Source: Marchantia polymorpha subsp. ruderalis (Eukaryota > Streptophyta > Marchantiopsida > Marchantiales > Marchantiaceae). From it: a DNA stretch of 64,000 bases. The notes under the pieces were generated by a model. That model ran no database searches, was not told the DNA's origin, and worked only from the letters and a program-made list of their open reading frames with translations. Position numbers and translations under genes: made by a program. Shown here in pieces: positions 1 to 64,000 of this stretch (position 1 is its first letter; each line of letters starts with the position of its first letter). Where the stretch lies: positions 27,318,501-27,382,500 of the forward strand of contig AP031356.1 of the NCBI GenBank assembly GCA_037833965.1, read 5' to 3'.

Positions 1-54
1 GTTTTTCTAAAATTGTTTAAATTCTGCAAAAAAAACAAAAAGTGTGTTACCACA
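1..54 (-). mobile_element. Terminal fragment of a B-type LTR
   Basis: These bases match the outer (U3) end of the element B LTRs at 23265-23318 and 33928-33981 almost base for base and end in the same terminus, which reads TGTGGTAACACAC on the minus strand. The sequence changes at base 55 into A-like U3 sequence, so this is the edge of a B-type element that inserted into an A-like LTR and extends left beyond the window. The left target duplication cannot be seen. Confidence 0.85.
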
Positions 55-1181
55 CTACGCCGCGGACATGGGTGCGCAGCGCCGAAGGCGGAATTCTCGC
101 CGGCGCGCTACACTCCTTCGTACTTAACTTTGGCTAGCCCCGCTCCGCCGAAGGAGTTCGTCCGCGCATAGGACAAAAATCGAACTCCCTTCTGCGTAGG
201 CGGAATCCCCGGCGGAATCTCCGCCGGCGCAGAACTTCATCTGCCTGTGCGTAGGCGCTCGCCTACGCGTAGGCGAATTCCGTCCGCGCAGGTCCCTCGC
301 CGTAGGCGCAGCGCCGAAGGCGGCTGTGCCGAAGGCGTTGACCGCGGTCAACGGACTCCGTCTAGTCTGTCCATTGCTCTCGCCTCTCCGTCGGCGCTCT
401 TGTCCCCATAATCCCGACCGGCCGAAGGCGCACTCGTCCGTTCCGTCCGTATGGTCTGTACGGATTTACTACTCCGTCGGGTCCTCGCCCGTCCGTGATG
501 CGCTGGCGCCGAAGGCGCCGTACAATTTCCAACCCCGGAGGCGCATTTCTAGGGCCGAAGGCGGGCTTCCCGCCGACGCCGAAGCCGAAGCGCCTATGCG
601 TAGGCGACATTCGCGTCCGCCTGTGCATATGTGCAAGTCCTCCCCGCCTACGCGTAGGCGCAATTCACGTCGGACATCCCGCCGACGTCAAACCCTATTT
701 CGCCTATGCGTAGGCGAACTTCCCTCGTCCGCGCATAGGACAAACTTTCCTCGCCTACGCGTAGGCGAAGATCTTCGTATCTTTCGACCTTCACAACTCC
801 CGGAGTCCTCATCCGTTCGTGGCGTTCTTGAGCTCGTTAGAATCAGCGCGTCAAGCTCTTTCCAACGAAACCCTAACCAAGTCGAGGAGTTCGGGAATTG
901 ATCAGGTTCTGAAGGATTTCTCTAGCGCCAAAGGCGCAGCGCCGAAGGCGGATTACGCGCCTTGCGCCGAAGGGGTACTACTTCAGAGCCCGTTGTTTAG
1001 GGCGGCGCCTGTCCCAGACGTTGCGCCCAACTCCTGGATTCTACGAGATCTTTCGAGATTCTCCAAGATCATCCAGTTTCATTCTATTTTGATGCACCGA
1101 TGGCTATTTACACTATTGCCGCGGTACAGTTTTCCAAAAATGTTTTAAGTTCCTCAAAAATACCAAAAGTGGGGTACCACA
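55..1181 (-). mobile_element. A-like LTR, outer U3 part, interrupted
   Basis: This segment is colinear with the U3 start of element A LTRs (about 10640-11740) but clearly diverged. It ends at 1181 in the LTR terminus, TGTGGTACCCCAC on the minus strand. It is rich in short palindromes of the type CCTACGCGTAGG where the A copies have CCTGTGCACAGG. Open frames across it are by-products of GC-rich repeats and are not called genes. It inserted into the + oriented LTR whose remainder starts at 1182, and was itself hit at 54/55 by a B-type element. Confidence 0.85.
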
Positions 1182-1791
1182 CTGCTTGAGGTGCCTTCGG
1201 GGGTAGCCTCCGCAGTATTTCTGGGAATGACTAGTGCCTGAGAATTCAAACTCGTTAATAGACTGTTGAGTTGTGACATTGGATCTTTTCTCAACTTAGT
1301 TTCTTAGTTTGGATTTCTGTATTCTCTGCGCGTTTTGTGAGTTGAGTGTGTTGTTCACCGCGTGTGAGTGACTTCGGTTTGACGAAGGTACCGCATCCGA
1401 GGTAGGAAGTCCAACTCGGATGCTCTGCACTAGCAATGACTAGTGACAGTTTTGTAAATTCGAAGTTGGGGTCACTACCAGCATATACTCTGAGTGTACT
1501 ATGGGGAAACTTTCCCCCTAAACCTTAAGTAGAGGTCCTAATCGGCCTCTGAGTCGTGCTTTTACAGTTTCAGGTGTGTGTTGGGGTGTACTACGCTGCA
1601 TTGTGTGTCCTCCGAGTGACCTCTGAGATAAGCACTTGCAGTACTTCTGGGAGTGACAGTAGCCTGAGAATTCAAACTCCTCAATAGTTTGTCAAAACGT
1701 GACACTTTGTACTCTATGTGTTGCCTCTGTCCCTGTGGGTTCGACCCTTTTGCCGTTATACTGCAAATTTAGCCTTTGGTGGGTTATTACA
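1182..1791 (+). mobile_element. LTR 3' part (R/U5), plus orientation
   Basis: The sequence aligns with the last 610 bases of the old solo LTR at 45895-46511, including both copies of the block containing TATTTCTGGGA...GAATTCAAACTC, and ends in GGGTTATTACA, the standard LTR 3' end here. The upstream part of this LTR is displaced to the left by the insertion ending at 1181. The flank at 1792 (GTTGA) is AT-rich DNA and may be the target duplication, but the partner lies outside the window. Confidence 0.88.
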
Positions 1792-2063
1792 GTTGATAAT
1801 GCTAATTTTTTTGTTTTGATATAATTAAACAAAGTTTTCCAAGATAAATTTATGAAGTGTATATCTTTATCCATGATTAATATTTTCCTTAAGTCATGAT
1901 TTACAAAGATTGTATTAAAATACAATTTAATTACTTGTGAAGCTTCTATTGTTTTTGTGGTTAATCTGATGTAAATCATCTTGCTCAATTTTTCCATAAA
2001 AACCACCATTGCATTGTTTCCTAACGTAGTCTTTGATAACTCACATACAAGATTCATAATCAT
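1792..2063 (-). pseudogene. Integrase core fragment (Ty3/gypsy)
   Basis: The minus-strand translation reads like the central integrase domain. A stretch with VVFMEKLSKM matches the usual VVFVDRLSKM, and IMDKDIHF matches the second catalytic aspartate motif SDRDxxF. It is followed by W-x2-LF and by ALSTVITHQ, matching the usual LSTAYHPQ. The reading frame then runs into the LTR at 1791, so the glutamate-containing motif has been displaced by that insertion. This is a dead fragment of an element family different from A and B, whose integrase is of the SDRGTHF type. Confidence 0.65.
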
Positions 2064-3872
2064 ATGTTTTCATTATTCTTAGTAAACAATGAGAGTTTAT
2101 ATTAAACTATATTATTAGTTACATTTTTTTGTTGACAAGCAACACGACTTTGAATGTAAAACTTCATATTTTTTGTATTTTGATTCAATATTACATTTGT
2201 TGAATGTTATTCATGATAATCTTCACTCCCATATGACTTGCAATAACTTACTCATAACTTTTGGCTAAAATCTTTGTGCGCAATTTTTGATTTTATAGAA
2301 TGCACATGCGTTGGTTGTTGAACATCAAACCTTGATACTCTTTGTCTTCCCAGTTTGTAGTGCTGGAGTGATATGTTCATCCTTTTTTGTGACTTAAGTC
2401 ATCTTGCTTCACCAATCAGTTTGAGTTTTCATTTTTGTAACAAGATTCAGACAAAACATGTGTATAAAAGTATTTGCAAGTTACTTCTTGTCCTCTAGGT
2501 TTTCAAATAAACCAAGGAATTATATTTGGTATTCACCATAAACTTTTTATTATCCAAAGATGCTTAAGTGTTTTGTTGTCAATAAAATGATTAATTTATT
2601 ATTTTTTAAAATTTGGTAATTTTTTTAACCGCCATCAACTTTTAAGAATCAAAAGCAATTAGATATCATAAATCCTTCATTCTTATTGGAGTATGCGAGC
2701 CACTTTTATATCTCATGCGTTAGTAGCCAACTATATAAAGCGGTTAGGATCATATCACTTGAGTACACGTTTTTGTAACAAAACATCTTTTAATATTTAA
2801 AAAGTTAACTCTGAGTTGTTAGTCATCTTCATTTTGATCTTTTCCTAACATGTATGTTAGAATCTAAGCTACATGAACAAAAACCTTCACAAATTTACAA
2901 TAAAATCTAGTGAGTATTAGAAAGTTATTCAATTCAATTTGATCATCGAGTGTTGTACATTTTTCAATGAAATCTATCTTTTCACTCATTACTTGGATTA
3001 TTGCCATTCTAACTCTAAGATCGAAGTTATTATTTTTTACTTTTCAAATTCACATTTTGAATTTTTGGCATAAAATATATTTTCTCTCAAAATTTGAATT
3101 TTCAAGAATACATCAATATATCATTAAAAAAATTATAAACATTTATCTAAATAATGAAAAAATAATTGTTCATCAATTTCATGAATGTAACTTATGTACT
3201 GATGAGATCAAAAGTCATCACTATATATTCAAAGTGATCATACTTAATACAATAAAAAATCTTGTGCATATCTTCATTTGCAATTTGAATTTAATTGTAG
3301 TCATTACTCAAATCTAGCTTGATGAAGTATTTTACTCCTTGAAGTTGACCAAATAAATTATTTATATGAGATAACGAAACACTTGGTTAAATGAATTTTT
3401 TGCTCGACATCTCTTCCATTTGAGCTTTGCATTCTTTCAAATTGTTTAGAGCCAACGATATGGAACTTTGCAAGTTGATGTACTTTCATGTATCATCTTA
3501 ATCTTATGATCGACTTGTCTCTTTGATGATAATCCCGCAGGTAGATCATATCAAAAAAATGTTATTTACAAAAAAATTGGAATGTAAAGTTTGTTTGTGG
3601 ATCTAATATCTCTTTTAAATCCAAAAAAAACATACGTTATTTTTAAAAGAATATGCTTTATTCATCACGAAGAGAAAAAAAAACTTATTTTAGGATCTAT
3701 TATTTTCATAGATCTTTTGACCATTGTTTGTTATCTTTTTTTCTAATATATCTCTGGATTATATTGTTCCATCCATGACATTTTAAGATTGACAGCATTT
3801 CAAGCTAAACAAATTAATCTTCATTCAATGCTTTCCTTCAACCTTTGGATAACTGTACACTCTTTGTACGTG

Positions 3873-4055
3873 TCACAATTCAACTTTTTCATTTATGTAC
3901 TTTATCAACATCAAACCTAAGTTCATAACAACATTTTGTGACAAAGTATTTTTTGTCGTTTTAAGATCTATCAAAACTCTCATCTTGTGTAATTCCATCA
4001 AATTATCGGTGATAATAAGTTGAACTTGTTTCTTGTTCTTTTCATAAATTTTCAA
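3873..4055 (-). pseudogene. Possible protease fragment of the decayed element
   Basis: A 60-codon minus-strand frame contains MRVLIDLKTTKNTLSQ followed by a LGL motif. This resembles the retrotransposon aspartic protease pattern, a hydrophobic run, then D-S/T-G-A-T-x-N-F-I-S, then LGL, with the active-site SGA replaced. It lies upstream, in the minus direction, of the integrase piece, as expected for a gag-protease region. The match is short and degenerate, so this is a tentative call resting mainly on position and motif shape. Confidence 0.4.
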
Positions 4056-4469
4056 CCATTTACTTCGTCTAATCTCACATCTTCTTCACTTCGTGGAATA
4101 AGTAAAGACGTGTATCAAATTCACTAATGATCTGTGTTTCTCAAAGTACTTCCTCAACTTTTTCATACTCTGTACTCTTCATGTTGTTAAATGGTCGTCG
4201 TTGTACAAGTGTGGTAACCCACTTTTTGTTTTTGTGCGGAATTTACACATTTTTGGAAAATAAGTACCGCAGCAACAACTGTAAATAGTAATCGGTACAC
4301 GAAAATAGAGTAAAAATGGAAGATCACGGATCACTGAGAATCACGGAGTTGGACGCAATGTCGAGGACAGGCGCCTTCGAAGGAACGGACAGTTCCTACT
4401 GAGGGGAGCGCTTCTGGCGCCGTTGGTAAAAGCTTTCTTGTTGAGGGGTCTTCGTCTGAAGCACCTTCG

Positions 4470-5035
4470 GCTCAGACCCTTGCAGAAGAGCTTTCGCTGA
4501 AGACGTACGAGGCCTGGCACGGATGCGCCTTCGTCAAGGGAAATCGACTTCATCGCTAGACTACACCTTCGGCGGAACGCCTTTGGCGGTAGACTCCTTC
4601 GCCCGAGCGCCTTTGGCGCAAGCGCTTTTGATGTTAGATTCCGCCTTCGGCGGAGGGTCAAACCTTCGCCTTCGGTGGAAACATGCGCCCTCGGTGGAAG
4701 GAAACACCTACAGTGAGAGTGCCTTCGGCGGGAGAAGAAACGACACAGACAACGGCGAGATGCAGTGACTTCGGTCGTGCGCCTTCGGCCGTACGCCTTC
4801 GGCAATGCGCCTTCGGCAGAAGGAAAACGCCTTCGGCGATACGCAGAACGTGGAAAAGAAACCGTACGACGCGAGAAGCTTCGCCGCAACGCTTACGGCG
4901 GAGTGCCTTCGGCGGAAGCAGAAAGGACAAAGAAGTCGGCGCAAGACGTGTCTTTGCCGCAAGCGCCTTCGGCGGTAGACGCCTTCGGCGATACGCGAGC
5001 GGAGAACAGCTTCGGCGGAAATTGGCGGAATCAAG
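4470..5035 (+). repeat. Array of CCTTCGG hairpin motifs in U3
   Basis: The U3 of the old solo LTR carries about fifteen copies of GCGCCTTCGGCGG-like sequence at irregular spacing. In element RNA each folds as a short stem closed by C(UUCG)G, a very stable tetraloop. Variants such as CGCCTTTGGCGG keep the arms but change the loop. Similar motifs, read as CGCCGAAGGCG on the plus strand, occur in the minus-oriented copies. Open frames on both strands here are caused by the arrays and are not called genes. Confidence 0.75.
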
Positions 5036-5569
5036 ATTGAACGTACACGCGTGGGAGCTAGCGCAACGGCGGAGCGTGAATTCGAGCGTGCGAATTGGGC
5101 CGTTACGCCTCCGCGCCGGCATCGCATTCAAGCGAGTTGCGGCCAGTTCAAGTGTCGAATGTTGGGCGATCGCCAAAGGAGGGGAAGACCTCGTCGCTCC
5201 CTCATTCTCCCATTTTCAATTTTGCGTTCACCTAAGCTCCCGACTCGCAGCGTTGTAATTCGCAGCAATCTTGCGGAGAGAATTCTGAGAGTGAAGAGTG
5301 GGAGGAGCGCGCAGCAATCGAGTGCGCAGAAGTGGAATCTTGCGGAATTCTTGTGGAGAATTCGCGGAGGACTTGCGGAGTGATCGCTGAGTGTGAGGAA
5401 AGTGTGCAATCGCAGTAGCTCACGAAGAACTTGCACGGAGAGATTGCGGGAGTGCGCAAGAAGTGTGGAGAGCAATCACAGCGAGTTCGCTCGAGCTCCC
5501 GACGCGCGGAGAGAAGCAAGAAAGTTCGCGTAGGCAGAGAGGAGCGTGCAGGAACTTGCAAGAAGTTCG

Positions 5570-6333
5570 ATGGCCCGGTCCACCGAGCTGCGGATGGTTC
5601 CTCTGAAAGTGCCGCAGATTGGTCTCCGCACATTTCAGAGCGAGCTTACTGCGGTGAAGCTCGATTTCCTCCTATGGGGATGGAATTGGGTGTGTCCGGA
5701 GATGGTATGCAAGTGGCTGCGGGAGAAGAACCAACCTCCGCGCGGATTCCAACCTCATCTGGAGAAATGGCAGGTCAGCAATTGGGAGCAAGTGCTAGGA
5801 AGGTGTGCGGGAGAAGAAGGCCATCTTCTTTTCGAATGTGAGAGTGTGCAAGTCACGAAGGAGGAAGAGATTTCCTTCGGCACCCTATTCAAGAACAGCA
5901 AGTCCAGCAAGAACGGGTACAAGACCCGTGACTACAAGGATCGCTTGCGGAGGAATCTCGCGGTAGCACTCCTCCAAATTTTGCAGCCGCACCGGACCCC
6001 CTACATGACTTCTTGGCAGGTGGAGTTTGTGAAGCTGGCGTTGGCTGGAGCTCCGATCCATTGGGCTCGGATTCTTTGGAAGGCAACACGACAGCATGCA
6101 CAGGAGGAGAGGGGAGGATCGATCAATCACCTCTCCCCCTTCTTGATCAATTTCTATCGGTTGATGGGGTGTTTGACAGCCACGGAGCGAGTGCAGTTTC
6201 CCTTGCTGTCACGCAACAATCCGGGCAAGTATGTGAAGGATATCGAAGTCGACACCGACGAGGACGAGACAAACTCATGCACACCACCAGCTCGACCGAA
6301 AGCAGAGGAAGAACCGCGAGCAGCACGAGTGCC
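5570..6333 (+). pseudogene. U3 ORF of the old solo LTR, N-terminal part
   Basis: The frame from ATG 5570 aligns with the conserved N-terminal domain of the LTR ORFs of A and B. It shares the L-R-x-V/M-PLxxPQxGLRxF start, the KLDFLLWGWN motif, LGRCAG, RDYKDR, and a leucine-rich LSPFLINFYR motif before an acidic VDTD stretch. It is cut at 6333 by element A. The same frame resumes at 38445 with a basic RKRKW stretch and runs to a stop at 38700. More C-terminal pieces lie at 44585-44776 and 45059-45451. Function is unknown, and this copy is broken by the insertion and by its own stops. Confidence 0.8.
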
Positions 6334-7277
6334 TGTAATAACCCACTAAAGGCTAAAACTGCAATATAGTGGTAGAAAGGTCGAACCCACAGGGACAGAG
6401 GAACACACAGGGTACAAAGTGTCACGTTTTAACAGACTATTGAGGAGTTTGAATTCTCAGGCAACTGTCACTCCCAGAAATACTGCAAGTGTCCACTCGG
6501 AGCGCACTCGGAGGTCGCACAGTGCAGCGTAACACACACACACACACACACCTGAAACTACAGAAACACAACCCAGAGATCCGTTAGGACCTCTACTTCA
6601 AGATTTCAGGGGGAAAGTCTCTCAAGAGTACACTCGGCAAAGCTGCGGGCAGTGACTTCCAACTCCGGCTTTTACAACGCTTCCACTAGCTTGCTGCTAG
6701 TGTAGGAAACCCGGTTTGGACTGCCTACTTCGGATCGAAGTCACTCATACGCGGTGAACAACACTCTCAACTCACAAAACGCGCAGAGAACACAGGTCCA
6801 CACTGAAGGACTCACTGTGAAACGTTCCAGTAACACAACAACAGTCTATTGAAGAGTTTGAATTCTCAGGCACTTGTCATTCCCAGAAATACTACAGGGG
6901 TTACCCTCAAGGCACCTGCTGCAGCGTAACCTGAATTTACAACCAAGGCTTACACGAAGTAGCAAAACTTCACTTTGGCATTCAGGGGAAAAATCCCAAG
7001 GAGTACAATCAGAAAGAAACACTCGAAGGTGTAGGGGCGAAACTGTTCAAGTATCTAACTAGTCACTGGCTCTGAGCATCGGCAGTCACCCGCAGGTGCA
7101 GTTCCGAACTACTCAAGTCTCTAACCAATGTACTAGCTCTGAACATTCGGCCGAAGGCCTTCAGCTACAAAATGCGGAACGCTAAGTTGTAACTCCTCGT
7201 GCGTGGTGACAGAACTCAAGGACACAAACACGCAAAGGAAATGGGTTCCTGATCTGCACTTCTGATGGGAAAGAACC

Positions 7278-7306
7278 CCAGGCAAAACGCCTGGAACTAT
7301 TTTATA
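7278..7306 (-). promoter_or_regulatory. TATA box and start-site hairpin, element A 3' LTR
   Basis: The minus strand reads TATAAAAT (7306-7299), followed after four bases by the 17-nt inverted repeat CCAGGCGTTTTGCCTGG (7294-7278). The expected transcription start lies near 7275. The hairpin is kept in other LTRs with matched arm changes (CAAGGC...GCCTTG in B and the old LTR). The TATA box marks the U3/R border and places the long ORF in U3. Confidence 0.7.
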
Positions 7307-7342
7307 CCTTCTAAGTCCTACCTAGCACTACACTGCACTACG

Positions 7343-10243
7343 CTACACGCCTGCACGGAACCACGCTACACTACACTCCGCGGAACCTGTACTACGTCTC
7401 CTGCGCGGCCGACTGCCGCGCACTAGCTCCCTACCCTGCCACTCTTCCGCTCGACTACGCAGTCCCAACCGCTGCAACGCCGCGGACACCTCCCCCTCGA
7501 GGGCGGACATGGTATCCTGTGCCTTCGACAGAAAGGCCTCGAGCTTCTTCGCTACCTTCCGCCGACTCCTACTGTCGCCTGACAACAACCCGGCTGCGCG
7601 CAATTCAAACTCCCGCAGTGTGAGTTTCTCCTGCGCCTTCACTTCCCAGTGGGCGTAGCCCTTGAGACAGTGGGCGACTCGCCTCGCCGTCTCCACCTTC
7701 GTGCGATCCGCCTTTTTCCTGCGATCCTCTTCAATGGTCACTAATTGCGATTCGGCTTCAGCACGTTGCGCCCTCAATTCGCCACACTCTGACTGTAAAC
7801 TGCGGATTAATTCTTCATCCGCCTGCCGTGCGAGCTGACATTGTTCCAACAACCGCGTCTGTCGCACGAGCTCCTCTGACAAAATCCGATTCTCGGCCTG
7901 CTCAGAGTTGAGTGCTTCCTTGACCTTCACCTGCTCCTTGGTGAGCTCGCCCAGTTTCTCATCCTTCATCTTCTCGGAGTGCTTGTAGAATTTCTGATTA
8001 AGCTTGTACTGTCCCCACAAGCACTCATGCTTCTCCTTCAAGTCCCTCAACTCCTGGTCCACTCTAGCTAATAGCTTGCTGGTGTGGACTTTAGTGCGAG
8101 TCCGCCTGCGCACTAACTCGATGTAAGATCCCGGCTGGAGTGGGTCGGCGTATTTATCGACCTTGCGATCCAAGTACCGCAGCAACGGAATCACCTGCTC
8201 AGAGAGCGCCGCCGCCGGCGCTCCAACAATTTCCTCCTCCTCCTCCTCGGTGTCTTCTGCTCCTGACATTTCTTCCGTGGAGCCTCCGTCCTCATCATCC
8301 GAGTGGAGAATTTCAGTCGCCATTGATTGCGTCGGCGACTGCCCCGAGTGGGGCTGCACGTCCTCGACGTGTGCTGCCTGCGAAGGCACGGCTGCAGCCT
8401 CGCTGCTCGTCGCCAAAATGTCTAAGGCGGAAGGCGAATGTATCCGAGCGGCATCCCCGTCGCTCGCTGGTTGATTGCCCACCGCATTCTCTCTGTCGCC
8501 GTCGTCCGTCGCCGAAGGCGATCGAGCGGAGGGTGGCTGCGCGGGGTTGGATTGCGCATCGCGCATCGAGATGTCGTCCCGCGGATAGTCACTCCGCTCC
8601 TCCGTCTGCTGCTCCCTTGATCGGTCCGTGGGGGCTGTGTCCGGCCCGTGCGCAGGCGCATGTGCCGGCGCCTTGTCCGCCGCAGGCGTAGCGCCGCGGA
8701 CATCTATCGCCGAAGGCGACATGGCCGGGGGCCGCACGCCCGATGTTCCTTGGCCTATAGGCCCTACCGCCGAAGGCGCATCTATCGGCGTACTTCCCGC
8801 CGATGGTGCGGCCTCCGCACGCTCTCTGCTCGTATCCCCTCGGCTCGAAGGCCCTGGCGCCGAAGGCGCGAATTGCGGCGCGTGGTGCGCCGGAGGGTCT
8901 GGCCCCGAGGGCCGGTGTCTCGTAGGCGGTTCTTCCGCCGGCTCCTTCCCCTTCCTACGTTGGAACGGGGGTGATTCTTGCCTGTGCACAGGCGGCACGT
9001 GTGGAGGTGTTCTGTGCACAGGTGACCTGTGCACAGGCGACCTGTGCACAGGCGAGCGCCTGTGCACAGGCGGACTGCTCCTTCCCACGCGTAAGCGTAG
9101 ATCCACGTCCACTTGTGTTCGCCGATCCGCGGAGGCTCGTCCGTCCGCGGAGGTTCGCCTGTGCGCAAACGGAACATCTGTCCGCATCGCACGTGGTAAC
9201 TCCGGAGGCCCTTGGCCCGTAGGCGGCCTCTCTCCCGACGAGGTTGCAGCGTGGCCCGTCGCTCCTGCGGTCGTCCGCGCTTCTTCTCGCCTCTCTGGCG
9301 ACGCACTTCCTATCTCCGTCGCAATCGTCGCCGTGTCTGCACTGTCAGCTGGCAACACCAGTCTGCGTGCCTTCTGCTTCGGCCGGCTGTATGGCTCGCA
9401 CAGCGGCCGCGGTCGAATGGGAACAGAGAGTTCTTGATGCTGCTCCTCTTCGGCCTCTTCCCTCCATCGCCGCTTCCGCGGCACTCGCGCTGCAGGGGTG
9501 TGTCTCCCTTCGTCTCTCCGTCTTGATGGGGTAGAAGTCGGTGACTCCTCCGCATCAGTGTCGACCTCGTTCTCCCGCACATACTTCCCGGGATGGTCGA
9601 TGGACAATGGCGGAAAATGTTCAAGCTCCGCCGCTGTCAAACAATTCCGCTGTCGATAAAAATTGATGAGGAAAGGAGAAAGATGGTTTAGCGTTCCCCC
9701 CTTCTCCTCAAACGCGTGCTGTCGCATCACTCTGTGCAGGATGCTCGCCCAGTGAATTGGAGTTCCCTCGATGACGCACTCCACAAAAGAGACCTGCCAC
9801 AATGTGATGTAGCAGGCGCGGTGCGGCTGCAGTAATTGCATCAGCGCCGCGGACAAAGTCCGGCGAAATCGATCTTTGTAATCACGGGTCCTGTACCCAT
9901 TCTTGGTAGACCTCCCGGTCTTGAACAGCTCCACAAATTGCGCTTCTTCTTGCTTGGTCACCTTGATGCTCTCGCTGTCGAAAAGGAGATGCCCTGGCAT
10001 GCCAGCACATCTTCCCAACGCCTGCGCCCAATCTTGGACTGTCCACCGGTCAACATGCGGACGCAATCCGCGCGAGGGTGGTCCCTGTGGCTCTAGCCAC
10101 TCGCGCACCATATTCGCGCAGATGTAATTCCATCCCCATAGCAAGAAATCGAGCTTTCTTGCTATTAAGCGCTCTTCGAAAGCGCGCAGCCCGTTCTGCG
10201 GCAGGCGAAGTGGCACCATCCGCAATCTGCTCGGTCTCGTCAT
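7343..10243 (-). CDS. U3-encoded ORF of element A (unknown function)
   Basis: I chose ATG 10243 because the start and following residues align with the B and old-LTR homologues. The frame is open further to ATG 10495 (1050 codons), but that extension is not shared outside the A family. Numbered from 10495, the conserved N-terminal domain spans residues 85-315 with KLDFLLWGWN, LGRCAG, RDYKDR and LSPFLINFYR motifs. A basic RKRRWR stretch follows near 340. Residues 345-725 are low complexity, rich in Pro, Arg, Ser and Ala, including PVHR repeats at 476-505. An acidic run lies at 730-756. A long coiled coil spans about 805-930 and a helical basic tail follows. The ORF lies upstream of the LTR TATA box, so it should be expressed from the 3' end of the genomic RNA or from another promoter. 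The N-terminal domain loosely recalls plant transposon-associated domains near Athila-type elements; this is not established. Confidence 0.8.
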   Translation of the reverse strand: MTRPSRLRMVPLRLPQNGLRAFEERLIARKLDFLLWGWNYICANMVREWLEPQGPPSRGLRPHVDRWTVQDWAQALGRCAGMPGHLLFDSESIKVTKQEEAQFVELFKTGRSTKNGYRTRDYKDRFRRTLSAALMQLLQPHRACYITLWQVSFVECVIEGTPIHWASILHRVMRQHAFEEKGGTLNHLSPFLINFYRQRNCLTAAELEHFPPLSIDHPGKYVRENEVDTDAEESPTSTPSRRRDEGRHTPAARVPRKRRWREEAEEEQHQELSVPIRPRPLCEPYSRPKQKARRLVLPADSADTATIATEIGSASPERREEARTTAGATGHAATSSGERPPTGQGPPELPRAMRTDVPFAHRRTSADGRASADRRTQVDVDLRLRVGRSSPPVHRRSPVHRSPVHRSPVHRTPPHVPPVHRQESPPFQRRKGKEPAEEPPTRHRPSGPDPPAHHAPQFAPSAPGPSSRGDTSRERAEAAPSAGSTPIDAPSAVGPIGQGTSGVRPPAMSPSAIDVRGATPAADKAPAHAPAHGPDTAPTDRSREQQTEERSDYPRDDISMRDAQSNPAQPPSARSPSATDDGDRENAVGNQPASDGDAARIHSPSALDILATSSEAAAVPSQAAHVEDVQPHSGQSPTQSMATEILHSDDEDGGSTEEMSGAEDTEEEEEEIVGAPAAALSEQVIPLLRYLDRKVDKYADPLQPGSYIELVRRRTRTKVHTSKLLARVDQELRDLKEKHECLWGQYKLNQKFYKHSEKMKDEKLGELTKEQVKVKEALNSEQAENRILSEELVRQTRLLEQCQLARQADEELIRSLQSECGELRAQRAEAESQLVTIEEDRRKKADRTKVETARRVAHCLKGYAHWEVKAQEKLTLREFELRAAGLLSGDSRSRRKVAKKLEAFLSKAQDTMSALEGEVSAALQRLGLRSRAEEWQGRELVRGSRPRRRRSTGSAECSVAWFRAGV

Positions 10244-11740
10244 TGCGTTCCTAGGGTTCGCTCGCCCGCTCATTCTACTTCCGCACTGTCCGCGTTTCTT
10301 TCTCTCTCGGCAAACTCTAATCGCTCTCAATTCCAAATCACGCGCACTCACTTCTCCCTCAATCAACAAGAAATCTCCTGTGCGACGACGACGAGAATGG
10401 TCCGCAGCCAGCAGATGGATGCGCGCAGCGCGCACAAGAGATTGGAATCGCGAATTCAAGAATGGGACGCTCTCCGCCGCCCGGTCGAAGGTCATGGTCG
10501 TCTCTTGGTCGTGAAGAACGTCTCACTTGATGGCCGCGCCGGCTGTACGCTGGAACGGTCTTCGCTCTCACGCGCGGCTTCACGCTCCGCCGTCGTCGAT
10601 TAAACTCTCACGCTCGAATTGGCGGATTTGAACTCCGCGAGCGTGTCACCCTCCGGACATGGGGGCGTAGCGCCGAAGGCGAGTTTTCCGCCTTGCGCGG
10701 TACACTTGTTCGTACCGCCCCTCGGCCAATCTCCTTCTGCCTTGACGCGTGCGTCCGCATGTCGGACGAAAATTCAACTCCTGCCTGTGCGCAGGCAGGG
10801 GCCTCGGCGGATTCTCCGCCGGCGCGGAACTTGAACATCCTCCTGTGCACAGGCGTTCGCCTGTGCGCAGGCGAATTCCGTCCGCGGCGCCGCGCTGGCG
10901 CGGAAGGCGTTGACCGTGGTCAGCCGTCTCCGTCCAGTCTGTCCGTTCCTTGTCTCTCCGTCGGCGCTTCCGCCGCCGCAACTCCGTCCGTCCAAGAGCG
11001 CATCCACCCGTGCCGTCCGCACGGTCCGTACCTATTGGATTACTCTGGCGGCTCTTCCGACGTACGCTGCGCTGCGCTGGCGCGGAAGGCACCGTACACT
11101 TTCTACCTCACAAGGCGCATTTCTAGGGCCCAAGGCGGATTTCCCGCCGACGCCGAAGTGCCTGTGCACAGGCGAACGCCTGTGCGTAGGCGGACTTCGC
11201 GCCTTCCCTAACCCTACTTCGCCTGTGCACAGGCGAACGCCTTCGTCCGCGCATAGGACAAAACTTGAATCCCCCTTCCGCGCAGGCGGAATTCGCGCCG
11301 GTGGCGAACTCCTTCCGCCGCAGGCGACCGCCTCCGTTTCTTCCAGTAGCGATAACTCCCTAAGTCCTCGTCCGTTCCAAGCGTTCTTGGGCTCGTTGGA
11401 ATCAGCGCGTCGAGCTCTTTCCAACGGGATCCTAACTTGGTCAAGGCGCCCGAAAGTTACCTAATTACGAGGGTTTCCCTACAGCCGCGGACGCAACCTC
11501 CGAAGGCGGGTTTTGCGCCTTGCGCCGTAGAGATCCTAACTGCGGAGCTCGCAGGGAGGGTGGTGCCTGACCTTACTACTGCACCCCAAATCCCAGATTC
11601 TACAAGATCCCTTGAGAATCCCCGCGATCTTCCGGATTCACTCTGTTTTGATGTACCGAAGGCTATTTACAATGCTGCCAGGGTACAGTTTTCCAAAAAT
11701 GTTTTAATTTCCTCAAAATTGCCAAAAGTGGGGTACCACA

Positions 11741-11758
11741 TGCCCCCCTCCTCAATTG
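11741..11758 (-). other. Polypurine tract of element A
   Basis: The minus strand reads CAATTGAGGAGGGGGGCA directly before the 3' LTR start at 11740. A purine run next to the 3' LTR is the standard plus-strand primer for reverse transcription. The same 18 bases occur in element B at 23319-23336. Confidence 0.85.
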
Positions 11759-11777
11759 TGAGCGCCCACGCGAACAC

Positions 11778-14618
11778 TCACATGTGGTATTTCTTCAACC
11801 GCCACCCGTTCACTCGGGTGCCTAACAAATCGCCGGCCAGGTCCGCAAGTTGGATGGACCCATTCGGGAAGACTTCGACAACCCTGTAAGGTCCCATCCA
11901 CCTTAGGTGCAGTTTGCCTGGGAATCTGGCATGCCTGCTGTCGTAGAGCAATGCCAAATCACCCGCCTGCAGTAGTACCGGTTTGATCTTTTTATCGTAC
12001 CTCTCCTTTCGGCGGAGCTGGATTTTCCTGGTGCGATCTTCGGCGTCTCTTCTCCTTTCATCCAGCAGCGTGACCTCCTGTAACCTGTAGAGCTGACTCT
12101 CCTCTGCGCCCATCCTCTGCAAATCCATCGTTCGATGTGTGGGTACTTCAAATTCGATTGGGAGGATCGGGTGTTGCCCATACACCAGAAAGTATGGTGT
12201 CTGTTTGGTCGTGATCTTCTCAGCTGTGCGGTACGCCCATAGAGCGGCTGCTAGCTTCGTATCCCAGTCGTGAGCGTGATTCACCGTGACCTTGAGTAGT
12301 ATTTTACACAGCAGTCCATTGGACTTCTCCGTCAGTCCATTTGCCTTAGGATTGTATGGAGTAGTCTTCCGGTGCTTGATGTGGAAGTACCGTGTCAGGT
12401 CTTCGATGATCTGATTAAGAAAATGCGTGCCCCGGTCGCTGACTAGTTCTAAGGGACATCCATAGCGTGTGATGATTGACTCGAACAAGAATGCTGCCAC
12501 TGTGGCAGCATCATCCCTTCTGGTGGCCCTGGCCTCTACCATTTTGGTGGCGTAGTCCGTTGCTACCAGAATGTAGCGCCTTCGTGTACTTCTAGTCACT
12601 GGTTGTATCGGCCCTACAAAGTCAATACCCCACTTTTCGAAAGGTGCTAGAGGCATGATGGGAGTCAGGGGCCATCGTGTTGTAGGCGTCGGTCTCCCCG
12701 TCCTCTGGCAACTGTCGCACTTGCGGATGTAATCGAGAACATCCTTAAACATGGTCGGCCACCAATATCCCGCATTTAGGATCTTTGTGACCGTGTTCCT
12801 GGTGGCATAGTGTCCACCCGCCTCCTCTGTATGCATCGCACTCACTATCCTTGGTACTTCTGATTCCTCCAAGCATCTGCATAAGCGCTCATCCGCCATC
12901 TTCTTGAACAAAACCCCCTGCTGGAGTTGATACGGGCCTGCCTTATGAATGAAGACAGTTCGCTGTTCCAAATCCATGCCCTCGGGGCACTGGAGGGTTA
13001 GCAGATATCGATACAGGTCGGCATAGCGGGACTCATGTCCTGCAGACAACTGAAATAACTCTTCATCTGGAAAATCGTCCACCAATTCCTCCTCTGTCGG
13101 CTGTGTCCATAATCGGGACAAGTAATCCGCATTTTCGTGGTGCACCCCTTTCCTGGTCTGGACTGTGTAGGTGAACTCTTGTAGTAATAACACCCACCTG
13201 GCGATTCGACCGGATAGGTCGGCTTTCTTAACTAGGTGTTGCAATGCGTAGTGGTCCACATGGAACACAAACTCGTAACAGATTAGGTAGTGACGGAACT
13301 TTTTACAGGAGTACACCATCCCCAACGCTTCTCTCTCCGTCGTGGTGTACTTCCGCTCTGCTAGAGACAGCTGTCGGCTCGCGAAGTAGATCGGGTAGTC
13401 CTTTTTGTTGTCATCCTTTTGACTCAGTACTACACCGATGGCGAATGCCGAAGTGTCAACGTAAACATGGAATGGTCGATTCCAGTCTGGACTCCTTAGT
13501 ACGGGAGCAGTCGTGAGTTTCGCTTTCAGAGCTTCAAATGCTGTCTGCTGGTTCGCACCCCAAGCATAAGGCTCGTCCTTCTTCAACAACTTGGTCAGGT
13601 CCGCCGCCAGTATTGCATACATGTGTATGAATCTTCGGTAGTAGCCCACATGACCCAGGAATGCTCGCAGCTCTCTTAGATTCGTGGGTGGCTCAAGCTC
13701 GAGTATAACCTTGACCTTCTCGATGTCCACCGCAATGCCTTCTGCCGAGACCCGATGACCCAACAAGATCCCACTAGTCATGAAGAAAAAGCACTTCTCG
13801 GGATGCAGCGATAAACTGCTCTCTCTACATTTATCGAAAGTCTGCTTCAAGTGACTTAGGTGTTCAGACCGCTTCCCAAAGACACAGAAGTCATCTATGA
13901 ATATTTCTAGGAACTTCCTCAGTTGTTCCTGAAAGATATTGGTCATCATCCGTTGAAAGGTGGCAGGCGCGTTGCACAGACCGAAGGGCATCTTGTGGTA
14001 TGCGTAAGTTCCCCAGTCGGTTGTGAACGTAGTTTTATCCTTGTCCTGTTCACGGATAGACACCTGATTGTAACCTGAGAACCCATCCAGGAAGCTATAA
14101 CATTCATGTCCGGCAACATGGTCTAGAATGGCATCCGTGAATGGTAACGGGTGATGATCCTTGCGTGTTGCCGCATTCAACTTCCGGAAATCCTGACACA
14201 CTCGTATCTTACCCGTCAACTTCTTGGGTACGATAACAATCGGCGACACCCACTCACTGCTGAGCACAGGGTAAATAATACCAGCGCTCAAGTACTTATC
14301 TATCTCCTCTTTCACTAGCAAGGAGTACTTTGGGTTGAGGCGATACTGGCGCTGTCGTATGGGTACTGAGTCGTCCAGTAAATCGATACGGTGCTCCCCA
14401 TACCGTGCAGGTATCCCCTTCATGTCCTCGATCTTCCAGGCGAAGACGTCGACATAGTGGCTAAGGAACGCCTGTACTTTCCTTAGCTCGTCTCCTCTCA
14501 CTGCGCTTGATACCTTCAAGCACTTGCCGGGACTGAGTTGTACTTCGTGACAGTCACTAGGGTCGACAATGCCCTCGGTGTGACTCGTCTCACTCCTTCC
14601 CAGTCCCACAGTTAATTG
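11778..14618 (-). CDS. pol: Pol of element A: RT, RNase H and integrase
   Basis: The frame follows the Gag UAG in phase and has no early ATG (the nearest start-like codon is GTG at 14609), so it should be made by stop-codon read-through. Numbered from 14609, the reverse transcriptase has LDGFSGY (Asp175) and FIDDF (Asp239-Asp240). RNase H has VDTS (Asp385), TEREAL and NADYLSRL (Asp495). The integrase has an H593/H600 and C631/C634 zinc-binding set and the catalytic triad Asp663, Asp725, Glu761, with exactly 35 residues between the last two. The C-terminus has a FPGKLHLRW-GPY motif and ends without a chromodomain. All motifs look intact. The product copies the RNA into cDNA and inserts it in the nucleus. 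Confidence 0.93.
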   Translation of the reverse strand, partial: QLTVGLGRSETSHTEGIVDPSDCHEVQLSPGKCLKVSSAVRGDELRKVQAFLSHYVDVFAWKIEDMKGIPARYGEHRIDLLDDSVPIRQRQYRLNPKYSLLVKEEIDKYLSAGIIYPVLSSEWVSPIVIVPKKLTGKIRVCQDFRKLNAATRKDHHPLPFTDAILDHVAGHECYSFLDGFSGYNQVSIREQDKDKTTFTTDWGTYAYHKMPFGLCNAPATFQRMMTNIFQEQLRKFLEIFIDDFCVFGKRSEHLSHLKQTFDKCRESSLSLHPEKCFFFMTSGILLGHRVSAEGIAVDIEKVKVILELEPPTNLRELRAFLGHVGYYRRFIHMYAILAADLTKLLKKDEPYAWGANQQTAFEALKAKLTTAPVLRSPDWNRPFHVYVDTSAFAIGVVLSQKDDNKKDYPIYFASRQLSLAERKYTTTEREALGMVYSCKKFRHYLICYEFVFHVDHYALQHLVKKADLSGRIARWVLLLQEFTYTVQTRKGVHHENADYLSRLWTQPTEEELVDDFPDEELFQLSAGHESRYADLYRYLLTLQCPEGMDLEQRTVFIHKAGPYQLQQGVLFKKMADERLCRCLEESEVPRIVSAMHTEEAGGHYATRNTVTKILNAGYWWPTMFKDVLDYIRKCDSCQRTGRPTPTTRWPLTPIMPLAPFEKWGIDFVGPIQPVTRSTRRRYILVATDYATKMVEARATRRDDAATVAAFLFESIITRYGCPLELVSDRGTHFLNQIIEDLTRYFHIKHRKTTPYNPKANGLTEKSNGLLCKILLKVTVNHAHDWDTKLAAALWAYRTAEKITTKQTPYFLVYGQHPILPIEFEVPTHRTMDLQRMGAEESQLYRLQEVTLLDERRRDAEDRTRKIQLRRKERYDKKIKPVLLQAGDLALLYDSRHARFPGKLHLRWMGPYRVVEVFPNGSIQLADLAGDLLGTRVNGWRLKKYHM

Positions 14619-14621
14619 CTA
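14613..14621 (-). promoter_or_regulatory. Gag-Pol read-through site UAG-CAA-UUA
   Basis: Gag ends with Glu-Asp-Glu-UAG, followed in the same frame by CAA-UUA and then an open pol frame. UAG-CAR-YYA is the known tobamovirus-type leaky stop context. Gag, the stop and Pol share one phase, and Pol has no nearby ATG. Element B has UAG-CAA-CUA at the same place, which also fits the consensus. Confidence 0.8.
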
Positions 14622-17405
14622 TTCGTCTTCCGGCTGAATAGCTTCCGTCTCTTCTTCTTCTTCCACCGAACAGCAGGCAACGAATCCCACGAAGTAATCG
14701 GATTCGGTACCACTGGAATCCGATCGCGCGGTCGACTCACTGTCCTCGCCCGATGTGTAACCTGCACTTGTCGATGGGGTCTCTCCTTCGTGCCTGACCC
14801 TATTCCAGGGCATTGTAATGGTGTTGGTCGGTTCCGAAGGATGAGGAAACTTAAGGCGATGTCTTCGCCAGTCACATCTGACTTGTGCACCATATAGCCA
14901 TGGTCGCCCGAGCAGAACGTCATAGCCCTGCTTCATCATCGGTTGAAGGATGATATACGTCAACCGAAAGTCCGCACCCCCGATGGTTGTCTTGACATTG
15001 CGCAGCATACCTGCAGGCATTCTCCGCGTCTGATCCGCTAATCTCAACACACGCTTCGAGGGTTCGTATTGACTGAACCCCAAGGCTCTCGCTGTATCCT
15101 CCGTCATTATGTTGACTCCTGATCCAGAGTCGATTGGCACTCTGCGTACACAACATCCGGCTATCTCCACATCGATCTCGGGTGGCCCTTGGTCTTCGCT
15201 CTCCACTTGATATACTTGAGAGGATGTGGATGCTCGCGGCTTCCGCGGATGCCGTAGCGAAAGCATCAACATTCTCCGATACGTCTTATTGTCCTCCAAG
15301 AGCTGCTTGAACGTAATGTTCACTTTTCGACTCCCGAGATCTTCAACCAAGTCATAGTGGGCGCGTTGGGGCGCCGGGGTCGGCGACGCTCTGCGAGGTT
15401 CCACGGTGGCTGCCAACTTCGCCCCAAGGGAGGATGTCAGGTCTGGCCGCGGTGGATCCTTTTGAGTGCGGATCGCTTCCTGCAACAGGTTGGCTACCTC
15501 GTTGCGGATATCCGGAGCATAGTCCCGTTTCAGTAGGCGCACTGGCTCGTCCTCGACTGCTGCCTGGGGGCGCACTGCTGGTGCCTCCCGCGTAGTCAAA
15601 GACTTCCGAGCAGGTCGCGAGTCGGACTTGCTGGATGTCTTCTCCTTTCCTTTTCCCGTCCGGTCGGCGGTTCTCCGTTCGTGCTTGCGAGTGTCACGCT
15701 CTTGCTCCTTGGATTTCTTGGAGCTACGAGTTTCGACCCGTGCGCACATAACCTCTTCAGCCGGCCATTCTTCGTCTTCGCCATCCCCGTCTGAACCTAC
15801 TTCGACCTGGTTAACTTGCACGTCCTCCTTGGCAGGAGTGTTCACAAATCGTACCACTGGCCGAGGGACTGGTGGCTGATCACACTCTGGCGCAGTGTGC
15901 CCGACCTTCTTGCAATTACTACATGTCGGAGCATAATCGTTTCGCCTTTTTGGATGGGGACACTGCGGTGAGAAGTGCCCAACTTCCCCGCAATTATAAC
16001 AAGCTCGCGGTGGCGGTGGGTCAAACGTCCCTGGAGGTGCTCTCCGCCTCACAGGTACCGTAGTGGCCCGATCCACCGGAATATATCGTGGAACTTGCAT
16101 TGCTGAAACCGCAGGAGGGGTAGGCACCGACTGGACGGCGTAGGCTGTCTCTTCGCTAGCCTCTCCATAGTACTGAGGGTGCTCTCCATAGTACTGAGGG
16201 TGCTCTCCATAGTACGGTTGCGCCCACTCTACTGCGTTGACTGGATATGACGGCCGGGTGGTAAGGCACTCGGTGTTTGCATGTCCCACCGCCCCGCACG
16301 TAGTACACCATAAGTTCGCTCGCACTCTCCCGGGTGATTTTCGGCGATCATGCCCGCCTACCACTTGAACCCTGAGATCGGCGAAGTCCTTCACAAGGGT
16401 CTCCATCTTCGAAGCTATATCTCCCGGCGCTCTGTCCGTAGTCACTCGTCGGATGCCCTTTTTCTTCGCTGACCCATGCTTCTTCCTCTTCTTCTCCTCC
16501 TCCGACGATGAGGTTTCCTCTTCTTCGGATGAAGAACGGTTCTCGTCCGAAGACGATTCCTCCGATGACGGAGTTGTACCTCTACGCCGTCTTCGCCCTC
16601 CCTTCGGTTTGCGCTCCTTCGACTCCCGTCTCTCTCTCCCTCTTCGGTTGAGAGTGGAAGTTTCGAAGGCTTCTGCCGATGCAATCACATCCTCAATAGT
16701 GTCGCACTTGCTGCGTCGGCAAAAAGTCTCCATCTCCCGAGTTAAACCGGTCACGTACCAATCCACAGCTTGTTGTACCGAGAAAGGGGACCCTGGTCCT
16801 GTTTTCGGTATTCTGTCGAGGAGGTCCATAAATCTCTCAGTGTAGTCACGCAGACTCTCCTTCTTCTCTCGCTGCAAATTACGTAACTTCGTCAAAACCC
16901 GGCTGTCGTAGCCGAGCTCGCGAAAGCGACGAAGGAACTTCTCCTTCAGCTGGGCCCATGTTGTCAACCCAGTCGGATCGATGCTCTCGTGATTATACCA
17001 ACTCCTCGCTTTCTTCGACTCGAATAACTTGATGTATGAATCTGCATCGTCGTCATCCCCACTCCCTTTGTACTTCGGGTAGGAATGTTTAGTAATCGGC
17101 TGAGGTAGCCGCACATTGGCTTGTCCGTCCGCCATCAGTGTGTCTGTCGACGGTCCTCGGACGGTCGGTTGTACTTCACTAGGCGGGTCCGTGCAAGGAA
17201 TATCTAGTAGAACTGTAAGCACCAAGTTTGGTTCCGAGTCGCCGGGGGTAGGTTCCCCAAGGATGTCGGCCGAACTAGGCTTAGGTACTCTTTTTGGTGT
17301 TTTCTTGGTTTGACGCCGTGTCTCTTCCACGGCCTTCTCTGAATCTCGTCGGAACTTGCGGACAGCTCTAGCACTTAGGTTGCTCCCGCCAGCCCCAGTC
17401 GACAT
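14619..17405 (-). CDS. gag-pro: Gag-protease of element A
   Basis: The 928-codon ORF starts 46 bases after the primer site. A retrotransposon Gag (capsid) domain spans about residues 105-250. A Ser/Glu/Lys-rich segment follows at 255-320. Three CCHC zinc knuckles lie at Cys367-Cys380, Cys469-Cys482 and Cys495-Cys508. The aspartic protease has the active site Asp759-Ser760-Gly761 and the later LLGRPWL motif at 831-837. Gag coats the RNA and forms particles, and the protease releases the mature parts. The capsid domain lacks 22 residues after Phe-Glu-Ser (near residue 130) that element B retains and that match the usual DEDRLRxFPxxL helix, so this Gag may be defective. A YYGEHPQ repeat lies at 398-414. 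Confidence 0.92.
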   Translation of the reverse strand: MSTGAGGSNLSARAVRKFRRDSEKAVEETRRQTKKTPKRVPKPSSADILGEPTPGDSEPNLVLTVLLDIPCTDPPSEVQPTVRGPSTDTLMADGQANVRLPQPITKHSYPKYKGSGDDDDADSYIKLFESKKARSWYNHESIDPTGLTTWAQLKEKFLRRFRELGYDSRVLTKLRNLQREKKESLRDYTERFMDLLDRIPKTGPGSPFSVQQAVDWYVTGLTREMETFCRRSKCDTIEDVIASAEAFETSTLNRRGRERRESKERKPKGGRRRRRGTTPSSEESSSDENRSSSEEEETSSSEEEKKRKKHGSAKKKGIRRVTTDRAPGDIASKMETLVKDFADLRVQVVGGHDRRKSPGRVRANLWCTTCGAVGHANTECLTTRPSYPVNAVEWAQPYYGEHPQYYGEHPQYYGEASEETAYAVQSVPTPPAVSAMQVPRYIPVDRATTVPVRRRAPPGTFDPPPPRACYNCGEVGHFSPQCPHPKRRNDYAPTCSNCKKVGHTAPECDQPPVPRPVVRFVNTPAKEDVQVNQVEVGSDGDGEDEEWPAEEVMCARVETRSSKKSKEQERDTRKHERRTADRTGKGKEKTSSKSDSRPARKSLTTREAPAVRPQAAVEDEPVRLLKRDYAPDIRNEVANLLQEAIRTQKDPPRPDLTSSLGAKLAATVEPRRASPTPAPQRAHYDLVEDLGSRKVNITFKQLLEDNKTYRRMLMLSLRHPRKPRASTSSQVYQVESEDQGPPEIDVEIAGCCVRRVPIDSGSGVNIMTEDTARALGFSQYEPSKRVLRLADQTRRMPAGMLRNVKTTIGGADFRLTYIILQPMMKQGYDVLLGRPWLYGAQVRCDWRRHRLKFPHPSEPTNTITMPWNRVRHEGETPSTSAGYTSGEDSESTARSDSSGTESDYFVGFVACCSVEEEEETEAIQPEDE

Positions 17406-17450
17406 TCACCGAGCATGGCTGCTCGTAAAAACCCCGGTGTTGACGCAACT

Positions 17451-17469
17451 GTCCCCGGCAGCGGCGCCA
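17451..17469 (-). other. Primer binding site of element A (tRNA-Asp)
   Basis: The minus strand reads TGGCGCCGCTGCCGGGGAC, complementary to the 3' end of plant tRNA-Asp (CCGGCAACGGCGCCA type) with one internal difference. It lies 22 bases from the LTR edge at 17492, an unusually large gap. The gap carries an AGAAG-CCGACAA-CUUCU stem-loop in RNA sense. Element B has the same site and the same gap. Confidence 0.85.
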
Positions 17470-17491
17470 AATAGAAGTTGTCGGCTTCTTA

Positions 17492-18445
17492 TGTAATAAC
17501 CCACTAAAGGCTAAAACTGCAATATAGTGGTAGAAAGGTCGAACCCACAGGGACAGAGGAACACACAGGGTACAAAGTGTCACGTTTTAACAGACTATTG
17601 AGGAGTTTGAATTCTCAGGCAACTGTCACTCCCAGAAATACTGCAAGTGTCCACTCGGAGCGCACTCGGAGGTCGCACAGTGCAGCGTAACACACACACA
17701 CACACACACCTGAAACTACAGAAACACAACCCAGAGATCCGTTAGGACCTCTACTTCAAGATTTCAGGGGGAAAGTCTCTCAAGAGTACACTCGGCAAAG
17801 CTGCGGGCAGTGACTTCCAACTCCGGCTTTTACAACGCTTCCACTAGCTTGCTGCTAGTGTAGGAAACCCGGTTTGGACTGCCTACTTCGGATCGAAGTC
17901 ACTCATACGCGGTGAACAACACTCTCAACTCACAAAACGCGCAGAGAACACAGGTCCACACTGAAGGACTCACTGTGAAACGTTCCAGTAACACAACAAC
18001 AGTCTATTGAAGAGTTTGAATTCTCAGGCACTTGTCATTCCCAGAAATACTACAGGGGTTACCCTCAAGGCACCTGCTGCAGCGTAACCTGAATTTACAA
18101 CCAAGGCTTACACGAAGTAGCAAAACTTCACTTTGGCATTCAGGGGAAAAATCCCAAGGAGTACAATCAGAAAGAAACACTCGAAGGTGTAGGGGCGAAA
18201 CTGTTCAAGTATCTAACTAGTCACTGGCTCTGAGCATCGGCAGTCACCCGCAGGTGCAGTTCCGAACTACTCAAGTCTCTAACCAATGTACTAGCTCTGA
18301 ACATTCGGCCGAAGGCCTTCAGCTACAAAATGCGGAACGCTAAGTTGTAACTCCTCGTGCGTGGTGACAGAACTCAAGGACACAAACACGCAAAGGAAAT
18401 GGGTTCCTGATCTGCACTTCTGATGGGAAAGAACCCCAGGCAAAA
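17492..18445 (-). repeat. Element A 5' LTR, inner part (R/U5)
   Basis: This part is colinear with 6334-7287 of the 3' LTR and ends at 18445 in CAAAA, the target duplication of element B. The remaining part of this LTR is at 33982-38439. Together, after removing the duplication, they total 5407 bp. No gene is called; small frames here are shared by all U5 copies and look incidental. Confidence 0.93.
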
Positions 18446-19343
18446 TGTAATAACCCACCAAAGGCTAAAACTGCAGTATGGTGGTAAAAAGATCGAACCC
18501 ACAGGGACAGAGGCAACACACAGAGTAAAAGTGTCACGTTTAACAGACTTTTGGTAGAGTTTGAATTCTAGGCGACTGTCACTCCCAGAAATACTGTAGT
18601 GCTCGACTCGGAGGCTCGACTCGGAGGAGGAACTCAACTCGGAGGATGCTCGGAGGATGCACGGTACAGCTTGGTCACTCAACACACACACACACACACA
18701 CCTGAAACTGGCAAAAAGCACAACTCGGAGGTCGGTCAGGACCTCCGCTTCGGATTTCAGGAGGAAAGTGTCTCGTAAGTTCACTCAGAGGTTCTGCAGG
18801 AAGTGCCTCCCACTCCGGCTTTTACTGCCCTTCCGCCAGGAACTAGCGGGGGTACCCGGACTGGACTTCTCACTTCGGAACGAAGCCTCTACGTACGCCG
18901 TGGACGTCACCCTCGACTATCACACAAAACGCAGGGAGTGCAGACCCGACTGAGAACTTACTGAAAACACGATCCAGTAACACACACACAACCTGAATTA
19001 CAAACCAAGGTTTACACGAAGTAATGAAACTTCACATTGGCATTCAGGGGAAACTTCCCGTAGGAGTACAATCAGGATATGTCACTCGAAGGAGTAAGGG
19101 GGAACTGTTCAAGTATCTAACTCGCAGCCGGCTCTGAGTATCAGAAATCACCCGCAGGTGCAGATCCGCACTACTCAAGTCTCTAACCGGGTACTAGCTC
19201 TGAACATTCAGCCGAAGGCCTTCAACTACAACATACGGTAACTTCGCTATGCTGCAGCTTCTCTACGTGGTGCCAGGACCAAAATGCACAAACACGCCAA
19301 GAAAGTGAGTTCCTGATCTGCACTTCCGAAACTGGAAGAGTCC

Positions 19344-19372
19344 CAAGGCAAAACGCCTTGATCTATTTTATA
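19344..19372 (-). promoter_or_regulatory. TATA box and hairpin, element B 3' LTR
   Basis: The minus strand has TATAAAAT followed by the inverted repeat CAAGGCGTTTTGCCTTG. Compared with A (CCAGGC/GCCTGG) both arms have changed together, which keeps the pairing. The equivalent site in the 5' LTR has its TATA box at 30028-30035. Confidence 0.7.
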
Positions 19373-19405
19373 CTCTCAAAAGATCCTAACTAGCACTACG
19401 CTATC

Positions 19406-21962
19406 CTATCTACCATTCGCAGCATCTGCGCGAAACCAAACTACTCTACTGCACTCAGCAGATCCGGTGCTGCGCCTCCTGCGCGCCGGACTGCTCCGCT
19501 TACTATCTCTACCTTGCCAGTCTTCCGACCAGCTGCGTAACCCCAGGCGTCGGAGCGCTGCAGTGACTTCCGACTGCAAGTGCGCCATAGTGTCGCGCGC
19601 ACCCGACAAGAAGGTTTCTAATTTTCTTGCCACTCGCCGCCGACTCCGACTGTCACCTTCCGTCAATGCCGCCGCCCGAAGCTCGAACTCCCGGAGTGTA
19701 ACCCTCTCTTGAGCTGCCACCTCCCAATGGATGTATCCGTTTAGACAACGAGTCACCCGTGCCGCCAACTCTCCTCGTGCCCTGCAGCTGCTCTCCACCT
19801 CTGCCAGCTGCATTTCTAAATCCGCACGTTGAGCCCTCAAATCCGAGCACTCGGTTTGCAAGTTGCACAACAACTCCTCATCCTCCTTGCGGGCTCTTTG
19901 ACTTTCCTCTAAGGCGCGCGTCTGGCGCGCAAGCTCGGCTGCTAGGACTTTGTTCTGTCTCCGCTCCTCCTGCAGTTCCGACTCGATCTTTGCCCGTATT
20001 AGTTCGGCCTCCGCCTGACTCTTCGTCGCCGCATCCTCCTTCTGCTGCTGCAAGGCTTGGTACAGCTTCTGGGTGACCGCCAGGTGTTGTCTGAGGGCGG
20101 TGTTCCTTTCCACATATACTTGGCAACTAGAGGCCCACTTTGCCACCTTGATCCTCGTCCTTCGCCTGATAGTCTCCACATAAGACTGCGGTTTTAAGGC
20201 ACTTCCGTATTTGGATGTCTTGCGATCCAGATATCGCAGGAGTGGAACTATCTGTTCGCACAGCACCCCTGTTGGCGTTTTCTGCACCGAATCCTCTTCT
20301 TGCTCTTCCGAGCTCGTCTCATCCTCAGTCTCGAGGATTTCAGTCGCCACCGAATCCCTTGGCGACTCCCTGGAACTGTGGCGCGCAGCAGCTTCTGCTG
20401 CGACTGCTGCTCCACTGCCTGCTAAAATATCCAGGGCAGTGGGAGATCCCACTGCTTGAGCCCCTGTTCCGGCTCGATCTTCGGTTTGTGAAGGGGTCGA
20501 CGCCGCAGTGACTTTTGTCACTCTTGCACCGCCCGCTTCTGCTGCCTGTCCTTCCGGCGCAATCTGCGCGGAAGGTGTCCTTGCTGAAGGTGCGTCCGCC
20601 GAAGGCGTCCGCACACTGGTCGTTGGCCCCATCCGTCTCGCAGTCGGCGAATCCGGCTGACTCTCTGTGGTCCGACTCGCAGTCGGCCGACCAGCAGTTG
20701 TCCGACTGGGAGTCGGATACACCCTGCGCGTCTTGACTCCACTTGGCCTGTTTGCTGGTGGCGTTCTTCCAGAAGTGCCTTCCGCCGAAGACGACCCTCT
20801 GAGGATTGTTGGCTCGTCAGCCAAACTCTCTTCCGCTTCCGGCCTGCTGTCCGGTTCAACGCGCCGTTCAGTTGGCCTTCCTTCCGCTTGTCGACCTTCA
20901 GTCATCCGACTCGCAGTCGGCCGGTCGTCAGTCCGTCCATCTCCTCCCGAAGGCCGTGGTGCCTTCTGTGCAGAGGTTTCTGCCGTCTTCCCTAGGACCT
21001 GAGCAATTATCTCTTCCTGTGTGAGATTCCGCCGGGTCGGAGTTCGCCTGGTCTCCTCAGTAACAGTTGGCATTCTGCGTGCCCTCTGTTTTGGTCGACT
21101 ATGAGGCTCGGGGGTGGGCCGACCACGAGTCGGCGCAGCTGGTACTTCCGGCTGCCTGTCCTCAGGTCTCTCATCCCACTTCCGCTTGCGCGGAATGCGC
21201 TCACTTCGACGTTCTTCTGCTGCTCTGGCTGGAGCCGGAGCCGGAGGCGTACTGGCAGGTTCCTCGTCCGGATCCGTGTCTACTTCGGCCTCCCTCGAAT
21301 ATCTACCTGGATAAGACCGGCTCAGCTGCGGAAACCGAGTTTTCTCAGCATTCGTCAAACATCCCATCGCCCGGTAAAACACGATTAAGTAAGGCGATAG
21401 ATGATTGAGCGTTCCTCCCCTCTCTTCTTGCGCATGTTGGCGCGTCACCTTCCACAGGAGCCGTGCCCAATGCACCGGAGCTCCTGACAACACTAGCTCC
21501 ACGAACTCTACCTGCCAACCATGCATGTAAGCGGTCTTGGTCGGCTGCAATATCTTGCAGCAATGCTGTCGCAACATTTCTCCGCAATCGATCCTTGTAA
21601 TCCCGAGTCCGGAAACCGTTCTTGGGATGTCTAGCCACCTTGAAGAGCTCATTGTAAGAGACTTCTTCCTCCTGGGACACTTTCACGCTGTCGGCCTCGA
21701 AGAGGAGATCCCCTTCCTCGCCGGCACACCTGCCCAACACCTGCGCCCAATTGCAAATTTCCCATCTCTCTGGGTGTGGGCGAAATCCGCGAGAAGGCTT
21801 GTGTCTCTCTTGTAGATACTCGCGCACCATCTCCGGACACGTCCAATTCCACCCCCAGAGGAGAAAATCGAGCTTCAGCCTCGTCAGCACATCTTGAAAT
21901 GCGCGTAGACCGATCTGCGGCACCCTGAGTGGAGACACTCGCAGTTGGGGAACCTTCGACAT
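19406..21962 (-). pseudogene. U3-encoded ORF of element B (3' LTR), frameshifted
   Basis: The ORF begins at ATG 21962, aligned with the A start, and carries the same N-terminal motifs (KLDFLLWGWN, LGRCAG, RDYKDR). Near 21558 one extra G, compared with the A sequence, shifts the frame between ALLQ and the LQP motif. The rest continues in another frame to 19406. The second part includes LSPYLIVFYR, a low-complexity centre with RPTASR repeats, an acidic run, and then the LLRYLDRK motif with a long coiled coil and a basic end. Both LTRs share the shift, so it predates or accompanied this insertion. It may be a true defect or, less likely, a site of programmed frameshifting. Function is unknown. 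Confidence 0.75.
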
Positions 21963-23318
21963 TGCGTTGCCTGTACACACAAACGTTCTCCCTTTCGCTC
22001 ACTCTCTCACAATCGCCACTGCGCGTCGGCCACTCAAGCACTGACTGCTCACTCTCTCTGCGCTCGTTCAAGATCGCTACTCCCAATTCTTTCAAGGTCC
22101 GCCAAGATCCTTGTGCAACTCGTCTCCGCACTCTCTACTCTCACTGCAGGTCGCTCCGCCCTTGCGCGTAATCTTGGAACTGGAAATTGCAAAGTCAAGA
22201 ATGAGAGAATGAGACTGGAGCGCAGTCTTTTCTTCTCCGATTTCAAGAACGTCCAACGTTCTTACTGGTTGCAACGTACGCAGCCGGCTATACGGCTTAA
22301 CGGTTCGCCCTTTGCATGCGCGAATTCACGTCTCCGCATTGCGCGCATTCGCATGCTTAAACGTTGAATTCTCCCGCCGCCGCCACCTTCCGGACTCGAG
22401 TCCGCTGCAGGGTATACGTCGGCCCTGTTGTCTTTTCCTAACCCGCCCTTCTCCGGAGGCGTGTCGCCGCTGGTGCGTTCATTATCCGTCGGCGCCTTTG
22501 CTGGAGGCGCACATCCAGCCGGAGCGAATTACGCCGGCGCGCAGTCGTACCGCCTATTTTGTCCTTTATGCCTCGTCCGTTGCTGCCAGCGCATATCCGT
22601 CAGCGCAACTCATGCCAGCGCATCCGGCCGTCAGCGCCACGTCGGAGGCGTACATCCGACCGGCGCTTTCCTTCCATGAACAGCCGCCAAGGGCGCTTCC
22701 GACTCTGAGTTGGTTTCCTCCTGTGAGCGCGTGATTCCGCCGAAGGCGCATCGCCGAGGGCGTACGGGAATCCTTTCCGGCTGTGAACCCTAGCGCGAAC
22801 GGCGCATGTCCGGCTACGAGTTTTCCGACGCTCATAACTTCTCCATTCCTGATCCATCTCCGGCGCTCTTGGACTCGTTAGAACGAGCGTCCCGAGCTCT
22901 TTCTAATGCAACTTTAACCAACTGGATCTACCGTGTATCCCGATTGTTATGAAGGTTTTCCCTTTCCGCGCTAGCGACGCTTCGCCGAAGGCGCACTCAT
23001 GGTCGGACGCCTTTAGAGGTCCGGGCCCTTCTCCTGACGTCTTTAGCAAAACCTCCTCCTGAGGTGTCTGCGCCGGAAGCGTAGCTTCCTTATACGCTAG
23101 AGGCGCGTGAGTAGAGACACCTCAAAAAGGAGCTTTTGCCGAAGGCGCCGAAGACGTTGGCGTTGGTACATCCGACTACGTGATTCTTTGTGCCCTCGTG
23201 ACGATCTCCTCAATCCACTCTATTTTGCGTACCCTTCTCTAGCTACAAACACTGCTTTGGTACTAGTTTTCTAAAATTGTTTAAATTCTGCAAAAAAAAC
23301 AAAAAGTGTGTTACCACA

Positions 23319-23336
23319 TGCCCCCCTCCTCAATTG
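23319..23336 (-). other. Polypurine tract of element B
   Basis: The minus strand reads CAATTGAGGAGGGGGGCA immediately before the 3' LTR, identical to element A. It is the plus-strand primer of reverse transcription. Confidence 0.85.
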
Positions 23337-23355
23337 TGAGCGCCCACGCGAACAT

Positions 23356-26196
23356 TTACATGTGGTATTTCTTCAGACGCCATCCGTTCACGCGGGTGCC
23401 TAACCATTCTCCCGTCAGTTCTGCGAGTTGGATGGATCCATTTGGAAAAACTTCTATCACCTTGTAAGGTCCCATCCACCTCAAGTGGAGCTTGCCTGGA
23501 AATCTAGCATGTCTGCTATCGTATAGCAGAGCCAAATCGCCCTTTTCCAGCAGTACTGGTTTGAGTCTTCGATCGTACTTCTCCTTCCGCCTGAGTTGTA
23601 ATTGCTTTGTTCGATCTTCGGCCTCTTGACGCCTTTCCTCCAGTGCCATTACCTCTTGCAGTCGATATGCCTGACTTTCTTCCGCGTCCAGCCTTCTCTG
23701 ATCTAAGGTCCTCTTGGTAGGTATCTCGAATTCGATGGGTAAGATCGGATGCTGCCCATAAACTAGGAAGTAAGGTGTTTGCCTGGTGGTGACTTTTTCT
23801 GCCGTTCTATATGCCCATAAGGCGGCCGGTAGCTTGGTGTCCCAGTCATGAGCATGGTTTACAGTTACCTTGAGGAGTATCTTACAGAGTAATCCATTGG
23901 ACTTCTCTGTCAGACCATTTGCCTTTGGGTTGTATGGAGTAGTCTTCCGATGCTTAATCTGGAAGTGCCGCGTCAAACTTTCTATCACCTGATTCAGAAA
24001 GTGCGTTCCTCTGTCACTGACTATTTCTAGGGGGCACCCGTAGCGGGTGATGATTGATTCGAATAGGAACCGTGCTACTGCGGCTGCGTCGTCGTGCCTT
24101 GTGGCTTCTGCCTCCACCATCTTGGTCGCATAGTCTGTTGCTACCAATATGTAGCGCCTGCGCGTGCCTTTAGTGACAGGTTGTATTGGTCCCACGAAGT
24201 CGATCCCCCATTTTTCAAATGGTGCCAATGGCATGATTGGTGTAAGAGGCCATCTCGTGGTCAGAGTCGGCCTTCCCGTTCTCTGGCAGCTGTCGCATTT
24301 GCGAACGTAGTCGTGTACATCTTTGAACATCGTCGGCCACCAGTATCCTGCATTCACAATTTTGGTCACTGTGTTTCTGGTGGCGTAGTGACCACCAGCG
24401 TCTTCTGTGTGCATGGCTTTGACAACTCGCGGTACTTCAGACTCCTCTAGACATCTGCACAACCTCTCGTCTGCCATTTTCTTGAACAAGACCCCCTGTT
24501 GAAGCTGGTAAGGTCCCGCTTTATGAACAAAGACTGTGCGCTGCTCCGCATCCAATCCTTCCGGACATTGGAGTGTGAGCAGGAACCTGTATAAGTCCGC
24601 GTACCTGGACTCATGGCTGGCGGACAACTGAAAAAGTTGTTCGTCGGAAAAATCATCCACTACTTCCTCCTCTATGGGTTCGGTCCATAGTCGGGAGAGG
24701 TAGTCCGCGTTCTCATGGTGAACGCCTTTCCGTGTCTGTACAGTGTAGGTGAATTCCTGCAGCAGTAGTACCCACCTGGCAATTCGTCCGGACAGATCCG
24801 CCTTCTTCACCAGGTGCTGTAAGGCGTAATGATCTACATGAAACACGAACTCATAGCAGATCAAATAATGTCGGAACTTCTTACAGGAGTACACCATTCC
24901 CAACGCCTCCCTCTCAGTTGTCGTGTACTTCTTCTCTGCTGCTGACAACTGACGACTCGCGAAGTAAATCGGGTAGTCTTTCTTGTTGTCGTCCTTCTGA
25001 CTGAGAACCACCCCGATTGCAAACGCCGACGTGTCTACATAGACATGGAAAGGTCTGTTCCAATCCGGACTTCTCAGAACCGGAGCAGTCGTCAGTTTGG
25101 CTTTGAGCGTTTCAAAGGCCAGCTGTTGCTCCTTGCCCCACACATAGGGTTCATCCTTCTTAAGCAGCTTCGTCAGATCGGCTGCCAAGATGGCATACAT
25201 ATTTATGAACCTTCTGTAATAACCTACATGGCCAAGGAAGGCCCTCAACTCACGCAGATTCGTTGGCGGCTGCAGTTCAAGAATAATCTTCACCTTCTCT
25301 ACATCCACTGCAATGCCATCGGACGAAACTCGGTGCCCTAGCAGGATTCCGCTGGTCATGAAGAAAAAACACTTCTCCGGGTGTAAGGACAAGCTGCTTT
25401 CCCTACACCTGTCGAACGTTTGCCGAAGATGGTTAAGGTGCTCCGACCTCTTACCGAAGACACAAAAGTCGTCGATGAAAATTTCTAGGAACTTCCTCAG
25501 GTGCTCTTGGAAAATGTTTGTCATCATCCGCTGGAACGTCGCTGGCGCGTTGCACAGACCGAACGGCATCTTGTGATAAGCATAGGTTCCCCAGTCGGTT
25601 GTGAAGGTTGTTTTGTCCTTGTCCTGTTCCCTGATGGACACCTGGTTGTAGCCGGAAAATCCGTCTAGGAAACTGTAGCATTCATGCCCTGCTACATGGT
25701 CCAGAATAGAGTCCGTGAAAGGAAGAGGGTGATGGTCCTTCCGCGTTGCTGCGTTCAGCTTCCTGAAGTCCTGACACACCCGGATCTTACCCGTCAGTTT
25801 CTTGGGCACGATCACGATAGGCGACACCCACTCGCTACTAAGTACCGGGTAGATGATTCCTGCGCTCAGGTACTTATCGATTTCGTCCTTCACCAATAAT
25901 GAATATTTCGGGTTGAGCCTGTATTGGCGTTGGCGAACCGGAACTGCCTCGTCCAACAAGTCGATTCTGTGCTCTCCATACCTTGCAGGTATGCCTTTCA
26001 TGTCTTCAATCCTCCATGCGAAGACATCCTCATACTGGCGAAGAAACGCCTGTACCCTGTTCAACTCTTCTCCTTGTACCTGGCTTGACACCTTCAAGCC
26101 TTTACCTGGACTGAGCTGCAGTTCGCAGCAATCACTCGGGTCAACAATCCCCTCTGTGTGACTGATCTCGCTTCTGCCCAGTCCGGCTGCTAGTTG
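23356..26196 (-). CDS. pol: Pol of element B: RT, RNase H and integrase
   Basis: This frame of 946 codons has the same length as in element A and follows the Gag UAG in phase. It has the same intact motifs: LDGFSGY and FIDDF (reverse transcriptase), VDTS, TEREAL and NADYLSRL (RNase H), an HHCC finger and GIDF...VSDRGTHF...LTEKSNG (integrase). It ends with GTRVNGWRLKKYHM, as in A, without a chromodomain. No ATG lies near the start, so expression by read-through is likely. The close match to A in Pol, against strongly diverged LTR ORF centres, indicates sister families. Confidence 0.93.
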   Translation of the reverse strand, partial: QLAAGLGRSEISHTEGIVDPSDCCELQLSPGKGLKVSSQVQGEELNRVQAFLRQYEDVFAWRIEDMKGIPARYGEHRIDLLDEAVPVRQRQYRLNPKYSLLVKDEIDKYLSAGIIYPVLSSEWVSPIVIVPKKLTGKIRVCQDFRKLNAATRKDHHPLPFTDSILDHVAGHECYSFLDGFSGYNQVSIREQDKDKTTFTTDWGTYAYHKMPFGLCNAPATFQRMMTNIFQEHLRKFLEIFIDDFCVFGKRSEHLNHLRQTFDRCRESSLSLHPEKCFFFMTSGILLGHRVSSDGIAVDVEKVKIILELQPPTNLRELRAFLGHVGYYRRFINMYAILAADLTKLLKKDEPYVWGKEQQLAFETLKAKLTTAPVLRSPDWNRPFHVYVDTSAFAIGVVLSQKDDNKKDYPIYFASRQLSAAEKKYTTTEREALGMVYSCKKFRHYLICYEFVFHVDHYALQHLVKKADLSGRIARWVLLLQEFTYTVQTRKGVHHENADYLSRLWTEPIEEEVVDDFSDEQLFQLSASHESRYADLYRFLLTLQCPEGLDAEQRTVFVHKAGPYQLQQGVLFKKMADERLCRCLEESEVPRVVKAMHTEDAGGHYATRNTVTKIVNAGYWWPTMFKDVHDYVRKCDSCQRTGRPTLTTRWPLTPIMPLAPFEKWGIDFVGPIQPVTKGTRRRYILVATDYATKMVEAEATRHDDAAAVARFLFESIITRYGCPLEIVSDRGTHFLNQVIESLTRHFQIKHRKTTPYNPKANGLTEKSNGLLCKILLKVTVNHAHDWDTKLPAALWAYRTAEKVTTRQTPYFLVYGQHPILPIEFEIPTKRTLDQRRLDAEESQAYRLQEVMALEERRQEAEDRTKQLQLRRKEKYDRRLKPVLLEKGDLALLYDSRHARFPGKLHLRWMGPYKVIEVFPNGSIQLAELTGEWLGTRVNGWRLKKYHM

Positions 26197-26199
26197 CTA
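26191..26199 (-). promoter_or_regulatory. Gag-Pol read-through site UAG-CAA-CUA
   Basis: Gag ends Asp-Glu-Glu-UAG, followed by CAA-CUA in the same frame as Pol. This fits UAG-CAR-YYA. The third codon differs from element A (UUA) in a position where the consensus allows either pyrimidine. Confidence 0.78.
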
Positions 26200-29025
26200 T
26201 TCCTCATCCGGATACACCTCGTCTCCTTCCTCCTCAATGGAGCAGCAAGTGACGTAGCCCACAAAGTCCTCCGACGTTTCGGTCTCTGAAGTGCATGATG
26301 AGCTGGTCTCCCCTCCGGTTGTGTAACCGGAGGTGGTGGAAGGTGTTTCGCCCTCATGGGGTACCTTGGTCCACGGTACGGTAATGACAGTCGGAGGATC
26401 CGCAGGGCTACGGAACTGTAATCTCTTCCTACTCCAGTCACACCTTGCTTTGGCATCGTATAGCCACGGTCTGCCAAGCAGCACATCATAACCTTTCTTC
26501 ATCAGAGGTTGCAGTATTATGTAGGACAGTTGAAAGTCCACTCCTCCAATGTTGGTTCTCACATTGCTCAACATTCCTAGTGGCATTCTGCGTGTTTGAT
26601 CGGCCAGTCGCAATACTCGGGATGTAGGCTCGAAGGTCTGGAACCCCAAGGAGTTCGCTGTCTCCTCGGTCATGATATTCACGCCCGAGCCGGAGTCCAC
26701 TGGTACCTTCTGAATGACACAGCCTCCGATCTCTACTTCGATCTCTGGTGGTCCCAGGTCTCCTCCTTCCACTCTGTACACAGCCGGAAGTTTCTCTTTT
26801 CGGGGTTTGCGTGGTCGGCGCAACGAAAGCATCAGCATCCTCCTGTACGTCTTATTGTCTTCCAACAACTGGTGGAAGGAAATATTTGCCCTCTGGCTCC
26901 CCATGTCTTTCACTATGTCGTAGGAAGTGTTGGAAGTCACAGCCGGAAGTTTCTCTGTACTCGCGGTCGGAAGGGGTGTAGGGGGCCTAACTGCCTTCCG
27001 GTCGTCGGATGTCATTCCGGCGCCCAGTGCTTCCTTGATGAGGTGACTCACCTCATCTTTGATGTCCGGAAGGTAATCTCGAGTCCGGAACTCTTCTGAA
27101 TACCTGTCCGCCTTTTCTGAGTTCTGCTCCGGCTGGGTGTTTCTCATAGCCGGAGGTGTACCCGGCCTTCTTCTTTGGCCTTCTCTAACTTCTTTAGACT
27201 TCCTCCTCTCTTCCCTACGCTCGAGGCGGCGAGTGTCCTCGTGGCCTTCTCCTTTCCTCTTCGAACTTCGGGTTTCTACCCGACCGCACATTACTTCTTC
27301 CTCTGGCCATACTTCGTCTCCTTCAGCTGGGTCCAGACTCAGTTCTACCTGGTTGACTTGCACTTCTTCCTTGCCAGGTGTTGATACGAAACGCACGGCT
27401 GGCCTAGGGATTTGGGGCTGGTCACATTCGGCCGCTGTATGTCCAGACTTCTTGCAATTGCTGCACAATGGTGCATACCCCATTGGCTTCCTCGGGTGGG
27501 GACAGCTTGGCGCGTAATGCCCCATGTCTCCGCAGTTGTAGCAACCATCGAATTGTGGTCGAGGTCGGTTGTGATTGCCTGGAGGTGCCATGCGTCTTGG
27601 TGGGAGTGTACCCGCCATTTCCCTCGGAACAAAGCGCGGTATATGCACCGGTGGGTTCGGAGTTGTAGCTGGAGCTGTCTGTACCGAGTAGGCGGTGTCC
27701 TCAACCTGCTCAGCATAATACATAGGCGGCTCAGCATAATACATGGGGTTCTCCCACTGTGGTGCCCATTCGACCGCATTCACTGGGTAAGATGGCCTCG
27801 CGGACATGCACTCCGTGTTGGCATGTCCCACCTGTCCGCACGTAGTACACCAGAGATTCGCTCGTTGTCTCGCAGGTGATTTACGTCGGTCTTGGCCTCC
27901 CACTACATGAACTTTCAGGTCCGCAAAATTCTTCACCAGGTTGTCTACCTTGGCTGCGATGTCCCCTTGAGTCTTCACTGGGATTCCCTTACCTCGATCC
28001 TTCTTCTTGGTCGCACTGCGTTTCTTCTTCCGTCTTTCTTCTTCTGAAGATGACGAGTCCTCTTCCTCTTCCGAGGAAGAACTTGATTCGGAGGAGCTTG
28101 ATTCTTCTGTCGAAGAAGGCGAGTTCCTTCTCTTCCGACGTCCGCCTTGCGACTTCTTCTTCGTCGACCGTCGGTCGCGTCTTCGAGTGTCAAGGGTTGA
28201 CGTCTCAAAGGTCTCCGCGGAAGCTATCACATCTTGGATTGTGTCAGTCTTGCCTCTCCTACAGAAGGTCTCCATTTCTCTTGAGAGCCCTGTCACATAC
28301 CAATCCACTGCCTGTTGTACCGAATACGGTTCTCCCGGGCCTGTCTTCGGAATTCGATCTAGGAGGTCTTGGAATCTCTCAGTGTAGTCTCGAAGATTTT
28401 CCTTCCGCTCGCGTCGAAGATTTCAAAGCCGGGTCAGAACTCGACTGTCATATCCGAGTTCGCGGAACCGTTTCAGAAACTTTTCCTTGAGCTGAGCCCA
28501 GGTCCGGATGCCAGTGGGGTCGGTGCTCTCATGGTTGTACCAGCTACGCGCTCGTCTGCGTAGCAGGCTAGGAAAGATTCGTAATCTGTCTTCATCACTG
28601 GTCTCACGATTGGCGATGGAGACAGACTCGAAGAGCTTTATGTATGAATCTGCATCATCGTCGTCGCCCGTTCCCGTGTATCTTGGATACGAATGTTTGG
28701 TGGTAGGTTGGGAAAACACCTGGCGGAGATTGGCTTGATGTTCTGCCATCGGTGATCCTGTCGACGGACTGATCCTAGGTTGGCCAAACTCAGGAAGAGT
28801 TCCTGTCGGAGGGATGTCCAATAGAACTGTTAGCTCAATGCTCTCGGTAGGTGAACTGGAACACCTTTGTCTTCCAGTAGTCGGTGATGGTGATCTTTCT
28901 GCAGAGTCCTCACCGGGAGTCTTCTTTTTAGTTCGCCGTTTTGTTTCCACGGCTTTTTCTGAATCTCGACGGAGTTTCCGTGTGGCTCTCGCACTCAGGT
29001 TTCCCACACTATCGCTCGTCGACAT
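26197..29025 (-). pseudogene. gag-pro: Gag-protease of element B with one nonsense codon
   Basis: The frame runs 942 codons from ATG 29025 but is cut by TGA at 28425-28423 (codon 201), where element A has an arginine codon; a CGA to TGA change is the simplest explanation. The capsid domain is otherwise complete and includes the DEDRLRIFPSLL segment that A lacks. Downstream are a Ser/Glu/Lys-rich segment, three CCHC knuckles (CTTCGQVGHANTEC, CYNCGDMGHYAPSC, CSNCKKSGHTAAEC) and the protease with VDSGSG and LLGRPWL. The TGA is followed by AAU-CUU and has no read-through context that I recognise. The change probably arose late, as the LTRs are nearly identical. Confidence 0.88.
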
Positions 29026-29067
29026 TCACCGAGCATTGCTGCTCAAGGTTTCTGGTGTTGACGCACT

Positions 29068-29086
29068 GTCCCCGGCAGCGGCGCCA
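29068..29086 (-). other. Primer binding site of element B (tRNA-Asp)
   Basis: The site is identical to that of element A, TGGCGCCGCTGCCGGGGAC on the minus strand, and again 22 bases from the LTR edge at 29109. The intervening RNA can form AGGAG-CCGACAA-CUUCU, where a G-U pair replaces the A-U pair of element A. Confidence 0.85.
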
Positions 29087-29108
29087 AAAAGAAGTTGTCG
29101 GCTCCTTA

Positions 29109-32100
29109 TGTAATAATCCACCAAAGGCTAAAACTGCAGTATGGTGGTAAAAAGATCGAACCCACAGGGACAGAGGCAACACACAGAGTAAAAGTGTCAC
29201 GTTTAACAGACTTTTGGTAGAGTTTGAATTCTAGGCGACTGTCACTCCCAGAAATACTGTAGTGCTCGACTCGGAGGCTCGACTCGGAGGAGGAACTCAA
29301 CTCGGAGGATGCTCGGAGGATGCACGGTACAGCTTGGTCACTCAACACACACACACACACACACCTGAAACTGGCAAAAAGCACAACTCGGAGGTCGGTC
29401 AGGACCTCCGCTTCGGATTTCAGGAGGAAAGTGTCTCGTAAGTTCACTCAGAGGTTCTGCAGGAAGTGCCTCCCACTCCGGCTTTTACTGCCCTTCCGCC
29501 AGGAACTAGCGGGGGTACCCGGACTGGACTTCTCACTTCGGAACGAAGCCTCTACGTACGCCGTGGACGTCACCCTCGACTATCACACAAAACGCAGGGA
29601 GTGCAGACCCGACTGAGAACTTACTGAAAACACGATCCAGTAACACACACACAACCTGAATTACAAACCAAGGTTTACACGAAGTAATGAAACTTCACAT
29701 TGGCATTCAGGGGAAACTTCCCGTAGGAGTACAATCAGGATATGTCACTCGAAGGAGTAAGGGGGAACTGTTCAAGTATCTAACTCGCAGCCGGCTCTGA
29801 GTATCAGAAATCACCCGCAGGTGCAGATCCGCACTACTCAAGTCTCTAACCGGGTACTAGCTCTGAACATTCAGCCGAAGGCCTTCAACTACAACATACG
29901 GTAACTTCGCTATGCTGCAGCTTCTCTACGTGGTGCCAGGACCAAAATGCACAAACACGCCAAGAAAGTGAGTTCCTGATCTGCACTTCCGAAACTGGAA
30001 GAGTCCCAAGGCAAAACGCCTTGATCTATTTTATACTCTCAAAAGATCCTAACTAGCACTACGCTATCCTATCTACCATTCGCAGCATCTGCGCGAAACC
30101 AAACTACTCTACTGCACTCAGCAGATCCGGTGCTGCGCCTCCTGCGCGCCGGACTGCTCCGCTTACTATCTCTACCTTGCCAGTCTTCCGACCAGCTGCG
30201 TAACCCCAGGCGTCGGAGCGCTGCAGTGACTTCCGACTGCAAGTGCGCCATAGTGTCGCGCGCACCCGACAAGAAGGTTTCTAATTTTCTTGCCACTCGC
30301 CGCCGACTCCGACTGTCACCTTCCGTCAATGCCGCCGCCCGAAGCTCGAACTCCCGGAGTGTAACCCTCTCTTGAGCTGCCACCTCCCAATGGGTGTATC
30401 CGTTTAGACAACGAGTCACCCGTGCCGCCAACTCTCCTCGTGCCCTGCAGCTGCTCTCCACCTCTGCCAGCTGCATTTCTAAATCCGCACGTTGAGCCCT
30501 CAAATCCGAGCACTCGGTTTGCAAGTTGCACAACAACTCCTCATCCTCCTTGCGGGCTCTTTGACTTTCCTCTAAGGCGCGCGTCTGGCGCGCAAGCTCG
30601 GCTGCTAGGACTTTGTTCTGTCTCCGCTCCTCCTGCAGTTCCGACTCGATCTTTGCCCGTATTAGTTCGGCCTCCGCCTGACTCTTCGTCGCCGCATCCT
30701 CCTTCTGCTGCTGCAAGGCTTGGTACAGCTTCTGGGTGACCGCCAGGTGTTGTCTGAGGGCGGTGTTCCTTTCCACATATACTTGGCAACTAGAGGCCCA
30801 CTTTGCCACCTTGATCCTCGTCCTTCGCCTGATAGTCTCCACATAAGACTGCGGTTTTAAGGCACTTCCGTATTTGGATGTCTTGCGATCCAGATATCGC
30901 AGGAGTGGAACTATCTGTTCGCACAGCACCCCTGTTGGCGTTTTCTGCACCGAATCCTCTTCTTGCTCTTCCGAGCTCGTCTCATCCTCAGTCTCGAGGA
31001 TTTCAGTCGCCACCGAATCCCTTGGCGACTCCCTGGAACTGTGGCGCGCAGCAGCTTCTGCTGCGACTGCTGCTCCACTGCCTGCTAAAATATCCAGGGC
31101 AGTGGGAGATCCCACTGCTTGAGCCCCTGTTCCGGCTCGATCTTCGGTTTGTGAAGGGGTCGACGCCGCAGTGACTTTTGTCACTCTTGCACCGCCCGCT
31201 TCTGCTGCCTGTCCTTCCGGCGCAATCTGCGCGGAAGGTGTCCTTGCTGAAGGTGCGTCCGCCGAAGGCGTCCGCACACTGGTCGTTGGCCCCATCCGTC
31301 TCGCAGTCGGCGAATCCGGCTGACTCTCTGTGGTCCGACTCGCAGTCGGCCGACCAACAGTTGTCCGACTGGGAGTCGGATACACCCTGCGCGTCTTGAC
31401 TCCACTTGGCCTGTTTGCTGGTGGCGTTCTTCCAGAAGTGCCTTCCGCCGAAGACGACCCTCTGAGGATTGTTGGCTCGTCAGCCAAACTCTCTTCCGCT
31501 TCCGGCCTGCTGTCCGGTTCAACGCGCCGTTCAGTTGGCCTTCCTTCCGCTTGTCGACCTTCAGTCATCCGACTCGCAGTCGGCCGGTCGTCAGTCCGTC
31601 CATCTCCTCCCGAAGGCCGTGGTGCCTTCTGTGCAGAGGTTTCTGCCGTCTTCCCTAGGACCTGAGCAATTATCTCTTCCTGTGTGAGATTCCGCCGGGT
31701 CGGAGTTCGCCTGGTCTCCTCAGTAACAGTTGGCATTCTGCGTGCCCTCTGTTTTGGTCGACTATGAGGCTCGGGGGTGGGCCGACCACGAGTCGGCGCA
31801 GCTGGTACTTCCGGCTGCCTGTCCTCAGGTCTCTCATCCCACTTCCGCTTGCGCGGAATGCGCTCACTTCGACGTTCTTCTGCTGCTCTGGCTGGAGCCG
31901 GAGCCGGAGGCGTACTGGCAGGTTCCTCGTCCGGATCCGTGTCTACTTCGGCCTCCCTCGAATATCTACCTGGATAAGACCGGCTCAGCTGCGGAAACCG
32001 AGTTTTCTCAGCATTCGTCAAACATCCCATCGCCCGGTAAAACACGATTAAGTAAGGCGATAGATGATTGAGCGTTCCTCCCCTCTCTTCTTGCGCATGT

Positions 32101-33981
32101 TGGCGCGTCACCTTCCACAGGAGCCGTGCCCAATGCACCGGAGCTCCTGACAACACTAGCTCCACGAACTCTACCTGCCAACCATGCATGTAAGCGGTCT
32201 TGGTCGGCTGCAATATCTTGCAGCAATGCTGTCGCAACATTTCTCCGCAATCGATCCTTGTAATCCCGAGTCCGGAAACCGTTCTTGGGATGTCTAGCCA
32301 CCTTGAAGAGCTCATTGTAAGAGACTTCTTCCTCCTGGGACACTTTCACGCTGTCGGCCTCGAAGAGGAGATCCCCTTCCTCGCCGGCACACCTGCCCAA
32401 CACCTGCGCCCAATTGCAAATTTCCCATCTCTCTGGGTGTGGGCGAAATCCGCGAGAAGGCTTGTGTCTCTCTTGTAGATACTCGCGCACCATCTCCGGA
32501 CACGTCCAATTCCACCCCCAGAGGAGAAAATCGAGCTTCAGCCTCGTCAGCACATCTTGAAATGCGCGTAGACCGATCTGCGGCACCCTGAGTGGAGACA
32601 CTCGCAGTTGGGGAACCTTCGACATTGCGTTGCCTGTACACACAAACGTTCTCCCTTTCGCTCACTCTCTCACAATCGCCACTGCGCGTCGGCCACTCAA
32701 GCACTGACTGCTCACTCTCTCTGCGCTCGTTCAAGATCGCTACTCCCAATTCTTTCAAGGTCCGCCAAGATCCTTGTGCAACTCGTCTCCGCACTCTCTA
32801 CTCTCACTGCAGGTCGCTCCGCCCTTGCGCGTAATCTTGGAACTGGAAATTGCAAAGTCAAGAATGAGAGAATGAGACTGGAGCGCAGTCTTTTCTTCTC
32901 CGATTTCAAGAACGTCCAACGTTCTTACTGGTTGCAACGTACGCAGCCGGCTATACGGCTTAACGGTTCGCCCTTTGCATGCGCGAATTCACGTCTCCGC
33001 ATTGCGCGCATTCGCATGCTTAAACGTTGAATTCTCCCGCCGCCGCCACCTTCCGGACTCGAGTCCGCTGCAGGGTATACGTCGGCCCTGTTGTCTTTTC
33101 CTAACCCGCCCTTCTCCGGAGGCGTGTCGCCGCTGGTGCGTTCATTATCCGTCGGCGCCTTTGCTGGAGGCGCACATCCAGCCGGAGCGAATTACGCCGG
33201 CGCGCAGTCGTACCGCCTATTTTGTCCTTTATGCCTCGTCCGTTGCTGCCAGCGCATATCCGTCAGCGCAACTCATGCCAGCGCATCCGGCCGTCAGCGC
33301 CACGTCGGAGGCGTACATCCGACCGGCGCTTTCCTTCCATGAACAGCCGCCAAGGGCGCTTCCGACTCTGAGTTGGTTTCCTCCTGTGAGCGCGTGATTC
33401 CGCCGAAGGCGCATCGCCGAGGGCGTACGGGAATCCTTTCCGGCTGTGAACCCTAGCGCGAACGGCGCATGTCCGGCTACGAGTTTTCCGACGCTCATAA
33501 CTTCTCCATTCCTGATCCATCTCCGGCGCTCTTGGACTCGTTAGAACGAGCGTCCCGAGCTCTTTCTAATGCAACTTCAACCAACTGGATCTACCGTGTA
33601 TCCCGATTGTTATGAAGGTTTTCCCTTTCCGCGCTAGCGACGCTTCGCCGAAGGCGCACTCATGGTCGGACGCCTTTAGAGGTCCGGGCCCTTCTCCTGA
33701 CGTCTTTAGCAAAACCTCCTCCTGAGGTGTCTGCGCCGGAAGCGTAGCTTCCTTATACGCTAGAGGCGCGTGAGTAGAGACACCTCAAAAAGGAGCTTTT
33801 GCCGAAGGCGCCGAAGACGTTGGCGTTGGTACATCCGACTACGTGATTCTTTGTGCCCTCGTGACGATCTCCTCAATCCACTCTATTTTGCGTACCCTTC
33901 TCTAGCTACAAACACTGCTTTGGTACTAGTTTTCTAAAATTGTTTAAATTCTGCAAAAAAAACAAAAAGTGTGTTACCACA
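29109..33981 (-). repeat. Element B 5' LTR (4873 bp)
   Basis: This LTR is equal in length to the 3' LTR and nearly identical. The differences I noticed are one Ala/Val and one Ile/Thr codon in the ORF and one base near 33580. It ends at 33981 and is followed by the CAAAA duplication. Its TATA box is at 30028-30035. Confidence 0.95.
30069..32625 (-). pseudogene. U3-encoded ORF of element B (5' LTR), frameshifted
   Basis: This is the twin of the ORF at 19406-21962, with the same start context and the same extra G near 32221 that breaks the frame between the N-terminal domain and the rest. Because U3 is copied from the 3' end of the RNA into both LTRs, the shared shift must have been present in the parent RNA, or both copies were homogenised afterwards. 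Confidence 0.75.
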
Positions 33982-36900
33982 CAAAACGCCTGGAACTATT
34001 TTATACCTTCTAAGTCCTACCTAGCACTACACTGCACTACGCTACACGCCTGCACGGAACCACGCTACACTACACTCCGCGGAACCTGTACTACGTCTCC
34101 TGCGCGGCCGACTGCCGCGCACTAGCTCCCTACCCTGCCACTCTTCCGCTCGACTACGCAGTTCCAACCGCTGCAACGCCGCGGACACCTCCCCCTCGAG
34201 GGCGGACATGGTATCCTGTGCCTTCGACAGAAAGGCCTCGAGCTTCTTCGCTACCTTCCGCCGACTCCTACTGTCGCCTGACAACAACCCGGCTGCGCGC
34301 AATTCAAACTCCCGCAGTGTGAGTTTCTCCTGCGCCTTCACTTCCCAGTGGGCGTAGCCCTTGAGACAGTGGGCGACTCGCCTCGCCGTCTCCACCTTCG
34401 TGCGATCCGCCTCCTTCCTGCGATCCTCTTCAATGGTCACTAATTGCGATTCGGCTTCAGCACGTTGCGCCCTCAATTCGCCACACTCTGACTGTAAACT
34501 GCGGATTAATTCTTCATCCGCCTGCCGTGCGAGCTGACATTGTTCCAACAACCGCGTCTGTCGCACGAGCTCCTCTGACAAAATCCGATTCTCGGCCTGC
34601 TCAGAGTTGAGTGCTTCCTTGACCTTCACCTGCTCCTTGGTGAGCTCGCCCAGTTTCTCATCCTTCATCTTCTCGGAGTGCTTGTAGAATTTCTGATTAA
34701 GCTTGTACTGTCCCCACAAGCACTCATGCTTCTCCTTCAAGTCCCTCAACTCCTGGTCCACTCTAGCTAATAGCTTGCTGGTGTGGACTTTAGTGCGAGT
34801 CCGCCTGCGCACTAACTCGATGTAAGATCCCGGCTGGAGTGGGTCGGCGTATTTATCGACCTTGCGATCCAAGTACCGCAGCAACGGAATCACCTGCTCA
34901 GAGAGCGCCGCCGCCGGCGCTCCAACAATTTCCTCCTCCTCCTCCTCGGTGTCTTCTGCTCCTGACATTTCTTCCGTGGAGCCTCCGTCCTCATCATCCG
35001 AGTGGAGAATTTCAGTCGCCATTGATTGCGTCGGCGACTGCCCCGAGTGGGGCTGCACGTCCTCGACGTGTGCTGCCTGCGAAGGCACGGCTGCAGCCTC
35101 GCTGCTCGTCGCCAAAATGTCTAAGGCGGAAGGCGAATGTATCCGAGCGGCATCCCCGTCGCTCGCTGGTTGATTGCCCACCGCATTCTCTCTGTCGCCG
35201 TCGTCCGTCGCCGAAGGCGATCGAGCGGAGGGTGGCTGCGCGGGGTTGGATTGCGCATCGCGCATCGAGATGTCGTCCCGCGGATAGTCACTCCGCTCCT
35301 CCGTCTGCTGCTCCCTTGATCGGTCCGTGGGGGCTGTGTCCGGCCCGTGCGCAGGCGCATGTGCCGGCGCCTTGTCCGCCGCAGGCGTAGCGCCGCGGAC
35401 ATCTATCGCCGAAGGCGACATGGCCGGGAGCCGCACGCCCGATGTTCCTTGGCCTATAGGCCCTACCGCCGAAGGCGCATCTATCGGCGTACTTCCCGCC
35501 GATGGTGCGGCCTCCGCACGCTCTCTGCTCGTATCCCCTCGGCTCGAAGGCCCTGGCGCCGAAGGCGCGAATTGCGGCGCGTGGTGCGCCGGAGGGTCTG
35601 GCCCCGAGGGCCGGTGTCTCGTAGGCGGTTCTTCCGCCGGCTCCTTCCCCTTCCTACGTTGGAACGGGGGTGATTCTTGCCTGTGCACAGGCGGCACGTG
35701 TGGAGGTGTTCTGTGCACAGGTGACCTGTGCACAGGCGACCTGTGCACAGGCGAGCGCCTGTGCACAGGCGGACTGCTCCTTCCCACGCGTAAGCGTAGA
35801 TCCACGTCCACTTGTGTTCGCCGATCCGCGGAGGCTCGTCCGTCCGCGGAGGTTCGCCTGTGCGCAAACGGAACATCTGTCCGCATCGCACGTGGTAACT
35901 CCGGAGGCCCTTGGCCCGTAGGCGGCCTCTCTCCCGACGAGGTTGCAGCGTGGCCCGTCGCTCCTGCGGTCGTCCGCGCTTCTTCTCGCCTCTCTGGCGA
36001 CGCACTTCCTATCTCCGTCGCAATCGTCGCCGTGTCTGCACTGTCAGCTGGCAACACCAGTCTGCGTGCCTTCTGCTTCGGCCGGCTGTATGGCTCGCAC
36101 AGCGGCCGCGGTCGAATGGGAACAGAGAGTTCTTGATGCTGCTCCTCTTCGGCCTCTTCCCTCCATCGCCGCTTCCGCGGCACTCGCGCTGCAGGGGTGT
36201 GTCTCCCTTCGTCTCTCCGTCTTGATGGGGTAGAAGTCGGTGACTCCTCCGCATCAGTGTCGACCTCGTTCTCCCGCACATACTTCCCGGGATGGTCGAT
36301 GGACAATGGCGGAAAATGTTCAAGCTCCGCCGCTGTCAAACAATTCCGCTGTCGATAAAAATTGATGAGGAAAGGAGAAAGATGGTTTAGCGTTCCCCCC
36401 TTCTCCTCAAACGCGTGCTGTCGCATCACTCTGTGCAGGATGCTCGCCCAGTGAATTGGAGTTCCCTCGATGACGCACTCCACAAAAGAGACCTGCCACA
36501 ATGTGATGTAGCAGGCGCGGTGCGGCTGCAGTAATTGCATCAGCGCCGCGGACAAAGTCCGGCGAAATCGATCTTTGTAATCACGGGTCCTGTACCCATT
36601 CTTGGTAGACCTCCCGGTCTTGAACAGCTCCACAAATTGCGCTTCTTCTTGCTTGGTCACCTTGATGCTCTCGCTGTCGAAAAGGAGATGCCCTGGCATG
36701 CCAGCACATCTTCCCAACGCCTGCGCCCAATCTTGGACTGTCCACCGGTCAACATGCGGACGCAATCCGCGCGAGGGTGGTCCCTGTGGCTCTAGCCACT
36801 CGCGCACCATATTCGCGCAGATGTAATTCCATCCCCATAGCAAGAAATCGAGCTTTCTTGCTATTAAGCGCTCTTCGAAAGCGCGCAGCCCGTTCTGCGG

Positions 36901-38439
36901 CAGGCGAAGTGGCACCATCCGCAATCTGCTCGGTCTCGTCATTGCGTTCCTGGGGTTCGCTCGCCCGCTCATTCTACTTCCGCACTGTCCGCGTTTCTTT
37001 CTCTCTCGGCAAACTCTAATCGCTCTCAATTCCAAATCACGCGCACTCACTTCTCCCTCAATCAACAAGAAATCTCCTGTGCGACGACGACGAGAATGGT
37101 CCGCAGCCAGCAGATGGATGCGCGCAGCGCGCACAAGAGATTGGAATCGCGAATTCAAGAATGGGACGCTCTCCGCCGCCCGGTCGAAGGTCATGGTCGT
37201 CTCTTGGTCGTGAAGAACGTCTCACTTGATGGCCGCGCCGGCTGTACGCTGGAACGGTCTTCGCTCTCACGCGCGGCTTCACGCTCCGCCGTCGTCGATT
37301 AAACTCTCACGCTCGAATTGGCGGATTTGAACTCCGCGAGCGTGTCACCCTCCGGACATGGGGGCGTAGCGCCGAAGGCGAGTTTTCCGCCTTGCGCGGT
37401 ACACTTGTTCGTACCGCCCCTCGGCCAATCTCCTTCTGCCTTGACGCGTGCGTCCGCATGTCGGACGAAAATTCAACTCCTGCCTGTGCGCAGGCAGGGG
37501 CCTCGGCGGATTCTCCGCCGGCGCGGAACTTGAACATCCTCCTGTGCACAGGCGTTCGCCTGTGCGCAGGCGAATTCCGTCCGCGGCGCCGCGCTGGCGC
37601 GGAAGGCGTTGACCGTGGTCAGCCGTCTCCGTCCAGTCTGTCCGTTCCTTGTCTCTCCGTCGGCGCTTCCGCCGCCGCAACTCCGTCCGTCCAAGAGCGC
37701 ATCCACCCGTGCCGTCCGCACGGTCCGTACCTATTGGATTACTCTGGCGGCTCTTCCGACGTACGCTGCGCTGCGCTGGCGCGGAAGGCACCGTACACTT
37801 TCTACCTCACAAGGCGCATTTCTAGGGCCCAAGGCGGATTTCCCGCCGACGCCGAAGTGCCTGTGCACAGGCGAACGCCTGTGCGTAGGCGGACTTCGCG
37901 CCTTCCCTAACCCTACTTCGCCTGTGCACAGGCGAACGCCTTCGTCCGCGCATAGGACAAAACTTGAATCCCCCTTCCGCGCAGGCGGAATTCGCGCCGG
38001 TGGCGAACTCCTTCCGCCGCAGGCGACCGCCTCCGTTTCTTCCAGTAGCGATAACTCCCTAAGTCCTCGTCCGTTCCAAGCGTTCTTGGGCTCGTTGGAA
38101 TCAGCGCGTCGAGCTCTTTCCAACGGGATCCTAACTTGGTCAAGGCGCCCGAAAGTTACCTAATTACGAGGGTTTCCCTACAGCCGCGGACGCAACCTCC
38201 GAAGGCGGGTTTTGCGCCTTGCGCCGTAGAGATCCTAACTGCGGAGCTCGCAGGGAGGGTGGTGCCTGACCTTACTACTGCACCCCAAATCCCAGATTCT
38301 ACAAGATCCCTCGAGAATCCCCGCGATCTTCCGGATTCACTCTGTTTTGATGTACCGAAGGCTATTTACAATGCTGCCAGGGTACAGTTTTCCAAAAATG
38401 TTTTAATTTCCTCAAAATTGCCAAAAGTGGGGTACCACA
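33982..38439 (-). repeat. Element A 5' LTR, outer part (U3)
   Basis: This part is colinear with 7283-11740 of the 3' LTR. It starts with the CAAAA duplication made by element B and keeps the A TATA box at 33998-34005. The natural start site of A has been replaced by the end of B, so transcription from this TATA box would now run into B. It ends at 38439, followed by GTGCC. Confidence 0.93.
34042..36942 (-). CDS. U3-encoded ORF of element A (5' LTR copy)
   Basis: This intact copy of the ORF at 7343-10243 has 966 codons from the conserved ATG, or 1050 from ATG 37194. I noticed three amino-acid differences: Lys/Glu near residue 928, Gly/Glu near 1011 and Pro/Leu near 589. Domains are the same: N-terminal conserved domain, basic stretch, low-complexity centre with PVHR repeats, acidic run, coiled coil. 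In this 5' LTR the ORF lies upstream of the element promoter, so it would not be part of the A genomic RNA. Confidence 0.8.
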   Translation of the reverse strand: MTRPSRLRMVPLRLPQNGLRAFEERLIARKLDFLLWGWNYICANMVREWLEPQGPPSRGLRPHVDRWTVQDWAQALGRCAGMPGHLLFDSESIKVTKQEEAQFVELFKTGRSTKNGYRTRDYKDRFRRTLSAALMQLLQPHRACYITLWQVSFVECVIEGTPIHWASILHRVMRQHAFEEKGGTLNHLSPFLINFYRQRNCLTAAELEHFPPLSIDHPGKYVRENEVDTDAEESPTSTPSRRRDEGRHTPAARVPRKRRWREEAEEEQHQELSVPIRPRPLCEPYSRPKQKARRLVLPADSADTATIATEIGSASPERREEARTTAGATGHAATSSGERPPTGQGPPELPRAMRTDVPFAHRRTSADGRASADRRTQVDVDLRLRVGRSSPPVHRRSPVHRSPVHRSPVHRTPPHVPPVHRQESPPFQRRKGKEPAEEPPTRHRPSGPDPPAHHAPQFAPSAPGPSSRGDTSRERAEAAPSAGSTPIDAPSAVGPIGQGTSGVRLPAMSPSAIDVRGATPAADKAPAHAPAHGPDTAPTDRSREQQTEERSDYPRDDISMRDAQSNPAQPPSARSPSATDDGDRENAVGNQPASDGDAARIHSPSALDILATSSEAAAVPSQAAHVEDVQPHSGQSPTQSMATEILHSDDEDGGSTEEMSGAEDTEEEEEEIVGAPAAALSEQVIPLLRYLDRKVDKYADPLQPGSYIELVRRRTRTKVHTSKLLARVDQELRDLKEKHECLWGQYKLNQKFYKHSEKMKDEKLGELTKEQVKVKEALNSEQAENRILSEELVRQTRLLEQCQLARQADEELIRSLQSECGELRAQRAEAESQLVTIEEDRRKEADRTKVETARRVAHCLKGYAHWEVKAQEKLTLREFELRAAGLLSGDSRSRRKVAKKLEAFLSKAQDTMSALEGEVSAALQRLELRSRAEEWQGRELVRGSRPRRRRSTGSAECSVAWFRAGV

Positions 38440-38444
38440 GTGCC

Positions 38445-38862
38445 GCGGAAGCGGAAGTGGGATGGAGAGGCGGAGCAGAGTCAGCAAGAAGATGTTGTTG
38501 CTCCCGCCCGAAGTCGAGCGATTCATGAGCTCTCTAGTCGTCCCAAGCAGAAAGCACGCAGGCTCGTCCTGCCGGCAAGCAGCGCGGACACCGGACGAGC
38601 TGCGGAGAAGAGAAACCCGTCATCCTCGGGGGAGGATGCGAGTGCACGAGCTAGCGGGAGGACAGTAGACCTCCCTGCACCGATGGCACGGACGCTTTAA
38701 GAGGAAGCGAGAAGGCCTTCGGGCCAAGGAAGACGTCATGCGGCATAGACGAGTGTGCCAGCGACGGACAAGTGCTTTGCCTCGGAGCAAGTGCCGTTTG
38801 ACGACTCGACTTTGAGTCAAGAGCCTTCGGCTCAAGCGTCTTCGGCGCAGGAGAAGAGTCGG
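38445..38862 (+). pseudogene. U3 ORF of the old solo LTR, middle part
   Basis: The frame interrupted at 6333 resumes here with RKRKW and a SRPKQKARRLVLPA motif that is nearly the same as in element A, and stops at 38698-38700. Sequence beyond the stop keeps the low-complexity character and CCTTCGG motifs up to the next insertion at 38863. This part alone would encode nothing meaningful. Confidence 0.75.
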
Positions 38863-40299
38863 TGTGGTACCCCACTTTTGGCAATTTTGAGGAAATTAAA
38901 ACATTTTTGAAAAACTGTACCCTGGCAGCATTGTAAATAGCCTTCGGTACATCAAAACAGAGTGAATCCGGAAGATCGCGGGAATTCTCGAGGGATCTTG
39001 TAGAATCTGGGATTTGGGGTGCCGCAGTAAGCACAGGCACCACCCTCCCTGCGAGCTCCGCAGTTAGGATCTCTACGGCGCAAGGCGCAAAACCCGCCTT
39101 CGGAGGTTGCGTCCGCGGCTGTAGGGAAACCCCCGTAATTAGGTCAACCCTCGGGCGCCTTGACCAAGTTAGGGTCCCGTTGGAAAGAGCTCGACGCGCT
39201 GATTTCAACGAGCCCAAGAACGCTTGGAACGGACGAGGACTTAGGGAGTTATCGCTATTGAAAGAAACGGAGGCGGTCGCCTACGGCGGAAGGATTTCGC
39301 CACCGGCGCGAATTCCGCCTACGCGGAAGGGGGAATCAAGTTTTGTCCTATGCGCGGACGAAGGCGTTCGCCTGTGCACAGGCACTTCGGCGTCGGCGGA
39401 GAATCCGCCTTGGGCCCTAGAAATGCGCCTTGTGAGGTAGAAAGTTTACGGCGCCATCCGCGCCAGCGCAGCGCCGCGTACGTCGGAAGAGCCGCCAGAG
39501 TAATCCAATCGGTACGGACCATGCGGACGGCACGGGTGGATGCGCTCTTGGACGGACGGAGTTGCGGCGGCGGAAGCGCCGACGGAGAGACAAGGAACGG
39601 GCAGACTGGACAGAGACGGCTGACCACGGTCAACGCCTTCCGCGCCAGCGCAGCGCCGCGGACGGAATTCGCCTGCGCACAGGCGAACGCCTGTGCACAG
39701 GAGGATGTTCAAGTTCCGCGCCGGCGGAGGATCCGCCGAGGCTCCTGCCTGCGCACAGGCAGGAGGTGAATTTTTGTCCGACATGCGGACACACGCGTCA
39801 AGGCAGAAGGAGATTGGCCGAGGGACGGTACGAACAAGTGTACCGCGCAAGGCGGAAAACTCGCCTTCGGCGTTACGCCCCCATGTCCGCAGGGTGACAC
39901 GCTTGCGGAGTTCAAATACGCCAATTCGAGCGTGAGAGTTTAATCGACGACGGCGGAGCGTGAAGCCGCGCGTGAGAGCGAAGACCGTTCCAGCGTACAG
40001 CCGGCGCGGCCATCAAGTGAGACGTTCTTCACGACCAAGAGCCGACCATGACCTTCGACCGGGCGGCGGAGAACGTCCCATTCTTGAATTCGCGATTCCA
40101 ATCTCTTGTGCGCGCTGCGCGTATCCATCTGCTGGCTGCGGAACATTCTCGACGTCGTCGCACAGGAGATTTCTTGCTGATTGAGGGAGAAGTGAGTGCG
40201 CGTGATTTGGAATTGAGAGCGATTAGAGTTTGCCGAGAGAGGAAGAAACGCGGGCAGTGTGGAAGTAGAATGAGCGGGCGAGCGAACCCCAGGAACGCA

Positions 40300-43182
40300 A
40301 TGACGAGACCGAGCAGATTGCGGATGGTGCCACTTCGCCTACCGCAGAACGGGCTGCGCGCTTTCGAAGAGCGCTTAATAGCAAGAAAGCTCGATTTCTT
40401 GCTATGGGGATGGAATTACATCTGCGCGAATATGGTGCGCGAGTGGCTAGAGCCACAGGGACCACCCTCGCGCGGATTGCGTCCGCATGTTGATCGGTGG
40501 ACAGTCCAAGATTGGGCGCAGGCGTTGGGAAGATGTGCTGGCATGCCAGGGCATCTCCTTTTCGACAGTGAGAGCATCAAGGTGACCAAACAAGAAGAGG
40601 CGCAATTTGTGGAGCTGTTCAAGACCGGGAGGTCTACCAAGAATGGGTACAGGACCCGTGATTACAAGGATCGATTTCGCCGGACTTTGTCCGCGGCGCT
40701 GATGCAATTACTGCAGCCGCACCGCGCCTGCTACATCACATTGTGGCAGGTCTCTTTTGTGGAGTGCGTCATCGAGGGAACTCCAATTCACTGGGCGAGC
40801 ATCCTGCACAGGGTGATGCGACAGCACGCGTTTGAGGAGAAGGGGGGAACTCTAAACCATCTTTCTCCTTTCCTCATCAATTTTTATCGACAGCGGAATT
40901 GTTTGACAGCGGCAGAGCTTGAACATTTTCCGCCATTGTCCATCGACCATCCCGGGAAGTATGTGCGGGAGAACGAGGTCGATACTGATGCAGAGGAGTC
41001 ACCGACTTCTACCCCATCAAGACGGAGGGACGAAGGGAGACACACCCCTGCAGCGCGAGTGCCGCGGAAGCGGCGATGGAGGGAAGAGTCTGAAGAGGAG
41101 CAGCATCAAGAACCCTCTGCTCCCATTCGACCGCGGCCGCTGTGCGAGCCATACAGCCGGCCGAAGCAGAAGGCACGCAGACTGGTGTTACCAGCTGACA
41201 GTGCAGACACGGCGACGATTGCGACGGAGATAGGAAGTGCGTCGCCAGAGAGGCGAGAAGAAGCGCGGACGACCGCAGGAGCAACGGGCCACGCTGCAAC
41301 CTCGTCGGGAGAGAGGCCGCCTACGGGCCAAGGGCCTCCGGAGTTACCACGTGCGATGCGGACAGATGTTCCGTTTGCGCACAGGCGAACCTCCGCGGAT
41401 CGGCGAACACAAGTGGACGTGGATCTACGCTTACGCGTGGGAAGGAGCAGTCCGCCTGTGCACAGGCGCTCGCCTGTGCACAGGTCACCTGTGCACAGGT
41501 CGCCTGTGCACAGAACACCTCCGCACGTGCCGCCTGTGCACAGGCAAGAATCACCCCCGTTCCAACGTAGGAAGGGGAAGGAGCCGGCGGAAGAACCGCC
41601 TACGAGACACCGGCCCTCGGGGCCAGACCCTCCGGCGCACCACGCGCCGCAATTTGCGCCTTCGGCGCCAGGGCCTTCGAGCAGAGGAGATACGAGCAGA
41701 GAGCGTGCGGAGGCCGCACCATCGGCGGGAAGTCCGCCGATAGATGCGCATTCGGCGGTAGGGCCTATAGGCCAAGGAACAACAGGCGTGCGGCCCCCGG
41801 CCATGTCGCCTTCGGCGATAGATGTCCGCGGCGCTACGCCTGCGGCGGACAAGGCGCCGGCAAATGCGCCTGCGCACGGGCCGGGCACGGCCCCCACGGA
41901 CCGATCAAGGGAGCAGCAGACGGAGGAGCGGAGTGACTGTCCGCGGGATGAAATCTCGATGCGCGATGCGCAATCCAACCCCGCGCAGCCACCCTCCGCT
42001 CAATCGCCTTTGGCGACGGACGACGGCGACAGAGAGAATGCGGTAGGCAATCAACCAGCGAGCGACGGGGATGCCGCTCGGATACATTCGCCTTCCGCCT
42101 TAGACATTTTGGCGACGAGCAGCGAGGCTGCAGCCGTGCCTTCGCAGGCAGCACACGTCGACGACGTGCAGCCCCACTCGGGGCAGTCGCCAACGCAATC
42201 AATGGCGACTGAAATTCTCCACTCGGAGGATGATGACGGAGGCTCCACGGAAGAAATGTTAGGAGCAGAAGACACCGAGGAGGAGGAGGAGGAAATTGTT
42301 GGAGCGCCGGCGGCGGCGCTCTCTGAGCAGGTGATTCCGTTGCTGCGGTACTTGGATCGCAAGGTCGATAAATACGCCGACCCACTCCAGCCGGGATCTT
42401 ACATCGAGTTAGTGCGCAGGCGGACTCGCACTAAAGTCCACACCAGCAAGCTATTAGCTAGAGTGGACCAGGAGTTGAGGGACTTGAAGGAGAAGCATGA
42501 GTGCTTGTGGGGTCAGTACAAGCTTAATCAGAAATTCTACAAGCACTCCGAGAAGATGAAGGATGAGAAACTGGGCGAGCTCAACAAGGAGCAGGTGAAG
42601 GTCAAGGAAGCACTCGATTCTGAGCGGGCCCAGAATCGGATTTTGTCAGAGGAGCTCGTGCGACAGACGCGGTTGTTGGAACAATGTCAGCTCGCACGGC
42701 AGGCGGATGAAGAATTAATCCGCAGGTTACAGTCAGAGTGTGGCGAATTGAGAGCGCAACGTGCTGAAGCCGAATCGCAATTAGTGATAATTGAAGAGGA
42801 TCGCAGGAAGGAGGCGGATCGCACGAAGGTGGAGACGGCGAGGCGAGTCGCCCACTGTCTCAAGGGCTACGCCCACTGGGAAGTGAAGGCGCAGGAGAAA
42901 CTCACACTGCGTGAGTTTGAATTGCGCGCAGCCGGGTTGTTGTCAGGCGACAGTAGGAGTCGGCGGAAGGTAGCGAAGAAGCTCGAAGCCTTTCTGTCGA
43001 AGGCACAGGATACCATGTCCGCCCTCGAGGGGGAGGTGTCCGCGGCGTTGCAGCGGTTGGGACTGCGCAGTCGAGCGGAAGAGTGGCAGGGTAGGGAGTT
43101 AGTGCGCGGCAGTCGGCCGCGCAGGAGACGTAGTACAGGTTCCGCGGAGTGTAGTGTAGCGTGGTTCCGTGCAGGCGTGTAG
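40300..43182 (+). CDS. Intact U3-encoded ORF in the solo LTR
   Basis: The frame is 960 codons from the conserved ATG 40300 (1044 from ATG 40048). It differs from the A copies by scattered substitutions and one 6-residue deletion in a short repeat (SADGRASAD region). The N-terminal domain, basic RKRRWR stretch, PVHR repeats, acidic run and coiled coil are all present with no stop. A TATA box lies 37 bases after the stop codon, downstream of the gene, so any transcription of this copy needs an upstream or external promoter. Keeping a 1-kb-codon frame intact in a solo LTR may reflect youth or selection. Confidence 0.8.
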   Translation: MTRPSRLRMVPLRLPQNGLRAFEERLIARKLDFLLWGWNYICANMVREWLEPQGPPSRGLRPHVDRWTVQDWAQALGRCAGMPGHLLFDSESIKVTKQEEAQFVELFKTGRSTKNGYRTRDYKDRFRRTLSAALMQLLQPHRACYITLWQVSFVECVIEGTPIHWASILHRVMRQHAFEEKGGTLNHLSPFLINFYRQRNCLTAAELEHFPPLSIDHPGKYVRENEVDTDAEESPTSTPSRRRDEGRHTPAARVPRKRRWREESEEEQHQEPSAPIRPRPLCEPYSRPKQKARRLVLPADSADTATIATEIGSASPERREEARTTAGATGHAATSSGERPPTGQGPPELPRAMRTDVPFAHRRTSADRRTQVDVDLRLRVGRSSPPVHRRSPVHRSPVHRSPVHRTPPHVPPVHRQESPPFQRRKGKEPAEEPPTRHRPSGPDPPAHHAPQFAPSAPGPSSRGDTSRERAEAAPSAGSPPIDAHSAVGPIGQGTTGVRPPAMSPSAIDVRGATPAADKAPANAPAHGPGTAPTDRSREQQTEERSDCPRDEISMRDAQSNPAQPPSAQSPLATDDGDRENAVGNQPASDGDAARIHSPSALDILATSSEAAAVPSQAAHVDDVQPHSGQSPTQSMATEILHSEDDDGGSTEEMLGAEDTEEEEEEIVGAPAAALSEQVIPLLRYLDRKVDKYADPLQPGSYIELVRRRTRTKVHTSKLLARVDQELRDLKEKHECLWGQYKLNQKFYKHSEKMKDEKLGELNKEQVKVKEALDSERAQNRILSEELVRQTRLLEQCQLARQADEELIRRLQSECGELRAQRAEAESQLVIIEEDRRKEADRTKVETARRVAHCLKGYAHWEVKAQEKLTLREFELRAAGLLSGDSRSRRKVAKKLEAFLSKAQDTMSALEGEVSAALQRLGLRSRAEEWQGRELVRGSRPRRRRSTGSAECSVAWFRAGV

Positions 43183-43218
43183 CGTAGTACAGTGTAGTGC
43201 TAGGTAGGACTTAGAAGG

Positions 43219-43247
43219 TATAAAATAGTTCCAGGCGTTTTGCCTGG
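43219..43247 (+). promoter_or_regulatory. TATA box and start-site hairpin, A-type solo LTR
   Basis: TATAAAA at 43219-43225 is followed by the inverted repeat CCAGGCGTTTTGCCTGG at 43231-43247. The spacing is the same as in the element A LTRs. The predicted start lies near 43250, and transcription would read out of the LTR toward 44195. Confidence 0.7.
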
Positions 43248-43631
43248 GGTTCTTTCCCATCAGAAGTGCAGATCAGGAACCCATTTCCTTTGCGTGTTTG
43301 TGTCCTTGAGTTCTGTCACCACGCACGAGGAGTTACAACTTAGCGTTCCGCATTTTGTAGCTGAAGGCCTTCGGCCGAATGTTCAGAGCTAGTCCATTGG
43401 TTAGAGACTTGAGTAGTTCGGATCTGCACCTGCGGGTGACTGCCGATGCTCAGAGCCAGTGACTAGTTAGATACTTGAACAGTTTCGCCCCTACACCTTC
43501 GAGTGTTTCTTTCTGATTGTACTCCTTGGGATTTTTCCCCTGAATGCCAAAGTGAAGTTTTGCTACTTCGGGTAAGCCTTGGTTGTAAATTCAGGTTACG
43601 CTGCAGCAGGTGCCTTGAGGGTAACCCCTGT

Positions 43632-44098
43632 AGTATTTCTGGGAATGACAAGTGCCTGAGAATTCAAACTCTTCAATAGACTGTTGTTGTGTTACTGGAA
43701 TGTTTCTCAGTGAGTCCTTCAGTGCGGACCTGTGTTCTCTACGCGTTTTGTGAGTTGAGAGTGTTGTTCACCGCGTATGAGTGACTTCGATCCGAAGTAG
43801 GCAGTCCAAACCGGGTTTCCTACACTAGCAGCAAGCTAGTGGAAGCGTTGTAAAAGCCGGAGTTGGAAGTCACTGCCCGCAGCTTTGCCGAGTGTGCTTG
43901 AGAGAGACTTTCCCCCTGAAATCTTGAAGTAGAGGTCCTAACGGATCTCTGGGTTGTGTTTCTGTAGTTTCAGGTGTGTGTGTGTGTGTGTGTGTGTTAC
44001 GCTGCACTGTGCGACCTCCGAGTGCGCTCCGAGTGGACACTTGCAGTATTTCTGGGAGTGACAGTTGCCTGAGAATTCAAACTCCTCAATAGTCTGTT
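43632..44098 (+). repeat. Duplicated block within R/U5
   Basis: A 54-bp block, from AGTATTTCTGGGAATGACA through GAATTCAAACTC to CTGTT, occurs at 43632-43685 and again with a few changes at 44045-44098. The same pair occurs in every other R/U5 copy in the window, including 1182-1791 and 45920-46420, so the duplication is ancestral. A TG/CA microsatellite lies between the copies at about 43975-43997. Confidence 0.75.
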
Positions 44099-44200
44099 AA
44101 AACGTGACACTTTGTACCCTGTGTGTTCCTCTGTCCCTGTGGGTTCGACCTTTCTACCACTATATTGCAGTTTTAGCCTTTAGTGGGTTATTACAGTCGG

Positions 44201-46511
44201 GATGAGCCTTCGGCTCAAGGGCCTTCGGCTTAGAGGATTTCGGGTCAGACGCCTTCAGCGCAGACCCAACTTGAGGAATCGGCCAAGGACGAAGGCTGGA
44301 AGGAGGAGACACGTGTGCCTTCGGCAAAGTCGCCTTCGGCACAAGCGCCTTCGGCGGTAGCAGATCGGGCAGGAGAAGCGGTCCCGCCGGAAGCCAGATC
44401 TCCACCGCGTTGAAGATCTTGGCCGGGAGTGGAGCGGCGGTCGCAGTAGCAGAAGCCACACGACCCAGTTCTGTGAGAACTGGGTCGCGTGGATTCCAGG
44501 AAATCGTCGAGGATTTCTGTGGCGATAGAGATCCTTGACTAAGAGGACGAAGAGGACGAAGACTCAGGTTCGGAAGGGCAAGAAGTGGAGTCAGTGCAAG
44601 GCACGCCGACAGGATTATTGTGCGAGCAGGTGGTACCACTACTGCGGTACCTTGATCGCAAGACGGCGAAGTATGGTGATCCCCGCCATCGGGGTTCCTA
44701 CGTCGAATTGGTGCGGAATCGGACGCGAATCAAAGTTGCGACGAATTCTGTACTGATTTTCCTGGACAACAAGTAAAGACAGTTGGAGGAGAAGAACGAT
44801 GCCCTACACGGACATCTCACACTCTCGCGGAAACTGTAGAAGGCAGTACTACAACTGCGCGATGACGCAGCAGCCAAGGCCTAGAGCGAATTTGAGAAGC
44901 AAATTGCTGCGATTGAGGCGGAGCTCCATTCAGAGCGAATTCAGAATAGCACCTTGGCAGAGGAGCTCATGCGGCAGAGGCGGTTGTTGGAGTAATGTCA
45001 GATCGCACGCAAGGCAGATGAGGAGTTACTACGTCGCCTGCAATCGTAGTGCGACGAATTGAAAGGGCAGCGTGCGGATGCGGAGCTGCAATTAGTGGAG
45101 TTTGAAGGTGACAACCGGCGCGCTATAGATCGCACGCGAGAGGAGTTGGTCGTGCGAGTGAACCAGTGTCTGAGAAATTACACTCTCTGGGAGGTGGCAG
45201 CGCGGGAGAGAATCACCTTGCGCGAGTTAGAGATTCGTGCGGCGGCCTTGATGTCGGGTGACCGTCGAAGCCGGCGGCGAGTGGCGAAGCAGTTAGATGC
45301 CTTCCTGGCGAGGTCGCGAGACGCCATTGCGAACTTCGAGGCAGAGGTGACCGCGGTGTTGCGGCCGCTGGGATTGCGCAATATAGCAGAAGACTGGTCT
45401 GGTAAGGATGCAGTGCGCGGTCGAACTTCGCACAGGAGGCATAGCATATGACATGTAGTGTAGCGTAGAGTAGAGTGTTAGGTAGTTAGGACTTAGAAGG
45501 TATAAAGTAGTTCAAGGCATTTTGCCTTGGGGATTTTCCAATTTCGGAAGTGCAATTCAGCAACTCATTTTCTCTGCGCGTTTGTGTCCTTAGTTCTGTC
45601 ACCGCGCAAGAGGAGCTACAGCTTGACGAAGTTACCGCATTTTGTAGCTGAAGGCCTTCGGTCGACTGCTCAGAGCTAGTGTGGACTGGTTAGATACTTG
45701 AGCAGTTCGGACTTACACATTCGGGTGATTGTTGAATGCTCAAAGCTAGTGTAGACTGGTTAGATACTTGAGCAGTTCGGACTTACACCTTCGGGTGATT
45801 GTTCCTGTTTGTACTCCTTTGAGATTTCTAACCCTGAATGCCAAAGTGAAGTTTTGTTACTTCGAGTAAACCTTGGCTAACAATTCAGTTTGTACGCTGC
45901 TTGAGGCGCCTTCGGGGGTAGCCTCGGCAGTATTTCTGGGAATAACTAGTGCGTGAGAATTCAAATTCGTCAATAGACTGTTATAGTGTGACATTGGAGC
46001 TTTTCTCAGTTGAGTTTCTCAGTTCGGTTCCTATATTCTCTGCGCGTTGGACTTCCTATATTCTGTGAGTTGAGTGTGTTGTTCACCGCGTCTGTGTGAC
46101 TTCGGTTTGACGAAGGTACCGCATCCGAAGTAGGAAGTCCAACCCGGATGCTCTGCTCTAGCAGTTGAAGTTAACAATCCGGAGTTGGGGAACACTACCT
46201 GCAGTTCCTCTGAAGATACTTGTGAGAAACTTTCTCCCTGAACCTTGAGTGGAGGTCCTAATCGACCTCTTAGTTGTGTTTTTCTAGTTTCAGGTGTGTG
46301 TTGGGGTGAACTACGCTGCACTGTGCGTCCTCCGAGTGACCTCCGAGTTGAGCACTTGCAGTATTTTTGGGGGTGACAGTCGCCTGAGAATTCAAACTCT
46401 TCAATAGTCTGTTAAAACGTGACACTTTGTACTCTGTGTGTTGCCTCTGTCCCTGTGGGTTCGACATTTTTGCTACTATATTGCAGTATTAGCCTTTGGT
46501 TGGTTATTACA
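44201..46511 (+). pseudogene. Old solo LTR: end of U3 ORF plus R/U5
   Basis: Pieces of the C-terminal half of the LTR ORF are readable. 44585-44776 has the LLRYLDRK motif and a GSYVELVRNRTRIKV stretch. 45059-45451 has the last coiled-coil part and the basic tail. They lie in different frames with stops between. The TATA box is at 45501-45507, followed by the hairpin CAAGGCATTTTGCCTTG at 45513-45529. R/U5 runs to 46511. A 12-bp perfect hairpin lies at 44461-44487. Confidence 0.75.
45667..45806 (+). repeat. 70-bp tandem duplication in R
   Basis: Two adjacent 70-bp copies (45667-45736 and 45737-45806) share TGCTCA-AGCTAGTGT, GACTGGTTAGATACTTGAGCAG and TTCGGGTGATTGTT segments with a handful of changes. 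The A and B LTRs show a more diverged version of the same arrangement (for example 43385-43500), so the unit seems prone to duplication. Confidence 0.75.
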
Positions 46512-47400
46512 ACAAGCCATAATCCTTGTGGTTCCAGTCGAGTTAAACAAAATTTGGCAATGTGATACAGTCTTTTGTAAGCATAGCACTAACGATTGTC
46601 ACAAATTCTCGCTCCTCCTCAAACCATTTTGTTATTGGCATATCTTTCTTGCAAATTTGTAATCTCTAATGGTCAAATCTCACCTCCAAATCTTGGTACT
46701 AGCCTCGTGATTGTGAAAAATCTTCTCCATGTCAAAGGTTTTATAACTCCATTGACGTATGATTAAATGGATCTCAAAAAATGATAATATTTCAATTTTT
46801 TGACATCATAAGTATTCAAAATTCCTTGAACAATCATCATAATTATTGCATAAATTTTGGATGATGTGTGCGATGTTGTTATCAATGAACAGATTCAATG
46901 TTTATCTAACAAATACACGAATTATAAATTTTTTATTGTCAATTAATATATTTTTAAAATGATTATTTTTTTTGAACTTGAAATTAATGATTAAAAATTA
47001 ATTACAAATTTACATCTTTATTGTTTGCATATAAAAATACTTCCTTACACAATCAAATTTTGGAACCCACAATTATTGAGATAATTCACGTACTTGCATT
47101 TTTTAACAATTCTTGAACTTGCACAAGTAGACATGATTTAATCTTCAAAATAATTTAATGATACTACTTTTTAAGATTTAAAGTAGACATCGTAATGATC
47201 ATGCATGTAGCATATAATAACCGTGTGCCTTTCATGATTTCAGAAAGAAAGTAATCATGATTTCAGAAAGAAAGTAAAATAAAATAGATGTGAACACATT
47301 TCTTATGTTGCACATATTTTTAGTAATCATAATATTTGTTTGAGATCTAGTGTTTGAGATCATAATGATATACGTGTGTGGTAATGTTCAAAAGTCATTC
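46512..47400. other. AT-rich flank, continuation of the decayed element
   Basis: The first five bases are the ACAAG duplication of the old solo LTR. The sequence to about 47100 is AT-rich like 1792-4204 and was contiguous with it. It would hold the gag end of the decayed minus-strand element, but I see no readable frame. A 24-bp direct repeat (TGATTTCAGAAAGAAAGTAA core) lies near 47236-47276. No gene is supported. Confidence 0.5.
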
Positions 47401-48190
47401 CAACTCTACAAAAATCGCTTTGATAAATTGTCATCTAAGTCAGCCGGACGGCGCGGATGTACTGGGCATTCCTTTACGCCTGATTGGTGCAGATCTTGCG
47501 CAAGACCGTGACATCCGTGGAGATGGTTCAAACTGGTTCAAACCTCGCTTGTGCATCTAAGTCAATTCGGACTGTGACAGAAACCGTTACCTTTGGGGAG
47601 AGGGCGAGGTTTAAATCGATGAAGAGGATGAAATTCTGGCGCGGATGGCGCGGATGGCGCGGACAGCGACATCCTCAACGTGCACGTAACCAGTCCATGA
47701 CTTGCAAATAGCTCTTTTCACCATGAAGCTGCTGATTACGTGAAAATTTAGCCGCTCGGAAGGTGAACTTGTTCGCCACGCTTCCCTCTGAACCGCGAGT
47801 TAAGAGAATACTGGAAGTCTCCATTGTGTAATTGAGAAGTTTGGATTACTTCGAAGTCTTTATGTGGTGAATATTCAGTTGTCAGTAGAGGATCGTAGGA
47901 GGAGGGAGCTGCTCTAAGTGCAACCAATGCTTCGAGAAAGCTTGATGCAGATCGGAGAAGCTGCGATGTGTGAAAGCTGAGAGTTTTTATATCTTCGAGA
48001 AAGAGGCGGAAGAAACTCCCATTACTTTTGCAGGAGCTGTGTGTGATAGTGATGATGTGTGCTCGATGAGAGTTATTGGTTCCTAGAAAGATGCACAAGA
48101 AGGTTCTTGGTCTGCTGTGAACACTGACAAAGTTTGAACACCTAGGAGATAGAGTAACTACGAAACAAAGTAACTACATTTGAGGACTGG
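47401..48190 (+). promoter_or_regulatory. Upstream region and probable leader exon of the Agenet gene
   Basis: Composition shifts from AT-rich to mixed. A tandem GGATGGCGC repeat lies near 47643-47665. A good splice donor (CTG/GTAAGT) occurs at 48190/48191, and an acceptor (TTTGCAG/A) at 48489/48490, so an untranslated exon ending at 48190 and an intron of about 300 bases in the leader are likely. I cannot place the transcription start. The 116-codon minus frame 47748-48098 is not supported as a gene. Confidence 0.4.
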
Positions 48191-48532
48191 TAAGTATGCC
48201 TCACTCGAGTAGTCTCTTCTTTTCTAAGTATATTCATGACGAGATATTTTGTGGCGGGTAGGTCTGCTGTTCTCATGTTCATAATAATACATGAAAAGTG
48301 TTACCTGACAGGAACTTAAAGGTTGTGATGATTTGCGAATTATACGTACAAATCCATTAGCTTTAGAAAGGGAGGAAACTGATGAGAGAATTTTATTTTC
48401 GTTTTGAATGAAACATATTTACTTGACCTTGAGTATAAAGACTAGATAAAACCGATATTGACAAGTTCAGCTGGCTCATTAGTTTGCAGATACAACGACT
48501 TGAGTGTGATCAGATTTCCGAGAAAGAGTTCA

Positions 48533-51318
48533 ATGGAAGAGGCAAAAACCAAAGAAGATGGACAGGAGAGCCAAGATTTGAAACTTGGCTTGTCTGATGA
48601 TGGCAAAGACTCACCAACAGCCGTGGCCCCAGCTTCCGAAGTACCACCTGACCAGCCGACTGAAGGTCCTGGTTACCTACAGGAGGGGGAACTAGTTGAG
48701 GTACTCCACTTCATCGCATTTTTACTCGTTCTTATGTGTACATTGGATTTCAGCGAACACGTGATGGGGAAACTTGTTCATAACAAAAAATAGGCTCAAT
48801 TTTTCATGAGAAAACTTCAAATTAACACATCGAATCACGCGTGTGGCAGGTGAAACAAAACGACAAGGGGCTGCGAGGTTCTTGGCACCCCGCGGTCATT
48901 GTTCAGGTTCTGCCCGGTAAGAGGGTTGTGGAGTATGAGGAACTTGTCACTCCCGACGGTCTGGAGAAGCTTAAGGAGACTATACCATTCAGGGATTCGT
49001 CAAAATCGGGTTCTAGAGCTTTGCGGGGAAGTGCAAAACCCAAGAAATGGAAATTGCGCATCAGGCCTCGACCACCTCCTGCTCCGTCGTCGTCAACGAA
49101 CACCTGGATCGCGGGAACTTGTGTTGATTGCTTCTATCAGGATGCGTGGTGGGAAGGCATACTGAAGGAAGATCTAATCGACGAGAGTGATAAGAAAGTA
49201 GTCGCATCAAAAACTGTTGTCACAGTTTACTTTCCAGATGAGAAAGATGTTTCTGAACATGATGTCACCAATTTACGGCCTACGCAAGACTGGGATGAGA
49301 AGACAGGAACCTGGAATCAGAGACCGTCTCATCCAACACTCGCCAGTTTCAAAAAGCAGTCAAGGGACGAGAGAAAAGCTACAACGACTGAAGCGGAGGA
49401 TCCAAGGGAAATTGATCAACCCCAGGGTAATATTGCTCTCGACTTTGAGAACGCTGGTGAGGCTTCGGGAGACCCGACTTTTGAACATCTTGATGAGGAG
49501 GAAGACAGTATCACCTATCCTCAAATGGAGCAAGGGGATGGCACCCACGCAGCAAGCTCTGACACGGACGGTGCAGCTACACAGTGGAGGCAAAGACTGA
49601 AGGACGCTGGTTGGAAGGTTAATGTGACCACACTGGAATCTGGAAAGAGAAAGTGGTCCTATGGGCCACCAGAGTCGCAAGGGGCAGACAATCAAAGCCC
49701 GAAGTTGTTCTCAACATTGTCCTCCGCGGCAGCAGAGTTCACTAAATTGTTGCAAGAGCAGATTGTGTCCGAAGATGATTCGACTATCTTTACTTTAAAG
49801 GACGTAACTAGTTCTCGTGTGGCCAATTCAGATCCGAACGAAAGTGCGACAATCAGCAACACGGCCATAGTTGTGATACCTGAGGCTGACAAGGAGCCAA
49901 ACCAGCATCAGCTGGAGTTGACTGAAGACGAGGCACGTGCATGTCTTACTGAGAAGGGTTGGTCTGTCAACAAGATTATCCGCCACCATGGCAGGATCCA
50001 ATGGCAATACAAAGCGCCGGGGCTCAGTGACAAACCGATCCTGATCTTTCACACTTTGTGCGGGGCTATCGAGGAGTACAACCGTCGATTAAAGACCAGC
50101 GCTGATGGCGATGGCCAGGCAGAATTACCAATCGGCCTAATTAGGACCAAGCAAGTCAGTAACAAGACCAGGAAGAGAACTGAGGATAATGACCATAAAT
50201 CTATCAAGAGAACCCATTGCTCAGTTGAACCAGAAGGTATGGAAATCTCAACTGGAGGAAAGAGTGATTCTGATCCAGACATTGATCTTCTGGCGGACAC
50301 GTTTGCCAAGTCGTTTAGACAAGATTCACAAGATCCATCTCACTATCCTTCAGAAGTTGAGATGGACCATCAGGATAACCGATGTACCAACTCAGACAAG
50401 AAAACACCGGTGCGCTGTACTCCTGAAGGTGAGAAATACATGAATGAACTTCAAATCGAAGTGGATACTGATGAGGCTCGCGAGTATCTGCGAGAAGCAG
50501 GATGGACGATCCGCGAAATTGTTCGCAAAGGGAGGACTAGTTGGTTTTACAAAGCTCCAGCGTTCGGCTCTTCTCCGGCGGCCACATATCAAAGTCTGTC
50601 GAATGCCATGTCGGAGTATAACAGTAGAGTCGTTAGCACCAATCAGGTTGGCGTAGAGCAGAGACCTCTTTTTGTACTCCGAAATCGAAGCGGTAAAAAG
50701 TTGCGAAATCTTCATCGTAAAACAGATGAAGGAATTTCTCCTCGTACCAACATGGACGATGTGGACCAAAATCCTTCATGTGGAACCGGAACAGCACCTA
50801 GAGCGGACACAAATCCTTCATCAGTTACAAGGGAGCAAGGAAGGAGGTTCTTTCCACCAAGAGAAGATGAAAGAGAAAGCGAGAAAGAATTCGTGGCTAT
50901 TTCCAGCCCAGAAGAAATTTCAGCAAATGCCGTAGAACCGTTGGCATTCGCATCAAGCATTAATGAAGATGTGAAAAGCGTCGTGAGGAAACCTTTCGGG
51001 AGTTTGATTGGAGATGTTTTTGAGGATGATCGAGTGTACCTTCTACAAGTATATGTTCTCGACTTCAAGAAGGAACAGCTGCAGCTATACGTCGAAGGTG
51101 ACAGCTTGGTCATCAAAGGAACGTACTTCATTGACAATCCTCACAGCGACAACAAATTCTCCACCAAACATTCTGGTGCTTTGAGCTGCAGATTGATGCT
51201 GCCTGATGATGTGATACATGCATCAATCACTGCTTCACAGCTGAAGCCGGAAACTCTTCATCTGACTCTCCGTAAAGCCGTTATTCCTCTTAAAAAGTTT
51301 CAGATTTCCATAAAATGA
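48533..51318 (+). CDS. Agenet / GW-repeat / alpha-crystallin-like protein, two exons
   Basis: Exon 1 is 48533-48700 and exon 2 is 48850-51318. The 149-base GT-AG intron is in phase 0 and joins GELVE to VKQNDKGLRGSW, restoring a classic Agenet start. The product has 878 residues. Two Agenet (Tudor-like) units lie at about 48-130 and 142-205, expected to bind methylated histone tails or other chromatin ligands. Three repeats (about 299-357, 413-471 and 594-650) share the pattern L-x2-aGW-x-i...W-x-Y-x-P...EYN-x-R and resemble the DUF7028-type repeat of IDM1-like proteins. The C-terminal 100 residues read as an alpha-crystallin domain, with an LPDD motif and a terminal ISI like the I-x-I of small heat-shock proteins. 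A nuclear chromatin adaptor is likely; the exact role is inferred. An AATAAA at 51612 may be the polyadenylation signal. Confidence 0.8.
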
Positions 51319-54300
51319 GGTACGTGGATCAACTCTGCAACATTTTGTCCACTAGTTGAGCATGTGTGCTTTGTTCCTGAAACCTACATGCTAGTGTTTA
51401 CTTAGAACACTCGCGATGAAATTCTTCGCTCGAAAACCTCTGGAACAATATTTGGTTATTTCTGAAAATATTTGGTTATTTCTACCAATGGTTATTCAGG
51501 ATCAATGAGATTCATGAAATCCCTTGCCAGACATCATTCATCATCGGGAACATTCTCAGTTTGGTGATCTCCAGCAACAGCCGATCAAAAGCATCGAAAA
51601 CTGGTGAATACAATAAACAGCTGTACATTTCCCTTCCCCTACCACAGGAGTTTCTACAGGGAGGCTGGATCTAAATTCAACAATTGTTTCAAGATTGGAA
51701 GGATTGAAGGATGACTTACACGCATCTACGAACAGAAAGTCAAATCAAAGTATTGGAATTATATGATTGTCACGGTCCATTTATATGTTGTTATATAACA
51801 GACTGCATACTAGCTTTGCCTACCACCTCTTGAGAAATATGACATTGAATATTTGTTTTACCTTTTTCCTTGTCCATACTCTTGATAATGCGACCTTGTC
51901 AATAGACATGTAATTATCTCATTGAACATCAAACTTTCAACCTTTTTATGAAATATGAAAGATACTTACTTTCATGACTTCTGATATGTAGTAATCCTGT
52001 AGTATTTATGAGAGGGATATAAAATGCAGACCCTAAAGTCAATCAATGATATGATCAACATTGTCAAGCAAAATTTTCTTGATTACACCAGCAAGTCGTT
52101 GGATGCTTCAGTATGAAGTCCAAGTTGCATCTCCATCGTAGGAAGCCTATGATTTCAAAGTTTAGCAAATGTGGGATCTTAGCAAATTTAGACAATGCTT
52201 GACTTGATGCCCACTCATTTGCCATGAAAAAGTTAACGTTTCAGCAACATTTTACAGCTGTAAGAGACTGATGAGTTTGCATTACTAGCTTCTTTGTAAT
52301 AGGATCATGCAACATATGCTGTAGGTTAAAATTGTGACAAGAGTGAGGGACTCACATATTGCAACCGCTGGTTCACTACAATAGGGTTTACTGCAAAATT
52401 CATCAGCTGAACTTTGAAGCGGTCAAAAATAAGCTCTTCAAATTAACTATTCTGCATGTGGAGCAGGAAAAATATTAATGTTGGAGGAATGAAACTAGAT
52501 GGAGCCCTCCTTCGCAAATGATGAATGCCTTGTTCAAGTGAGAGATTTTACCAGGTTCAGAATCTGCCTGTATGCTTGCACAAGCATATCCTTCACTTCT
52601 CCCTTCGTCTACGCTCGGCTCCCAGCAACAATAGCACTAAATGATGCAGTGAGAGCGTGCTTTGATCGAAGTCAAGGATCAACAAGGACATTGAGGAGAG
52701 TACCAAGCTAACAAGCGAATTCGATTAGCTTGTTTTTTAATACATTTCTTCCTTCTGAGAAAGAAATAAAATTTTGTTGCTTTTCTAGATGATCCTTCAA
52801 ATTTTCTATATATCTTCAAATACAGCTTGAAACAAATCCTTTATGTGAAATATATATTATGAGATGGTGGTGCTGAACAAAATATACGATTCATTCAAAT
52901 ATACAAGAAAAAATTTGATTATTTTATGGAGAAAATAATGTCCTGTATATCTTCTTCTTGCTTCTGGAACATATTAACATGAATATTAAAGGACAAGAGG
53001 ATACTTATAAAAATATACATATACTTATATTTGTATATATAAATCAACTTAAGTATATATATCTCGTCGTAGATAATCTCTAAAACAAAAATATTATTAT
53101 CAATGAAAAGTTCATTTTTTAAGATTTCATATGTCTAATTACTCTAAAGTTTAAGATTTTCATTTTTTGTTATGATACATCTTTCAATTGATTCAATAGA
53201 AAATCTTATGTTAGCTAAAATCTAATTGGTTAAAATTAAATATATGTTTATGATAGAATGACCAACTAGATGAAGTATGTAATCAACCTCTAGATTTTTG
53301 CTCTTATGAAAATTTGATAAATGATAGAAGATTATGAACAAATAAAGTAATTAATCCAAGATTTTTCAAATTAAATATTTTTATATATTTTAATTATATT
53401 TATTTTGAAATAATTTGAAATTATATTTTTAGAAATTAGAAAATTTTGGAATCATGATCTAGGAAATATATAAGAGTACATGCAACAAATAATTTTTTCT
53501 TCTTATTTAGCTATTTATTGAGTAAATAAAAAATTAATAAAAATAGTAAGATAAAATTCTTGTAAGTCTACATTGCTACTCTTCTTTTTTGGCTAAAGCA
53601 AGCATCCAATTCTTATTTAACTGATTTACATTCCAGCTCACGTGTTAAGATTATGATGATTTGTGTAGTAATATCTCAATGATTAGATCATTTAAAATTA
53701 TAAATACTGTTATGATTTTTGGAAGACTGATTCTTGCCACAATGCTCAGACATGGTCAAGCAGATTCTGGAAATTTATATGTTGCTCACTTTGTGTTTGA
53801 GTGTTTTCAATGAATAAAACGAAAATGTTTTTTGTGTAGATTGTTGGATGTGGGTAATTAAAATTTCTTAGGCGAAGTGGGGCCCATCCCCTGGTTTCTG
53901 CGTTTAATTTTTTTTCACTTGCAAGGGTTATGAAAACGGTGGTTTCCCATCATTTTTTGCACCACTTTTTACTCTTAGATCATATAGCACGTGTTTTTCA
54001 TGTTTTTCATAGCTCCATCTGACGCTTTGGTTTCATCCAGATACTTTTTCATGGGATATCCCCATCTTTTATGCTACATTTCTTGGTTGACGTTCCTCCA
54101 AATTTAAAACCCAAATTTATCTTTATTCATGCTTTTGTGAGTGTGAGTCTCTCTAAAACAGATACCCAATCTCTAGATAAGTCAAGAGTCAAATTCTATT
54201 CATCTCAATGACAAAAACTTTTTCTCTGTTAAAAGTTCCCGAAAAAATATGATGCAAAAACTTGGTGGACAGTGTAAGGTTGGAACGAATATGCTCAATT

Positions 54301-55640
54301 TAAAGTTAACCATAGGTTTACTTTCAGCAAGCTTGGGCGCACCTACTTCATACTACTGCCAGAGGGTATCCTCCAACTCGAAGTTTCTAGAACTTTTTTC
54401 ACAAGATTACCACTCCACTCTTTTATGCTGAGGAAGGGATTTCCCACGGCTCTCTCAAATCAATGAGATAATTGACGTAGACCTCTAGGTAGATCTGCGA
54501 CTCACATTGGTCACACAACAACGAAAGGGCTGGCCGGAGGACTCATGAGTCTGAGGAACTTTCAACCAAGCACATTGTTAAATATAGCGTTTTGTGTCAA
54601 AGATTATAATGAGTCCTAAGAAGAGAAGGTGGCTTGTAGTATCATTTTCAAGCATATGATATAATTATTTCAATTAGAGGAACATGAAACACGAAATTTA
54701 GAGGAATGGTGCATGAGAGATGGTCAAGCCAAAATTACAAGGTATAGTATCTGGCTGAACATTCTCACACTATAACTCGAATGACAACGCTTTAGAAACC
54801 AAATCTGTGTGTGGTCACTCTATCCCATTTCTAGTAAAATATAAAAAAATATTGTTCACAAACATAATATACACAAGTAGTATAGGATACAGTAAATAAG
54901 GAATGCAAAAAATGAACAATTTTATGAATTCAGCCACAGGCTGTGCCGATAAACCTATGCCTGGACAAAACCACTGCCTCCAGCGTTTTGAATCTTGTGT
55001 CAAGTTGACTACATCATTCGTCGGGAAGGACTAACATTGACCATCAACATCTTCATATCCATTTCTCAGGTCAACAAATTCTACCCCTTATTAAAAAATG
55101 ATTAACTTTGTCACATCGCACTCAATGGAATTTGACTGCAGTCAGGTTGAACATCTGACCTCCGGCGAAATCTTTAAGTTTGACAAACTCAAATTGAAGA
55201 GGGGCATGTACATACACGAAGAAATGGGAAGCAAGTAATATAATGATTTCCTAACGTATGTCCCTTATTCCCAAATATTGCCCCAGTTTCCGTCCGAGAG
55301 TTTTATTACAACATGCAGTATATAATGGCCACAATTTGCACCACAGGAAATACGAGACACACTCCAGCCTGTACTATGTATCCGTTTGGTTTTCCCGACC
55401 GAGAGCAATAGGAAACTTCTGCCGCACGATTGGACGTTCAGCTTTGAAAGCTCCCTAATTATGCAAGCTTCGTTGACTGAGACGTAAGTACCGTACCCCA
55501 TCAACGGGAAACCTACACGCGAAAATGACTTTTATACTGCCCATTCCAAGCACTCAGGCAACTACAAATCTCATGGCCGTTATACCACCATGGGTTTGAA
55601 TGCATCGCGATTATTTAAACTAGTTTCCGTCTAAATTTCA
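51319..55640. other. AT-rich intergenic region
   Basis: The first few hundred bases are presumably the 3' untranslated region of the Agenet gene. Beyond about 51650 I see no gene: frames are short, lack family motifs and change composition. The stretch 52800-53600 is extremely AT-rich. A short hairpin with AACAAGC and GCTTGTT arms lies near 52709-52732. Small frames at 52499-52711 and 54249-54431 have no supporting features. Confidence 0.5.
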
Positions 55641-56840
55641 CACATGTGTGAATTGGGAATATATATTTTTATAGATATAAAAATTTACTCGTATCAGGTC
55701 AAATATACTGCTTCCGATATGTTTCCTCCAGTGTGGTACGTCACCAACAACTACAATAGGCCTATGACCAGATTGACTTCTTACTTTTCTAAGTCCGGCG
55801 AACAGAATCATAAAGTAGATAAATTGTTTACGGGATCCTCCGAATTGCAGGTTTCGGGAAAGATAGCATATTGCGAATATAAAACTGGAAATAATATGCA
55901 GGCTGGGCACTAATTAGAGCGACTAGAAATATTTATAATTGGGCTATTGAGGTGGCCGCTCCTAAACCAGAGGCGGATCCCGTGCCTGGGAAACTGGGTC
56001 CAAGGTTAAGTTTTCTTTCCTTCCTTCCTTCCTTCCCCTGACGCCGGTCTCGTACTTCGAGGAAGTCTTTCCGTGCGTGTCAGCCTTTTCTAATCATATC
56101 AACTGGTGCTCTCCCTTCTGTCAGTCCTCAATGTGACGCCATAATGGAAAACGCCTCACCTGAACTTCTGCGCGGTCGTTGTCCGGCATCTCGGAATCAT
56201 ACTCCTTCCGGTCCTACCTTACGCAAACCGTGCTGGTCTGCTGGATGTGCAGAACCGCACCGCACGATTTGCCTTAGATAAACTTTGGTACGGGTGTCAT
56301 ACGCTCCTGGCCCCGATCTCATGACCCTAGATGGGACTGGTTACCTCGGAACTGGCTAATTGGGTTCAGAACCCCAATTAAGGATCAGGTGAGTTTCCGA
56401 AAATGGACTACTTGCGGCAGTTCTCGCTGGGATTTCCTACTCTTCGGGTCGGTGTTGCCAGTCGCCGTTCAGGAATTCATCTGTACCTATACGGATTGCT
56501 AAATGTCATGAACTCCGATGCTTAAATATAAGCATCGCCTGATCAAGGTCATTACGCCATTTGCGGTTGTTCCAGATCCTATGTCCCAATATTTCATTAA
56601 AAAAGTAAAGACTCATGCGCCTCAAATGGACTTGGACATAAATATAACCACCGGAATCCACTATATGTGAAGCATATGTGGTGAAAAAATATTATTTTTG
56701 CTGCTTCGAAAATATCGATCACAACCGGGATTCGTCTTCTTCAGGGCTTCCTTCAACCTTGGGATGAAGTAAAGTTGGCGGGCGTATCGCGCCTGTAGGT
56801 TTTGATGGATGGATTTTTAAGGGGCAGCAGGGAAAAGCAT
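55641..56840. other. Intergenic region, probable upstream DNA of the next gene
   Basis: Two overlapping antiparallel frames of about 90 codons at 55638-55913 are not recognisable. A (TTCC)n run lies at 56014-56036, and an inverted repeat with AATTGGG and CCCCAATT arms near 56358-56384. No gene is supported. Confidence 0.4.
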
Positions 56841-58346
56841 TTTCCTAAAATATTAAAAAATGAATGCCGGCAGCTGGGGTTTTGAAGAATGGCGGATCCG
56901 CTTGCAAGTCTGATGCCGACAGCGGCTTACGTGTCGGAAATCTGACATGGCGAGCCCGGCACCTGAACGGAGTAGCGGAACTATCATAACCCAGAGTTGG
57001 GGCGGACTGGAGCAGTCGGATTCGGCATCGGACGGCGTGTGGTGAAAGACGCCACGCAAGAGGCTGGCGTGTCTGCGAGGGGTGCAAACAATGATTGCCT
57101 TAACTACTACGGAGATGCGGCAAACCCCGGCGGCCGTGGATGGCGAATCCACGGCTGGAGGTCCATCGTCGTCGTGGCAGTAAGCGTTTCGAATCTAACA
57201 AACCCGGAGTCAGACAGAGTGCGAGGGTGACCTGGCGGGGCGAGGGAGGGCTCCATGGCACCACGAGAGACTACTAAAGCTCGAGTTGGCGACGACGAGC
57301 GAGAGAGCGTTGTTGTCGGTTGCTGTCGCTCCCGACCTGCTGGCGGCGGTTGCAGGGGATGGGAAGGGCGGAGCCTCGGGATGCGGGCGCTCGGGGCGTG
57401 ACTGAAGCGACCGGCGCTCGGGCAAAGGCGGACCCCGATTGGACGACTGGCAGACAAGAAGGCCCGGAACGACGTCGTAGATTAGACAGCCCGGAGCCCG
57501 GAGCCCGACGAGCGTCGAGGACGGGTCTGCGAGCGGGTTGCAGGCAGGCGGAGGAGGTGGTGGTGGCTATGGCAGCACAAGACGCAGCAGCAGCAACAGC
57601 AGCATCACTTGTGCACAGACGTCGCTGCCCTGATGAGCTCACGGATATGAGATCGCAGGCCTGCATCGCCGACGCTGTGGTGCCTTTTTTCCCGGGGTTT
57701 TTCTGCAGCTGTTCTCGTGCCCTTTTGATGCATCCGCTCTAAACCTCGCTCGCAGCTGGAGGAAGCGAGGAAAGTTTGTCCAGATTCTGCTGCTTTAGCT
57801 TGACCCGATTGGTAGACACGAGGAGAGGAACAAAGTTTGTGTTGCTGGGTTACTTCTGGGCGAGCGAGCCGGCGTGCGTGCAGTGAGTGGGCTTGCACTC
57901 GTGCTGTGAGTGAGGAGGGAGGTGGGTTTTGAATCTATGAGTGTCTTCGGTCGCGCCGAGGTTATGGTCCGATTGTTACCGGAGGCGTAGGAGAAGGTTG
58001 GGCCTCTTCTCTTTCTTGTGCACCCTGTGACGATGACGCATTTCTTTTCCGCGCGGGAGGTTATCTCGAGCAAATGAGTGGTTTTGCTTCACTTCGACGA
58101 CTGTAGGGTTTTCGTCCGGAGAGAGTGGCGAGAGAGAGGATGCCGTACGGCATCGACGATCGTTTCATAGTTTCGGGGAGCAATGCTCGGAATGGTTAAT
58201 TGATGATTGTTTGGACGAGTTTCAATTCGTGGCTGGTCACTGCAGTGTTGCTCACGTTCGGTCGTTGTTGTTCGTGTGTCCTGTTTTGCGAAGGGCGATA
58301 GTCGAGGCGCAGACGGGGCCAAATTGCCACAGGCCGTTTCCTGTCT
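56841..58346 (+). other. GC-rich leader or promoter of the downstream gene
   Basis: This 1.5 kb is distinctly GC-rich against its surroundings and contains a CAG/CAA run at about 57583-57605. Frames on both strands (for example 57320-57742) are low complexity and mutually overlapping, as expected of GC-rich non-coding DNA. I read it as promoter plus a long 5' untranslated leader of the gene at 58347, possibly with introns. A CpG-rich promoter is equally possible. Confidence 0.45.
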
Positions 58347-59550
58347 ATGCCTCACCTAATGGCTGCGGTGTCCCCCTCTACCGCGGAGTTCGAGAAGGTG
58401 TACGTGGTGCATAGGACTTCTGGCTTCCCAGCCGATGCCTTCACCGCGCCCATGCAAGGGGAAGACGTCAGTGACAGTGCTTATTTATCCGAAGATCAAG
58501 CTTATGCAATCGCCATCCGCAGACAGATTGCTTACATGGAGAGGCAGATGGGCGACACAATTGCGGAACTCCGCACGGTAACGATTTTCTGGAACTTACT
58601 TTTGTTTTCCTTGCTCAGTCTCCTCGATGTTGTTTCTCGACCTATTCGCCGTGTTGTTTTGCGCGGAGTTAGCTGAAACAGGTCACATTCATCTCAGTTT
58701 TCTCTCAAATTATGCCACAGGATTCGAAATTGTTTCATGTAGGTGGCGAAAATGCACGTATCTGGTCTCTGCCTCTTGTTCAGCTTCATGACCTAATGAA
58801 GACCCTAGTTTCGAAAATGTGTTGATAAAACATCATGTGATCACCCTCGCGGCTTGTAGTGGGCAATGACAGACATCAAATCATCTTCCCGACCTGTTGC
58901 CTGTTTGATAGTTCCTGGCACATGTGGATAGGTGATGAACCATAGCATGAAAGCACTCGGCGTGTTCTCAGATAGTTGAGGTCGTCTGGTAGCCGTGTGG
59001 CAGGACAGGATTGCACTTTTGCATCAAGAATTACGAATTCGAAAGTTGAGGGCTTCATAGACACCTCGAGACGTAGATATGTACGATATTGAACCGAAGG
59101 GGTTGCGTGTTGACGGAAGTGGTTGCAGTTCTCGTGCTTTCAGTTTAGAGAATGCTGTGCCAGTTTTTCAGGTTCAGCCAGTGGAAACTAATCGTGACGG
59201 TCCCCCTTCTATTTGGCTCTTTGCAGCTAGTAACAGAAAAGGGCACAACTATAAAGGGCAGGTTTCAGAAAATGCGGGAGTGGATTGAAAGAACGGACTG
59301 GTTTGCAGACGCCGAAGTTGTGGAGTATCATGTAGAAACTTGTCCACTTAGACGCTCGACGAAAATAGATACTGACAACTTACTAGAAGGGATGGAGGAG
59401 CCTGGCTATACTACGGACACTTCCAGCGACGAGGAGGAAGATGATGAGGATTCGGACGAAGATATCGATGATGACTCTAGTGCTGGATCCAAGCCCTGTC
59501 CGGTTTCGATGACGACCAATGGCAAGAAAAGGAGGAGGGAGAGTGATTAG
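58347..59550 (+). CDS. Two-exon gene of unknown function with acidic tail
   Basis: Exon 1 is 58347-58577 and exon 2 is 59227-59550, joined in phase 0 through a GT-AG intron of 649 bases (ACG/GTAACG and TTTGCAG/CTA). The product is 184 residues. An alternative ATG at 58359 has a better context (G at +4). Residues about 50-100 look helical (AIRRQIAYMERQMGDTIAEL, then EKGTTIKGRFQKMREWIER). A run dominated by Asp, Glu and Ser spans roughly 143-163, and the C-terminus is basic (GKKRRRESD), consistent with a nuclear location. The splice junction keeps a continuous helix, which supports the model. I do not recognise the family. An AAG/GTGAGT donor at 59638 hints at an intron in the 3' untranslated region. 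Confidence 0.6.
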
Positions 59551-60380
59551 GATACATTCAAGGTAGGACTTGGCAACGGTTGCCACAGGGAATGCACATC
59601 CCTGTAACACGGAAGTAACGTCGAATGCATTCATGAAGGTGAGTGCTCATTGTATGGGTCAGATTTTTCGTAGCGGTTGCCATTCATCGAGGGTTATCAA
59701 CGATGCGGCCATTTGCTACTTCGATCTTGTGTCGTGTTTGAGTAGAACGCTGCTCTCTTTTTCCTCGATTGGTAGGGTATCAAATCCGAGAGCTGGACAC
59801 TTGTACTGAGTTTTGACAAAGGTATATGCCGATCTGATTTGTCACTGCCGGCCCAGATTTTCTCTCCCATACGCAGACGTTCTCATCCTTGATTCATGCT
59901 CACCTGATGGATCCCGAGAAACTCTACATGGTGACAAAGTAGACCTCGAAGGTGTACATTACATGGGACTATCCTGTTCCCAAAACATCACCTTGAGAAT
60001 TTTTTCACATTCCCACTTAAAAGCCGGGCACGAGCCCTGACAGCTGGTGAAAAGTGTGCACATCTTGAAATTGTAATCTCAGTGAACCCTCATGAACAGA
60101 CCGAGAGATTTCATATGAGCCTGTCTTTGAAATCTTAGCTGTGTTATGCAGCAAAGCGGAGGTTTCAAGGATTCACTCGTACGAAGGCTTTCAAGCGCCA
60201 TGATTACTTTAGAGAAGGGAGCATGAGCAAAACATGTCTCAGTTTTTCCAGGTTTTTGAGCTCCGAGCAGGATTTCGTCTTTCATCTCACTGTCTCGGGT
60301 TGATGTTTGTCCCGGATATATGTGTCTGAGACCCTCTCTCCCACCTCTATGATAGTCCCCTCAAGTGCATCTGCCTCTGG
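59551..60380. other. 3' untranslated and intergenic sequence
   Basis: This follows the stop codon of the unknown gene. Only short frames are present and none shows a family motif. The region probably includes the 3' untranslated part of that gene. Nothing else is supported. Confidence 0.4.
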
Positions 60381-60389
60381 TGCGGAATC

Positions 60390-60482
60390 GCCAGAAAGTT
60401 TCGACTGACGATATCTGAAAATATCACGATATCTTTTACAATCATGGTATTTTCAGATAGCGCCAGTCGATGCTTTCTGACG
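60390..60482 (+). repeat. Long imperfect fold-back, possible microRNA precursor or MITE
   Basis: Arms 60390-60424 and about 60447-60481 pair over about 35 positions with six mismatches around a loop of roughly 22 bases. The left arm carries CAGAAAGTTTCGACTGACG and the right arm its near-complement. Related GATATCTTTCAC units follow at 60483-60510. The shape fits a plant microRNA hairpin or a small inverted-repeat element. Either strand could be transcribed. Confidence 0.45.
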
Positions 60483-60510
60483 GTATCTTTCACTGATGAT
60501 ATCTTTCACA

Positions 60511-63500
60511 ATGTGTTTTCCTGTTTTAAATGAGTGGTTATGGGCCTCTGTCTCTGAATATGATTGTATACTTCGAACGCCAAACACCACTAATTGCATT
60601 ACCGGTTTAGGCATGCTTCAGAAGGGACACACGTAATGCTTTCAAGTAAAGAAGAAGTGTGTGGATCATGCTTCCGATTGAAAAGAGGCATTGCGGAAAG
60701 TGAGGTTCACATGATCGAAAGCAGAGTATTTTGTATATAATAATATAATAATTTTGGATATTCGTGTACATCACTAAACCGTGCAAGTGACATTCTCTCA
60801 TCTTCTCATTCTCTCGTGTGGTCGAGCTCCTAAGTCCATGGGGACAAATTGTCAGCCTAAATTAATGGAATAATATACTTCAATCAATTAACAGCTTTGA
60901 CCATTCACGTGAAACTGCGAGAGCCTTTTTTTTTCTAGCAGGCTGCTCTTCCTGTTGTTACACTGCGGCAGATTAACTGTTGCCATGCATACAATAGGTA
61001 AATAGAAACCTCGTCTATACTCTTCTAATAAACTTGTACAAGTAATTTATTAGTGCAAGCGAAACTGTTTGAGACACTTGAGTATAGTGTAGCATCGGGG
61101 TAGACGGCCAGCAAAACACATCTACTGTATACGAAATTTTGAACCTCAGCAATGGGCTTGTGCTCGCTTTTACATTACAGACCTTTCAACCCTTCTGTCC
61201 TTCGAGTTGCTGCAAGAGCAGACCTTAAATGCAATCCCTTAATCCACTTTGGATAATGATTCCAGCATTACGAACAACAATCTCGCCCGTTCGGTGGAAG
61301 ACTGGAGAAGAGTGACACACTTGTAACTGGGAATGGCACTTGGCTGGCGAGAGTTTTAACTAACAGTCACAACGACCGAGATGGCGATATTGTGGACAGC
61401 AAGTCTTCACAAATGAACATACATAAAGACTTTGGTGGTCGAGTATAGGAAAGATAGCGAATGACGTCAATCGCTCTGTGGGACGGAAGCTTTAGGGATG
61501 GAATTCATGTAGATTATTAAAAGAAAGCTGAGCAAAATTTCTTTCTTAATTCGAGCAATGCAATAATACATTATATGTAGAACATGCTTCGTCCGATAGA
61601 GCTGGACCATGAAGAGTGTTTTCCTCGGCCCACAATCGTCCAAGCGCAAGATTGACTTCTCTGTGCAAAGCCGAATTTGCGATGTCCGAACACCGATGAA
61701 AGCAACGGAGGGGAACAAACACAAAAAGCACGCTTCTGCCAACGGATCCAGCGTGCATCAAGCAAAAGTCCAAGCCGGATGAGCTCATCATCATATGCCG
61801 GGATCTATCGTCGAATCACGCGGGGAATCATCTAAAAGGTCAGCTTCTTCAATCAAGAACTTTTTCCACGGCACTTTTGCCCCGGGGCATGAAGTCCTGA
61901 TGTGGCCGTCGAGATATATCAATTTTCAGACGGCTACAGCAAATCGAAAGCTGTTTTCGCACCAACTCCAGCTCTCGCTCGATGCGTAGCCCACAAGCCG
62001 TCAAGCGCATTGGAACCAGACCTCGTCGGTTCGGCCTTCGATCAGCGTCAATGAGGAACAAACGATGCTCTGGCCAAAAGTCTACAGCAGTCACGGAATT
62101 TCAATGAGAGTGTTCGAACGCATGAGCTGGAAAAAAAATCGTGCCAATGACGTGCAGTAATGAAATTGAATTTGACGATTTTGTTGGTAACTTTGTTCTG
62201 ATACACTTTTCGAGGATTCTTGTACATGGTCGTTCAGAGCAATCCATTGAGTCACGTGTTGCTCTCCAACGAGTCACTTATCGACTCTTCTGATCTACTT
62301 CGCGGGCAGACGGACATGGGCTTCCTTCTTCACGACAGTGAAGTCACCGGAGTGACACGTGCTGCTCGATGATAGATGGTCAACGAGATGAGGATTCGAC
62401 GACGAACGTGAAGAAAAGCTCATCAGATTCATCGGCGAGAGATTAATCTGCGTGACCTTTGAAAGCGATAGACGCAGAACGCACGTTCAACGCGGCGACC
62501 TTTGTCAATTTGCAGCGTTATTTTTATTATAGGCCCCTTATTCCCTTCAGTATTTAATTCTCGTCAAGAAGAATTTATGTAGACGTTAGATCTATTAGGC
62601 TCATCAAGATTCTTCTTATCTTCATCGGAGGACAAGGATTCAATCGCAAATCTATTCGCTTCCCGTAAAGAAATGATGAGTTTAGGAAAGGTCAAAAAAT
62701 TTTAATAATGCCATTACCTCGATCAAATTCTTCCGGATTAAAGGTACTCGCCCTCATTTCTTCAAGAGGTGATGCTTTTCGCTGATTTCATCAGGTTGCA
62801 TTTCTTCTTCCGTCTCTCATCCTCGTGATCCACAAGTCACTGCGCTTCTCGTGTCCTCCGTATTGACATTCCGAAAACTTTTGCACTCGTTCAAACAAGC
62901 ATGCCTGTCGTCCTAATACTCCAACTGCATCTGGGTTGTACCTCCTGGTCTTCAAGCCCTTCGTCAGTCTCTCCAAAGCACAAGTGGGGCATCGTCGTCA
63001 TTTGACGGAGAATGGAGTGTCCTAGATTGTGATCATCACAGACAATGCCAACCATCACATCTCATGGGCAGGAATAGGAACGTCTGGTTGCTTAGATTCA
63101 CGAGACACGCATGTTTGCAGCTGTGATGATTTGTCCAAGAGCCGGTTTTTGTCTCGCGCTCTGTCTGACCTTTGCACTTTGCAAAAAGCAATCGATCGAC
63201 CAAACTTGGCTGCACTTTCCATCCTATTATAAAAATCTGCTTAAATGTATACTCACATGTTCATCCATTCAGAGATTTTTCAGTGTTGCGTTCACATTAG
63301 CCTTAGTTTGACTGAAGGCCACTGTGCGGAGAGAAACGCGTGGTGGGTCCCAAGTTTATAAAACTGTAAACTTTTCAACAACGCGATTTCTCCGGATCCG
63401 GCAGTTCTAATTAATGTGTCAAAAGTAATGTTGGATAATCATCCCCGTTCATCATCTCATCTCTTCATCCCAGTACGCAAGTAGAAGAAGAAGAAGGAAG

Positions 63501-63640
63501 AAAAAAAGTGTGACTCAGTGTAGGAAGATCATATTTGACGTTGCTTAGGTTTCCCGTGATTCCTCCACTTTCTTGCAAAAGTATTAATGAATCACATGAA
63601 TTTATTATTGTAGTGTCAATCTATTTCTTACAGAACCCTG
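60511..63640. other. Intergenic region without supported genes
   Basis: Frames of 60-92 codons occur on both strands (for example 61467-61742 and 61849-62094 minus), but none has recognisable motifs or convincing splice partners. Two CACGTG boxes at 62253-62258 and 62356-62361, about 100 bases apart, suggest promoter DNA for an unseen gene, but no coding exon was identified. Confidence 0.4.
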
Positions 63641-63660
63641 CCTACTGCTCCTAAGTAATG

Positions 63661-63690
63661 CTCATAAGTAGGTAATGACCTACTTATGAG
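63661..63690. repeat. Perfect 13-bp inverted repeat
   Basis: CTCATAAGTAGGT (63661-63673) and ACCTACTTATGAG (63678-63690) are exact reverse complements with a 4-base loop, AATG. It could be a hairpin or a relic of a small transposon. A TA-rich run follows at 63713-63731. Confidence 0.7.
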
Positions 63691-64000
63691 TATAACGAAC
63701 TGTCACTGAATTTATATATCTATATATATATTATTCTCTCAATCTCAGGAAATGCATGTCCTGGACATGGCATTTATCTCTTCTCTCGAACCTTGTCATT
63801 TGTGCTGAGTCCTTAAGAATCTTTTATCTTCATATTTAAACCATGACAACTCTTCCGTAGACATGCTCCTTTCGGTCTTCCCATATTCTTTGCTATATTA
63901 CTCGGTGCCCCTTCTTTTCTCCTTTTGTGGTCCTTCGTCTTTTGCCACTCTTTTCTTTCGGTACAGGGAAGGGGATTCACGGTAGCCCGCATCTTATACC
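63691..64000. other. AT- and CT-rich end of window
   Basis: A (TA)n run is followed by pyrimidine-rich sequence to the window end. No frame, RNA gene or repeat that I recognise is present. It could be upstream DNA of a gene outside the window. Confidence 0.35.

Follow-up and report, generated by a model that had tools for sequence, protein, structure and literature searches.

In retroviruses, genes such as MMTV sag (about 320 codons) and lentiviral nef (about 200 codons) lie in, or reach into, the U3 region of the 3' LTR and are hence copied to the LTRs. In the accessible portions of the papers that describe them, the additional ORFs of plant LTR retrotransposons belong to the internal region, where they either precede gag or follow pol ahead of the 3' LTR (PMC7264820, PMC6317226, PMC11963269). 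As far as the accessible text goes, a sense ORF of sunflower Athila (487 amino acids) partly resembles Transposase_32 and includes a predicted nuclear signal (PMC11728184), and the sunflower Tekay protein is proline-rich and largely disordered, with helical coils (PMC3485330, PMC11728184). A gene inside a plant LTR was not found in the accessible parts of the open-licence literature on LTR-internal, U3 or additional ORFs (including PMC12844716, PMC6875170, PMC12037069 and PMC12371157).

The 64-kb window analyzed here (the whole stretch of DNA under study) is a nest of related LTR elements, as revealed by self-comparison and inspection of the element ends. The same gene is found in the LTRs of two nested Ty3/gypsy elements (A and B), in a solo LTR (D) and in an old solo LTR (C). 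We propose, with a probability that we put at roughly 0.7, that the LTRs of this Ty3/gypsy lineage hold a genuine element gene in U3, that is, a sense 3' additional ORF located on the U3 side of the polypurine tract (PPT).

LTR limits were defined by direct repeats together with target-site duplications, and a 5-bp target duplication is present for each of A, B, C and D. Element A lies on the minus strand and is bounded by the duplication GTGCC (6329-6333 and 38440-38444). Its 3' LTR spans 6334-11740 (5407 bp, TG...CA; self-comparison and end sequences), and its 5' LTR is divided by the insertion of B into a 3' part at 17492-18445 (self-comparison) and a 5' part at 33987-38439 (self-comparison and end sequences). 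The A LTR pair is 99.84% identical over 4463 bp and 100% identical over 954 bp. Element B, also on the minus strand, has LTRs of 4873 bp each at 18446-23318 (3') and 29109-33981 (5'), both delimited by self-comparison and end sequences; they are 99.92% identical, the target duplication is CAAAA, and the element sits inside the A 5' LTR, 10-20 bp past the A TATA box. The solo LTR D (38863-44195, plus strand, 5333 bp, duplication GTCGG; self-comparison and ends) is 97.5% identical to the A LTR over 4853 bp. The gene-bearing LTRs of A, B and D measure 4.9-5.4 kb.

C is an older, broken solo LTR in the plus direction, with pieces between 4210 and 46511 and the duplication ACAAG. Both A and D inserted into C, splitting it into a head (4210-6332), a middle (38445-38857, with a tblastn match from 38440) and a tail (44201-46511), all on the plus strand. 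At the left edge of the window the head of a further LTR, E (aligned at 63-1181, minus strand), adjoins the tail of another, F (1183-1792, plus strand); both are partial and end short of the ORF.

TG...CA LTRs, 5-bp duplications, a putative primer binding site, a PPT and the gag-PR-RT-RH-INT order identify these as Ty3/gypsy elements. In A, the gag-protease ORF (14622-17405, minus strand; hmmscan) lacks 22 capsid-region residues present in B and is joined in the same frame to pol (11778-14618, minus strand; RT, RNase H and integrase by hmmscan) through a UAG at 14619-14621 (minus strand) that is followed by CAA UUA. The gag-pro/pol junction of B reads UAG CAA CUA at 26197-26199 (minus strand). 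B pol is 90% identical to A pol, and B carries a stop in gag. The putative primer binding site, TGGCGCCGCTGCCGGGGAC (17451-17469, minus strand), was recognized by its appearance 22 nt after the A 5' LTR, and we take it to be that of tRNA-Asp. A tRNA-Asp primer is used in the OTA/Athila clade. No chromodomain, which would mark a chromovirus, is among the Pfam matches of A pol; the second RNase H (aRH) of OTA/Tat elements is likewise absent, with one RNase H in A pol and none in A or B gag-pro, and the Pfam scans gave no match to PF03078, which occurs in some OTA/Athila members. Scanning the window for tRNAs and against Rfam (gathering threshold) returned 0 matches.

Intact copies of the gene occupy 7343-10243 in the A 3' LTR (minus strand; 966 aa from the conserved ATG), 34042-36942 in the A 5' LTR (minus strand) and 40300-43182 in D (plus strand; 960 aa). 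The frame of the first copy is open from 10522 to 7343, which amounts to 1059 codons, and an alternative ATG at 10495 would give 1050 aa. The ATG at 10243, giving 966 codons, is the start common to A, B, C and D in the alignment, and a stop lies 12 codons upstream of it in B and C. Inspection by eye for a conserved splice acceptor showed that A, B and C each have an AG|G in the 20 nt or so that precede the conserved ATG, but in A without a good pyrimidine tract, and no acceptor is proposed. The two B copies (19406-21962 in the 3' LTR and 30069-32625 in the 5' LTR, both minus strand) are broken by an identical one-nucleotide shift, near 21555 and 32218, respectively, so that 758 codons remain from stop to stop. 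C holds a relic: its N-domain frame is open at 5570-6332, where A interrupts it, with 256 aligned N-domain codons free of stops, and the C-terminal part (44495-45448) has five stops in 284 aligned codons.

A sequence-only reading of the window had described five LTRs with an ORF of 850-970 codons and a sixth, older LTR with the ruins of the gene. The description is borne out for three of the five (both A LTRs and D) and fails for both B LTRs, which are limited to 758 codons by the one-nucleotide shift; C is the sixth, with its five C-terminal stops. The 966-codon frame reported at 7343-10243 is indeed open, and in fact from 10522 onwards. Duplication of the gene with the LTR, also claimed there, agrees with its presence in both LTRs of A and both of B, and the suggestion that the gene contributes to LTR size is consistent with its share of the A LTR, 2.9 of 5.4 kb.

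The U3 ORF is a real coding sequence, and the comparison of A with D shows that it is under purifying selection. When the A LTR was randomized 300 times with an order-2 Markov model, no ORF exceeded 417 codons (mean 241); 300 randomizations restricted to the ORF region gave at most 491 codons (mean 254), versus 1059 observed; the corresponding values for the B LTR are 406 and 758. Counted from the ATG at 10495, the A and D ORFs differ by 67 substitutions over 1044 codons, 42 synonymous and 25 nonsynonymous. The resulting dN/dS of 0.18, calculated between A and D only, is far below 1, whereas the sequence-only reading had named a value near 1 as one that would count against it. We simulated changes with the spectrum of the noncoding parts of the A/D LTR pair (52 changes), with CpG handled separately: 19.1 synonymous changes were expected, and none of 20,000 simulations reached the 42 observed. 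Both ORFs are free of stops, an outcome seen in only 8.6% of simulations, and they differ by a single indel of 18 nt, against indels of 1, 4 and 61 nt outside the ORF. Divergence between A and D amounts to 40/1184 sites in the noncoding head, 67/3132 in the ORF and 12/1012 in the R-U5 tail; since the tail has changed even less than the ORF, what counts here is the kind of change and not total divergence. The other two sense frames contain 33 stops each and have dN/dS values of 1.4 and 2.7.

Along the gene, A/D constraint is weaker outside the N-domain than within it. With codons numbered from the conserved ATG, all 10 changes in codons 1-230 are synonymous and none is nonsynonymous (binomial p 3e-7); codons 231-640 have 16 synonymous and 13 nonsynonymous changes (p 9e-4), and codons 641-960 have 9 and 10 (p 0.016). 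The 93 codons that precede the conserved ATG show 7 synonymous and 3 nonsynonymous changes (p 0.003), which makes a longer A/D protein of 1050 aa possible. Comparisons among A, B and C yield dN of 0.25-0.46 and pS of 0.62-0.83, with synonymous sites near or past saturation, and are therefore used only to show that the frame has outlasted deep divergence; the ratios, 0.10-0.28 where computable (none for the A/B C-terminal part, pol or gag-pro), are not relied on. Constraint on pol, for which the comparison of A with B gives pS 0.83 and dN 0.06, is much stronger than on the U3 gene.

The position of the gene in U3 follows from the anatomy of the LTRs. The PPT, GAGGAGGGGGGCA (11741-11753, minus strand), directly precedes the A 3' LTR and begins 24 nt past the pol stop codon, within the 37 nt that separate this stop from the LTR start; the same tract is found in B at 23319-23331 (minus strand). 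The distance from the LTR start to the gene is about 1.5 kb in A and 1.36 kb in B and C. At the other end of the gene, TATAAAATAG (7297-7306, minus strand) starts 37 nt past the last base of the ORF stop and marks the sole TATA[AT]A in the A 3' LTR. The D LTR, both B LTRs and the 5' part of the A 5' LTR likewise have just one TATA[AT]A, and in A, B and D this box begins 34-37 nt after the gene stop. The C tail has one TATA[AT]A, with TATAAAG at the aligned place, and TATAAAGTAG is located there at 45501 (plus strand). The whole ORF is placed between the PPT and the TATA box and is present in both LTRs, as a U3 gene should be. This agrees with the placement given by the sequence-only reading, as does, at the level of sequence pattern, the lack of a second TATA[AT]A ahead of the ORF in the LTRs of A, B and D. 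From this position and the standard LTR cycle, and with the promoter judged by the TATA box alone, we infer that the gene lies in U3, after pol in the genomic RNA, where it would be present once, between the PPT and R. No trace of an older PPT is visible by eye between the gene stop and the TATA box. Upstream of the conserved ATG there are 9 ATGs in the A head, 18 in B and 8 in C, so plain scanning from the LTR head would be inefficient.

These upstream ATGs bear on an alternative that we consider unlikely, in which the main start is in the LTR head and not at the TATA box. The ORF would then be situated in R or the 5' leader and be translated first, as in elements with an ORF upstream of gag. 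The 1.36-1.50 kb before the conserved ATG leaves room for such a promoter, and a TATA-less one would be invisible to a pattern search, but the sole TATA[AT]A of A, B and D is found 34-37 nt past the ORF stop, with a counterpart in C, while the head diverges. A start in the head would also put a kilobases-long leader, with the ORF and 8-18 upstream ATGs, before gag. Less probable still is a host-like or captured gene passively carried in one LTR lineage, the constraint arising from host use of some copies. The gene is present in the A, B and C lineages, with synonymous sites near or past saturation, and A, B, C and D all have it at one position ahead of the TATA box, which argues for a long stay in the element; moreover, the constraint is observed between two element copies, A and D. 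These points weigh against capture, although the long uninterrupted frame, the gene's own stop and the lack of a known retroelement domain are in its favor.

We rejected two further readings as highly improbable: a chance frame in G+C-rich, repeat-containing DNA, and the mirror of an antisense ORF of 282 codons (8589-9437, plus strand) that overlaps the gene. The first could appeal to the G+C content of about 0.62 and to the proline-rich repeats in the middle of the gene, but the sense ORF is far longer than any in the Markov controls. For the second, the antisense stretch alone is not decisive: its A/D changes are 9 synonymous and 8 nonsynonymous when read in antisense (0.36), against 10 and 7 in the opposite sense frame (0.25). 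The synonymous excess is strongest in the N-domain, however, outside this stretch, and the mirror-image antisense frame, taken over the whole ORF, has an A/D ratio of 0.23 but contains 15 stops. Nor is the antisense ORF open in B, where the longest antisense open run across 19409-21556 is 135 codons.

Sequence and structure predictions outline, in part, a protein with a conserved N-domain, a disordered-looking middle and a predicted long coiled coil. Conservation is highest in the N-domain (about 230 residues), where amino-acid identities are 57-63% in the pairs reported among A, B and C; much of the gene middle, like the LTR head, is hardly alignable among the three. The N-domain is predicted to be helical, with a structure model (pLDDT 44) that is unusable. 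P, S, A, T and G make up 52% of the middle, which has proline-rich repeats and contains the basic motifs PRKR[RK]W and SRPKQ[KR]ARR, common to A, B and C. A model of the C-terminal 319 residues contains one 183-residue helix (mean pLDDT 73, 112/319 residues at or above 90, pTM 0.29), and RRRRSTGSAECS near the C-terminal end is common to A, B and D.

The hmmscan search of Pfam allowed E up to 1 for the A and B ORFs and E up to 10 for the N-domain pieces of A, B and C and the C-terminal pieces of A and B, the latter a setting at which the filters drop most matches above about 0.1. No match at the cut-off was obtained in Pfam or NCBIfam. Matches of the ORF to PF16928, FXR_C1, DUF1690 and other Pfam families, and two NCBIfam matches, fall below the cut-off (the curated one in Pfam) and were taken as coiled-coil or low-complexity noise. 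PF20167, PF10536, PF04195 and PF03078 had no match in the U3 ORF in the Pfam scans, which thus do not support a suspected resemblance of the N-domain to Transposase_32 (PF20167). The protein had no match among PDB sequences at E up to 1, and relatives were not confirmed in the non-plant collections searched, namely viral contigs (ORF, pol and N-domain queries), genome contigs (N-domain) and phages.

Under the U3-gene reading, the genomic RNA would be organized as R-U5-gag-pro-(UAG readthrough)-pol-PPT-U3 gene-R-polyA. The gene would occupy a place that is common for sense 3' additional ORFs in plant elements, but with the PPT 5' of it, and reverse transcription would for this reason copy it into both LTRs, following the established scheme of LTR replication. 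Because the gene copy of the 5' LTR sits upstream of the TATA box, translation would probably use a subgenomic RNA that terminates in the 3' LTR and arises either by splicing or from a start in the LTR head of 1.36-1.5 kb. The protein might act in trans, self-associating through its coiled coil and, given the basic motifs shared by A, B and C, possibly nuclear, and could help element expression, silencing escape or integration; this functional step is the most speculative of the scheme. As for origin, the simplest conjecture is that a 3' ORF came to be on the U3 side when the PPT next to pol became the functional one.

Solo-LTR formation strips gag and pol and keeps the gene, so solo LTRs could continue to supply the protein, and D does retain an intact copy. 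Both B LTRs are frame-shifted even though B inserted recently (99.92% LTR identity), which indicates that B moved without an intact copy of its own. That B inserted recently while its gene was broken and its gag carried a stop suggests that it was mobilized by other elements and that the gene product, if needed, was supplied in trans. B is therefore evidence both ways: either the element can do without the gene in cis, or the product comes in trans. We suggest more tentatively, as a possibility that we hold with less than even confidence, that this is the first lineage of plant-type LTR retrotransposons to have a large, selected gene located entirely in U3, that LTR deletion, because the gene survives solo-LTR recombination, reduces an element to a freestanding copy of its accessory gene, and that solo LTRs thus serve defective relatives such as B as suppliers in trans and keep them mobile.

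A selected U3 gene of 960 codons would mean that such genes can escape notice where LTRs are taken as noncoding, and it would supply one cause of giant LTRs. A solo LTR would then be a surviving gene, beyond a scar with a promoter. By position, the gene would be a plant counterpart of the retroviral U3 genes; the parallel with MMTV sag and nef is one of position only, as the gene here has 960-966 codons and belongs to a Ty3/gypsy element.

Among plant elements, Retrosat2, RIRE3, RIRE8 and Tekay share LTRs over 3 kb and an extra ORF with the present lineage (accessible parts of PMC3485330 and PMC11728184), but in those sources they are chromoviruses with ORF0 upstream of the gag-pol ORF, whereas A pol has no chromodomain match. 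The giant-LTR non-chromovirus elements, with LTRs up to about 5 kb, are of the same LTR size class; the accessible text on them places their eORFs 5' or 3' of the polyprotein and describes none as being inside the LTR (PMC6317226). The 3' additional ORFs of Retand, Grande and RIRE2, with Transposase_28, are likewise extra ORFs of unknown function after pol, but they are antisense and located between pol and the 3' LTR in the accessible parts of the sources (PMC7264820, PMC11963269), whereas the gene described here is sense and in the LTR. The sunflower Athila sense ORF is nearest in plan to the U3 gene, judging from the accessible text of its description (PMC11728184). The sense 3' additional ORFs of plant OTA/Athila elements (aORF-3S, env-like; Athila ORF-1, PF03078; Transposase_32, PF20167) are likewise sense genes after pol in non-chromovirus Ty3/gypsy elements. 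Those ORFs are described as occurring once in each element, past pol and ahead of the 3' LTR, whereas the gene of the present lineage, which has no Pfam match to those families, lies inside U3.

A single UAG (14619-14621 in A and 26197-26199 in B, both (-)) splits gag-pro from pol in the two nested Ty3/gypsy elements, A and B, in a frame that is otherwise shared. The junction context, UAG CAA YUA, is common to both elements despite saturation of their synonymous sites, and is of the tobamovirus readthrough type. Retention of such a context suggests that this UAG is subject to programmed readthrough.

Full autonomy looks doubtful for both elements. Comparison of their gag regions (17405-14622 in A vs 29025-26200 in B, (-)) indicates that 22 residues in the capsid region of B are missing from A, and B gag is interrupted by a stop codon (28423-28425, (-)).

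Comparison of A with the solo LTR D reveals 93 open codons (10244-10522 in A, (-)) upstream of the conserved ATG of the U3 gene, with seven synonymous and three nonsynonymous differences. This stretch, not present in B or the broken solo LTR C, is a possible N-terminal extension of the encoded protein.

Immediately downstream of the TATA box, the LTRs of A (7278-7294, (-)), B (19344-19360, (-)) and C (45513-45529, (+)) carry an inverted repeat. Its sequence in A is CCAGGC-GTTTT-GCCTGG, whereas B and C share the form CAAGGC-RTTTT-GCCTTG, with one compensatory pair change between the two. B is inserted at the loop of this repeat in the 5' LTR of A. At the window edge, sequence comparison places an LTR head (E, (-)) directly adjoining an LTR tail (F, (+)) of the same lineage as A-D (63-1792). 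This lineage inserts into its own copies repeatedly.

Two stretches are very A+T-rich (2001-4000, G+C 0.27; 52001-54000, G+C 0.31) and lie close to elements with G+C of 0.5-0.62. An 825-codon ORF (48841-51318, (+)) encodes Agenet, two DUF7028 and HSP20 Pfam domains (hmmscan) and is possibly a host gene fusion, the combination being reminiscent of the plant anti-silencing proteins IDM1 and IDM2/IDM3.
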